A DNA stretch of 64,000 nt, from positions 19,060,351-19,124,350 of the forward strand of contig OX393552.1 of assembly GCA_947650365.1 (NCBI GenBank). Direction: 5' to 3'. The notes under the pieces were generated by a model. It searched no databases and was not told the origin of the DNA. It worked only from the letters and a program-made list of their open reading frames with translations. Origin of the DNA: Chamaelirium japonicum (Eukaryota; Streptophyta; Magnoliopsida; Liliales; Melanthiaceae). The translations under genes were made by a program, and so were the position numbers. This document shows, one piece after another, positions 1 to 64,000 of the stretch (position 1 is the stretch's first letter; each line of letters opens with the position of its first letter).

Positions 1-225
1 GTAGCTCATCCCCTATAGCCTTTCTAGATTCTATTTATGTCATTCCAAGAAACATGTACTTTCTAGTTTGTGGATGAGATTTTTTTTTCTTATAATTTTT
101 TGAATCTATATATTCAAATTATGTATTCCTTTGCCTATCTAGTAGGATAAATGCGGGCAATATTCCAATTTATGATTAATTGTGATCTCTGTTTTCTGTG
201 TAACTGTGTTATCATGGGAAGGGAT
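1..225. repeat. Diverged direct repeat, copy 1 (partner at 8463-8690)
   Basis: This AT-rich non-coding segment matches 8463-8690 in the same order and orientation. Both begin GTAGCTCATCCC, and both share blocks such as TCATTCC, TTCAAATT, TGTATTCCTT and ATATTCCAATTTATG, separated by substitutions and small indels. The match ends near 222, where minus-strand copia sequence begins. Copy 2 lies just upstream of the BLH gene, so this is probably duplicated host flank or 5' intron sequence. A partial third copy lies around 8385-8425. Confidence 0.65.
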
Positions 226-2474
226 GAAACTCTTACTACAATGGGTACAAAGCCAATATGGACTAAATGTACATGGGAGGGTGAGTATGGTCACGAACGT
301 GGTGAGCATACCACACAAGTCTAGGTTCACTAACATAAATAGGTCCACTAACATCCCCCCTCTAACAAGCGGTGGACCAAAGATAGAGAGGTTGCCAACT
401 AAGTAGCTGAAGTAGGGAAGAGTGAGGGATTTGGTGAACAAATCTGCAAGCTGAGCCTCTGAAGACACATATGGCTAGGAGACGGTGCCAGACAGGTAGT
501 GCTAACAAACACAATGCCAGTTGATCTCAATATGCTTTGTGCGCTCATGAAAAATCAGGTTGCTAGCAATCTGGAAAGCACTCCGATGGTCACAGTAGAG
601 TGGAGTAGTTGAAGTAGTCTCAACGCCCATGTCAAGCAGTAGACGGCGAAGCCAGACATTTCGGCAGTTGCATCAACCATAGCGCGATATTCTTCCTTGG
701 TGCTGGAACATGACACAACAGCCTGCTTCTTGCTCCGCCATGAGATCAAGAAGTTGCCTAGGAAGATGCAGAAGCATGTCGTCACCCGACAATCAGATGG
801 ATTTCCCGCCCAATCAGCATCAGTAAATGCTCGATGCTCCAGCTGAGAGGTATTCGACATGTAGAGTGAGCGGGTGATGGTGCCTCGAAGATACAGAAGC
901 AGTGAAGAACATAGAGAAGAGCTACATAATGAGTGGAATGAGAAGCACTGACGAACTGACTAAGAGTGTGCATGTAATGTGCAATGCCGGGGCGAGAGAT
1001 CATCAGGTAAATAAGACTACCACTAAGCTGATCATGCAAGCTCGGAAAGAAGCCCACCGTCGGTAGGGCGATGCTTCCCTTGTACCTCCATCAGAGTGTC
1101 GACAGTCTGAGAATCAGCAAGAGCTGCACGACTGAGCATACTGGAGAGAGACTTCTACTGCGAGATCAAATACCCCCAAGAAGAAAAAGCAACTTCAAGA
1201 CCGAGAAAGTAACTCAGAGTGTTGAGGTCCTTCATCTCAAACTACTGCTGAAGATGGCGTTGCATAAAAATGATAGTGCGGGAGTCGTCGATGGCGATGA
1301 TCTTGTCATCAACATAGAGTATAAGGATAGTTTGACCACGAGAAGAGGAGCGAACAAACATGAAGTTATCATGAGCCCTCTCCACCAAACCGGCTGCGGT
1401 AACTGCCTGGCGTAAGTGCTCAAACCAGGTATGGGGTGCTTGTAAACCATAGATGGCTCGACGAAGGTGGCATACATGTTGAGGTGGAGCCATAAGATCG
1501 GGAGGTAGCTTGTATGAAGACCTTCTTAGATATGTCTACATGAAGAAGGCATCATTCACATCAATTTGGTAAAGAGGCCAACCTCGAACTGCCGCTTCAT
1601 AAAATAGAATACGAACATAAGTCATCTTAGCCATAGAGGCAAAGGTCTACTCATAGTCAATTTCATACACTTGAGTGAACTCTTGAGGAACCAAACGAAC
1701 CTTGTGCCGCTCGATGGAACCGTCAGATTGAGTATTGAACTTGTAGATCCATTTGCAACTAATGGGGATCTTGACAATAGGAAGCAGGACACGATCCCAA
1801 GTTTGTGTTTGCTGAAGTGCCCGAAGCTCCTTTGTCATAGCCTGCTGCCACTGAGGGTACTAGACTCCCTTACGATAGGAGTGAGACTCATGCTAAGCAT
1901 GAATGATAGTAAAAAGAGTGTAACTGAGGAGAATAGGAGTCCACCATAAGAAAGTCATAGTCTCCATAACGAGTAGGCGGATGATGCTCATGTTGAGGGT
2001 AGGGAGGCACCGATGCAGGATCCACATCTAGGGGAGGTGAGCCCGACAGGTGTAGAGGTGCAAGAGATAGAACATTTGCATGTAAAACAATCTGACGAGG
2101 GCCATGAGTATAAGTTTGCATAACATAATGGGCCGGAATCAGAGAGGAATTATCGGTGCTAGGAGATGTGATAAGTGAGACAGGTTCCACAGGATTTGGA
2201 GGAAGTGTGGGTTCACAAGACGCAAAAATAGGAATTATAGGAGTGATAGAGGGAGTTCAGGTTAAGAAATGAGCGATCTTCATGGGTTGTCGAGTAGAAG
2301 GGGACATTCTCGAAGAAGGTGACATGATGGGAGATTCGATGACAATGAGTGGTGGGATCATAACGGCAATACCCGTTGGGCTCATTACTGAAACCTAAAA
2401 TGACACACTTGACTGATCGAGGAGAGAGCTTATTTCGTTCATGAGGCATTTCCTGTGTTCCTCTTCATGCTAGA
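226..2474 (-). mobile_element. Ty1-copia remnant, minus strand
   Basis: Reading the minus strand from right to left, I see the end of integrase with a HERNKLS block (about 2440-2290), a conserved reverse transcriptase start with a SCKWIYK block (about 1840-1650), the RT core with RAIYGL and a YVDD box (about 1480-1240), the RT end with SGSLIYL (about 1050-960), RNase H with DADWAG and SWRSKKQ (about 850-640), and the terminal DLFTKSL block near 460-400. A G-rich polypurine tract and a TGTTAGTGG LTR start follow at about 360-353, so 226-353 is probably the 3' LTR. Gag, protease and most of integrase are absent. It is heavily decayed, with many breaks, and looks older than the neighbouring copia copies. 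Confidence 0.75.
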
Positions 2475-2517
2475 TGTTAATGTATAGAGATGGGTCGGGT
2501 TACATGTACAGTCGGGT

Positions 2518-2873
2518 CTTGATATTGAAGATCCATTTGCAGCTGACAGGAACCACGCCCGTGGGACAGGGAACCAAATCCCACGTCTGGGTCCGCTGAA
2601 AGGCCTCAAGCTCGACTGTCATGGCCTGTCGCCACTCTGGGTGAACAACTGCCTCACGGTGCGACTGGGGCTCCCGGTGTGTGTGAAGTGTGGTAAGAAA
2701 AGCCTGATAAGCTGGAGAATAGGGAGACCAGCAGCAGCAGCAGTCTCACCATCATGGCGGAGGGGACCCTGACGACGTCCACAGTCGACTGACGAAGCCC
2801 CTTACGATTGCTTGCTTCCGGCACTTTATCGGCAAACTCTCGGTTCATGATCCACCGTGAGTTTGAGGGGGAG
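2518..2873. repeat. Mosaic interior: inverted copia pieces plus pol 3' end
   Basis: 2518-2700 reads on the minus strand as the start of the copia RT region (SCKWIF and FQRTQTWDL blocks). 2728-2795 is the reverse complement of a block also found at about 43537-43605 and 49868-49935 (it contains GTCGACT and a run of CTG codons). 2797-2873 is on the plus strand and is the pol end (VHDPP) with the polypurine tract GAGGGGGAG. The order and orientation differ from any functional copia, so the piece arose by rearrangement. Confidence 0.7.
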
Positions 2874-2927
2874 TGTTAATGTATAGAGATGGGTCGGGTT
2901 ACATGTACAGTCGGGTCGGGTTGTATG
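2874..2927 (+). repeat. Left part of interrupted family A LTR
   Basis: It starts TGTTAATGTATAGAG right after the polypurine tract. It is cut by the insertion of A1; the right part lies at 8161-8248. The 5 bp GTATG at its end is repeated at 8156-8160. Confidence 0.85.
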
Positions 2928-3068
2928 TGTTAATGTATATAGATGGGTCGGTTTTACATGTACAGTCGGGTCGGGTTGTATGGTCATACATGTACATATA
3001 TATGGGCTTGAGTTCCTCAATAGAGAGCATTGCATTCCTCTCCAAACCCTAGCCGTCATCTCCTAACA
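2928..3068 (+). repeat. A1 5' LTR
   Basis: 141 bp, TG...CA ends, with the duplication GTATG immediately to its left. It contains a TATA-like tract (ACATATATATGG) about 55 bp before its end, followed by a CTCTCCAAACCCTAGCC block shared by every family member in the window. Confidence 0.92.
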
Positions 3069-3080
3069 TGGTATCAGAGC
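3069..3080 (+). other. A1 primer-binding site
   Basis: TGGTATCAGAGC abuts the LTR. This is the usual plant copia site complementary to the 3' end of initiator methionine tRNA. Confidence 0.85.
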
Positions 3081-3084
3081 TCTA

Positions 3085-3598
3085 GGGTTCTCCGACGCGC
3101 TGCGACGACGACGACGGTCTTCTCCCTCCGGCAACACCTCTCCTCCGGCCTCTCCTCACCCGTCCGACCCCCCTCCTCCTCCTGACCACCCCGCCCGGTC
3201 CCCCTTTCCGCCGCCCGACACCCCGCCCGGCCCCCCCTTTCCGCCGCCCGACACCCCGCCCGGCCCGGTCCCCCCTTTCCGCCGCCCGCCAGCCCTGGCC
3301 CCCCCCTTCCACCACACCGCCCGGCCCCCCCCTCTATCCCCCGGCCCTCCGACCCCCCTCCGCCTCCCGACCCCCCTACGCCGTCCGACAACCCCCCGAT
3401 TCCCCCCCTTCCGCCGCCCGACGACCCCCCGGCCCCCTCCTCCACCCCCCGACCCCCCTTCCACCGTCCGACAGCCCCGGCCCCCCTTCCTTCACCTCCC
3501 GACCCCCCTTCCTCCACCCAACAGCCCCGACCCCCCTTCCTCCCCGACCCTCTCACCCCTTCCCTCAGCCCACCCGGCCCCTCTGTTGAGCCTTCTCC
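3085..3598 (+). repeat. C-rich leader of A1
   Basis: The untranslated leader is a degenerate array of runs of five to seven C broken by TTCCGCCGCCCGACA-like units. The same composition is found in the leaders of F (25213-25680), E (42640-43340) and D (48905-49700). Long open frames on the opposite strand here are composition artefacts. Confidence 0.75.
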
Positions 3599-6500
3599 AT
3601 GGCTTCTCCTGCCGTACCGTCCGTCGTTGCGATCTCTCCACCGCTAAAGGCGGTCGCCTTTCAGTTGTCATCGGCCAGCGACTGGCCTGATTGGTCACTC
3701 ACCGTCGAGGCCGCGCTCTCCAGTCGTGATCTGTGGGGTCACATCACCGGCGATGATCCTCCTCCCACTTACTACTCCGGTTCCTCCTCTGTCATCAGCA
3801 GTGCCGCGTCTTCTGCTGCGACTGCTACCACGGCAACCACGGTTGCTGCTCTTACGCGCCGCCACGATCAGGCCATCCGGGCATACCTTCTGGACTCTGT
3901 TGCTCGTCCGCTCCTTGCTCCTATCGGCCGCCTTCCGACAGCGCGCGCGATGTGGGAGTATCTCCGGGACCGTTTTCTCCCGCGCGGAGGCGCACACCGG
4001 CATCAGCTCATCTGTGACTCGCAGTCTGCCCGTCAGGGGGAGCGCATCATTCAGGACTTCTTCAGTCAGATGAGTGCCTACTGGCATGAGCTGGACTTAC
4101 TGATCCCGGAGCGGTGTGCCTGCCCCCGCTCCCACGATTTCCAGCGCTATCTTGATGAGGGCCACCTGCACCAGTTCCTGGCAGCGCTTCGGCCGGACTT
4201 TGCTCTCATAGCTGCCCAGCTCCTGCACCGTGAGCCACTCCCTCGGCTAGAAGATGCTCTACTCGTCTTGGTCGACGAGGAGACCCGTCTTCAGACTCAG
4301 GGCGCTCGTCCTCCTCCACTTGCTCCTAGCTCCGACTCTGTCCTGGCAGCCGGGTTCTCCGATAAGGCTATCTTCTGTCACTACTGCAAGGAGCCCGGCC
4401 ACATAAAGCGTGAATGCCCTACACGTCCTCCACGCAACCCCCGCTGGGGTCCGGATGAGAGAGCCCCACGCTGGGCTTCGACTTCCCGCGACGATCGACG
4501 CGGCGGTCGAGGTGGACGGAGCCGAGGACGTGGTTCGTCTTCCTTCCGCCACTTTGGTGGTACAGCGACTACTATAGAGGCCTCGACGCTCCCCACTGCT
4601 ACCACATCATCTTCTCAGCCTGAGCCGGACCGTCTTCAGCGCCTTGAGGAGCTCTTTCTTTGCCACCTAGCCTCCACCGGCTCCTCGACTGCGCACGGCT
4701 TGTCTGCCACCTTTGGTACTACTGCTCCATGGATCTTCGATTCGGGTGCCTCCTGTCACCTTACCTTTGACTCCACTGTCCTCACGGACTGTTCTCCCAC
4801 TACCACCCACCAGGAGGTTCGCACTGCGGATGGGACTCTCGTCCCTATTCCGCAATGTGGCTCCATCACTACCACCTCTGACCCTTCTGGTCGCCTGACC
4901 CTACCCCATGCCCATCATGCCCCCCGTCTTAATATTAATCTGATCTCTATCAGTTCTCTTTGCAACTCTGGCCTGACTGTCACCTTCACCCCTTCTGTTT
5001 GTGTTGTGCAGGATTCGCAGACGGGTCAGAGGATTAGGCTGGGCCGTAGAGCAGGACTTTACCAGTTGGACCATCTACATGTGTCTTCCGTTCCTGTTGC
5101 GTCTGTCATGTCTGTCACCTCTGATGCCGACCTGTGGCATAGAAGGTTAGGTCATATATCGAGTGATCGACTCAAAAGCGTATTCCGTTCGGGCGCTTTG
5201 GGTCGAGCGTCTTTCTCTCCCCTCTCTGTTTGTACGGGTTGTAGACTGGCAAAGCATCTAGCTCTTCCATTCTCTGCTAGTGCTTCCCAGTCTAATGCTT
5301 TATTTGATTTAGTCCATTCGGACATTTGGGGTCCTGCTCCTGTTGTATCTCTATCGGGTTACATGTATTATGTGTGCTTTATCGATGACTATTCTAGGTG
5401 CACCTGGGTTTATCTTATGCGTCATCGGTCTGAAGTACCTCACATCTTTAGGAGATTCACTACTATGATACACACTCAGTTTGGTCAGCGCATCAAGACC
5501 TTTCGGTCTGATTGTGCCAAGGAGTATCTCTCCTCTGAGATGCGTGAGATTCTTCAGTCTCACGGCACTCTTCACCAGCAGTCCTGTCCCCACACCCATG
5601 AGCAGAACGGCGTTGCCAAACGCAAGCATCGTCATGTCCTTGAGACTGCACGAGCCTTGCTTCTCTCTGTGTCTGTTTCTCACTCCTACTGAGCTGAATC
5701 TGTCATGACGGCTGTCCACCTCATCAATATCACTCCGTCTTCTGCTCTGTCCGGTGCCACCCCATATGAGCGCCTCTACTCCAGCCCACTTGACTACTCT
5801 CTTCTTCGCACGTTTGGCTGCACGTGCTTCGTTCTTCTTCCTCCCCATGAGCGCACTAAACTCTCTGCGAGGTCTGTTAGGTGTGTTCACTTGGGGCTCA
5901 GTCGGGAGCACAAAGGGTATCGGTGCTACGATCCCTTGGCTCGCCGGATCCTTGTCTCCCGTCACGTTTCCTTTGTTGAGGATGTCCCGTACTTTTCACT
6001 TGAGTCTCGGGATCTTTCCTTGCCTCCTGCGTCACCCTCCTCGCCTTCCTCACATCTCCATATCCCTGTTCTACCCCCGTTTTCTGTTGTCCCATCCACG
6101 CCTACTCCTTCTCCATCTTCCCCGCCACCTCCACCACCACCATCACCACCACCACCACCTCCTCCGTCTTCCTCGACACCTCCACCACCACCTGTTACTC
6201 GTGTATATGTTTGTCGGTCTGCAACTCCTCCAGAGTCGGCTCACACTGGTACTCCCTCGCCTGATGCTGCTGCCCCCTCCTCCCCGGTCGTGGATCCTGC
6301 TCCTGTTCGGCGCTACCCAGCGCGCGAACATCACCCTCCTGACAGATATGACTACTCTCCTGACAGGTTTGGCTACTCTGCCTTTCCCTCTGACTCTCCT
6401 GACTCCTTTGGCTACTCTGCCAGTGCCTCCTATTCACCATCTTTTCAGGCTTTTCTTACTGCTATACACAACCATCGGGAGCCCCAATCGTACCGTGAGG

Positions 6501-8001
6501 CAGCTTTACATCCAGAGTGGTGGCAGGCCATGTCAGTTGAGCTTGAGGCTTTTCAGCGGACCCAGACATGGGATTTGGTGCCTTGTCCCTCAGGGGTGGT
6601 GCCTGTTAGCTGCAAGTGGATATTCAAGGTCAAGACTCGACCTGACGGATCCATTGAGTGGTACAAGGCTTGCCTCGTTGCTCGTGGCTTCTCCCAGGAG
6701 TATGGGATTGATTACGAGGAGACGTTTACTCCAGTTGCTCGGATGACTACTGTGCACACCCTCTTAGCTGTGGCAGCTGCTCGAGGGTGGTCTCTCCATC
6801 AGATGGATGTCACCAATGCGTTCCTCCACGGTGATCTCTCCGAGGAAGTCTACATGGCTCCTCCTCCGGGCGTTTCAGTTCCTCCAGGGCACATGTGTCG
6901 TTTGCGCCGAGCCATCTATGGGCTCAAGCAGGCCCTCGTGCCTGGTTTGAGCGATTTTGCAGTGCAGTCCTGGCCGCCGGGTTTGTTGAGCGTCACTCCG
7001 ACTATGCCCTATTCACTCGCTCCTCCAGTCAGGGTATTACAGTTCTTCTCCTCTATGTGGATGATATGATCATCACTGGGGATGACAGTGCCACCATCGC
7101 ATCTCTCCAGCGGCACCTCCAGAGTCAGTTTGAGATGAAAGATCTGGGCTCTCTTCGCTACTTTTTGGGCCTTGAGATTGCCCGGTCAGCTCGTGGTCTG
7201 TTGGTCTCCCAGCAGAAGTACATCTCCGACATCCTTGCTGATGCTGCTCTTACTGACTCTCGCATTGCTGATACACCCATGGAGCTCAATTTGAAGCTTC
7301 TAGCTACAGATGGTGAGCCGCTCCATGATGTCTCCCGCTACCAGAGGCTGGTTGGGATGCTTGTCTATCTCACTATGACCCGGCCAGACATTGCCCATGC
7401 TGTTGGCATTGTCTGTCAGTTTGTTCAGGCTCCACGGTCAGTTCACTATGCAACTGTTCTTCGGATTATCTGCTACCTCCGGGGCACCATCACCCGTTCA
7501 TTACTGTTTCCCTCCACCTCTCCGTTGGTGCTGCGTGCCTACTCCGATGCAGATTGGGCAGGAGATGCAGCCACTCGCCGCTCTATTACAGGATACTGTG
7601 TGTTTCTGGGTGATTCACTTATTTCGTGGCGCAGCAAGAAGCAGGAGTCTGTTGCTTGCTTCAGCACCGAAGCCGAATACAGGGCTATGGCTTCCACCAC
7701 TGCCGAGATTGTCTGGCTTCGCCGCCTTCTGCTCGACTTGGGAGGTGTGATATCCGGGCCCACCCCTCTCTTCTGTGACAACCGGAGTGCTATTCAGATT
7801 GCTAGCAATCCGGTCTTCCATGAGCGAACAAAACATATTGAAGTTGATTGTCATTATGTTCGCCAGGAGTTTCTCGATCACACCATCTCCCTGCCATACA
7901 TTTCATCCTCGGAGCAGACTGCTGATTTTCTGACGAAGCCCCTTACGACTGCTCGCTTCTGGCATTTTCTTGGCAAACTCTCGGTTCATGATCCACCGTG
8001 A
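3599..8001 (+). pseudogene. A1 gag-pol, copia order
   Basis: Parts in order: gag with its capsid-like region (about 3640-4320); a CCHC zinc knuckle [13 protein letters not shown] (about 4378-4416); aspartic protease with the DSGAS active site (about 4738); the GAG-pre-integrase block LWHRRLGH (about 5130-5160); integrase core with DYSRCTW (about 5385); a Ser/Pro-rich spacer (about 6010-6330); reverse transcriptase (about 6540-7200) with a YVDDM box; RNase H with DADWAGD (about 7550-7900); and the terminal HDPP block. Placing integrase before RT is diagnostic of Ty1-copia. The natural first ATG is at 3599. The frame is broken, so no complete polyprotein is encoded. Confidence 0.88.
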
Positions 8002-8014
8002 GTTTGAGGGGGAG

Positions 8015-8155
8015 TGTTAATGTATATAGATGGGTCGGTTTTACATGTACAGTCGGGTCGGGTTGTATGGTCATACATGTACATATATATGGGCTTGAGT
8101 TCCTCAATAGAGAGCATTGCATTCCTCTCCAAACCCTAGCCGTCATCTCCTAACA
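8015..8155 (+). repeat. A1 3' LTR
   Basis: 141 bp, read as identical to 2928-3068, preceded by GAGGGGGAG and followed by the duplicated GTATG. Confidence 0.92.
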
Positions 8156-8160
8156 GTATG

Positions 8161-8248
8161 GTTATACATGTATATATATATATTGGGCTTGAGTCCCTCA
8201 ATAGAGAGCATTCCATTCTCTCCAAACCCTAGCCTCCATCTCCTAACA
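8161..8248 (+). repeat. Right part of interrupted family A LTR
   Basis: It continues the LTR begun at 2874 and ends CTCCTAACA, followed by CTAGA, the duplication also present at 2470-2474. Confidence 0.85.
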
Positions 8249-8462
8249 CTAGAATTTCCTGGTTTGTCACAGAACATAACATGTAGTACTATTGTGATGT
8301 AGCAGATGTTGTTGGATGGAGATGACGTCTGGCGCTTATGAGATTGCCGATGGATGGAGACAACATTGCTTTAATCTATCTACTTTGTATTGAAGTCATT
8401 CCCAGAAACATGTAATTTCTATAGCCAATTTTTTTCTTTTATTTGTAGGAGTTTTAATTTTA

Positions 8463-8690
8463 GTAGCTCATCCCTTATAGCTTGTCAACCTTCGTTTAAA
8501 GTCATTCCTGGAAAAATGTAATTTCAAGTTTGATGATGCGACTATTTCACTTATAACTATTTTGATCCATACTTTCAAATTTTGTATTCCTTCACATAGT
8601 AATATCTGTTGGGAGAAATGCACGAATATTCCAATTTATGCTTAAATGTTAATCTGTTTGCTTTGTCTTTGAAATTTCATTTGGAAGGGA
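8463..8690. repeat. Diverged direct repeat, copy 2
   Basis: Partner of 1-225. It starts TAGCTCATCCC and shares long blocks with copy 1 through the GGAAGGG at its end. A shorter third copy (AGAAACATGTAATTTCTA) lies at about 8388-8425. The segment carries no coding sequence. 8254-8462 between the copia cluster and this repeat is AT-rich and otherwise featureless. Confidence 0.65.
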
Positions 8691-8847
8691 ATATTTAATT
8701 GTTTAACGTTGCTATGTATTCAATTGTTATACTGATAAATTGATGTCTATATTTGTGTGTTATGAGTTGCTCTATTTGTATTTTGCGTCGATCATTATCA
8801 ACTCCTACGTACTCACCCTTTTGTTTTCTATTCAAAATCTCTTGCAG

Positions 8848-9027
8848 CTAAACTTATTTCTGTGCAAAGGACTTAAATTGTCTGGATTTCAAAATTGATC
8901 TTAGATAGGAGCATGTCTGCTCTTCATGACAATAGAAGCTGCTTCGATACACCAATTGTAAAGATTTAAAATTCAACCCCCACTGTTAGTGAAACTCTCA
9001 AACTTCTCAAGGCCAAGGAAGAGAGAA
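8848..9027 (+). other. Putative BLH 5' leader exon
   Basis: A pyrimidine-rich stretch ending CTCTTGCAG at 8847 looks like a 3' splice site, so the leader preceding the start codon may be a separate exon beginning at 8848. BELL genes commonly have introns in the 5' leader. This is inference from sequence only. Confidence 0.4.
8913..8969 (+). other. Small upstream reading frame in the BLH leader
   Basis: An ATG at 8913 opens 18 codons (MSALHDNRSCFDTPIVKI) and stops at 8967-8969, 58 bases before the BLH start and out of frame with it. If it lies in the mature leader it could lower translation of the main frame. No conservation evidence is available here. Confidence 0.35.
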
Positions 9028-9966
9028 ATGACTACTTTTCACTCCAGTTCGTCCTACCAAAGGGACACCATGCATGCCCTTTATCTAAAGGAACCAACCA
9101 TGTATTCGGAATCTGATCCATCAGTTAGCAGCAATGGAAATATGCTCTATCTGAGCTATTCTTCTTCTAGTTCACACTCGAACATGATGGCAGGGAACTC
9201 CTACTCTCAACAGAACTGCATCGACCTTCCTGTTTCCTCCACAATTATTTCACAAGAATCATATGTGGCGGAACCTGACTCAATTGCTTCACATATTGGT
9301 GAGCCTAGTTACAATGCTTTGAGAGATGGGAGGAATGAGATGTTCATTCAAACAATTGATGGGTCAATGAGTGGTGCGGCCGATCACTTCCGCCATTCTA
9401 TTGCTGATGATCCCCAGATGGGCCTGCGGACACCTGTGGACATTTTAAATGGACAGGATCTGTCTTCGCATCAGACAAATGTTTCGACTGTGCAAGGCCA
9501 AGGATTGTCACTTAGCCTCAGCACTCAGATTCCTGTGCCTTCATTTCAGTACCACCCTGCTGGCTCAGACGTATCTATCTTGAATTCTCATCAGTCTACT
9601 TCAGGAAATGGTGGACCGTGTTGTCATGATAATTCTAGAAGCAAACTTATGCATGCGTGTTCCTCTCCATCTTCACTTTCAAATCTCATTAGCACCATTC
9701 CAAATTCTAAATATCTCAAGGCAGCACAACAAGTACTTGATGAAGTCGTTAGTATGTGGAAGGTTTTGAAGCTGAAAGCAGACAAAAGCCAAAGTATCAA
9801 TAATTCTGGTACAACAAGCTGCAAAGAAAATAATGGGTTATCAAAAAGTGATGGGATGGCTTTGAACCTTCAAGAGTCCAGAACCAATTCTTCAAGTGAG
9901 CTCTCACCCTCTGAAAGGCAGGATCTTCAGAGCAAAATCACAAAGCTTTTGGCGATGTTGGATGAG
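9028..9966 (+). CDS. BLH1-like: BLH exon 1
   Basis: 313 codons, phase 0 at its end. It encodes the variable N-terminus ([13 protein letters not shown]), the GLSLSLS motif and the first half of the SKY/BELL domain up to AMLDE. The donor is GAG|GTGAAA. Without splicing the frame would run 21 more codons to a stop at 10030-10032. Confidence 0.93.
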
Positions 9967-12900
9967 GTGAAAATCAATTCCCTTCTACATGCTAGTTCTT
10001 TGAGTACACATTCTCAGAATACACTAAACTAAGTGAAAGTTCATGCTTATATGTAAGTACGAATATCAAATTTAAATTTCTACAGCATGAATTGTTGTGA
10101 TCAGCATCATAATAGCTATATGAAAGTCGTTCCTGTCTTGTTAAATTTGGTAAATATAAAATTATTATTTTCCTGTTTTAGTAGTTCAGTCCCTGCTGAG
10201 TTCTTCAATACGTTGCAAGTAAGAACTTGAGTTGAATTGGATGCCTTAAGATGACATTATTTTTACGAATGATATTTGCTTTAGAAAATATGCATTATTT
10301 TGTTGCTCATTACCAATTATGTGGATTGTACCACCGGGAAAGGCTTGTACAAATGTATAGATTTTTATGAAGGCTTGAAGCAGATTATATGGATTTGGCA
10401 GACTAGAAGCTGTGAAGTCCATTTTTTGTAGCATATAGTGTAGAAAGGTTTATACTTCAGCTCTTTGGCCACACAAGTTTTGTGCTTTTGTGACCGCTCG
10501 TCATGGTCAACTTGTGCTTCCACGTGCATATTATGGAATAGAAAACATTAGAGAGCCTTTGCGGACAGCTAGAAGAAAAGAGTAGGTTTAATCTTGTTAT
10601 AGTATTAGTTTCCATTGCCATCGCATGATTTTTTGTGAAGTTGTAACTGTACCTGCATGACTTTTTGCCTTCTTGTACTCCAATGATTGAAGATAGACAT
10701 GCTCGCATGAACATTTCTAAAATATTCATTCTTCAACCTGAGGTCTTCATATATTTTTTCTCAGTAAGTCTTCACATGTGATTTACCTTCCCTGTGACCT
10801 GTATTTTCTGTTGGGCCAGTAGAATTGCAATTCTGCATGCTGACTAATCGCCTATACCTACTGCCACCTCATCTCCTCCTAATAAATAGACTTATCTATT
10901 AATCTATGTTAAGATGTATTAGTGTATATAAATACACGTAGGGTATATATGACTCACATGTATTCATCTTATATTGGCAATTGGCCTAATGAGAGATTCA
11001 TTACATTCTCTCCCCAAACCCTAGCTCTCCTTCTCTCTCTCTCTCTCCCTTTCTCACTTCCTCTCTTCCTCTAGGGTTTGTCACATGGTATCAGAGCAAG
11101 GTTGATCGCCGGCGTCGTCAACGGCTCCCTTGTCTCCTCGCGATCAGATCCTCCCTGCAATCAGATCTCCGATCAGATCCAGATCTGATCCTGCTCCGAT
11201 CTGATCCTGCTCCGCTCTCGCGATCTGCCCAGCGCGCTCCGCTCCGCTCGCGCTCCGTCCACACCCCGCGCGCCTGTCCTGGGTGTCCCGCGTGTGGCGC
11301 TCGCGATCCGCCTGCCCCGCACCCCGCGCGCCTGATCCGCTCGCGCTCCACCTGCTCGCGCTCTGCTGCTCGCGATCCGCCTGCCCCTCTGTCTCTCTCC
11401 CGCGAGCCCCGCGCCCGCGCCTCTGCTTTTCTCTCGCACAGCCCGCGAGCCCATCCCTGCATCTCTCCCGCACACCCTCTCCGACCTGCAAGATTAGATC
11501 CGGACAGATCTGGACTGCTCTTCTTCTGCAGAGCCAACCGTTCAGCCCTTCTCCTCTCCGATCTGCAAGATCAGATCTCTATCTGATCTCGATACACCCT
11601 TGAGGGTCTGATCTCCGATCAAAGTCTCTGTCTGATCTGCAAGATCTGATCCCGATACTTCCTCAAGTCATCATCCATGTCCTCGACTTCTTCGATGACG
11701 ACTCCGCCGTTGATTCCACGGGATTTCCTCCCGCTCGCCACCGACTTTCTTCTCCAAGAGGCCTCCGACTGGCCGGCATGGTCCGCCACGGTGGAATCCA
11801 CCCTTGAGGGTCGCAATCTTCGAGGACATCTTGCTGGCTCTTCCACGCTTTCTGCTTCCGATGCAGAATACGGTCCCTGGCGCCTTCGCGATCAGCGCAT
11901 CAAGGCCTACCTTGTTGCGTCTGTGGATCGTTCTCTTCGCCGGGACATGGTTGGACTTGCCACTTCTGCAGCGATTTGGGGTCATCTCACTGCTCGCTTT
12001 GTTGAGAAGAGTGGAGCACGTGAGTATCAGCTTCTCACACAGGCCCAGTCGGCACAGCAGGGAGAGTTGACGGTCCAACAGTTTTACTGTCAAATGCGCT
12101 CTTATTGGCGTGATCTTCAGGATCTTGCTCCCGTTCCTGACCCGTCCCGTGCTGTCGAGTATCAGCTCTATCGGGAGCGCCTTCAGCTCTATCAGCTATT
12201 CGCTGCCCTACGACCAGAGTTCAGTGCTCTGGCCGGTCAGCTTCTTCATCGGGACAGCCTTCCTCGTCTTGATGAGGCTGTGGCTGAGCTGGTCGCTGAA
12301 GAGACTCGTCTGCGTACTCTTGCCTCCAGGGCCTTACCTCTTCCATCCGGTCTTCAGGGTGTTCTTGTTGCTGCTCCGCCGCCGGTCTCAGGCCCACCAA
12401 CTACTGCCTCTCATGGTAGACCGTTTTGCACTCACTGTCAGACACCGGGCCACTTCGTGGACACTTGCTTCTCACTTCATCCAGAGAAGCGTCCTACCTA
12501 CAGAGATCGAGGTCGAGGACGAGCTCGAGGTCGTGGTCGCCCTGTTCCTACTGCTGCTGCTGCCTCTTCCGTCACAGCTGGCGAACTACAGTCTATTCGT
12601 GAAGAACTAGCTCAGCTTAGACTTTCTCAGCAGTCTGCCGCTACTCCTGGACCTTCCAGCGCCTCAGCCTTCTTTGCCTCTTCTGGTAGTCCCACTGTTT
12701 GGATACTGGATTCGGGCGCCTCACACCACATGACTCCGGATGCCTCCTTGCTCACTACCTGTCAGCCTGCGCCGCACCTGCCACCGATCCACACTGCAGA
12801 TGGTTCTCGCTTAGCCATCTCACAGTCTGGATCCATTACTTCAGCCTCCGCCCCTGCTTGCAATCTCTCCTTATCCTCTGTGCTTCATGCTCCCACACTC

Positions 12901-15900
12901 CACATGCACCTGATTTCTGTTAGTGCTTTGTGTGACTCTGGCTACTCTGTGACATTTACCCCTTCCGCTTGTTCTATACAGGATCTGCGTACTGGCCGAC
13001 CGATTGGAGCAGGTCGTAGGGCAGGCGGGCTCTACCAGATGGAGTTTCTTCACTCTTTAGATCCGTCATCATCTGGGTTTTGTGGCGTTGTCTCTCCTAA
13101 TGCCGACCTGTGGCATAGGAGACTAGGTCAAGTGTCGGAACCGCGACTTAAGAGATTACTCCATTCTGGAGCTCTAGGTCTTGGTCCTTTTTCATCTTTA
13201 TCTACTTGTACTGGCTGCAAGCTCGCAAAAGCTGCTGCCCTTCCTTTTTCATCCAGTACTTCTCAGAGCTCTGCTCCTTTTGATCTTGTTCACTCTGATA
13301 TCTGGGGCCCCTCTCCTCTCCCTTCTATGACTGGGTATTTATATTATGTCTCATTTGTGGATGATTATAGTCGCTACACGTGGGTCTACCTTCTTCGCCG
13401 TCGATCGGATATCCTCCAAGTCTATAAGGACTTCACCTCCATGATTCACACGCAGTTTAGTCGGTGCATCAAGATCTTTCGATCTGACTGTGCCCTTGAG
13501 TATCTATCTACCGCTATGCGCAGCCTTATTCAGTCCCATGGGACTATTTTTCAGCACTCGTGTCCTCACATCCATGAGCAGAATGGCGTTGCTGAACGCA
13601 AGCATCGCCATATTCTTGCGACTACTCGTGCTCTCCTTCTTTCTGGTTCTGTTCCTCGGCGCTTCTGGGCTGAGGCTCTCCTCACCTCAGTCCAGCTCAT
13701 TAACATCACTCCTTCGTCAGTTCTTCCGGACGACTTATCTCCTCATGAGCGTCTCCTCTCTACCACTCCTGACTACAGCCCTCTTCGCACTTTTGGGTAC
13801 ACCTGTTTTGTTCTTCTTCCTCTCCATGAGCGCACAAAGCTGTCTGCTCAGGCAGCTAAGTGCATCCTTCTTGGGATCAGCACTGAGCACAAGGGATACC
13901 GCTGCTATGACCCTGTTGCTCGTCGCTTGCGTATCTCTCGACACGTCTCCTTTGTCGAGGATACGCCCTACTACTCTCCTGAAGCTCAGGATCTCACCTT
14001 TCTCGAGGTTTCTTCTCCTCCATCATCGACACCTATGCCTCCCTCATCGGCCTCTCTAGTTCCCCCGGCTCCTTCTCCACCGCCAACTCCCTCGGCACCA
14101 CTGGCTCCTTTGCCAGTTGTTTCCCCAGCATCTCCAGGGGACTCCTCCGAGGCTTCCTCCTCTATGCCCGTGCCTCTCTCTCCTCCCTGGGTTGTCGCTC
14201 TATTTCCTCAGGTCTACTCTCGCCGGCCTACCCCTGTGTCTCCGTGTCCTTCCTTCTCAGCGGATGCCGGCTCTCCTGCTGTTGAGGTCACTCCTAGTCT
14301 TTCGCCTCCTGTGCCTGCTCCGTCGTTGCCAGTCGTGGATCCAGGCCCGCCTCGCTACCCTTCGCGCCAGCGTCACCCACCTGACCGTTTTAGCCACGAC
14401 ACTGGACCTCCTGATCGTTTTGGTTTTGCCTCTGTATGCAGTTACTCACCTCAGTTTACTGCATTTCTTACTGCTGTGCACGCAGATCAGGAGCCCCGAT
14501 CCTACTCTGAGGCAGTTCAGTTTCCTTAGTGGCGTCAGGCTATGGATGAGGAGTTTCAGGCCTTTAAGCAGACTCATACCTGGGATGTTGTCCCTCTGCC
14601 CTCTGGCGTTAAGCCTGTCAGCTGCAAGTGGATTTATAAGGTCAAGCACCGCCCTGATGGATCCATTGAGTGTCACAAGGCTCGGGTAGTGGCTCGTGGC
14701 TTTACTCAAGAGTATGGCGTTGACTACGAGGAGACCTTTGCTCCGGTGGCTCAGATGATCACCGTTCGCACTCTTCTGGCAGTTGCAGCTGTTCATCGAT
14801 GGGCCCTTCTTCAGATGGACGTGAAAAAATCCTTTCTCCACGGTGACCTGTCTGAGACTGTCTACATGGATCCTCCTCCTGGTCTCCGTGTTCCTTCTCA
14901 GCACGTGTGTCGTCTTCGTCGGGCCATTTATGGGCTCAAGCAAGCTCCTCGTGCCTGGTTTGAGCGGTTCCGCCATGCTGTCAGGGAACTTGGTTATTCA
15001 GAGAGCAGTCAGGACCACTCTCTGTTTGTCAGGTCGTTCCTGCAGGGCCGGGCGATTCTACTGTTATACGTGGACGACATGATCATCACTGGAGATGACT
15101 CTGCTGCGATTGCTAGTCTTCAGCAGCACTTGAGGAACCAATTTCAGATGAGGATTTGGGTACGCTTCGCTATTTTCTTGGTCTTGAGGTAGCATACAGT
15201 ACAGATGGCATTCTGCTCTCTCAGCAGAAGTACCTTTCAGACATCCTTAGTCGTGCTGCCCTCACAGATGACCGCACAGTAGACACCCCTCTTGAGCTTC
15301 ACTCGAAGCTACGTCCTACAGATGGAGTTCCTCTTTCAGATCCCACTCGGTACAGGCAGATTGTGGGACAGCTCGTCTATCTCTGCATCACTCGGCCTGA
15401 CATTGCACACGCTGTCAGCATTGTCAGTCAATTTGTTGCAGCTCCACACTCAGTTCACTACGGTGCTCTTCTTCGGATCCTCCGGTACCTCAGAGGGACA
15501 GTTACTCGCTCTTTGTTTCTGTCGTCATCCTCCTCTCTCAGACTTCGAGCCTACTCAGATGCAGACTGGGCTGGAGATCCGACTACACGCCGCTCCACCA
15601 CTGGTTACTGTTTGTTTCTCGGCGACTCTTTGATATTCTGGCGCAGCAAGAAGCAGAAAGTGGTGTCTCTCTCTAGCACTGAGGCTGAGTACAGGGCCAT
15701 GGCCTCCATGACTAAGGAGATAGTTCACCTTCGACGTCTCCTCAGTGATCTCGGTGTTGCTTTCTCCGAGCCTACTCCACTTCACTGTGATAACCGAAGT
15801 GCTATTCAGATTGCTAGCAACCCGGTTTTTCATGAAAGGACAAAGCACATCGAGATTGACTGTCACTTCGTCCGACAGGAGTATGAGGCCATGACAATCT

Positions 15901-18900
15901 CACTACCTTTCATTCCCTCAGCAGAGCAGATCGCAGACTTCTTCACGTAGTCACATCCTACACCACGTTTTTGGTCTTTGATTGCCAAACTCTTGGTGCA
16001 TGATCCACCCTGAGTTTGTGATGCGATCAAGTACCAACTTGATGCGATGCGGATGCTTAATTTAGTCCAAGTGCAGAATTTAAACAATAAAAATCAGATT
16101 TCAGCATATATAAACAAATTTCAGCAATGCTCAGAATCACGATACACTGGTCATTCATTCCCAATCAGATTTAATTCAAAGAAGCAAGAACAACTGACAA
16201 GACAATAACTAATTTCAGATTATATAACTGAATTCCAGCAATGAAGCAATAACAATCTCAAATAGATAAGGTCAATGTATCAAAGAACAACCACAGACCT
16301 AAAACGATAAAGTCCTAATGGATGAGATCCTCAGAAAAAAACAAATATTTAGGAAACCCTAATGGGAATTCAGCAATAAGGCCGGTTGGAAAAAATAGAT
16401 TTATCACATGAAAATTATCGAAGGACGATACCAAACCGTGCTTAGGTCAATGCCGGCAGCTTTCCGATACTCCGTTGTTGCAGGTGAATGGCGCGGAAGG
16501 GGGAGGTGTGATCCAGAAGACGGGGTGAAGAAGCCGAGACGAGGGATCTTTGAAGACGAAGAAACTTCACGTCGATCTTCCGTGAAGCCGTAGACGAGTG
16601 GTGAGGCGGCAGGATAGAAGCTTGCGGAAGGAAGAATAGACTAGAAACAAAGAGGATTTCGTCGGAAGAGATACACCGAGCAAGCGAGCCGCTTCTCCGT
16701 TGTTAGGGTTTCAATTCAATTCATCTCCCTTTTCTCAATTAGGGTTTTAGATCTTATAGGGGAAGCGAACAAGGGAACAAAGAAGGAAAGAAAGAGAGAG
16801 AGGCCGGTCGGGTAGAGAGAGAGAGAGAGACGCACGGATGAGAGAGGGTGTCCGCGGGAGAGAGAGAGAGGGGCCGACCGGTTGGGGTTTGGGACTAGGG
16901 TTTTGAATTTTTGTTTCCCTTGAGATCTCATCCATTGAGATTAAATCTAACTTAAGATCCTACGGCCTAAAACCTAACACGGAAATGAGTCAGTTCGGCA
17001 TCTGTGGCTCGAACCGGATGCGAACATGGCTCGCACCTACCCAAACCAGAAATAAAAACTGAAATAACTAAAGATCCGTTGGTCGGATCGAAATAAAGTA
17101 AAAACCAAGTGTTAGATCTCTGAATGAGCTTTCCACTGGTGCAGACGGATCGACGATCGGCTTCCTGGATCTCCGGGGAGGGTGAAAATACGCGATCAGC
17201 TGTAGAAAAACTGTACGTAGTAGGCTCGTCTGCATCAAGTCCCCCGGACTCAAAAGAACTCGACTCCTGTCGAGCAAGGTCCTGGGTCCGGCGGGGGCTC
17301 CCCTGGTAGTAACGGCAACTGCTGAATCTGCTCTGACTGCTCTCCCGGGTCTGGTGGCCAGGTAACCCACCCCAAGTACGCAACAACTCCATCTCGTATC
17401 CCCTGCCCCTCGACGCCAAGCGAAGACCTGAAAGCCAAAACCAACATCCTCCGCGGCACGATAAGATCGTCAAAATATTCAGATAATTTCATGTGATAAT
17501 AGGAATTTGGGTTGACATGAAATTCGAATGACATGTAAAAAGAAAGGCCGCGGGAGCATAATGTGCTGCGGGTCATCGGCTTGCGCGATCGGCAATGGTG
17601 TATTTGAAGGGCCATGGGTTGCGGGTGCATTATGTGTTGCTCAATGTGGCCTGCGCACGGTGCAAAACAAGGGGATTCTAATCCAAGAAGATGTGTCATG
17701 TCTTCATTGTCCGGATGCAGTGAATAAAATAAGAAATTAAAGAATTCATCATGCCACTTGTTATGATTTCGAAAAATTAAAGATGATGGGTTGGCTGAAA
17801 GTTGAAAGCATGATTCATAAGTATTTTGCATCGAAAAATGATCAAACATACCAAAATCATCTTTAAGGTTAAACTCAACACTTGGATAATATGGATGCAC
17901 ATATGATGGGTCTATAATTGTAGAGATGTCAGGCAAATGATGAATGCTAGTGTCATGAATGCCTACAGACTCTAAATGCGATGTGCATGCAATGGAATTC
18001 AAAATGTTCTCTAATCCCTTATCAATTCTTAGTAAATCAGATGAACGTCCGACTAGATTATCAACGAATGGCGGTACGGACTGACTCTGACTCAGAAGGG
18101 CTTGAGGTGCGTGGGATCGGTGTCTCCTAAAACATGTAGGCCATAGGGTGACATTGATGCCATCCTTAAGGAAAGTATAGGTGTTGGCTCTTCCGTGATG
18201 TTGGACATCTCGGTCGAACTGCCATGGACGCCCTAAGATAACATCAGCAACCTCTAAAGGAAGGACGTCGCACCAGATCTTATCTCGATATTGCAGCCCA
18301 ATCGACAATTTTGCCAGACAGCAATGCGTCACCAACTTGCTCGTGGTGTTATCCAGCCAAGATGTTTTGTACGGGTGAGCCAAAGGTTTGACTTTCCATT
18401 GCTTGCTCCTGACGATCGCTTCGTTGATCAGATTGGTGGTGCAACCTCCATCGATAAAGAGACAAAGGTCCATGCCATTGACCTGGCAGACGGTTCGGAA
18501 CAGCTCGAACCTCTGGTTCTTGCAGTGTGGCTTTGGAGGTCCTCCATAGAGCTCGTGGGGTAACAACGCTTTGGGTGGTTGGGGTGATGGCGACTGGTGA
18601 ATGACCAACAGTGGTGCAGTCACATCATCTCCCTCCAAGACTAAGTCATTGAAGTGTTCCCCTTCAGATTCGTGACTATCCTCGTCATTATCCGCAAGAT
18701 TTGTCTGTGGATGGAATTGACGGCGAGGACAATCGGCTGACTTGTGACCCGGCTGGTTGCATTTGAAACACTTAATTTGGCTCGGGTTGGGTCCTAAAAC
18801 TCCTTTACCCTTCTCAGTGGGTGCAGGAACTGTGCCAGCTACAGGTGAAGGTCCAGGGAGTGGTCTGCTAACAGATCCGGATGGTGCCCTAGTGTTGTCA

Positions 18901-21900
18901 TTGAGACTCGACTTTCTTGGCCCGACGGTGTGCATCAGTGACCTGATACAAGTCGTGAAGGGACACCACCTCTTGAATTGAAGGTTTGAGACCGTTGACG
19001 TATCTAGCGACGCTCTGCTCTTCATCTTCGTGCAGATCATTACGAGCTTGGAGCTTGTAGAATTCATTAGTGTAGTCATCTACAGATTTATGCTCCTGTC
19101 GCAGGTTCTGGAATTTCTGGAACACATTCTGCTTGAAATCAGAAGGGAGGAACTTCTGTTGCATTTTTCCTCGCATATGTGTCCATGTGGAAATCTTTTC
19201 TTTTCCTTTCCTACCCCTAGTGGTCTGCAACTGTTTCTACCAAATCAGTGCATGACCTTTCAATTTAAGGCTGACAAACTTGACTTGTTTGTCGCGGGGG
19301 ATTTCTTTCCACTCGAAATACTGGTCGATTCTCTCGGCCCACTCTAGAAACTCTTCAGGGTCCATCCTACCCTCGAACTCAGGAATTTCTATTTTAATGC
19401 CCTGATCCCAGCCCCAATGGGATTTTGATCTCCTATGAGTTCTCCTACTTCGCCTATCAGATCCATCAGAGGAACTGACGCTGTCACCTCCTGACCCTAG
19501 ATCTAACTCGCTATGCCCTGGCGATGCTCTAGCCCTGTGTTCTCGATGGGGTCGAGGTGGATTTTGGGAATTGGTGAAGGCTAAGGACAAGGTTTCAATC
19601 TGGGTTTGGAGTCTATCCATCTGCTCTTGTTGCCTCATGAAGGCATCCTGCCAAGTACGGGGTGGCGAAGATCCTGCCATCCTAGATTGTCTAGTAGATG
19701 CTATCGATTCACTCGGGAGAGAAAGGGATGGTCCTAAAATGTATGCGATCACGTGATGCGTGTTACTAACTAATGCAAGGCACTAACTAAAATGAAGGAA
19801 GGCAAAATAAAAAAAAAATTCAGCACGCACACAAGATGCAAATGATGCAAGAGGACCGGCCGTTACGTAAGAACGCGACGACTAGTACGCTCTGATACCA
19901 ACTTGATGCGATCAAGTACCAACTTGATGCGATGCGGATGCTTAATTTAGTCCAAGTGCAGAATTTAAACAATAAAAATCAGATTTCAGCATATATAAAC
20001 AAATTTCAGCAATGCTTAGAATCACGATACAACGGTCATTCATTCCCAATCAGATTTAATTCAAAGAAGCAAGAACAACTGACAAGACAATAACTAATTT
20101 CAGATTATATAACTGAATTCCAGCAATGAAGTAATAACAATCTCAAATAGATAAGGTCAATGTATCAAAGAACAACCACAGACCTAAAACGATAAAGTCC
20201 TAATGGATGAGATCCTCAGAAAAAGACAAATATTTAGGAAACCCTAATGGGAATTCAGCAATAAGGCCGGTTGGAAAAAGTAGATTTATCACATGAAAAT
20301 TATCGAAGGACGATACCAAACCGTGCTTAGGTCAATGCCGCCAGCTTTCCGATACTCCGTTGTTGCAGGTGAATGGCGCGGAAGGGGGAGGTGTGATCCA
20401 GAAGACGGGGTGAAGAAGCCGAGACGAGGGATCTTTGAAGACGAAGAAACTTCACGTCGATCTTCCGTGAAGCCGTAGACGAGTGGCGAGGCGGCGGGAT
20501 AGAAGCTTGCGGAAGGAAGAATAGACTAGAAACAAAGAGGATTTCGTCGAAAGAGATACACCGAGCAAGCGAGCCGCTTCTCCGTTGTTAGGGTTTCAAT
20601 TCAATTCATCTCCCTTTTCTCAATTAGGGTTTTAGATCTTATAGGGGAAGCGAACAAGGGAACAAAGAAGGAAAGAAAGAGAGAGAGAGAGGCTGGTCGG
20701 GTAGAGAGAGAGAGAGACGCGCGGATGAGAGAGGGTGTCCGCGGGAGAGAGAGAGGGGCCGACCGGTTGGGGTTTGGGACTAGGGTTTTGAATTTTTGTT
20801 TCCCTTGAGATCTCATCCATTGAGATTAAATCTAACTTAAGATCCTACGGCCTAAAACCTAACACGGAAATGAGTCAGTTCGGCATCTGTGGCTCGAACC
20901 GGATGCGAACATGGCTCGCACCTACCCAAACCAGAAATAAAAACTGAAATAACTAAAGATCCGTTGGTCGGATCGAAATAAAGTAAAAACCAAAGTGTTA
21001 GAACTCTGAATGAGCTTTCCACTGGTGCAGACGGATCGACGATCGGCTTCCTGGATCTCCGGGGAGGGTGAAAATACGCGATCAGCTGTAGAAAAACTGC
21101 ACGTAGTAGGCTCGTCTGCATCAGTTTGAGAGGGGGTGTTAAGATGTATTAGTGTATATACATACACTTAGGGTATATATGACTCACATGTATTCATCTT
21201 ATATTGGCAATTGGCCTAATGAGAGATTCATTACATTCTCTCCCCAAACCCTAGCTCTCCTTCTCTCTCTCTCCCTTTCTCTCTTCCTCTCTTCCTCTAG
21301 GGTTTGTCACAATCTAAATCTAAATTGTTAATTTAACTAAATTGATCGTATCCACTAAAGCAAAGGCATGACTGAAGAAACCCAAAAGACACCTTTGTCC
21401 CAATCCTGCATCAGCACTTTTAGGCCATGGTAACTGGGTCAAAATGAGCCTGTTTTGGTGTCTCTAGAACATCCAAAAGATGGACCTTATTGAAGACATA
21501 ATATAAGCCTAAAATGGGCTCCCTATCTCAAGTTATGCCCGGATTTGAAAATTGGGTATTTATTAAAAAAAAAATCATACTAAGTCTAATACCCCAATCT
21601 GCACAAATGACATTGGACTTGACGTAACCTTAATTCCAATTTAACAACCATCATCAAAAAGGTTCCAGAATTAGGACAATACTATGTCATGCTAAAGATC
21701 AAGCATTAATACCAAGACCTTATATGGATCACTAAACTAGTATAGCAAAATGTGCAGGATGGACAAAATGGTGAGGGCCTGACGACAAGTAGGAGGTGGT
21801 GGGTCCCATAGAACAATGGTGGGACCTATAGGAACCTACAAACCTCATAAAAGCAGGTCACTAGGTCAGTCATTGATATAAGGGGTTAACTTGAATATTG

Positions 21901-24900
21901 TACAAGGGCAATATGTTTGGGTATAACCTATGAAGCACGTATACTTCAAAATACATACGTACCCGTACCGGATACGTATCGGACACGGATACGGCCCGGA
22001 TACGGCTCGGATACGTGTCCGATACGTTTCGGGCGTATCCTGGATTTAAAAATCCCAGGATACGGCCCGGATACGGCTCGGATACGGCCCGGATACGGGA
22101 GGGATACGGGCCGGATACGGGAGGGATACGGCTGACCGGTTTGGGCTTGGGTTATCGAGTTTGGGTTTGGTTAAAAGTTAAACTCAAACCCAAACCCAAA
22201 CCCAAATCCAAACCCAAACCCACTATCCCACACTAAAAGATTTAAGGGTAAATTGCACAAAGACCCCTATAGTTTGACCGATTATAACTTATACCCCTCA
22301 TGTTTAAAACCCTACAAATGCCCCCCTCTATTTTTTTTTTTTGAGAATTACTCTCCGAGATGGAGAGGATGGGGTTGAGCATACCCCAAGCTTTATTAAA
22401 ATAGCAAAAGGAGGTTACAAGAGATCAAGATAAGGGGCGATCTTTCCCGAGTTCTTCGCAGAGAACCCAGGAGTCCAGCTAGAAACCAAGGACACAAAGT
22501 TAATCCAAACCGACGAAGGTTTCTGCTCCTTCTGGGAAAAGACTCTGGCGTTCCGCTCCCTCCAGATACTCCAGCAGAGGCCAATCACCAAGAGATCCCA
22601 AGCCTGGAGAAGAACTTTCTTTACCCTCCTCCTCCTCCAAAGCGTCCACAGAGATCGCACGGACCCCGGATGACCTCTGATACCCAGACGACTCTTAAGC
22701 AAGGACCACAACTCTCTGGCAAAGCGGCACCTAAGAAAAAGGTGATCAACATCCTCTCTATGAGCATGGCACATCGGACAGGAGGTATCTGTAACGTTGG
22801 GGTTATTCCGTTTACGAAGATTCCACCTAGTCAAAATCTTATCCTTGATAGCCAACCACATAAAGATTCTAGTCTTCAAAGGCGCCGGTGTCTTCCAAAG
22901 GTGGGAAGCAATAGGGCAGATCAACCCTCCATTATTAAGGAAACGGTAGAAGGATCTCACCGAGAAAACCCCTGATGACTCCAGTTTCCACCTAGAAGCG
23001 ACCACCCCCCAGAGAGAAATTCTGAAGAATGTTGTAGAGATCAGACAGTTGCCCTTGCAAAGATTCTGGAATAGTCCTCCTGAATTTCACCGACCAAACC
23101 CGACCCTCCGAGGAATCCGATGACTGAGAAAGAACCGAAGCTTGGGTATCCCAGGCCAGCTCAAAGAGATCACCAAACAAGGAGGCTAGGCTGATGTCAT
23201 CCACCCAGTGGTCTAACCAAAATTTAATGTTCTTACCATTCCCTGGGATCAGTCGGATACATGATCGAAAGGGTGCTCCTATTCTCCGGATGCCTTTCCA
23301 GAACTGTGATAACTTCCCTGACGCTCTACTTCTGGTCTGGAGGGGAGAGAAGCGCTTAAAATATCTATCCCTGATAATGGACGACCAGGTATCCCCTTGA
23401 TCATTCTGTAACCTCCACCACCATTTACCTAACATAGCACGATTAAAGTCTCTGAGGTTCATGACTCCCAAACCCCCTTGGTCACGAGACTTGCAACAAA
23501 TGCCCCCCTCTATAAATTAGTAATTTAGTATTTTATTTAAAATAAATATTTAAAAAATAATAATTTATTACCGTATCCTTAGCCGTACCCGTATCCTACT
23601 TTTTTAAGATTTGCTGTATCGCCGTACCCGTATCGTATCGTACCCATATCCCGTATCCCCGTGCTTCTTAGGGTATAACATAGAGCTGTGCCAACAAGGT
23701 GTAAAATATGACTTTGCCAGGTAGAGCCCCATGTATTGCTTTTGTACAAGAAAAACATGAAAACTGCCAAGATTAAACAAACCATTGCCTCTTAGTGGTC
23801 ATAGGGTAGCACAATGCCCCCCCTCAAAGATCTTTGTATGCAATGTGCTTTGTTTGTGCATCTATCTGGAAGATTACAAATTTGACCCGACTTTATGCCA
23901 TGCCTTTGACAGGCAGGGAGTAGATATACAGTAGACACATGTACGTATCTTGTTTGCTCTGTTTCTTACCTTCTGGTTTATATCTTATATACCACAGATG
24001 CATCTTATGGTTTTTCTTGATTTGTGGTGGTATAGTCTTATAGATACATGTTTGGAGCAAAAGTTAAGCTTTTCAGTAAAATCTAAGGGTTGAGTGCTTA
24101 TATCTTTTTTGGATCCCATTGTAAAGATGTGACCTTATTGGAAAGATGGTTTTTGTGTACTTTTTACACTATATTTGTTTTGTCGTGGATTTTACTAAAG
24201 TGGGAGAATTTGATGATTTAGGTTGGTGACTTTTATAGTTGATGTGGAAAGTAGAGTGTGAGTCACAGAGCTGATCAAGAAAGCCTAAGATTCAAATAAG
24301 TGTTTACAAGATTCAAGACTCATCAATAGATCAAAGCTTTATGCTGAAGATTCATTAGGTTCAGGTATTGTAAGGTTGTGACCCTAGAGAACTAGATCAC
24401 CCTTGGTATAATTTATAGGTTGGAGAACACGCACTAAAGGAGGAACATTTTTCTGCATTGCATGTTCTATATATAGGATTTTAACGAAAATGGTTTCAAG
24501 GATTTTTTTTTTTTTTATTCAAATGCTTCGGAAGTGTTTTTGGTTGTAAAAGTATTTTTGAAATACTTAGAAAAATGTTTTAAAAAGTTTCCTTGAAAAA
24601 TATTACTTTTGCTATGTTACGATTCCCATGCCCCCTCAAAACCGTGATGAGAGGGAGGCGGCAACAATATATATAAAGCCATGGAACTCTCACCCCTTTA
24701 CTGATGTGGGACTATTCTCAACAACCACGATGGGGCCACATGGAGAGGAGATGGGGTGGGGCCTAGCTCTGATACCATGTTAAGAACCCAACCTGGGATA
24801 CCCACCTCCTCACAAAACTGTCTTGTAAGGGGAGGTCCAAGGCGGGTATATAAGTAGCTCATCACCCGCTCCCATTACCGATGTGAGACTAACCCGTGTG

Positions 24901-27900
24901 AGGTATGACCATCTCAACATGCTAAAGTCATACAGCCAAACTGGTCGAGTTAGCCGACGGATTTGGTCCAACTAGCTGGGTACTTCAGGCTGGAAACTGG
25001 GTTTTAGTTACAGACCGACCAGACCTGAAGGCGGATTGATCGGAGTGGTATATAAGGCTTGTTAATGTATATAGATGGGTCGGGTTACATGTACAGTCGG
25101 GTCGGGTGGTATGGTCATACATGTACATATATATTGGGCTTGAGTCCCTCAATAAAGAGTATTCCATTCCTCTCCAAACCCTAGCCGTCATCTCCTAATA
25201 TGGTATCAGAGCTCTAGGGTTCTCCTGCGCGGCGACGTCGACGACGGTCTTCCCTCTCCGGCAGCACCTCCCTCCTTCCTTCACCCGATCAGCCACCGGC
25301 CCCCCCTCCTCCACCCCCCGGCCCCCCCTCCTCCACCCCCCGGCCCCCCTTCCGCCGCCCTACAGCCCCCGGCCCCCCCTCCTTCCGCCGCCCCCCCTCC
25401 TCCCGCCCCCGGCCCCCCCTTCCGCCACCCTACAGCCCCCAGCCCCCCCTTCCGCCGCCCCTTCTGCCGCCCGACAGCCCCCGCCCCCCCCCCCCTTCCG
25501 CCGCCCCTTCTGCCGCCCTACAGCCCCCGCCCCCCCCCCCCCCCCCCCTTCCTCCACCCGACAGACCTCCCGCCCCCTATCCTCCACCCGACCGGCCCTC
25601 CCACCCCTTCCCTCAGTCCACCCGCCCCCTTCCCTTCGCCCGATAACCTCTCCCGGTTCCCCTCTTCTGTTGAGCCTCCTCCATGGCTTCTCCTGCCGTG
25701 CCGTCCGTCGTTGCGATCTCTCCACGGCTGAAGGCGGTCGCCTTTCAGCTGTCTTTGGCCAGCGACTGGCCTGATTGGTCACTCACCGTCGAGGCCGCGC
25801 TCTCCAGTCGTGATCTGTGGGATCACATCACCGGCGATGATTGATGCAGGCACCGATAAGGTACACTACAATCCTAAACCCTTTTAGGGTTCCCTTTGGC
25901 CAATAACTAAGATTTAGGGATCAATATAGCGACATATAACTCAAAAGGACAGCAACATTAATTATCTCACGTAGTACTAGAAAGTCTATGCAATCAATAT
26001 AAAACAGGTTTCAGATTTAACAATAAAGATGTACTATTATCACGAAAACTAATTTCAGCATATATAAGATTCAATCGCAGCAGTATATATTAAAACTTGA
26101 AAGGCAGATGTGCATCAGATTTTCACTAAAAATAGGTTAGATATGTTTGCTAGGGTTACCGGCAGACTATAGATAGCAAAACTAGTAAATAGGCATAAGT
26201 TAGGGCTTCAACTAGCGATGGAAAAGGGCGATGATGGCTGCGATGCGGAGCGGAGGCAATGGAAACAAATGAAAACGATACGAATGCGAGGAAAAAATAA
26301 AGAAAAGGAAAGATACTGCCTGGGGTTTCCCGCCGTGGGTCGATTGCAAGGATGCGCCGATAATCCTGCACACGGAGCAAGGCCGGTCGTCGGGAGAAGC
26401 CGGAACCTTCGGAAAATCAACACCGAGGCCTTCAAGAGGCGAAGTCGTGGAAGCGGCGAGGATCGGGGACACGCGTCTCGCCCGGAAGCACTCACGAAGA
26501 GGCACAAATTTCAGCAATTGATCAAAATCTGAAATCTTCTTCTATCTTCCCCTTTTTGTAGAACTAGGGTTTCTTTTTGGATGGCCAAGATCAAAGGGAA
26601 ATAAGGGGGAATGGTGGGGATGCAATGGGCCAAGAAAGGAAAGGAAAAGAGAGAGAAATAAGGGGAAGAAGAGAGAGAGAAGAGGGGACGGAATAGAGGG
26701 CGGATTGGCTCGGTTTTCGCACGAGCAAGGGACGGACAAGCCCTAATTGGAGCCCACATAGCCCTAATTGAAGCCCAATTGATGCCACATCATCAAATTT
26801 AAGTTATTTTGCTATCTAACCGTCAGTTTCGAGACATAATCTTGTCCGTCGGTACCCCACAAACACACGCACCCAGATTTTTATTAATAACATGCAGAAA
26901 CTCACCCGAGAAGACCCGGATTCAATCCGAAAAGCCCTCGGATGAGATCATGGACATCCCCCATGAATTAGGCAAGAACATAACTAATACTAAGTGCAGA
27001 AATTAGGCCAAAAACATAGAAAATAGGCCAAAAACTGAAACAAACGGCTACAAGTTCTCAAATGGATAATGTCTTCCATGCATAAAATAAAATGACTAAA
27101 ATAAAACTCTCTGGCAATGAACTGAAGATGCAGCGATGATCTGATGGTGCTGATCAGGCCTGCATCGATGATCCTCCTCCAGCTGACTACTCCGGTTCCT
27201 CCTCTGTCACCAGCAGTGCCGCGTCTTCTGCTGCGACTGCTACCACGGCAACCACGGTTGCTGCTCTTACGTGGCGCCGCCATGATCAGGCCATCCGGGC
27301 ATACCTTCTGTACTCTGTTGCTTGTCCGCTCCTTGCTCCCATCGGCCGCCTTCCTATAACGCGCGCGATGTGGGAGTATCTCCGGGATCGGTTTCTGCCG
27401 CGCGGCGGCGCATGCCGGCATCAGCTCATCTGTGACTCGCAGTCTGCACGTCAGGGGGAGCGCACCATTCAGGACTCCTTCAGTCAGATGAGTGTATACT
27501 GGCATGAGCTGGACTCACTGATCCCGGAGCGGTGTGCTTGCCCTCGCTCCCGGGATTTCCAACGCTACCTCGATAAGGACCACCTGCACCAGTTCCTGGC
27601 AGCGCTTCGGCCGGACTTTGCTCTCATCGCTGCTCAGCTCCTGCACCGTGAGCCACTCCCTCGGCTAGAGGAAGCTCTACTCGCCTTGGTCGATGAGGAG
27701 ACCCGCCTTCAGACTCAGGGCGCTCGTCCTCCTACACTTGCTCCTAGCTCCGACACTGTCCTGGCGGCCGGGTTCTCCGATGAGGCTGTCTTCTGTCACT
27801 ACTGCAAGGAGCCTGGACACATGAAGCGTGAATGCCCTACACGTCCTCCACGCAACCTCCGCTGGGGTCCGGACGAGAGAGCCACACGCTGGGCGTCGAC

Positions 27901-30900
27901 TTCCCGCGACGATTGACGCGGCGGTCGAGGTAGACGAAGCCGTGGACGTGGTCCGTCCTCCTTCCGCCACTTTGGTGGTACAACGGCCACTGTAGAGGCT
28001 TCGACGCTCCCCACTGCTACCACAGCACCTTCTCAGCCTGAGCCGGACCGTCTTCAGCGCCTCAAGGAGCTCCTTCTTCGCCACCTAGCCTCCACCGGCT
28101 CCGGGACTGCTCACGGCTTGTCTGCCACCTCTGGTACTACTGCTCCATGGATCTTCGATTCGGGTGCCTCCTGTCACCTCACCTTTGACTCCACTGTCCT
28201 CACGGACTGTTCTCCCACGACCACCCACCAGGAGGTTCGCACTGCGGATGAGACTCCTCTCGTTCCTATTCCGCAATGTGGATCCATCACTACCACCTCT
28301 GACCCTTCTGGTCGCCTGACCCTACCCCATGTCCATCATGCCCCCCGTCTTAACATTAATCTAATCTCTATCAGTTCTATTTGTGACTCTGGTCTGACTG
28401 TCACCTTCACCCCTTCTATTTGTGTTGTGCAGGATTCGCGGACGGGTTAGAGGATTGGGCTGGGCCGTAGAGCAGGACTTTACCAGCTGGACCATCTACA
28501 TGTGTCTTCCGTTCCTGTTGCGTCTGTCATGTCTGTCACCTCTGATGCCGACCTGTGGCATAGAAGGTTAGGTCATATATCGAGTGATCGACTCAAAAGC
28601 GTATTCCGTTCGGACGCTTTGGGTCGAGCGTCTTTCTCCCCCCTCTCTGTTTGTACGGGTTGCAGCCTGGCAAAGCACCTAGCTCTTCCATTCTCTACTA
28701 GTGCTTCCCAGTCTGATGCTTTATTTGATTTAGTCCATTCGGACATTTGGGGTCCTGCTCCTGTTGCATCTATTTCGGGTTACATGTATTATGTGTGCTT
28801 TATCGATGACTATTCTAGATGCACCTGGGTTTATCTTATGCATCATCGATCTGAAGTACCTCACATCTTTAGGAGATTCACCACTATGATACACACTCAG
28901 TTTGGTCGGCGCATCAAGACCTTTCGGTCTGATTGTGCCAAGGAGTATCTCTCCTCTGAGATGCGTAAGATTCTTCAGTCTCACGGCACTCTTCACCAGC
29001 AGTTCTGTCCCCACACCCATGAGCAGAACGGCGTTGCCGAACGCAAGCATCGTCATGTCCTTGAGACTGCACGAGCCTTGCTTCTCTCTGCGTCTGTTCC
29101 TCACTCCTACTGGGCTGAAGCTGTCATGACGGCTGTCCACCTCATCAATATCACTCCGTCATCTGCTCTGTCCGGTGCCACCCCATATGAGCGCCTCCAC
29201 TCTAGCCCACCTGACTACTCTCTTCTTCGCACGTTTGGTTGCACGTGCTTCGTTCTTCTTCCTCCCCATGAGCGCACCAAACTCTCTGCGAGGTCTGTTA
29301 GGTGTGTTCACTTGGGGCTCAGTCGGGAGCACAAGGGGTATCGGTGCTACGATCCCTTGGCTCGTCGAATCCGTGTCTCCCGTCATGTTTCCTTTGTTGA
29401 GGATGTCATGTACTTCTCACCTGAGTCTCGGGATCTTTCCTTGCCTCCTGCGTCACCCTCCTCGCCTTTCTCACATCTCCACATCCCCGTTTTACCCCCG
29501 TTTTCTGTTGTCCCATCCACGCCTACTCCTTCTCCATCTTCCCCGCCACCTCCACCACCACCATCACCACCGCCACCACCTCCTCCTCTTCCTCGACACC
29601 TCCACCACCACCTGTTACTCGTGTCTATGTTCGTCGGTCTGCAGCTCCTCCTCCAGAGTCGGTTCACACTGGTACTCCCTCGCCTGATGCTGCTGCCCCC
29701 TCCTCCCCGGTCGTGGATCCTGCTCCTGTTCAGCGCTATCCAGCGCGCGAACATCACCCTCCTGACAGATATGACTACTCTCCTGACAGATTTGGCTACT
29801 CTATCTTTTCCTCTGACTCTCCTGACTCCTCTGGCTACTCTGTCAGTGCCTCCTATTCACCATCTTTTCAGGCTTTTCTTACTGCTATACACACCCATCG
29901 GGAGCCCCAATTGTACCGTGAGGCAGCTTTACTTCCAGAGTGGCGGCATGCCATGTCAGTTGAGCTTGAGGCTTTTCAGCGGACCCAGACATAGGATTTG
30001 GTGCCTTGTCCCTCAGGTGTGGTGCCTGTTAGCTGCAAGTGGATATTCAAGGTCAAGACTCGACCTGACGGATCCATTAAGCGGCACAAGGCTCGCCTCG
30101 TTGCTCGTGGCTTCTTCCAGAAGTATGGGTTTGATTACGAGGAGACGTTTGCTCCAGTTGCTCGGATGACTACTGTGCGCACCCTCTTAGCTGTGGCAGC
30201 TGCTCGAGGGTGGCCTCTCCATCAGATGGATGTCACCAATGCGTTCCTCCACGGTGATCTCTTCGAGGAAGTCTACATGGCTCCTCCTCCGGGCGTTTCA
30301 GTTCCTCCAGGGCACGTGTGTCGTTTGCGCCGAGCCATCTATGGGCTCAAGCAGGCCCCTCGTGCCTAGTTTGAGCGATTCCGCAGCGCAGTCCTGGCCG
30401 CCGAGTTTGTTGAGCGTCACTCCGACTATGCCCTGTTCACTCGCTCCTCCAGTCAGGGTATTGCAGTTCTTCTTCTCTATGTGGATGATATGATCATAAC
30501 TGGGGATGACAGTGTCACCATAGCATCCCTTCAGCGGCACCTCCAGAGTCAATTTGAGATGAAAGATCTGGGCTCTCTTCGCTACTTTTTGGGCCTTGAG
30601 ATTGCCCGGTCCGCTCGTGGTCTGTTGGTCTCCCAGCAAAAGTACATCTCCGACATCTTTGCTGATGCTGCTCTTACTGACTCTCGCACTGCTGATACAC
30701 CCATGGAGCTCAATTTGAAGCTTCTAACTATAGATGGTGAGCCGCTCCAGGATGTCTCCCGCTACCAGAGGCTGGTTGGGATTCTCGTCTATCTCACTAT
30801 GACCCGGCCAAACATTGCCCATGCTGTTGGCATTGTCAGTCAGTTTGTTCAGGCTCCACGTTCAGTTCACTATGCAGCTGTCCTTCGGATTATCCGCTAC

Positions 30901-33900
30901 CTCCGGGGCACCATCACCCGTTCACTACTGTTTTCCTCCACCTCCCCGTTGGTGCTGCGTGCCTACTCCGATGCAGATTGGGTAGGAGATGCAGCCACTC
31001 GCCGCTCTACTACAGGATACTGCGTGTTTCTGGGTGATTCGCTTATTTCGTGGCGTAGCAAGAAACAGGAGTCTGTTGCTCGCTCCCGCACCGAAGCCGA
31101 ATACAGGGCTATGGCTTCCACCACCGCAGAGATTGTCTGACTTCGCCGCCTTCTGCTCGACTTGGGAGTTGTGATATCCGGGCCCACGCCTCTCTTCTGT
31201 GACAACCGGAGTGCTATTCAAATTGCTAGCAACCCGGTCTTTCATGAGCGAACAAAACATATTGAGGTTGATTGTCATTATGTTCGCCAGGAGTTTCTCG
31301 ACCACACCATCTCCTTGCCATTCATTTCATCATCGGAGCAGACTGCAGATTTTCTGACGAAGCCCTTTACGATTGCTCGCTTCCGGCACTTTATCGGCAA
31401 ACTCTCGGTTCATGATCCACCGTGAGTTTGAGGGGGAGTGTTAATGTATATAGATGGGTCGGGTTACATGTACAGTCGGGTCGGGTTGTATGGTCATACA
31501 TGTACATATATATTGGGCTTGAGTCCCTCAATAGAGAGTATTCCATTCCTCTCCAAACCCTAGCCGTCATCTCCTAACAAGGCTATTACAGATTTTTGGG
31601 TGTCCCAAGCAGCGGGTCGGACATACTCCCTATGGATCAATCCGGATAATTAATGAGTTGTTATATATGTTGTTTCCAGACTGGTCAGCCTCTTTGATTG
31701 GATCAGTAAGACCAAGAGTCAGAATAAAACACGGGCTGACTCAATCATAGATCAGTCGACCATTTATGGTTAGATCAGTCAGATTCTGCATATTGATGAA
31801 GGATTATAAATTCCTGAGCCTGACTGATCCGATGATATAGCCGGAACGATCCGCCATCGTATTTCTGCATAATCCTATTTTATTATGATTTTGACTCTGC
31901 CTTTCTAATCCGGTACATTTAGGGTTTCTTTGGAGCTATGAATGGCCATGATTTCTGCCTGAATTTGCTAAGACTTGGTACTTAATTTTGAGAGGTTTTT
32001 GTAGCCTTAGTCTGCTTCGTGAAGAGATTTGTTAAGGTTTTCCATGGTTTTCATATAGAAAATCCCTAGGAACCTTATTCACCATTAACAACCACTTAAC
32101 TTAGGTTTAAGTTCTTTTGAGTAGAGGAATTCGAACTGAAGAGAAGTTCATGGAAAATACTGGCTGGTTATTGGGACCTCCTGAGTAGAGAAGACAGGTC
32201 ATGTGTCGAATTCGTGTTGTACATAGAAATCAAGACCAGAGAAGTTCGGTTCCTTGTGCTGGAAGTGCTGGAGACTGCTTTCAACAGACGACAGAAGCAA
32301 TAAGATAGAGTTGGTTATGAGGTAACATTGTCGAGTTAACACTCATAAATATCAATGATAAAGTGAAGAATCCTGAACTTGGTCATGTGGACATAGTTTT
32401 CTACGTCGAACCAAACCACACAAATCTCATTCTCTTCTATGATGCGTATTATCTGCATCATGCTTATTCTGATGATATGAGATTGGCTCCACACATACAT
32501 TTTGATGCACTGATATTATCTCTGATAAATATCAAAATGCTTAGATCTAAAATTAATTAGCATCTTTTTGAGTTAGACCTATTCAACAATCTGTACCATA
32601 GGATACTTGTGAGTTTGTACATGTCTATTGACTGGTATTAGGCCTAACAACTGGTATCAGAGCATGTTGTCTTACTATTCAGGTTTTAATAGATTTGTCT
32701 ACTCACTTGCCCAAGTATTAGTAGGAATTATGTGACAGAGAAAGAAAGTAGATTTCTTGATTATAATAAGACAACGGAAGTGTTACGAAGAGAGAGGGGG
32801 AGAGAGACTAGGGTTTGGGGAGAAAACTCATTGTATTATCTCTTTGTATATACCATTACATAAGACTACCTCTCCTTATATAGAGAGAGAACACACACCA
32901 TTACAATACCACAACTAAGGTGAGACTAATAGTAACTCTACATCTAATACCCCCCGTCAAACTGATGTAAGGTATAAACCGACATCAGTTTGCTTAATAA
33001 AAGAAAAGAAAAAAAAATTACATCAAATATCCCATTTTTATGCTGTAGAGTAAAGATATACCAGGGAGACCTGCAAGCAAGTCGTCCTGAAAACCCGATT
33101 GACCTGCAAGTAGAACAACCGGGGGAACCCGGCCAACCTGTAAGTAGGTAAACCGGGGTAATTGGCAATGATCACTAAGGATCGGAGCAGAGGAAGTCGA
33201 CGATGATGGAAACCGGCAATAAAGGAGGCTGAAAGGGGAGAAATCGGCTAAGAAAAAAAGGTTTGGATGCGTGAGACCTCATAAGAGGCAAGCACTCGGC
33301 CGAAGCAAGCACTTGACACCTCCTAGAAGATTTCAATCGCCACAAACGAAGAAAAGAAAATAGATAGGGTCACATGACTAAGGAAAGGGAGAAAATCCGA
33401 AAGCCGGCACAAGTGTACTCGGAAAGAGTGATGATCTGAAGGCCGGCACAAGTGTTACCGGAGAGAGGATCCGAGAGAAAAATAGATCTGTAACTCTGAT
33501 AGGGTCGCACAAGCGGGAATAGACGATCCAAGAGTCGGCACAAGTGTGACCGGATAGAGGAGATCCGAGAGCCCGTGCGGCCAGAAAGAAAGAGGATAAG
33601 ACGACGTCCAAAGAAAGAGATGCCAGAGGGAGAGAAGCTCGATCGGAAGGAGGGAGAAGATCTCGATCGGCAAGAGAAGAATATCGGACGAACCGGTAGA
33701 GCACAAGGGCGTAGATCGGCTGGCAGAGCACAAAGCGCATATAGGCCGACAGAGTGCATGGCGTAGGCAAGCCGGTAGAGCGCAAGGCGGAAGGCGCAGG
33801 TGGAGCGGTAAAATGCAAAGTGCAGAGCATGAATGCAGGTGCTGGCGGACCGGTAAAGCACAGGGCGCAGGGCACTAGTGCAGGCGCAGGCGGACCGGTA

Positions 33901-36900
33901 GAGCATAGGGCACTAGTGCAGGCGGACCGGCAGAGCGCAGGGTGGACCTGTAAAGTGCAGGGCGCAGGGCACAAGTGTAGACGCAGGCGGACCGGCAGAG
34001 CACAGGGTGGACCTGTAAAGTGCAGGGCGCAGGGCACAAGTGTAGACGCAGGCGGACCGGTAGAGCGCAAGGGTGTAGGTCAGCCCGTAGAGCGCAAAGA
34101 ACAGGTAGGTCGAACCGGAAAAGTGCCGACGGAGCGTAAGGCACAAGTGCAGGGGCAGGCAAACCGACGAAGTGCAAGGGCACAGGCGTACCGACAAAGC
34201 GCAAGGGCACAGGGTGCGAGTGCAGGACGTAGGGGTACCAAAAAAGTGCAAGGGCGCAGGGTGAGGTGCAGGGCGCAGTCGAACTGACAAAGCGCAAGGG
34301 TGCAGGGCGCAGGTGTACCAACAAAGTGCAACGGTGCAGGGCGCAAGTGCAAGGCGGAGTCGAACTGACAGAGCGCAAGGGCGCAGGGCACAAGTGCAGG
34401 CGCAGGCAGGCCGACAAAGCGCAAGGCGCAAGCAGGTCAACAGAGAGCAAGGCACATGCAGGCTGACAGGACGGCAAAGCGCAGGATGGCTGACAGAGTG
34501 CAGGAATACATGTAAGCCACAGATAGGCAGGCCGACAGAGCACAAGGCACAGGCAAGCCGACATACAAGCGAGGCCGGCGAAAAGACCGGCAGGGCTGCA
34601 GAAAAGGTCAACGGATCGCAGGAGGGCTGGCAACGGGCTGCAAGAGGGGCCGGCGAAAGACCGGCAGGCTGCAGGAGGGCCGGCGAATAGTCGGCGGGCA
34701 GCAGAAAGGCCAACGATGGGCTGCAGGAGGTCCGACAGAGGGCTGGCGAGCTGCAGGAGGGGCCGGCAAAAAAACGACGGACTGCAGGAGAGGCCGATAG
34801 GCTACAGGAGGGTCGTAGTATAGTGGGCGGCTGCAGGAGGTCCGACGGAGGGCTGACGGGCTACAGGAGGGGCCGGCGAAAGACCGATAGGCTATAGGAG
34901 GGCCGACGTCAAGCTTGCGGGCTGCTAGAGGGGCCGACGGAGGACCGTCAGGCTGCATGAGGGTCGGCGGAGGGCTGCAAAAGTGGCCGGTGAAAGACCA
35001 ACAGGCTGCAGGAGGGCCAGCAGATCGTTGGCGGGCTGCAGGAGGGTCGGAGATGGGCTGCAGGAGGTCCGACAGAGATCACGCACACGGGATCACAACG
35101 GAGAAGGAAAAAAAATTAATTACTATACCCGACCTCCCCGAGGTCGCACGCGGCGATCGGGGAGGCCAAGGATAGAGATAGGGTTTCTGAAACCCTAGGC
35201 TGGCTCTGATACCATGTTACGAAAAGAGAGAGAGAGAGAGATTAGGGTTTGGGGAGAAAACTCCTTGTATTATCTCTTTGTATATACCATTACATAAGAC
35301 TACCTCTCCTTATATAGAGAGAGAACGCACACCAATACAATACCACAACTAAGGTGGGACTAATAGTAACTCTACATCTAATAGGAAGAATAGGAGAGAC
35401 AAAAGGTGCAGTGAAGAAGGGATGAAATGTGGAACTGTAGATCTATAGACAAATTGACAAGATAAAGATGAATGATTGTTTCAAAGAAGAAAAGAAAAGA
35501 AAGGACAATGTGAATATAAAGGAAAAGTGGAAGAAAAAGATCTATGGTTGGTTAGGTTGAGTAAAAAATAATGAATTGAAAGAAGGAAGAAGAGAATGTT
35601 GATTGTTACGAAGAGAGAGGGACTAGGGTTTGGGGAGAAAACTCCTTGTATTATCTCTTTGTATATCCCATTACATTAGACTATCTCTCCTTATATAGAG
35701 AGAGAGATCGCACACTATTACAATACCACAACTAAGGTGGGACTAATAGTAACTCTACATCTAATACCCCCCTTCAAACTGATGTAAGGTATAAACTGAC
35801 ATCAGTTTGCTTAATAAAAGAAAGGAAAAAGAAAAGTAAAAAAAAAAATCAAATATCCCATTTTTATGCTGTAAAGTGAAAAATAGTACCATGGCGACTT
35901 GCAAGCAAATCGTCCTGGAAACTAGATTGACTTGCAAGCAGGACAACCGGGGAAACCCGACCAACCTGAAAGCAGGTCAACCGAGGAACTGGCAATGATC
36001 ATTAAGGATCGGAGCGGAGAAAACCAGCGTGATGGAAGCCGGCAAAAAAGGAGGCCGAAAGGGGAGAGATTGGCTAAGAAAGGTGTGGATGCGTGAGACT
36101 TCATAGGAGGCAAGCACCCGGTCGAAACAAGCACTTGACACCTCGTAGAAGATCACAATCATCACATACGAGGGAAAAGAAAATAGAGACATAACTTTGA
36201 GAGGATCCGAGAGCCGGCACAAGAGTGGCCGGAAAGAGAAAATCCATGTGACCAGAGAGAAAGAGGATAGAATCAGGCCGGATAAGACAACGGCCAAGAA
36301 GAGAGATCCCAGAGGGAGAGAGGCTCGATCGGAAGGAGGGAGAAGATCTCGATTGGCAGGATGTGGGCGGGCCAGTAAAGTGCATGACATAAAAGAACCG
36401 GCAGACTGCAGAGCGCAAAGGGGAAGGCCGGTAGAGCACAAGACGGACCGGTAAAGTCCAGGGCGCAGGGCGCAGGGCACAAGAGCAGGTGCAGGCGAAC
36501 CGGTAGAGCGCAAGGGTGTCGATCGGCCGACAAAGCTCAAAGCGCACGTAGATCGAACCGGAAAAGTGCCAACAGAGCATAGAGCACGAGTACAGGGCCA
36601 GGTGAACCGACAAAGCGCAAGGGCGCAAGACGCAAGTGCAGGGCGTAAGGCACGAGTGCAGGCGCATGCAGGCCAACAGAGCGCATGGCGCAAGCAGGTC
36701 GGCAGAGAGCAAGGCACGTGTAGGCCAATAAGACGCAGACCTATAGGATGACAAAGTGCAGGCGGGCCGGCCAAGTGCAAGGCACGAATGCAGGCGTAGG
36801 CGGATCGGTAGAGCGCAAGGGCGTAGGTCACAGACACCGACAGAGTGCAAGGCATAGGCAACCAAGCCGGGAGAGTACCGGTAGAGCGCAAGAAGCAAGC

Positions 36901-38489
36901 GGGCCAGCAGAGTGTATGACGCAGACTAACCGGCAAAGCGTAGGACATAGACTGGCCGACAGAGCATAGGACGTAGGCGGGATCGCTAAAGTACAGAGTG
37001 CATGTAGACCGGCAAAGTGCAGGGCATAAAGATGCAGGCCAATAGAGCACAAGGCGGACCAGCAAGGCGCATGGCGTAGAGGGGGATGCCGGTAGAGCGC
37101 AGGGCGTAGATGGACCAATCGACAGAGCACAGGGAGGGCCGGTACAGGGGCTGACCATGGCGTCGAGAACTGTATAGGAGTCGTCTGCACAGGAGTCGCC
37201 ATCGACAATTGATCAGAGGTAGCCATCGAAAGACAAAATCATCAGCAGATGGCAGACAGGCGCAGGCTACGAAGGACCGACGGGCTGCGGGCAACAGAGG
37301 GCCGACGGGATGCAGAGGACCGGCGGGGGGCTGCAGGAGGTCCGGCGAAGGACTGGCAGGCTGTAAGAGGGGCCGACAGAAGACCGGCGGGCTGCAGGAG
37401 GGCCGACAGATAGCTGAAGGACTGTAGAAAGGGCCAGCGAAAGACTGGCAGGCTGCGGGAGGGCCAGCGGATAGTCGGCGGGTTGCAGGAGGTTCGGCGG
37501 GTTGCAGGAGGGCATGCAAAGGGCTGGCGGCGGGCTGCAAGAGGGGCCAGCGAAAGACCGGCAGGCTATAGGAGGGCCGGCGGATAGTCGACGGGCTGCA
37601 GGAAGGGCCGGCGAAAGATCGACAGGCTGCAGGAGGACCGGCAGCGGGCTGCAGGAGGGGCCGGCGGAAGATCGACAAACTGCAGGAGGGCTGCAGAAGG
37701 TCCGGCGGAGGGCTGGCGGGCTGCAGGAGGGGCTAGCCTAAGACCGGCATGCTACAGGAGGGCCGACAGATAGTCGGCGGGCTGCTAGAGGGCCGGCGGT
37801 GGGCTCGGACGCAGGGCGACGGGCTCGTCGCGGGCGTAGGCAGGGCAGACAAAGGGCCGATAGGTCTGGCACAGGCGCAGACAAGACGATGGAGACCGGC
37901 GAAAGGGGCGCAGGGCGACAAGATCATCGCGGGCACAGGCAAGGAGGTGGAAGCGAGCGAACAAGGGACGCATAGTTTGCTCGGGAGAGAGATCGGCAGG
38001 GATCACACAATCGGGCCACACGGGATTTGCTCGAGAAAGAAATCGAGACGGGAGAAAACAATTTTACTATGCCCGGCCCAGTGTTCTAAAAAGCGGTCTA
38101 GGCGGCCGCCTAGGCGGCGCCTAGGCGCTAGGCGGCCCCCCACCGCCTCGCCTAGGCCCTAGGCGCTCCAGAAAAGCGGCCTAGCTCCCAGGCGGAGCTA
38201 GGCGGCCGCCTAGGCGGTCTAGGCGGGGCAAGGCGGCCGCCTAGGCGGTCTAGGCGGGCTGAAGCTGGCCAGGCGGACCAGGCGGGTTAAGGCTGACCAG
38301 GCGGGCCAGGCGGGTTGAGGCTGGCTAGGCGGGTTGAGGCTGGCCAGGCGGGCTAGGCGGGCTGAGGCTGGCCAGGCGGACCATGTTTGCTTTTGTTCTT
38401 GTTAATCACTCAATCTTGAATTATGGTTATATACTTGTTCTTTAAAATAATGGTTTGGGATAATCTTGAACTTATATTAATTTTTAAAC

Positions 38490-38521
<32 letters not shown>

Positions 38522-41500
38522 ATATCAAAATAATAATTAAAATAATTAAAAAAAAGGCAAAACGCCTAGGCGCCGCCTAGGCCCCGCCTAGGCCGCCTAG
38601 GCGCTAGGCGGCCCCCCACCGCCCGACTAGCGCCTAGCGCTTTTTAGAACCTTGGCCCGGCCTCCCCGAGGTCGCCGGCGGCGACCGAGGAGGCCGAGAC
38701 CAGAGATGGGATCTCCGAAACCCTAGGTCGGCTCTGATACCATGTTACAAAGAGAGAGGGAGAGTGAGACCAGGGTTTTGGGAGAAAACTCCTTGCATTA
38801 TCTCTTGGTATATCCCATTACATAAGACTACCTCTTCTTATATAGAGAGAGAACGCACACCATTACAATACCACAACTAAGGTGGAACTAATAGTAACTC
38901 TACATCTAATATTGATGAAATTTAAGAAAAGGTGGAAACCATGTGAAGAAGATGAAATATTAGGGGTAAGGTTTCAAGGTGAAACGTTGAAGGATGTTTA
39001 CAGCAAAGGATGCTAAATTTGGTAGACGTATTGTCGGATCAAGCAAGAAGATCACTTTTATCGTAATCTCTCATACCATGTTGATAATAGAGTATTCGAG
39101 GTATGGTGTGTAAAGGAGAGAGGAAAAGAGGGGTTTGGGAAGAAGAGAGAGATTGAATCTTGGGGTTTCAAGTTTCAACTACTATACTGGCACAGACCCC
39201 TCATGTGTTACTTTTATATAGTATAGTGATGGGGATTGGACAAGTATGATCTTGCTTACTTGTAAGTTACACAAGTACGGAATCTACTTCGCAACTTAGT
39301 AATAATACAAATCATGGTTAACTATGCTATCATGTTATCAACTCTAATTGATGCTAGGGTTTGACGGTTGACATTTGCATATTCTATTCTTGAACCCTTG
39401 AAAATTGATACTCAATATTGTACGTGTTAACCAAAAGCCTGATTTGATAAATTGAGTGATCGAGTATACATGCCTCATTAGAATGGTACCCTAGGCGCGA
39501 GGAACAATCAGATTACTGCAACTTAAACATAAGAAGATCATCAAGATAACCATAACAACTCAAAACAAAGAGAGTCAAAGTGTCCACATTACATTGTCTA
39601 TATCATGAATGACCAATTTTTGGCATAAAAATCCACAAATGAATCTTGAAGATATAAATTCTAATTGAAAAGGTTTTTCTCCTAATTGGTCCGAGGAATT
39701 GTACGAATCTAGTGAGAATTCAGGTTCAGGTTTGGGTTCAGACCAGTCGAAAACGAACTGTTTCGTTGGGTTCAGACCTATCGAAAATGAACTAGTTCGG
39801 TCGGTTAGGGTTCGGGATCAAGTTCGGCTGTATCGGCCGAAACTATAAAAAATAGGAAAAACAAATCTGGATTGAACTCGACCAATGCAGGTCTGATTCT
39901 GGTAACCAGCTCTAATCCAAATTGAAGCATATTTCGAATTTGGGTTGGTGTTTTCTATTTAGATTGGTCGAAATCCAAACCGGTTCAACCAAATCAATTT
40001 AATTTCCACCGAACCCTCGAATCATGATATGTAGTGCCCTCATTCAAGAAGAATCGTCAAAGAATTTAGGGCGGAATGAACTATGTGACCTTTCCCTCCC
40101 CACACCGTGTGTGTGTGCACGCACGCGCGCGTGCTAAGCTCATGTTGCACTGTCTATTTATGCTAAGCTCTACAAAATTGTGATGCAAGTCTCCATTTTC
40201 TGCTAGAGTGAGTTAGAAGACTCTTGAAATGATCTTTCATCCTCTCTTTATGGCATCCAAATTTTACAAAGTTTGGCCTAGTAACAAATACAGCATACAA
40301 CTTTTGGATCATAAATTTAGGCAATTCATTATAATTTACACTTTTGAAAAGTTATATTAGTAGAATCTACCGTGTACGAATACTTCCAGACCATAAATTG
40401 AATGACGCCCAAATGCATGCTATTACAAAATGGACATATTAAAAATGTCTATTTTGTCTCTTATGTATTGGCAGGGAGCGTCTCATTTCTTTTTGGTTCT
40501 TTACAGATAGATTTTTAGGTTATCTGGACTGCGGCGTCAGCTTCCTAATAGAAAAGAAATCCCATTTTGGCACAAGGGCAAAATTTCTGTAATTATTGCC
40601 CGGTAATATTGAAGTTGCCCACTTCATAGATATGTGCGTGTACGAACTCATGCTGGATAGCCCTGCATATATGCGTCGTCAAATCTCTGCAACGGTTATT
40701 AGTTTGAAGTTTGAACATCCAATTTTCCTAGAACACTAACCTGATCCGATTCCACTGCTTAAAGATACACTTTCTATTTATCAATGAAATTACCCATCTT
40801 TGAGAGACCAAAACAATCTCAATAGGAGCTTTGACTTAAAAATAAGTGCAAATGATTGCATGTATCAGAATTGACTTGCAGGTCTTCAGTAACCGGTGGG
40901 TTTTATGGATGCTTATCCCAAAACTAGCTGAAGACAGTATATATCACTTGCCAGATTCTACAACATTTATTGGTGTCATTGGGTGTACCATAACCATAAC
41001 CATCGAGCGTTGCCCCATCTATTTGGGGCCGGCGTTTTGAATCTCTTTTCATCAGTTATTTCTGTTACGGATTGACTTTGTCATCAATGAAAAGATTTTT
41101 GTATTTTTTATAACCGCTTCCATCAATATTATTTAAGACTTTTCCCTTCTTCTTGAGTCTTGAGCCTTCCATAGTAATCCGAGGGACTCTCCTTATGGGA
41201 CCGTCGCTGCTCTTCATTGTACATCCCATAGCATCTTAATCTGTCATTGGATGTAAATAGTTTTTTTATGTACTAAAAGTATTTTGGATACAGAGGACAA
41301 GGTTAAGTATTTCTCTTGACAGGTTTTTTTATGAGTTCTAATGTTGACTATAGAAAAATTAGTTTTATGATGTGTAACATTTACCGGATACTAGTTTCGT
41401 TCATGTATATAATCTATACCAGCATTAGCTAAATGTACTCTTTCCTTTCCCTTTCAGGTTGATAGAAGATATAAACAATATTACCATCAGGTGCAGGTTG

Positions 41501-44500
41501 TAGTCTCATCTTTTGATGTAATAGCTGGCTGTGGGGCTGCTAAACTCTACACTGCTCTCGCCCTTCAAACAATATCTCGGCAATTCCGCTGCCTACGAGA
41601 TGCCATCAGCAATCAGATTCGATCTGCCCGAAACAACCTTGGAGCGCAAGACAGTTCAACTAGCAAAGGAGGCGCAATAACTCCCGTCCGTCATATAGAC
41701 CAGCATCTAAGGCAAAAGATCGCTATACAGCAGCTTGGGATGTTTCAACAACATGTTTGGAGGCCACAAAGGGGGTTGCCTGAAACTTCCGTTTCAGTTC
41801 TTCGTGCTTGGCTATTCGAGCATTTCCTTCATCCGTAATACCCTTAAGTACCTTGATCTTTTCTCAATATTTTGATGACCTATCGATGTATTCTTCAACC
41901 GGAGTGTTTGATGTGTACTGTTTTTCACCAGTTACCCGAGCGAATCTGAGAAATTACTGCTGGCAAGACAGGCTGGATTGACAAGAAGTCAGGTATGCTC
42001 TTCGTTCATTTTATTTTTCATCAAATGATTTGGAGATTTAGTACCAAAAAGAAAATGAAGATTTTATATGCAATAGAATGAGTAGTATGCCTCACGAGTA
42101 ATCTTAAGATTTGGACAACACATTCAGCATTAAACAAGGTCTAAAAATAGTTCATCCTAGTTGAGCTGTTTGTCCCACGTTGGCTTGGGGTGGGACACTG
42201 GGAGTCCCGTGTCTTCATATATCCGTTACCCCCTACCCCTCATGACCAGTTTTGAGGGGGCACGTGATTCGTGACTTGGTATCAGAGCTAGGCCCCACTC
42301 TGTCTGTCCTGAGTGGCTCCATCATACCCCTATTTCTCCCTGAGTAAATGCGTTTCCACATGCGGGTAGGTCCCCGTTGAAACGCGCTCTACATTCACAT
42401 GACAAGGTGGGTGAATATCTTTTTCTATCAAGAGGGGTCTTTGCCATTCTCCCTGTTAATGTATATAACGGGTCGGGTTCTATATACAATCGGGTCGGAT
42501 TCTATGTGTATACATGTACTTATATATTGGGCTTTAGTCCCTCAATGAGAATCATTCCATTCTCTCCAAACCCTAGCAGTCATCTCCTAACATGGTATCA
42601 GAGCTCTAGGGTTTTCTCGTGTGATGACGGCCACGACGGCAGCCACCTCCGGTCTCCCCCTCCACCCGGCAGCCTTCCTCCGTCTGCCCCTTCACCCGGC
42701 AGCCCCCCTCCGACCTCCCCGCCTCTCCACTCAGCCCGCCCGGCTCCCCCCGCACCTCTCCTCCGCCCGACCTGCCCCCCCCCCCCCCCCCCCGCACCTC
42801 TCCCCTCCGCCCGTCCGCGCCCCCCTGTACCTCTCCTCCCCCCGCCCGGCCCCCCCGCACCTCCCCGCCTCTCCCCTCCGCCCGTCCGCCCCCCCCATAC
42901 CTCTCCTCCCCCCGCCCGGCCCCCCCGCACCTCCCCGCCGCTCCCCCCGCACCTCCCCGCCGCCCGCCCTGCCCCCCCCACACCTCCCCGCCTCTCCCCT
43001 CCGCCCGTCCGCCCACCCCCCCGCCCGTCCGCTCCCCCCGCCCGGCCCCCCCGCACCTCCCCAACCGCTCCCCGTCCACCTGCCCGGCCTCCTCGCCCGA
43101 CCCCTCGCCTTTGCTCGCCCTCCCCCCCCCCTCCCCCCCCCCAAGCCCTCCCGACCCCTCCCTCCGCCCGATAGGCTCCCCTAGGCCCCCCCGGCACCTC
43201 TCCTCCCTCCGATCAACCCTCCCGACCCCTCCCTCCGCCCGACAGGCCCCCTCCCTCCACCCCGCAGGCCCCCCTTTACCATCCCCTGCACCCCCGCCCC
43301 CTCCTGCACCCCCTGAAGCCCCACCGCCCCCCCTTCTCCTCTGTACCGAACAGCCCGTCTCCTCTGTACGGACTGCCTTAGACCTCCCTTGTGCCGGCTC
43401 GCCCCCGTACTTCAGGGGTATGGCTTCCTACAGCCTCTCTCGGCTCTCATACTGCCTGCACACAGTCGCTGCTCGTTGAGTCCCTCCGTCTCCTCGTTTT
43501 GATGGTATTCTCGGGCCATATCCCTCCACCACTTCAGTCGACTGTGGACGTCGTCAGGATCCCCTCCGCCATGATGGCGAGACTGCTGCTGCTGCTGATC
43601 TCCCTACTCCAGCACCGCCTGCCACCACTCCTGCTCCGTCTCGGTCTTACTCCGACCGCCTCTAGCGCTTTGAGGAGTTATTGTTGCGATACCTTGCCTC
43701 CACCAGCTCTTCGACAGATCACAGTCTCTCTGCCACTCCGGGTACTTCTGCTCAGTCTCGGTCTTACTCCGACCGCCTCCAGCGCTTTGAGGAGTTACTG
43801 TTTCGATACCTCGCCTCCACCAGCTCTTCGACAGCTCACAGTCTCTCTGCCACTCCGGGTACTACTGCTCCATGGATCTTCGACTCGGGTGCCTCCTGCC
43901 ACCTTACCTCCGATCCATCACCCCTGCCTCAGATCCCACTGGTCGCCTAACCTTACCTCGTGTTCACGTTGCTCCCCGCTTAAACATTAACTTAATATCT
44001 GTTAGATCTCTTTGTGACTCGGGCCTGATCGTTACATTTACTTCTTCTTCTTGTTCTGTGCAGGATCCGCGGACGGGTCAGAGAGTTGGGCTGGGTCGTC
44101 GAGCAGGGGGACTATATCAGTTGGATCACCTTCAGGTTCCCACTTCCACTCCGTCGGCTCTGTCTGTTACCTCTGATGCCGATTTGTGGCACAGAAGGTT
44201 AGGTCACATATCCAGTGATCGACTTCAAAGCGTTTTTCGCTCTGGCGCTTTGGGTCGGGTGTCCTTCTCCCCTCTTTCTATCTGCACTGGGTGTCGATTA
44301 GCAAAGCACCTTGCTCTTCCTTTTTCTACTAGTGTTTTCCGTTCCAGTGCCCCTTTTGATCTCGTGCACTCTGACGTGTGGGGTCCTGCTCCAGTTGCCT
44401 CTTTTACTGGTTTTTTGTATTATGTGAGCTTCATAGATGATTACTCCCGCTGCACCTGGGTCTATCTCATGCGTCGCCGCTCCGAGATTCCTCATATTTA

Positions 44501-47500
44501 CAGGACCTTCACTACTATGCTTCATACCCAGTTTGGTCGACGCATTAAGACTTTTCGGTCTAATTGTGCCCAGGAGTATTTCTCCTCTGAGATGCGCAAG
44601 ATCCTTCAGACTCACGGCACTCTTCACCAACAATCGTGTCCCCACACCCATGAACAAAACGGAGTCGCCGAGCGCAAACATCGACATGTCCTCGAGACAG
44701 CACGAGCTCTACTTCTGTCTGCTTCTGTTCCACATTCCTACTGGGCTGAAGCTGTCCTGACTGCTGTTCACCTCATCAACATCACTCCGTCCTTATCCTT
44801 CTCTGGTGTTTTCCCGTACGAGCGGCTTTACTCCACATCTCCTGACTACTCTCTCCTTCCTCCCCATGAGCGCACGTGTTTCGTCCTCCTTCCTCTCCAT
44901 GAGCGCACCAAACTCTCTGCTAGGTCTGTTAGGTGTGTTCACTTAGGACTCAGTCGGGAGCACAAGGGCTATCGGTGTTACGATCCCTTGGCTCGTCGTA
45001 TCCGTGTCTCTCGCCACGTCTCCTTTGTAGAGGATGTCCCGTACTTTTCCACTGAGTCCTGGGATCTTCCTTCACCACTTATGTCATCTTCTACGTCGTC
45101 ACCCCCTCTCAACATCCCCTTCCTACCTCCGTATCCTGCTCCTACGCCTACCTTCCCGGTTGAGCCTCCTCCACCACCTCCACCTCCACCTCCACCTCCA
45201 CCTCCCTCGTCTCCACCACCTCCCCCGCCACCTCCCTCTCCCCCGTCACCTCCACCACCACCACCTATTACTCGTGTCTATGTTCGTCGGTCTGCAGCTC
45301 CTCCTCCAGAGTCGGTTCACACTGGTACTCCCTCGCCTGATGCTGTTGCTCCCTCCTCACTGGTCGTGGATCCTGCTCCTGTTCGGCGCTACCCGGCGCG
45401 CGAACATCACCCTCCTGATAGATATGACTACTCTCCGGACAGGTTTAGCTAGTCTGCCTTTACCTCTGACTCTCCTGACTCCTCTGGCTACTCTGCCATT
45501 GCCTCCTATTCTCCAGCTTATCAGGCTTTTCTTACCGCACTTTATACCCACCGGGAGCCCCAGTCATACCGTGAGGCAGCTTTACACCCAGAGTGGCGAC
45601 ATGCCATGTCAGTAGAGCTTGAGGCTTTTCAGCGGACCCAGACATGGGATTTGGTGCCTTGTCCCTCAGGCGTGGTGCCTGTTAGCTGCAAGTGGATCTT
45701 CAAGGTCAAGACTCACCCTGATGGATCCATTGAGCGACACAAGACCCGCCTCGTTGCTCGTGGCTTCTCCCAGGAGTATGGGATTGATTATGAGGAGACG
45801 TTTGCTCCAGTTGCTCGGATGACTACTGTGCGCACCCTCTTAGCTGTGGCAGCTGTTCGAGGGTGGCCTCTCCATCAGATGGATGTCACCAATGCGTTCC
45901 TTCACGGTGACCTCTCCGAGGAAGTATATATGGCTCCTCCTCCAGGCATTTCAGTTCCTCCAAGGCACGTTTGTCGTTTACGCCGTGCTATCTATGGGCT
46001 CAAACAAGCACCTCAGGCATGGTTTGAGCATTTCCGCAGTGCAGTTCTGGCAGCTGGGTTTGTCGAGAGATACTCTGACTACGCTATGTTCACCCGCTCC
46101 TCCAATCAGGGTATTACTGTACTACTTCTGTATGTGGATGATATGATCATCACCGGGGATGACAGTGCTACCATAGCTTCCCTTCAGCGTCACCTTCAGA
46201 GCCAGTTTGAGATGAAGGATCTAGGCCCTCTCCGGTACTTTCTTGGCCTTGAAATTGCCCGGTCAGCTCGAGGATTGTTGATCTCCCAGCAGAAGTACAT
46301 CTCTAATATTTTTACCGAGGCTGCTCTTATGACTCTCGTACTGCTGACACGTCTATGGAGCTCAACTTGAAGCTCCTCTCTACCGATGGTGAGCCTCTCC
46401 AGGATATCTCTCGTTATCAGCGGCTGGTTGGGATGCTCGTTTATCTCACCATGACGAGGCCTGACATTGCCCATGCCGTTGGTATTGTCAGTCAGTTTGT
46501 TCAGTCTCCTCGCTCGGTTCATTATGCAGCAGTCCTTCGGATTATTCGGTATCTCCGTGGCACTATCACTCGATCGTTGTTGTTTCCCTCCACATCTCCA
46601 CTGGTTCTGCGTGCTTACTCTGATGCAGATTGGGCTGGAGATATTGCTACTCGTCGATCCACCACCGGCTACTGCGTGTTCCTTGGTGATTCCCTCATTT
46701 CTTGGCGCAGCAAGAAACAGGAGTCTGTTGCACGCTCCAGCACCGAAGCTGAATACCGAGCTATGGCTTCCACCACTGCAGAGATTGTCTGGCTTCGACG
46801 TCTTCTACTCGACTTGGGAGTTAGGATTTCTGGTGCTACACCTCTATTCTGTGACAACCGGAGTGCCATTCAAATTGCTAGCAATCCGGTTTTTCATGAG
46901 CGGATCAAACACATCGAGGTCGACTGTCATGATGTTCAGCAGGAGTTTCTTGTCAACTTCATCTCCCTGCCGTTCATTCCCTCGACAGAGCAGACTGCTG
47001 ATTTTCTCACCAAGCCCCTGATGATTGCTAGATTTCGTCATTTTATAAGCAAACTCTCGGTACATGATCCGCCGTGAGTTTGAGGGGGAGTGTTAATGTA
47101 TATACCGGGTCGGGTTCTATGTACAGTCGGGTCGGGTTCTATGTGTATACATGTACTTATATATTGGGCTTTAGTCCCTCAATGAGAACCATTCCATTCT
47201 CTCCAAACCCTAGCCGTCATCTCCTAACACTCCCCTTGTGTTATATTTGAAATGCAAAGATGATGGCTCTGTTTACCTGATGATGGTGATCAATTATTCC
47301 TGAACACTGGATATCCAACATAGTTTTTTATGGTTATACTCTTAGATTCCCATAGGTGAAATGCCCTTGCTAAGAGTCAAAACCCTATTCACCATCATAT
47401 AATCATCCAAGTTTTATCCCGTTAAGATAGGGTTGGCTATAGAGCACAGTTCTGACTAAGAAGGTTCCACAAAATGCGAACAAAATTCTCAACCCACTGT

Positions 47501-50500
47501 CAACCTGATGTCAACCCTCAATGATTTGTGCCAAAAACCTAACCAAGGTAACTTGGCAAGGGAGAGGCTTGCCAAGAAACCTAGAATATAAGGTGGCGAG
47601 TGGACACCCACCTTATTGCTTATGCAGTTTAAGCTCTTGCAACTAGGGAGCAACTCTCCAAGGTTGACTAGGGCTGAAATTGAGAAGAGTGCCACCTTAT
47701 TGCTTATACAGTTTAAGCTCTTGGACCATTTTTTTTTATAAATCTTACAATCTACCTAGGGTTCCTTGGAATCTACCAAGGAGATATACCTAGAAGGCTA
47801 GAATCCACCAGGGCTCTTGGAATCCACCAAAAAATAGCCGAGAAAAGTTTCTAGTTTTTATCATCATGAAAACGGATTAACAAAAGAGAGTTAGGAGCCT
47901 TTAAATATGCAACAAACCCCTAAGATTACCAGGATTAAGATTCCTAATCCTAATAGGACAAGCAGCTTATAAATGATCGATATGTCCTAAAGAAATACCT
48001 AAATGAAGAACACGTCTCGCGGGACTAAAATCAAACAAAATAAATCCAAAAGTTTTGCTATGAAATACATGTAAAATAGTTTTCTCCGATGACTGTGTGC
48101 GCATATCTAGCTCAGCATCAGAGTCATTTACCCTACCTACATCAGAGGTTTACTTAGACGATGAAAGATCATAGACGAAGATTGTGGCAAAGTCATTAAA
48201 TGCGTTATATGTATATTATAGTCCCACTCATATGAAGAGTTGGCTGCATATCATTCTTGTAATGGGGTTTGAAGAGATTTTATTATGCTCATTGCCCCAA
48301 ATTTCTCTAGGATCAAAAAGGCAAAAGTGGGATGGGGTCTTTACACCAGCCCAAGGTGATCATCAGATAGGGTTGTAAATGGGCCCAGTCCATCCCGAGG
48401 CCCATTGGGTCGGGCCCAATTTGGACCCAAGTTGGGCCAAGTTAACTTGAGATTTGGACTGTGCTGGGCTGGGCTCGATAGTTCAAGCCCGGATTTGTTA
48501 TGGACTGGGTATGGACAACCTCTATCCTGACCCGAAGCCCGGACTATTTTTTTAATTATATCGATGAGTATAGTATTTGACATACATGTTCTTTTCAAAC
48601 AATGCCTATAGTTTAGAAGCATCATTTCACAATTCACATGAATCATTTTGATACTTATCATACATAAGCAATGTTTTCTCCCATTTGTTGTGTGAACAAG
48701 AGAAATAAGAAGTTTTCGGCACACACCAGGTTAGAAGTTCGAGCTTAATTTGGGCTTGGGCTTCATAAATGTTAACAGATGGCCCCACTTCGGTAAGGGA
48801 GGCACCCATCACCCGCTTAATATACCCGTTGTGGACCTCCCCTTAAAACCCGGATTTTGAGGTGTGAGGGTATCTAACATGGTATCAGAGCTCTAGGGTT
48901 TTTCCGCGGTGAAGGCGACTCCTCCGGCATCTCCTCCTCCAGCACCGGCCTCCTCCTCCTCCGGCCGTCCCCTACTGCACCCCACCCGGCCTACACCTCC
49001 TCCGGCCTTCCGGCAGCTCCTCCCGCCCCGACAGCCCCTCCAACAATCCGACAGCCCCTCCAGCCCCCTCTTGCACCCGATTCCCCCCTCCGGCAGCCCT
49101 TCCAGCACCCGATTCTCCCCTCCGGCAGCCCCCTCCTGCACCCTATTCCCTTCTTACCCGCACCGGCAGCCCCTCCAGCCCCCTCCTGCACCGATTCCTC
49201 CCTTCGGCAGCCCCTCCAGCACCCTCCTGCACTCGATTCTCTCCTTTAACAGTCCCTCCAGCACTCCGGCAGCCTCGCCGCCCCCTCCTGCACCTTCTGA
49301 AGCCCCCCTACACCTCCTGAAGCCCCCGCCGCCCCCCTCCTGCACCTCCTGCAACCCCCACCGCCCCTCCTGCACCCCCTGAAGCCCCCGCCGCCCCTCC
49401 TACACCTCCTGCAACACTCACCACCTCCTCCTGCACATCCTGAAGCCCTGCCACCCCCTCCTGCCCCCCCTGCAACCCACGCCGTCCCCTTCTGCACCCC
49501 CTGCCACCCCCCATCGCCCCACCACAGTCCTCCCTCTCCTGGCCCTCCTCCTCCCACCACAACCCCCCCCCCCCTCGGCCTTCTCTTCACCGTAGTCCCC
49601 CCCTGTGCCGGCTTCTCCCCCGGCCTCCTCCTCCCGCCACAGCCCCCTCCCCCCTCCTGACTTTCTCTTCCACCACAGGTCCCCCCTCCGGCCCATCTTC
49701 TCTGTACCGGACTGCCAAGGACCTCCCTTGTGCCGGCTCGCCCCCGTACTTCAGGGGTATAGCTTCCTACAGCATCTCTCGTCTCCCGTACTGCCTGCAC
49801 ACAATAGCTGATTGTCGAGTCCCTCCGTCTCCTTGTTTTGATGGTATTCTCGGGCCACGTCAGTCGACTATGGACGTCGTCAGGGTCCCCTCCGCCATAA
49901 TGGCGGGACTGCTGCTGCCGCTGATCTCCCTACTCCAGCACCACCTGTCACTACTCCTGCTCAGTCTCGGTCTTACTCCGACCGCCTCCAGCGCTTTGAG
50001 GAGTTACTGTTTCGATACCTCGCCTCCACCAGCTCTTCGACAGATCACAGTCTCTCTGCCACTCCGGGTAGTACTGATCCATGGATCTTCGACTCGGGTG
50101 CCTCTTGCACCTTACCTCCGATCCTTCTGTACTCACGGACTGTAGCCCTGCTTCCACCCACCTGGGGATCCACACTGCTGACGGGACTCGTGTACCCATT
50201 TCGCAGTGTGGATCCATTACCCCTGTCTCCGATCCCACTGGTCGCCTAACCTTACCACTTGTTCACCTTGCTCCCCGCTTAAACATTAACTCCATTCTCT
50301 CCAAACCCTAGCCGTCATCTCCTAACATGGTATCAGAGCTAGCCCGTCTCCTGCTCCTGCTCCCGCTCCGGATGCTCCCCACCGATAGTGCCTTGCCATG
50401 TGTTCTCTGCGTGGGAGGATCATTGCCACGTGTGCTCTGCGTGAGGGGGGATGTTAACGGATGGTCCCACATCGGTAAGGGAGGCACCCATCACCCTCTT

Positions 50501-51606
50501 AATATACCCGTTGTGGACCTCCCCTTAAAACCCGGGTTTTGAGGTGTGAGGGTATCTAACAATATAAATAGTTTTCGGTGGCCATGCTCGAAATATTTCA
50601 GTCTGGGAGTTCACTAATATGCAGATCCATGAAAGTTTTAAATCCATGCTTACCAATCGGATCAATAGGTATCAAATTTAGCTCGAAATGTATCTAAATA
50701 TTTCAGTCTGGGAGTTCACTAATATGCATGTTTTCGGTCAGTTTCGGGCCAGATTTGGGCCAAGTTCGAAATATTTCAGTCTGGGAGTTCACTAATATGC
50801 TCGAAATGTATTAAATCCATGTTTTCGGTCAGTTTCGGGCAAGACTCGGGCCAAGTTCGAAATATTTCAATCTGGGAGTTCACTAATATGCAGATCCATG
50901 AAAGTTTTAAATCCATGCTTGCCAATCAGATCAAAAGGTATTAAAAAAATAGCTCGAAATGTTTTTCTTTTAACTTCGATCTGTCTTCCAGATTTCGAAC
51001 TGGTTCATAAACGCACGTGTTCGTCTTTGGAAGCCGATGATTGAGAAGATTTATAAAGAAGAGGTCGGTGACACCGAGATGGACTCTAATTCTTCCTCAG
51101 AAAATGCGGCCAAGAGCAGGGACGAGATCAGATCCTCCAAGGAAATGCAAGACATGCAGAGCTATGCAACCGAAAGATGCCACATAAGGCATTTGATGGA
51201 ATCTTCTAATCCCAATAATCACATCTCCAACGCAGGCACGAGCCCGCGAGCTGCTGACTTTCTGAACGATGCGAGCCCGCGGGATGCCTACATGAATCTC
51301 AAGTCAAAGGACCAAAGAACAGATGTGGATGACTACAACCTTCTTCGCGAAGCTCTCACCAACTCTGATGGCAGTTCGAGGTTTATGACATGTCCTATAG
51401 CGGAGTCGGGGAGTTACGGGCACAGTGAGATTTCTCTTACTCTGGGTCTGCAGCATTGCAACTCTGGGCTCGCAGTGAGAGGGGAAGGCATGTTCAGCGT
51501 AGCTGAACGTCCCCTCGGGTCCGATGTAGCATACGACTGCATGAATGTAGCCGATCAGCGGCACAGGTTTGGATCATCTCATCAGCTTCATGATTTTGTG
51601 GATTGA
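9028..51606 (+). CDS. BLH1-like: BEL1-like homeodomain protein (BLH1-like), 4 coding exons
   Basis: This is a nuclear TALE-class transcription factor; BELL proteins pair with KNOX proteins and bind TGAC-type sites. Exons 9028-9966, 41458-41834, 41932-41992 and 50992-51606 join at GT/AG sites into 1992 nt (663 residues) with no stop. Residues about 158-166 hold the GLSLSLS motif. SKYLKAAQQ at 227 opens the SKY/BELL (POX) domain, which continues in exon 2 ([29 protein letters not shown]). The homeodomain is about 416-478, with GLPE, the TALE loop HFLHPYP and the recognition helix [11 protein letters not shown]. The ZIBEL motif ISLTLGL is near 606, and the C-terminus [14 protein letters not shown] is typical of the BLH1 clade. 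The 61-nt third exon and all intron positions are canonical. The ATG at 9028 was chosen because the frame opens upstream only at a GTG (8989). The gene looks intact. The unusual part is the element-filled introns of 31.5 and 9.0 kb. Confidence 0.93.
10033..10906 (+). other. Unique-looking intron sequence
   Basis: AT-rich, without long frames, repeats or recognisable element ends. It probably represents original intron 1 sequence before the insertion of copia B at 10907. Confidence 0.5.
10907..11085 (+). repeat. B 5' LTR
   Basis: 179 bp, TG...CA ends, ATCTA on its left. It contains a CT-microsatellite tract near its end. Confidence 0.92.
11086..11097 (+). other. B primer-binding site
   Basis: TGGTATCAGAGC, directly after the LTR; initiator methionine tRNA type. 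Confidence 0.85.
11098..11676 (+). repeat. B leader with GATC-rich and CGCG-rich short repeats
   Basis: An untranslated leader of repeated GATCTGATCC and CTCGCGATCCGCC-like words, composition-biased and open on the minus strand in several frames. I see no coding evidence. Confidence 0.65.
11677..16012 (+). pseudogene. B gag-pol, copia order
   Basis: Parts in order: gag (about 11730-12330); zinc knuckle [14 protein letters not shown] (about 12428-12470); protease with DSGAS (about 12709); GAG-pre-integrase LWHRRLG (about 13110); integrase core with DYSRYTW (about 13360) and the [13 protein letters not shown] block (about 13570-13610); Ser/Pro-rich spacer (about 14000-14350); RT (about 14540-15200) with [10 protein letters not shown] and YVDDM; RNase H with DADWAGD (about 15555) and EAEYRAM; and the terminal HDPP block near 16000. 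Broken, with about three breaks. Confidence 0.87.
16019..17237 (-). repeat. C LTR, left (3' in element sense)
   Basis: 1219 bp, pairs with 19904-21123. It contains a GA-microsatellite around 16795-16870 and the palindromic ends TGATGC/GCATCA. Confidence 0.9.
17400..19680 (-). pseudogene. C gag and protease-like region
   Basis: On the minus strand: an N-terminal gag with a glutamine-rich start ([15 protein letters not shown], about 19630); the retrotransposon gag domain ([16 protein letters not shown], about 19390-19330; then [11 protein letters not shown], about 19050); zinc knuckle [14 protein letters not shown] (about 18770-18730); and an aspartic-protease fold with DGG rather than the usual DSG (about 18450), followed by ILGRPWQFD (about 18220). 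A C-terminal stretch of about 250 residues follows (about 18150-17400) in which I recognise no domain. No RT or integrase motif was found. Confidence 0.8.
19904..21123 (-). repeat. C LTR, right (5' in element sense)
   Basis: 1220 bp, about 99 percent identical to 16019-17237 by eye; GTTTG follows at 21124-21128. Confidence 0.9.
21137..21311 (+). repeat. B 3' LTR
   Basis: 175 bp, preceded by a G-rich polypurine tract and followed by the ATCTA duplication. Confidence 0.92.
21317..21918 (+). other. Intron 1 sequence without recognisable elements
   Basis: AT-rich, no long frames. Probably intron sequence or an unrecognised old repeat. Confidence 0.4.
21958..22135. repeat. GGATACGGCCC minisatellite
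   Basis: About ten imperfect copies of an 11-bp word (GGATACGGCCC, GGATACGGCTC, GGATACGGGAG) in the left arm of the Mutator-like element. Confidence 0.75.
22183..22223. repeat. AAACCC hexamer tract
   Basis: About six tandem AAACCC units with one variant. It resembles, but is not, the plant telomere repeat CCCTAAA. Confidence 0.6.
22331..23495 (-). mobile_element. 5'-truncated LINE (L1-like), RT zinc-binding end
   Basis: Inserted on the minus strand with a 12-A tail (T-run at 22331-22342) and a perfect 17-bp duplication (ACAAATGCCCCCCTCTA) at 22314-22330 and 23496-23512. It encodes the C-terminal end of a plant LINE ORF2: [22 protein letters not shown] near 23410, then the zf-RVT zinc-binding region with [18 protein letters not shown] at about 22780-22730. 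Two overlapping frames (22992-23471 and 22415-23005) are needed to cover it, so it has at least one frameshift. The endonuclease and polymerase parts are missing because of 5' truncation. The intact duplication suggests a moderately recent insertion. Confidence 0.88.
23680..24609 (+). other. Intron 1 sequence without recognisable elements
   Basis: AT-rich with T-runs (for example 24508-24518). No coding signal or element ends seen. Confidence 0.4.
24615..24919 (-). mobile_element. TRIM (terminal-repeat retrotransposon in miniature)
   Basis: 305 bp flanked by an exact TGCTA duplication (24610-24614, 24920-24924). On the minus strand the 5' LTR is 24919-24778 (TGTTGAGATGG...TTAACA), followed directly by TGGTATCAGAGC (24777-24766) and about 40 bp of interior, then the 3' LTR 24723-24615 (TGTTGAGAATAG...GTAACA). 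The LTRs (142 and 109 bp) share their ends and several blocks but are clearly different variants. No coding capacity, as usual for TRIMs. Confidence 0.85.
25060..25200 (+). repeat. F 5' LTR
   Basis: 141 bp; AGGCT on its left, primer-binding site on its right. Confidence 0.92.
25213..25680 (+). repeat. C-rich leader of F
   Basis: Runs of C (up to about 17) and CTTCCGCCGCCC words, as in A1. Confidence 0.7.
25683..31425 (+). pseudogene. F gag-pol, copia order
   Basis: Parts: start of gag (25683-25841) and its continuation after the solo LTR (about 27170-27720); zinc knuckle [14 protein letters not shown] (about 27793-27835); protease DSGAS (about 28157); GAG-pre-integrase LWHRRLGH (about 28553); integrase with DYSRCTW (about 28808) and [13 protein letters not shown] (about 29020); Ser/Pro-rich spacer; RT (about 29950-30620) with YVDDM; RNase H DADW (about 30970) and EAEYRAM; terminal HDPP near 31420. 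Broken, with several breaks. Confidence 0.87.
25842..27167. mobile_element. Solo LTR of a gypsy-type element inside F
   Basis: A 1326-bp insert begins TGATGCAGG and ends CCTGCATCG, with ATGAT on both sides (25837-25841, 27168-27172). The uninterrupted relative A1 reads straight through at the matching gag position. The ends resemble those of element C, and short blocks such as TTTCAGCATATATA are shared, so it may be a related family. There is no internal coding region, as expected after LTR-LTR recombination. Confidence 0.8.
31439..31579 (+). repeat. F 3' LTR
   Basis: 141 bp, preceded by GAGGGGGAG and followed by AGGCT. Confidence 0.92.
31585..32775 (+). other. Probable old long-LTR retroelement remnant
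   Basis: TGGTATCAGAGC at 32652-32663 follows a CCTAACAAC end, as expected at an LTR/primer-binding-site junction. The upstream sequence (to about 24925, interrupted by F) could be a long LTR and the A-rich downstream pieces (32664-32775, 35389-35598, 38917-39066) its interior. No coding domain was recognised. Weak evidence. Confidence 0.3.
32958..32992 (-). other. H1 hairpin next to the polypurine tract
   Basis: Perfect 11-bp inverted repeat CAAACTGATGT / ACATCAGTTTG with a 13-nt loop, a few bases inside the polypurine tract. It is kept in H2 at 35775-35809. Confidence 0.8.
33740..34470 (-). repeat. H1 tandem array I (GCGCAGGGCACAAGTGCAGG-like)
   Basis: Variable units of GCAGGGCACAAGTGCAGGCGCAGGCGGACCGG type. 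33929-34060 contains a nearly exact tandem pair of about 66 bp. Overlapping long minus-strand frames here reflect the low stop density of the array. Confidence 0.75.
34600..35065 (-). repeat. H1 tandem array II (GGGCTGCAGGAGGGGCCGGC-like)
   Basis: Units of about 30-65 bp built on GCTGCAGGAGG and GGCCGGCGAAAGACCGGCAGG. The same array type is in H2 at about 37265-37800. Confidence 0.75.
35133..35165 (-). other. H1 hairpin downstream of the primer-binding site
   Basis: CCTCCCCGA pairs with TCGGGGAGG (9 bp), extended inward by TCGC/GCGA after a 2-nt bulge, about 40 nt from the primer-binding site in element sense. A counterpart lies in H2 at about 38659-38697. Confidence 0.65.
35775..35809 (-). 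other. H2 hairpin next to the polypurine tract
   Basis: The same perfect 11-bp arms and 13-nt loop as H1 32958-32992. Confidence 0.8.
36370..37110 (-). repeat. H2 tandem array I
   Basis: Degenerate GCAAGGC/GGACCGGTAGAGCGCA units like H1 array I, in a different order and number. Confidence 0.65.
37265..37800 (-). repeat. H2 tandem array II
   Basis: GGGCTGCAGGAGGGGCCGGCGAAAG-like units, homologous to H1 array II. Confidence 0.7.
38079..38654. mobile_element. hAT MITE with CTAGGCGG arrays
   Basis: 576 bp flanked by an exact 8-bp duplication GCCCGGCC (38071-38078, 38655-38662). The inverted ends read CAGTGTTCTAAAAAGCG on the left and CAAGGTTCTAAAAAGCG on the right complement. An 8-bp duplication with CA(G/A)-type ends fits the hAT superfamily. 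The arms hold many CTAGGCGG/CCGCCTAGG words and the centre an (AT)n tract near 38489-38515. No transposase; depends on an autonomous hAT. Confidence 0.85.
38659..38697 (-). other. H2 hairpin downstream of the primer-binding site
   Basis: GGTCGCC pairs with GGCGACC around a GGC loop, and GGCCTCC with GGAGGCC outside it. Same place as the H1 hairpin, with a partly different sequence. Confidence 0.6.
38917..41457 (+). other. Intron 1, last part: degraded sequence
   Basis: No intact element. 39067-39078 (complement of TGGTATGAGAGA) next to TGTTGATAAT at 39079 may be a decayed minus-strand LTR junction. A (GT)n/(GC)n tract lies at about 40105-40135. 40990-41040 contains GCCCCATCTATTTGGGGCCGGC, a word resembling the end of Au-type plant SINEs. 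41441-41457 is the pyrimidine-rich tract and acceptor of exon 2. Confidence 0.4.
41458..41834 (+). CDS. BLH1-like: BLH exon 2
   Basis: The acceptor is CCCTTTCAG|GTT and the donor ATCC|GTAATA. The exon is 377 nt. It starts [11 protein letters not shown] and runs through the second half of the BELL domain ([19 protein letters not shown]) to [21 protein letters not shown], the first helix and loop of the homeodomain. The last proline codon is split with exon 3. Confidence 0.94.
41835..41931 (+). other. BLH intron 2 (97 bp)
   Basis: GTAATA...TTTTTCACCAG, phase 2, inside the homeodomain after HFLHP. It is the only intron of the three free of insertions. Confidence 0.92.
41932..41992 (+). CDS. BLH1-like: BLH exon 3 (61 nt)
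   Basis: The acceptor is TTTTTCACCAG and the donor AGTCAG|GTATGC. It completes the split proline codon and encodes [20 protein letters not shown], homeodomain helix 2. The 61-nt length is the usual one for this exon in BELL genes, and it restores the frame. Confidence 0.94.
42160..42300 (+). mobile_element. TRIM-like 5' LTR fragment
   Basis: TTGAGCTGTTTGTCCCACG... to a junction with TGGTATCAGAGC (42277-42288) and AGGCCCCACTC, matching the layout of the TRIM at 24615-24919. No second LTR found, so it is a partial copy. Confidence 0.6.
42454..42592 (+). repeat. E 5' LTR
   Basis: 139 bp, TGTTAATG...CTCCTAACA, CTCCC on its left. Confidence 0.92.
42640..43340 (+). repeat. C-rich leader of E
   Basis: Long C runs with CCGCCCG, CACCTCTCC and CACCTCCCCG words; open frames in several registers on both strands are composition artefacts. 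Confidence 0.7.
43590..43870 (+). repeat. Short duplicated block before the E protease
   Basis: A segment of about 120 bp (CGGTCTTACTCCGACCGCCTC ... GCCACTCCGGGTACT) occurs twice in tandem. One copy of the same block is in chimera D at about 49960-50070. Confidence 0.75.
43860..47077 (+). pseudogene. E protease-integrase-RT-RNase H
   Basis: Parts: protease with the DSGAS site (about 43888); GAG-pre-integrase LWHRRLGH (about 44185); integrase core with DYSRCTW (about 44440) and [13 protein letters not shown] (about 44650); Pro-rich spacer (about 45150-45270); RT (about 45600-46280) with [10 protein letters not shown] and YVDDM; RNase H with DADWAGD (about 46622) and EAEYRAM; terminal HDPP block ending at 47077. 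Broken, with a few breaks. Confidence 0.87.
47091..47229 (+). repeat. E 3' LTR
   Basis: 139 bp, preceded by GAGGGGGAG, followed by CTCCC. Confidence 0.92.
47235..48764 (+). other. Intron 3 sequence between E and D
   Basis: Mostly featureless. A 32-bp direct repeat (CCACCTTATTGCTTAT...CTCTTG) lies at about 47608-47639 and 47692-47723. 48363-48540 is rich in GGGCCCAA words and may be one arm of an old DNA element; no second end was found. Confidence 0.4.
48770..48879 (+). repeat. D 5' LTR (TRIM-like)
   Basis: 110 bp, TGTTAACAGATGG...ATCTAACA, followed directly by the primer-binding site 48880-48891. Confidence 0.85.
50452..50561 (+). repeat. D 3' LTR (TRIM-like)
   Basis: 110 bp, five differences from 48770-48879. 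Confidence 0.85.
50591..50891 (+). repeat. Four copies of a 32-bp intron repeat upstream of exon 4
   Basis: AAATATTTCAGTCTGGGAGT... units start at about 50591, 50696, 50769 and 50860, separated by shared blocks (GTTTTCGGTCAGTTTCGGGC, CATGAAAGTTTTAAATCCATG). The array ends about 100 bp before the exon 4 acceptor. Confidence 0.85.
50992..51606 (+). CDS. BLH1-like: BLH exon 4
   Basis: The acceptor is CTGTCTTCCAG|ATTTCG. 204 codons and TGA at 51604-51606. It opens with the recognition helix [15 protein letters not shown] (most relatives have V, not I, at the first position), then the acidic [17 protein letters not shown] block, an unstructured tail, the ZIBEL motif and the conserved C-terminus. 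Confidence 0.94.
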
Positions 51607-51996
51607 GGGGTGGCTTAAAATGTGGGGGCCATTTGATGTGTCAGATGCAAGAATAACATGCCTAATGTTGCTCTTGAATCCTTGTTGCAGCTGTTAAAGG
51701 AAGAGCCATTAGCATTAAACACAATTAGGGGAGAGTGTTGTTGTAAAGATAGATTATAGATGCATATTAAATATTTTTTGTGTTACTGCTGAAGGAGACG
51801 AAGTGTAACTAATTTCATTTAAGAATCCTCTTGTTTGAAGGTGAAAGCTGTAGTAATAACATAAAGGAACACTTTGTAGTAAGTTCATCTGTGGCAGAAG
51901 GGAGCTGACAACTGCTTTGTATGTGCTTGACCAACAATCTTAACCATACACTTTCTCGACTTGTCTCGTGTAGTGCTAGAATTTCTGAAATAACCT
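51607..51996 (+). other. BLH 3' flank, probable 3' UTR
   Basis: AT-rich, no coding frame. No canonical AATAAA seen; AT-rich variants such as ATTAAATATT near 51765 could serve as the polyadenylation signal. Gypsy LTR sequence begins about 390 bp after the stop codon. Confidence 0.5.
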
Positions 51997-52024
51997 TGTA
52001 GACACACAAATTGTGTCTAACCCG

Positions 52025-52190
52025 GACCCGACTCGCATACGCCAATGTGGAGGCAAACCCGACACACACTCAGATCCGGACCCGACTTGCATGCACCAAT
52101 GCGGAGGCAAACCCGACACGCATTCGGACCCGGACCCGACTCGCATGCACCGACTCGGAAGCAAACCCGACATGCAAACCGGACTCGACC
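52025..52190 (+). repeat. 54-bp tandem repeat, three copies
   Basis: Units starting GACCCGACTCGCATAC at 52025, 52079 and 52133, inside the presumed U3 of the Tat LTR. Confidence 0.8.
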
Positions 52191-52648
52191 CACACCAAAC
52201 AAGGGGCCGGGTGGGCTCATCCCCAAGTGGGGCCCACCCGGACCCCCTTATGGAAATCCGAACCCTTAAGGGGGTGGTCGGCCATGCAAAGAAAGAAAAG
52301 AAAAGAAGGAAAAGGAAGAAAGAAAGAAAAGAAAAGGAAAGAAAAGAAGAAAAAGGAAACAAATACCGCCATGCACGGGGGGAGGTTGCGTATGACGTCT
52401 ACATAAGTGTGGATCTGCGCCGATCCCTCGATTCGACGGACAAGAAACGAAGCCGGGTCGCTATCGACTTTATGTGCAAGATTCAAAATAAATTCAAAGA
52501 AGATTGAGCCATAACTACTCCACCAGAAAAGGAAGGCAAATAAATGTTTATTCCTCTCTTCAATGGAAGAATAAATCTTGGGGTAATTATGGGAGAGATA
52601 TTAAAGGGATTCAAATAAACTTCTCATATCTCTCCCTTCCCCCCTTCA

Positions 52649-52662
52649 CCTATAAATAGAGG
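52649..52662 (+). promoter_or_regulatory. TATA box of the Tat LTR
   Basis: CCTATAAATAGAGG within the LTR, the best TATA match nearby; transcription of the element would start about 30 bp downstream. Confidence 0.6.
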
Positions 52663-54016
52663 GGGAGGGGGAGGCTCAAGAGGTCGAAGGTGAAGACAAA
52701 GCGAAGGAGCTCTGCAGAAGAGGAGACACGCCCTTCATCGACCCAAGGCTTCACGAGGCACGGGCAAGCCTATCCCTTTGGGATCGGCTTAGTCCATTAA
52801 AAGCCCTCATCAAAGTGAAGGCCCTTGCACAAGAAGATCAAGCCTTCGACTCCGTGCACGAAGAAGAAAGCTTGGAGGAGAAGAACCCTTCGCCTCCGAA
52901 GACGCCAGAAGCAAAGGCCGGAGAAGAAGATCGGAGCGGCACTACCCCGTCGGCTCCAACAAGCATTCGACTCCGATCAAGCCCAAAAGCCCGGAGAAGA
53001 GGACCAAAGCGTCATCACCCCGTCGCCTCCGACAAACGCCCACTCCATCCACGAAGTTGAAAGCTTGGAGAGGGACACCTGAAGCGTCGCTACACCCGTC
53101 GCCTTCAAAGCAAAGCCGATGCTACAACCGTCGCACGGAGATCGGTGCCACCCCGCCCCCGCCATCTTCAAAAGTAAAGCCTTCGAATCCGATCATGCCA
53201 AAGAAGCCCGGAGAAGAAGAGAAGCAAAGCCGGCGCGACACCCGTCGTCTTCAAAGCCAAGCCTTCGACTCCGATCACGCCAAAGAAGCCCAGAGAAGAA
53301 GAGAAGTTAAGCCGACGCCATAACCGTCGAGGAAGCCGGAAAAAGCCTTGAAGAAGTAGCCATCGTCGTTCGAGAAGAAAATCAAGTCAACGCAACAAGC
53401 CAAAGCAAAAGCCTCTGTAAAGCCTGCGCCAAAGCAACGCTAGTGCCAAAGCCAAGCAACTACGCCGGTTACGAGCAAAACACCGCACGTTCTAGCCGAT
53501 ACGACGCAAAGTCCGGAAGAACTAAAGCACCGCAAGCCTCTACCCGTCTACGTTCAAGCGCAAGCGCCAAAGCAAAGCAAAAGCTAGAGCCACGCCAAAA
53601 CAAAGCTAAAGCCGACGCCAAAAGCACGATCAACGCCACGAACTGACGATCAAGGATGCCGAGGTCTAGCAATGATCGAGGAAGACACAAAGATCGAGGA
53701 ACGAAGCTGAAACCCCCCTAGCCGAGGAAGCACGAAGCACGGAAGGGACACAAGCAACGACGGATACTCCTTAGCCTCTCAAAGAACCCTCACCCTGTAA
53801 AGACCTATGTCCTGGGCAACCCCTTCAGAGCTCTCGTATGAATACCACGTGGAGACGCGAATCAAAGGGACCCTCTAGAGGATCTCTCCCACAATCTCCT
53901 GATCAATATTCGCCGCACCCGGCTCACCACCCCCGAGTCCCCGGGTCCCGACACTTGTAATCTTTGCGTGTTTGCAATAAAGACGACCCGGATCTTTTTC
54001 TGCGCATACAGATTTC

Positions 54017-54034
54017 TGGCACGCCCAGGGAGAC
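54017..54034 (+). other. Tat primer-binding region
   Basis: TGGCACGCCCAGGGAGAC, six bases after the LTR end. The TGGC(A/G)C start is usual in this lineage; it is not the initiator methionine type used by all the other elements here. Confidence 0.65.
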
Positions 54035-54083
54035 CTCTTCTCCTTTCATCCGTACGGCTGAAGAAGTTGCTTCAAGTTCGTAA

Positions 54084-55930
54084 TGGCCGGGACAAGCAAT
54101 GATGCGTTTGCTCCAAACCCTTTACACATCGCCGAGTCTCCTCTACTCCGACACGGTGGTCCAGTAAACCCGAAAGGTGATGTTCCCCCGATGGTACGCG
54201 TCTACACTCGGCGTACTCGAACTCTTACGGATGTCTTCAAGCCAGAAATTACTGCTGAAGATGCTCGTCAAAACACCGACGAGGCCTTGGTGCATAAAAA
54301 AACAAGCCTCGATCCTGGAGTCCATGTCCAGAAGTTTGGGGAGGACCAGCCCCAACCCTGAGCCCGTTCAGGTTCTCCAACAGACGTTTGCAGGGGGCAA
54401 ACGTTCGTCATCAAGCAAAAGCGAGTCGGCGCAACTACGTCTCCGACGATGACGGTGAGGATGCAAGCATGCAACATCGGGACGTCCTCCGTCATCATCC
54501 TCCGTCCGCTCTTCAGCTCTAAGTCATACAAATGGGCGAACATATGGCGCAGATTACTCAACTGATGGAGGAGAAGGATCGTCACATCAATACGTTGCTT
54601 CAAAAGCTAAGCACAAAGGAGGCTACAGCAGTTGATCAACCTCTTGCTTCTCCAGTAGCCGCTCCAGCTCCGTCTTCAACTCCCGCTCCTGCAGAGGTTT
54701 GTTCCGACAATTCTAGCGACTACTCCAGCACTTTCCTCGGTTCCCGTTCCGACGGAAGTCATCTCTCCAGTACCAGTCCGGTGGCTACACAACCTTCGGC
54801 GACGGCGATGATAAATGCTCAGCAAATACAAGCGTTGGTAGCCGACGTGATGCATTCCCATGGTAGTGGTCTTCCTTCGATCACGGTGGCATACTCGAAG
54901 CCTTACATCGCGAGGATCCAGCAGCTGCGTTTTTCGATCGGGTTCCACCCTCCAAAGTTCCAGCACTTCGATGGGAAGGGAAATCCACGGCAGCATGTTG
55001 TTCACTTCATCGAAACCTGCAATATTGTCGGCACATACGGAGATGAGATGGTGAAACAGTTCGTTCGCACCCTCAAAGGCAACACATTTGGCTAGTATAT
55101 GGATCTTCCTCCAGGATCTATCGACAGCTGGGATCAGATGGAGTGGGAGTTCCTCAATCGCTTCTACAGCACCAGACGCATCGTCAGCATGACCGAGCTT
55201 ACTGCCGTCAAGCAAAGGAAGGATGAGCCGGTGATCGACTACATCGACCGATGGATGAACCTCGCGCTAAATTCACGAGATCGCTTGTCTGAAGACTCGG
55301 ATATCGAGATGTGCACCCAAGGCATGCACTGGGGCCTGCTTTACATCCTCAAAGGTATCAAGCCTCGATCCTTCGAAGAACTCGCAACTCGGGATCACGA
55401 CATGGAACTCAGCCTAGCAAACCGTGGAGACTCAAAGAATAAGGACTTCCTGAAGGTAGAGAAGAAGGATAAGCCGCCGGCACCGAAACCAAAGCACGTC
55501 AATGTTGCTGACGTCTCTTTGACCTCCAAGCCACTCAAGATCGATGGCAAGCTGAATCAAGGAAAAGGAGCCGCCATACTGCCGCCTTCGCCTCAAAGAC
55601 AAAGGATGACTCTCGAGGAGCTCGAAGCAAAAGAATATCCCTTCCCGGACTCGGAAGTCTCCTCTATGTTCGACCAGCTGCTGCAGGAGAAGATGATAGA
55701 GCTTCCTCCCTCAAAGAGACCCAAGCAGATGCATCGCGTGGATGACCCTCTCTTCTGCAAATACCACCGAGTGGTTAGCCATCCCATCGAAAGATGCTTC
55801 GTCTTCAAAGAAAGAATCATGGCACTCGCAAAGCAAGGGAAAATAGAAATCGACTCCTGGGAGGTCGCTACGGGCAACATGACGTCTATCACTTTCGGTT
55901 CCTTCCCGTCGGTACGCGTTGATGCATGAC
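54084..55930 (+). pseudogene. Tat gag
   Basis: Begins MAGTSNDAF. The retrotransposon gag core is at about 54950-55430 (FDGKGNPRQHVVHF, then WEFLNRFYSTRR and VIDYIDRW). The CKYHRVVSHPIERC motif (about 55757) is the CX2-3H-type knuckle typical of Tat gag. Broken. Confidence 0.8.
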
Positions 55931-56889
55931 AAGGAGCACCCAAATTGCGCGTCAACCGCCAAAGTCCAATCGCGAAGTCAGCTTCCCAACTGAAGGTTTT
56001 GAAGCGACGACAACGTTCTTGTGCGCTCGCTGAGGAGGAAATGTCATTGTCCCGGCGGCAACCATCGCCCACGTCAGCACCTCTCCCAAGCAAAGTCCCG
56101 TCTCAACGTACTCTCCAACTGAGATATGAGCAAGGAGATCCAGAAGTCGGTCTGTTGGGCCAGCCTTCGGGAAAGTTCGACTATTATGTCCTCTACTCGA
56201 AACCTCCCTCCGTTTCGATCGAAGAAATCAAGCCCACCGGCTGGGGATCGAAAGACGATCCAGAAAAGCCTCCGGAAGAACAAGCTTCTCTGACTGATAA
56301 GGAACCAGCTGCTGCTCCCGATCATCACCTTAGTAGGGAAGAATCCATCGACGAAGAGGCATGGGTCATGCTATCCCGGCGACGAAGGTCATGGCAAGCA
56401 AGGCAACATAAGTAAGACCGGATAATGAGGAGACTTCCTGAGCGAAGAACTTACAAGAAGCGAAATAAGGCGCCAGGAAGAAAGGCGTTCAAAGTGCCGC
56501 TAGCAGATCCAGATGATCTCCTCCAGCGAAGCCTTCCGGAACCAGCAACATTGCAAGAATTCTTCCCCGATCACTTCCTCCCAGTCGATCAGTGCATCAG
56601 GGTCTCTTGTTGCATGGTCGGAGTTCATAACATGTCGGAAGAAAAAGGCGAAATCGAAACTTCTAAAGAAGGTGACTCCACCGACGAGAGAGACGACTCC
56701 GACAAAGAGGGCACTGCCTCTCACGATGAGGTAATCATGTACTTGCCACTCGTAGAAGCTTTGCACCTTCCGAAGAAGGCTCACCTAGCAATTGACTGCA
56801 GCCCTAGTAGACCCAGACAGCTACAAGAAGAAAAGGAAGGACGGCAAGAAGGGCAAGACTGTCACCTCGTGCGATGCGACGATAACCTT

Positions 56890-57350
56890 CTCAGATGAAG
56901 ACTTAGAACTTGGAGAACGATTGCACAACCGGCACGTCTACGTCTCGGGATATATCAAGGAGAAGTCGGTAAATCGAATCCTGCTAGATTGTGGCTTCGA
57001 CGTCAACATCATGCCCATCCAGATAATGTGGCAACTCGGCATCACTAATGACCAGCTCTCGCACAGCCAGCTGGTCATCCAAGGGTTCAACCAGGGCGGG
57101 CAGTCCACTATCGGAATCATCCGCTTGAAGCTTTCAATTGGCCCACTCGACACAACGGTCCTCTTCCACATCATTGATTGCCAGACATCGTATCGCCTCT
57201 TGTTGGGAAGACCATGGCTACATGAGAACGGCATTGTAGTGTCCACTTGGCATCAGTGCCTTAAGTACTACGAGGAAGGCATGGAGAAGTGCATCGTCGC
57301 TGATGATAAGCCGTTCAATGAAGCCGAGGTATACCTTGCTGACGCCAAGT
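56890..57350 (+). pseudogene. Tat protease
   Basis: A retropepsin-like stretch: RILLDCGFDVNIMP (about 56975) where DSGS is usual, QLVIQGFNQ, and LLLGRPWLHENG (about 57195). The active-site serine is replaced, so activity is doubtful. Confidence 0.7.
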
Positions 57351-58679
57351 TCTATCAGGCAAAAGACCTTGTAGCAGAAGTCCTTCCAGCTAAAGCCCCT
57401 CGAGCCCTAAAAACTGAAGAAACCAAGCGAACTGAGACTTCTCCACCTGCAAATCCGATGCAACCTTCCGACAAAGCGATACTCGAAGTCAAGGAAGCAT
57501 CGAAATCAAGACAAATGATGCGCATCAACTCCAAGCCGAGAACAATACAACATACTCTGTTGCCCGTCCAAGCAACGCCTGTCTTATGCCTCGCACCTCA
57601 ATGGCTTTGCAAACCCGAGCGGCCACCTTCTACTTCGATAAGAGATCTGGTCCCGCCATTATCGGAAGCCAATGTCATCACTCTACAAGAAATGACATTA
57701 TCGTTACCTAGTCTGACGCAAGCTTTGAACCCGATTGGACCTGGCGGATCTACCAATATCAGTCGACTCGAATTCAAGCCAAAAGGGAGTTGGGGGAAAA
57801 ACACCACCAAGCTGCTGTTCAAAGCCGGCTACAATGAAGGAAGCGCTAGGCAAATGGGCATACTTCTCCCAGTGGCAATGCCACATGGGATGACTAGGAC
57901 TCAAGCTCGTCTGTTTCAAAGCGATGAACAAATTCTCCCGAACCGCCGAGGCATCGGCTCCAGTCAAACTTTGATGGTTGTCAAGATTGCAGCAAAGAAG
58001 ACCTTCACCTCCAACTACATTGGGGCAAAGATGGTAGACAAAGCAGCTGAAGGATCGACAATCTCCGATGCACGCTCTACCTATGCCAGCCGTTCCGATA
58101 GCAAAATAAGGCGGCGACGGGCTCGATGCCAAGCCTTACTCCAGAAGCAAAACAAAAGCAGTCAAAGCCGGTCAAACCTAAAGTGTACATCTGTGTTTGA
58201 AAGGCTCGGGCCAGTCAAGCAACCAAAGAAGAGGTCGGTGTTCGACCGTTTGGGAATGCCAGTCGAGGATGTCGTTTCAACACCCGCCCACCCACCCATG
58301 GCGACCGTCAATCATATCTCCGTTATCGAAACTGACAACGGTGACACTTCTACTTCGGATGACGAGTTACAAGATGCCCCATCGGTCCTCAAAGAAGGGG
58401 GTGCAGTCCACCGTTGATGACTTGAAGGAAATCAACTTGGGCATGAAAACGGAGCCCCGACCTACATTCGTCAGCACGCTCTTGACTCCTGAAGAAGAAG
58501 CTGCATACATCAAACTGCTCCAAGAGTACAGAGATGTCTTCACATGGTCTTACAAGGAGATGCTGGGTCTCGATCCTAAAATCGCAGTGCACCAGCTCAG
58601 CATCAAACACGGAGCCAGTGCCATCAAGTAAGGACAAAGACGCTATCGGCCAAAACTGGTACCCCAAATAGAATGCGAA

Positions 58680-59900
58680 GTAAACAAGCTAATTGAAGAC
58701 GGCTTCATCCGAGAGGTCAAGTACCCGACATGGATCTCCAGTGTCGTTCCAGTCAAAAAGAAGAATGGTCAAATCCGAGTATGTGTGGACTTAAGAGACT
58801 TGAACAATGCATGTCCAAAGGAAGATTTCCCCTTGCTAATCACAGAGCTAATGGTGGATGCTACGACAGGCCACGAGGTGCTAACTTTCATGGACGGATC
58901 CACAGGCTACAACCAGATCCGGATGGCATCCAAAGACGAAGAGCTCACGGTATTCCACACACCAAAGGGAATCTACTGCTACAAAGTTATGCTATTCGGC
59001 TTGAAAAATGCAGGAGCCACCTACCAACGAGCCATGCAGAGAATCTTCGACGATATTCTTCATCAAAACGTGAAGGGCTACATCGACGACCTTGTTGTAA
59101 AATCTAAAAAGAAGACAACGCATCTGCAAGACCTCGAGCTGATCTTCAAATGGCTTCGAAGGTACCAACTCTGCATGAATCCACTCAAGTGTGCATTTGG
59201 AGTCTCCTCAGAAAAATTCCTTGGCTTCATCGTACGACATCGAGGCATTGAGATAGATCAATCCAAAATTGATACTATCGTCAATATGCCAGCACCAAAG
59301 ACAGTACGAGACCTCAGAGGCCTTCAAGGGCACTTGACGTATATCCGAAGATTCATCGCCAACCTAACTGGGAAGTGCCATCCGTTCAGTCGCCTCATGA
59401 AGAAAGGAGCGCCGTTCAAATGGGATGATGCTTGCCAAGAAGCTCTCTAAAGCATCAAAGCTTATCTACTGAAGCCACCAGTTCTATCGGCGCCAGTTCA
59501 AAAAAGGCCGCTGATCCTTCACATTAGTGCCCAGGAGCAATCCTTGGGGGCACTCCTGGTCCAAGACAACAAGCTGGGCAAGGAGATAACATGCTACTAC
59601 TTGAGTTGCACTCTCGTCGGCGCAGAGCTAAACTACTCCCCGATCGAGATGGTCTGCTTGGCACTCATCTTCGCTACAAAGAAGCTGCGACACTACATGC
59701 TAGCTCACACCGTCAGACTCATATCGAAAGCCGACCCCCTCAAATATATCATGTCAAAGCCAGAGCTCTCTGGACGTCTAGCAAAGTGGGCACTACTTCT
59801 CCTCGAATTTGATATCACCTTCATGCCACAGAAGGTAGTTAAGGGGCAAGCTCTCGCGGATTTCCTTGCAGAATATCCCCTCTCGGTGGAATGGGAATTA
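58680..59900 (+). pseudogene. Tat reverse transcriptase and first RNase H
   Basis: RT: VDLRDLNNACPKEDFPLL (about 58785), FMDGSTGYNQI (about 58890), LFGLKNAGATYQR (about 58990), YIDDLVVKS (about 59080), LRGLQGHLTYIRRFI (about 59315). RNase H follows with YSPIEMVCLALIFA and LRHYM (about 59635-59700), ending near ADFLAEYP (about 59855). Broken. Confidence 0.82.
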
Positions 59901-59944
59901 TCAGAAGACCTCCCGGACGAAGAAGTCTTCTCCATCGACATCGT

Positions 59945-60350
59945 CCCCTCCTGGAAGATGTTCTTTGACAGTGCAGCAAGACAAGACATAGCTGGAGCAG
60001 AGGTTATCTTCGTCACTCCAAATGATGAGATACTCCTCTTCTCATTTCTGCTATCGGAACCGTGCTCCAACAATGTGGCAGAATATCAAGCTCTACTTAT
60101 CGGCCTCGAACTCGCCAACGATATGGAGTTTTAAAGAGTCGAGATTTTTGGTGACTCTCAACTCGTCATCCAGCAAGTCTTGGGGGCATACGAAGTCAAC
60201 AAAGAAGACCTAGTGCTGTTGCACGCGCAAGCTTTGGAACTCCTCGGCAAACTCGAAGCTGCTTCCATTCAGCATGTCTCCAGAAACCTCAACCAGCAGG
60301 TCGACGCACTCGCGAACTTAGCGGCTACACTCCCGTTTTCAGAAGAACGC
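59945..60350 (+). pseudogene. Tat second RNase H (plant type)
   Basis: WKMFFDSAARQDIAGAEV (about 59950), CSNNVAEYQALLIGLELA (about 60063), FGDSQLVIQQV (about 60150) and NQQVDALANLA (about 60290) are the motifs of the additional, cellular-type RNase H captured by the Tat lineage. Broken. Confidence 0.8.
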
Positions 60351-60459
60351 CAGCTCATCGTCCCCGTCTGCAGGAGAATAGTGCTCACCAAAGAAGAAGC
60401 CCCTATCGGGATCCCAGCTCAAGCCAACGCGGTGCACGTCATCGAAATTGAAGAGCAAG

Positions 60460-61706
60460 ACTAGAGGCAACCTTTCCTGGATTATCTAGTCCGTGGTAAA
60501 CTCCCTAACGATCCAAAGCGCAAAGTTGACATTCGTCGACGGTCTTTAAAGTTCTACCACTTCAACAACGAGCTGTACCGTCGAAGTTACGATGGCACGC
60601 TCCTAAGGTGCCTCGCGAAGGAAGAGGCAGAAGCAGCACTGGAGGAAGTACACGCTGGTATCTTTGGTTCGCACCAGTCCGGTCCAAAGCTCCACTTTCG
60701 CGTCAGGAGGATGGGCTATTACTGGCCCACCATGATTAAAGACAGCTTGGAGTTCGCAAAGAAATGTCACGCTTGCCAGCTACACGGAGATTACATCCGT
60801 CAACCGCCAGAACCTCTGCACCCAACAATCGCGTCGTGGCCCTTCGACGGGTGGGGACTCGACATTGTCGGTCCCCTACCCAAGTCATCCAAGCAACATC
60901 TTTATATTCTGGCAGCAACGGACTACTTCTCCAAATGGGCTGAAGCAATACCTCTACGAGAAGTGACAAGGCACTCCGTCATCAGCTTCATCCAGAATGA
61001 TATCATCTTCCAGTACGAAATCCCTCGCTACATCGTAACGGACAACAGGAAGCAATTCAAGTATGCTGCTGTCAGCCAGTTCTGCGCCAAATATGATATT
61101 AAGCAGAAATACTCAACAATGTACAATGCTCCGGCCAACGATCTGGCAGAGGCCTTCAATAAGACTCTTTGCAAGCTGCTGGAGAAATATGTCTCGAAAA
61201 CAAAGAAGGACTGGCACGAGCGCATGGGCGAAGCACTATGGGCCTACCGCACGTCTTATCGCACTCCAACGCAAGCAACTCCGTACTCCCTCGTCTATGG
61301 GGTTGAAGTCGTTCTTCCGCTCGAACTTCAGATCCTATCGCTTAGGATAGCGATCCAAGAAGGCCTCACCAGCGACGATAATGCCCAGCTCCGTCTAGCA
61401 GAATTAAAAGCCCTAGATGAAAGATGCCTCGAAGCTCAGCAACATCTGAAGTGTTATCAGGCCAGACTGACTCGCGCCTTCAACAAGAAGATCCGCCCTC
61501 GATCCTTCCAAACATGAGAACTGGTACTGGTAGTCAAACGCCCTATCATTCTTTCACATTAAGGAGGGAAGAAGTTTGACGCCAAATGGGATGGACCGCA
61601 CTCCATCAAAGAAGTCTACTCCAACGGTACTTATCTCCTGACCACGCCAGAAGGGCTCAGACTCGGCCCTATCAACGACAAATACCTCAAAAGGTACTAT
61701 GCCTAA
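60460..61706 (+). pseudogene. Tat integrase
   Basis: Zinc-binding HHCC region (HAG..SHQSG near 60650, CHACQ near 60768), catalytic core (GWGLDIVGPLP near 60850, ATDYFSKW near 60915, IVTDN near 61030), and a C-terminal region ending KYLKRYYA near 61706. Broken. Confidence 0.8.
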
Positions 61707-64000
61707 AGCAAGGCCACGCTCCTTGCTAAAAAAAAAAAAAAGGAATAAACGAACTACGTGTGACTTGATCCCTCTCAGTAGGGTACGTAGGTAGCCTACA
61801 AAGGTTTAGTCCAGACAAAAAAAGAAACATCCCAACGTCATCCAAGAAGGTCAGCCCAGAGGAGAACAAGTGCAGATCCACAAGTCCAGTCAGCAAACCA
61901 AAAGATGACAAGAATGTCAAAGTCCTTGAGGCGATGAAGCAGCTCGCCTTTCGCAGCTTACACGCGCTGCAACTCCAGGGCTAGAAAAGCCATCAACTTC
62001 CGACGCGTCACCAGCTATGCACACTGCATCGCAAGGTTCGCTCTGGAAGTCTTTTTGATCACTCCACCAACTTCCGGCACTTTGTCAACTTTTCACGCCG
62101 CCTCGCAAGCTCTGCTCCAAACGTCTTCTTGGTCGCTTGAGCTTTCCCCAAACGGAACTCCAGCTTCTAAAGCGACGCACGAGTAGCAGGTCGAAGTCCT
62201 TAAGGCGTCGAAGTGGCTCGCCTTCCGCAGCTTACACGCGCTGCAACTCCAGAGGTAGAGAAGCCGTCAACTTCTGACACATCACCAGCTATGCACGCTG
62301 CATCACAAGGTTCGCTCCGAAAGCCTTCTCGATCAATCCACCAGCTTTCGGCACTTCGTCAACTCTTCACGCCGCCTCGCAAGCCCTGCTCCAGACGTCT
62401 TCTCGGTCGCTTGAGCTTTCCCCAAACGGAACTCCAACTTCTGAAGCGACGCACGAGCAGCCTCCACCTTCTTATGTATCCGAACCAAGTCTGCAGTAGC
62501 AAGCGTGTGAAGCCCCTCCAGCCAACGTCTCTCTCCCTCGGTAGCAGCTAAGACCAAAGAAGCATCCTCCAGCGAAGATCGTCGCAAGCAATGAAGCTCG
62601 CCACCCTCCAAGAAGGTGTGCGTCTATTTTGAAAACAAAGAATCGTCTGCCTTGGAATCCGCCAGACTCGTGCAAAAGCTCGGGCCTATCTGAACATCGC
62701 CAGTCCCTCAAAGTCAAAGACTCGAAGGATTGGAACTGCCACTGAAGTCAAATGCAGTAACCCAAAGATAGGTGGATACATCGGCGACAACCGCACCCTT
62801 TGCGACCTCAAAAAAAAAAAGAGGACGAAGGAGCCACCTTCCCTGGCCTCCGAAGTCTCCGCTTCATCCTCGCACCAAGCGATCGTCACCACACTCGGCT
62901 TCGTCTTGTCCTCTCGCTGTGTCGTTGTCATCACGCTCCCACACCAAGAAGACGACAACACTCCGCTGAAGATGCCTAAACCCCAAGATTTCATCTCCAA
63001 GCCGCCGAAGAATGCTTCGTCTCCAAGCCGCCAAAGGAGCCTTCGTCTCCAAGCCGTCGAAGAGTCCTCCCCCTCCAAGCCGCCAAAGAATCCTTCGTCT
63101 CCAAGCTGTCGAAGAAACTTTCGTCTCCGCGAGCCGTCGAAGAATCCTTCGTCTCCAAGCCACCAAGCGAGCCTTCGTCTCCAAGCCATCGAAGAGTCCT
63201 CCACCTCCAAGCCGCCGAAGAATCCTTCATCTCAAAGCCGCAGAGATACTAGAACGTCTCCCGAGGCCAGGAGTACACTATCAGGTCAAGTGGGAGTAGA
63301 TCTTCGAAGTCACTACCGGTATGGGCACAAAGTCTTCAGCGCAGTGGTGAAAAAGCAGACTCAAGCTTGGGTGAAGGAGCTTCATGGAAACCGCCTCGTC
63401 GGTGTAAACTTTCTCGCTCAGCTTTGGCATCCTACAACTCGCATCGACGAATCCATCTCTGTGATGCGCTCATAGATAGGGATCTGGAGCATTGACAGAA
63501 GGTCTTCTCTCATTGAAGTACGATGGCGAAATACTCGAGTAAGGGGGAAGCGAAGGTACTTACTCCCACCGGAGAAGCTCTCAGCTATACACCCCGGCAA
63601 GGCCAAACCCTCGAAGATCGGATCCTGAAAAGACATAAGGGGAAGCGAAGGCACCACTCCCGTAGGACAAGTCCTTAGCAACTCACCCCGGCGAAGCCAA
63701 ACTCTCGAAAGCTCGCATCCTGAAAAGGCACAAGGGGAAGCAAAGGCGCCACTCCCGTAGAAGTCCTCAGCAACTCACCCCGGCGAAGCCAAACTCTTGA
63801 AAGCTCGCATCTTGAAAAGGCACAAGGGGAAGCTAAGGTGCCACTCCCGTAGGAGAAGTCCTCAGCTATCCACCCCGACAAAGCCAAACCTTCGAAGCTC
63901 AAATCCTGAAAAGACACAAGGGGAAGCAATCAAGTCAAGACAGGCTACAGGAAAAAAAAAAATCAAGGGGCCCACAGCCCCCTCGGATGGCAGGGGTCGC
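61707..64000 (+). repeat. Tat 3' non-coding region with tandem repeats
   Basis: Three arrays: a pair of units of about 285 bp (about 61925-62200 and 62208-62480, GGCTCGCCTTCCGCAGCTTACACG-like); about nine units of 26 bp (TCTCCAAGCCGCCGAAGAATCCTTCG, 62993-63240); and about four units of 90-95 bp (CCTGAAAAGGCACAAGGGGAAGC..., 63535-63930). Open frames on both strands across the 26-bp array are artefacts. The window ends here, before a 3' LTR. Confidence 0.75.

Follow-up and report, generated by a model that had tools for sequence, protein, structure and literature searches.

Recombination between an autonomous element and a non-autonomous one, or between related elements, has precedents: LTR swapping in soybean was reportedly described by Du and colleagues in 2010, and BARE2 and VejuL are cited by Sabot and Schulman (2007, PMC1950507). 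The latter authors themselves described three-LTR complexes that are flanked by target-site duplications (TSDs) and stem from template switching within a family. Such complexes were very few in each genome, with 2 cases in about 7 Mb of Triticeae sequence and one each in rice and maize. Tandem TRIMs, which are common (Gao et al. 2016, PMC4717578) and for which template switching is given as one origin (Kalendar et al. 2020, PMC7215508), have the layout LTR-interior-LTR-interior-LTR with TSDs in those parts of the two papers on which we draw. From the same portion of PMC4717578 comes the rice element OsajLTRA10, a copia of 8.5 kb whose LTRs are those of the TRIM OsajRetroS10 (408 bp, LTR 115 bp); the two break apart near nucleotide 130, where a 25-bp 'duplicated internal sequence' includes TGGTATCAGAGCC. 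OsajRetroS10 was read by its authors as a deletion derivative of OsajLTRA10, and no inner LTR is mentioned in that portion. In wheat, RLG_Wilma with RLG_Sabrina/RLG_WHAM (PMC9744471) exemplifies autonomous and non-autonomous partners that are alike in little but LTR tips and PBS; these are Gypsy elements, and the sections of that paper used here describe no PBS-joined chimeras.

The chimeras described here come from Chamaelirium japonicum (assembly GCA_947650365.1, contig OX393552.1, positions 19,060,351-19,124,350 of the forward strand; this whole stretch of 64,000 nt that was analysed is called the window), and the genome searched was the 1.52-Gb assembly containing the window. We denote the TRIM LTR by T, the TRIM interior by X, the copia LTR by L and the copia leader-to-protease interior by I. 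In the chimeras, as in the complexes of PMC1950507, one insertion between TSDs holds three LTRs and two interiors, the outer LTRs resemble each other, and reverse transcription of two RNAs is the proposed source; however, those complexes unite close relatives of one family, with a switch placed in R and chimeric LTRs, whereas here two families without LTR similarity are joined, with a switch at the PBS, an unmixed inner LTR, about 400 junctions in one genome and both reciprocal orders. Tandem TRIMs, as described in the passages cited, repeat one element, whereas here TRIM and copia modules alternate. Complex elements formed by template switching are thus already known; new are the switching at the PBS, the unrelated LTR families and the hundreds of junctions. 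Among the papers searched, no title or abstract opening described PBS-joined TRIM-copia chimeras in both orders.

The window element and its parent families

The window element (48770-50561, 1792 bp) has the structure T-PBS-I-L-PBS-X-T, with the following features:

48765..48769, + strand: 5' flank ATAAA, candidate TSD (1 mismatch against the 3' flank)
48770..48879, + strand: 5' TRIM LTR (T), TGTTAAC...CTAACA
48880..48891, + strand: first PBS, TGGTATCAGAGC; junction J1 (T / copia leader)
48892..50050, + strand: copia leader and C-rich gag-side region
50051..50286, + strand: copia protease-start block, with a DSGAS-type motif (by eye) and a sub-threshold Pol_BBD Pfam match only
50287..50291, + strand: TAACT microhomology at the break, with pol and the greater part of the copia LTR missing
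50287..50327, + strand: inner copia LTR (L), 3' remnant of ~41 bp with the end CTAACA
50328..50339, + strand: second PBS, TGGTATCAGAGC; junction J2 (L / TRIM interior)
50340..50451, + strand: native TRIM interior X, with terminal polypurine tract GAGGGGGGA at 50443-50451
50452..50561, + strand: 3' TRIM LTR (T)
50562..50566, + strand: 3' flank ATATA

The initial annotation of this locus, which recognized TRIM-type LTRs around a copia-family interior, together with a PBS, a polypurine tract and LTRs 4.5 percent apart, holds in these respects: the two T copies are 110 bp each, have TG...CA ends and differ by 5 substitutions (95.5% identity), the polypurine tract lies directly before the 3' T, and the interior matches copia sequences both in the window (43353-43992, in three pieces at 88-96%) and in the genome (top copia match 89% over 1245 query bases). 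No gag domain was matched in Pfam at E 0.01 on the leader side (48892-50050) in the frames tried. The second junction, which had been placed at about 50440, actually lies at the second PBS, followed by native TRIM interior. The embedded LTR end with its second PBS is present, but the copia LTR is reduced to its last ~41 bp, and the supposed match of the outer LTRs to the TRIM family at 24778-24919 is a distant relationship only (74% over 95 bp, 7 junction copies in the genome).

The copia block breaks off in the protease region and restarts in the LTR end, with TAACT as a microhomology of 5 bp; the sequence at this join is ...AAACATTAACTTAATATC and ...GATAACTCCATTCTC in native copies and ...AAACATTAACTCCATTCTC in the window copy. 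A microhomology-joined deletion, either later or in the same cycle, removed pol and the greater part of the inner LTR from the window copy. The flanks ATAAA and ATATA agree at 4 of 5 bases and, given the one difference, the window copy by itself is not proof of a single insertion. With 1792 bp and a copia interior, the element itself does not fit the definition of a TRIM; it belongs, as a decayed copy with an internal deletion, to a recurrent class of chimeras in which TRIM and copia are joined at the PBS. Just 3' of it, window 50580-50962 contains repeat units of 'gaaatatttcagtctgggagttcactaatatgc'.

The parent family of T and X is a TRIM, as seen at locus L070 (T-PBS-X-T, 344 bp, TSD GATTA), and the partner family is a Ty1-copia, with integrase upstream of RVT_2 and a 5-bp TSD (window 42454-47229). 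Native copies of the partner family in the window include the following:

42454..47229, + strand: L-PBS-I-pol-L, TSD CTCCC; gag_pre-integrs, rve, then RVT_2
25060..31579, + strand: native copy, TSD AGGCT
2928..8155, + strand: native copy, TSD GTATG

Several further repeats were recorded along with these families. At G000:C5:22595434-22596849, a tandem TRIM array packs seven exact T-PBS-X junctions, all on one strand and mostly at 210-216 bp spacing, into 1.4 kb. At both window 24777 (minus strand) and window 42277, TAGGCCCCAC directly follows the PBS; the LTR that ends at 24777 is of a rare TRIM-like family, for which the genome has 7 junctions. The TRIM-like family U, with 7 native junctions and 0 with a copia leader, is too rare to inform. 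Window 61916-63929 carries local tandem duplications of ~95-295 bp that are 75-88% alike.

Junctions, layouts and target-site duplications

The genome was searched at up to 3 mismatches for the patterns J1 (T-PBS-copia leader) and J2 (L-PBS-X), which represent PBS junctions only, joins at other positions lying outside the reach of the search. There were 197 J1 and 198 J2 matches, and the junctions are not a product of chance because the reversed patterns used as controls gave 0 for each. The corresponding native junctions number 1341 for the TRIM (T-PBS-X) and 2959 for the copia family (L-PBS-copia leader). From 100 listed of the 197 J1 and 100 listed of the 198 J2 matches, 30 loci each were mapped by module, one J1 and one J2 locus among them being the window element itself. 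Automatic classification of the 30 J1 loci gave 14 with a whole T and neither L nor X upstream, 12 with X upstream and 4 unclear; among the 30 J2 loci, 18 continued with T and then a PBS or T, 7 had pol, a polypurine tract or a truncation ahead of L-X-T and unique sequence, 4 consisted of L-X-T between unique sequences, and 1 lacked T. Locus L039 has T outside by eye, contrary to its automatic class.

Two reciprocal layouts emerged, T-PBS-I-(pol)-L-PBS-X-T and L-PBS-X-T-PBS-I-(pol)-L. For the former, nine loci with both junctions were read to both ends; these were picked without regard to TSDs but are a non-random set, eight having both junctions listed nearby on one strand and one coming from the fetching of 3' ends. 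Such predicted 3' ends were fetched for three loci and contained an element end in one, with none for L012 and L036 (L090, L092). The T-outside loci are:

C1:125.96M: TSD GATGC exact; inner L down to its last ~15 bases
C5:46.77M: TSD AAAAG exact; inner L whole
C5:66.92M: TSD CTTCT exact; inner L partly read
C2:78.11M: TSD ATTAA exact; inner L whole
Window element: TSD with one mismatch (ATAAA/ATATA); inner L down to its last 41 bases
C1:43.39M: TSD with one mismatch; inner L down to its last 38 bases
C4:65.37M: TSD with one mismatch; inner L whole
C1:94.93M: flanks with 2 differences; inner L whole
C8:26.53M: flanks with 4 differences; inner L partly read

The TSD is thus exact at four of the nine, has one mismatch at three (window element included) and is absent at two, whereas mispaired flanks of the same loci gave 0 exact and 4 one-mismatch agreements in 72 pairings. 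A whole inner L was seen at only four of the nine loci; at three it is cut to its last bases, which indicates that pol was lost up to the LTR end more than once. The layout with L outside has an exact TSD at all three loci with both ends complete:

C12:10.58M: TSD GAAAT; ~4.9 kb by end coordinates and extending through copia pol; 97% identity of the L pair
C4:70.51M: TSD GGACC; L pair identical
C8:32.50M: TSD GTTAC; L pair identical

The last two insertions are recent, as their L pairs are identical.

Of the TSDs at all 18 chimera loci, 11 are exact, 4 differ at one base and 3 at more than one, whereas 306 mispaired flanks gave 0 exact and 10 one-mismatch agreements; however, six of the 18 (L033, L052, L046, L061, L034 and L055) were first noticed by a TSD scan (275 end pairs, 13 exact, including native elements and repeats of one insertion), so that the nine-locus figure is the fair one. 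Where outer T pairs were compared, each T had its own partner as best or tied match in 8 of 11 pairs (0.955 versus 0.927 for the window element), the exceptions being C8:26.53M, C4:65.37M and C5:12.70M.

Some loci depart from the two main layouts. Capture of the leader only, T-leader-X-T, was seen at L034 and L035 (796 and 787 bp), which lie 52 kb apart with the same flanks and the same TSD, CCCTC, and probably represent one insertion that was later duplicated; they are counted once. A rearranged chimera at L055 (C11:5.36M, TSD GGCCA) runs from bases 1-39 of T through a piece of pol in inverted orientation and then forward pol to L-X-T (304-1374), and was kept apart from the T-outside set, having no T-PBS-leader junction. 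At L049, L050, L064 and L068, L-X or L-X-T passes into protease or pol within a few bases, skipping the leader; these are internally deleted chimeras with differing break points. L-X-T-T, with T LTRs abutting without a PBS as in a two-LTR circle junction, is found at L023 (1295-1514) and L066 (1616-1836, minus strand). L057 and L058, on contigs C47 and C57 of under 2 Mb each, share an L-X-T insertion with the same flanks and are perhaps haplotype duplicates in the assembly.

Origin of the chimeras

We consider repeated PBS strand jumps between co-packaged TRIM and copia RNAs, followed by ordinary integration, to be the best explanation of these elements, with a probability of roughly 0.75. One particle would package both the TRIM RNA and the L-copia RNA; the minus strand would reach the PBS of one RNA, switch to the PBS of the other and copy the U5 and R of the new RNA, after which the normal R-to-R transfer, copying of the remainder, plus-strand synthesis and integration would proceed as usual. 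A start on the TRIM RNA would produce T-PBS-I-pol-L-PBS-X-T, the window layout, and a start on the copia RNA would produce L-PBS-X-T-PBS-I-pol-L. We infer this order of jumps from the established course of LTR-retroelement reverse transcription; co-packaging of the RNAs and mobilisation of the TRIM by copia proteins are presumed. The switch is placed at the PBS because a switch in R would leave a U3/U5 hybrid LTR and the inner LTRs are unmixed: those that were fully read align end to end with L or T alone. The position can be resolved only to the 19 bases shared by both families, CTAACATGGTATCAGAGCT, so recombination of finished cDNAs there could be responsible as well. Against the best explanation stand the two T-outside loci without a TSD, the window TSD that is off by one base, and the three T-outside loci at which just the last bases of the inner L remain.

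The initial annotation had considered that the chimera was probably reverse transcribed and inserted and had proposed a search for more copies with the same junctions and independent TSDs; such copies were retrieved and support this view, with insertion as a unit. Its suggestion that a TRIM took up a copia leader describes L034 and L035 adequately but does not hold as the main route: the layout unites, at the PBS, a copia module (PBS-interior-LTR) with a TRIM module (PBS-X-T), and the reciprocal layout with copia LTRs outside is found too.

An unlikely alternative, but the most serious one, is that plus-strand strong-stop DNA moves to the minus strand of the other element at the PBS, yielding L-PBS-X-T and T-PBS-I-pol-L, and that recombination through shared LTRs before integration then generates the three-LTR forms. 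Bare L-PBS-X-T does occur at four loci, with exact TSDs at L046 (GGATA) and L061 (GATAT), one mismatch at L059 and none at L054; however, the three-LTR forms require an additional recombination step, and the two-LTR counterpart T-PBS-I-pol-L was absent among the loci read, few of which included 3' ends.

It is improbable that a single chimera formed once and was then amplified as an ordinary family, with both layouts arising as one or the other LTR pair of a tandem element is used. Among 57 L sequences placed in a tree (36 from L-PBS-X and 21 from native L-PBS-I, the latter chosen partly for similarity to the window), chimeric and native L are interleaved, with 13 label changes, at least 5 of them forced by strongly supported branches; a single clade of chimeric L is rejected (p-AU 9e-108), and one chimeric L (L030) is identical to one native L (L077). 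The L sequences therefore largely refute a single founder. There are signs of amplification nonetheless: the labels are more clustered in the tree than when shuffled (12 of 500 shuffles as low), near-identical chimeras occupy sites with different flanks (L033, L060 and L066), and L and T distances among 36 L-X-T units are correlated (Mantel r 0.34, a value reached in 0 of 2000 permutations, with the near-duplicates L057 and L058 kept in), which indicates that part of the junction count comes from amplification of existing chimeras. The chimeras have thus arisen more than once and have also multiplied as such.

Quite improbable is a true family with a composite LTR, L-PBS-X-T, at each end. L-X-T standing alone with an exact TSD at two loci resembles a solo LTR, and near-identical L-X-T units are found in 5' (L043) and 3' (L048) position, but the 3' end is L alone at all three L-outside loci with both ends, and no L or X module precedes the 5' T in the stretch examined at any of the nine T-outside loci. 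Homologous recombination at the PBS between neighbouring genomic TRIM and copia insertions could draw on the 19-base stretch common to both at the junction, yet it is very improbable, as it would lose the matching TSDs that the T-outside loci display well above the mispaired level and hundreds of junctions fall at one same point. A copia nested in a TRIM, or two overlapping insertions, is hardly credible: only the mismatch between the flanks of the window copy speaks for it, none of the nine T-outside loci has a copia LTR between T and the leader, and the joins sit at the PBS.

Partner specificity and the mobilisation of TRIMs

Apart from the TGTTAA start, the CTAACA end, the PBS and the polypurine tract, which are common to the TRIM and the copia family, the one T and the one L that were compared resemble each other in their inner parts no more than shuffled sequence does (328 of 500 shuffles scored as well); the junction patterns cover the shared 19-base stretch. 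Two further families in the window carry the same PBS. The first has 101 native junctions, 1 T junction (up to 3 mismatches) and 0 junctions with L; the second has 452 native junctions (up to 2 mismatches), with T junctions numbering 0 at 0-1 mismatches and 12, all unclear, at exactly 2. A single T-PBS junction with the leader of the window-38742 (minus strand) family, with one mismatch, lies at G000:C6:28909973-28910008. Identity of the PBS by itself may be insufficient for switching, and the low T-junction counts in the other families favour selective co-packaging of the TRIM with its partner copia, although the specificity may come in part from the shorter shared homology in those families (15 and 17 versus 19 bases, by eye).

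The initial annotation had suggested that the chimera could explain how TRIMs exploit copia particles. At best, the chimeras would indicate that both RNAs were copied together, and leaderless TRIMs are far commoner (1341 junctions versus 197 with the copia leader). In the portion of their paper used here (PMC4717578), Gao et al. failed to find a related coding element for 278 of 289 TRIM subfamilies. PBS-joined chimeras are a sequence-only record of co-copied RNAs and indicate the helper even if its LTRs bear no similarity to those of the TRIM; here, the partner copia family is likely to be the helper of the TRIM.

From the chimeras follow, in addition, a testable interpretation of published 'autonomous TRIM' elements and a way in which copia genes could come under the control of a TRIM promoter. 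OsajLTRA10, so far as its published description goes, resembles the expectation for T-PBS-copia-LTRend-PBS-X-T, and by this analogy its reading as a TRIM ancestor may need review. We suggest, tentatively and at less than even odds, that PBS-to-PBS jumping between TRIM and helper is a standing pathway that makes autonomous-size elements with TRIM LTRs; rare plant 'autonomous TRIM ancestors' such as rice OsajLTRA10 would then be products rather than ancestors, and PBS-junction chimeras would name the helper of a TRIM in any genome.
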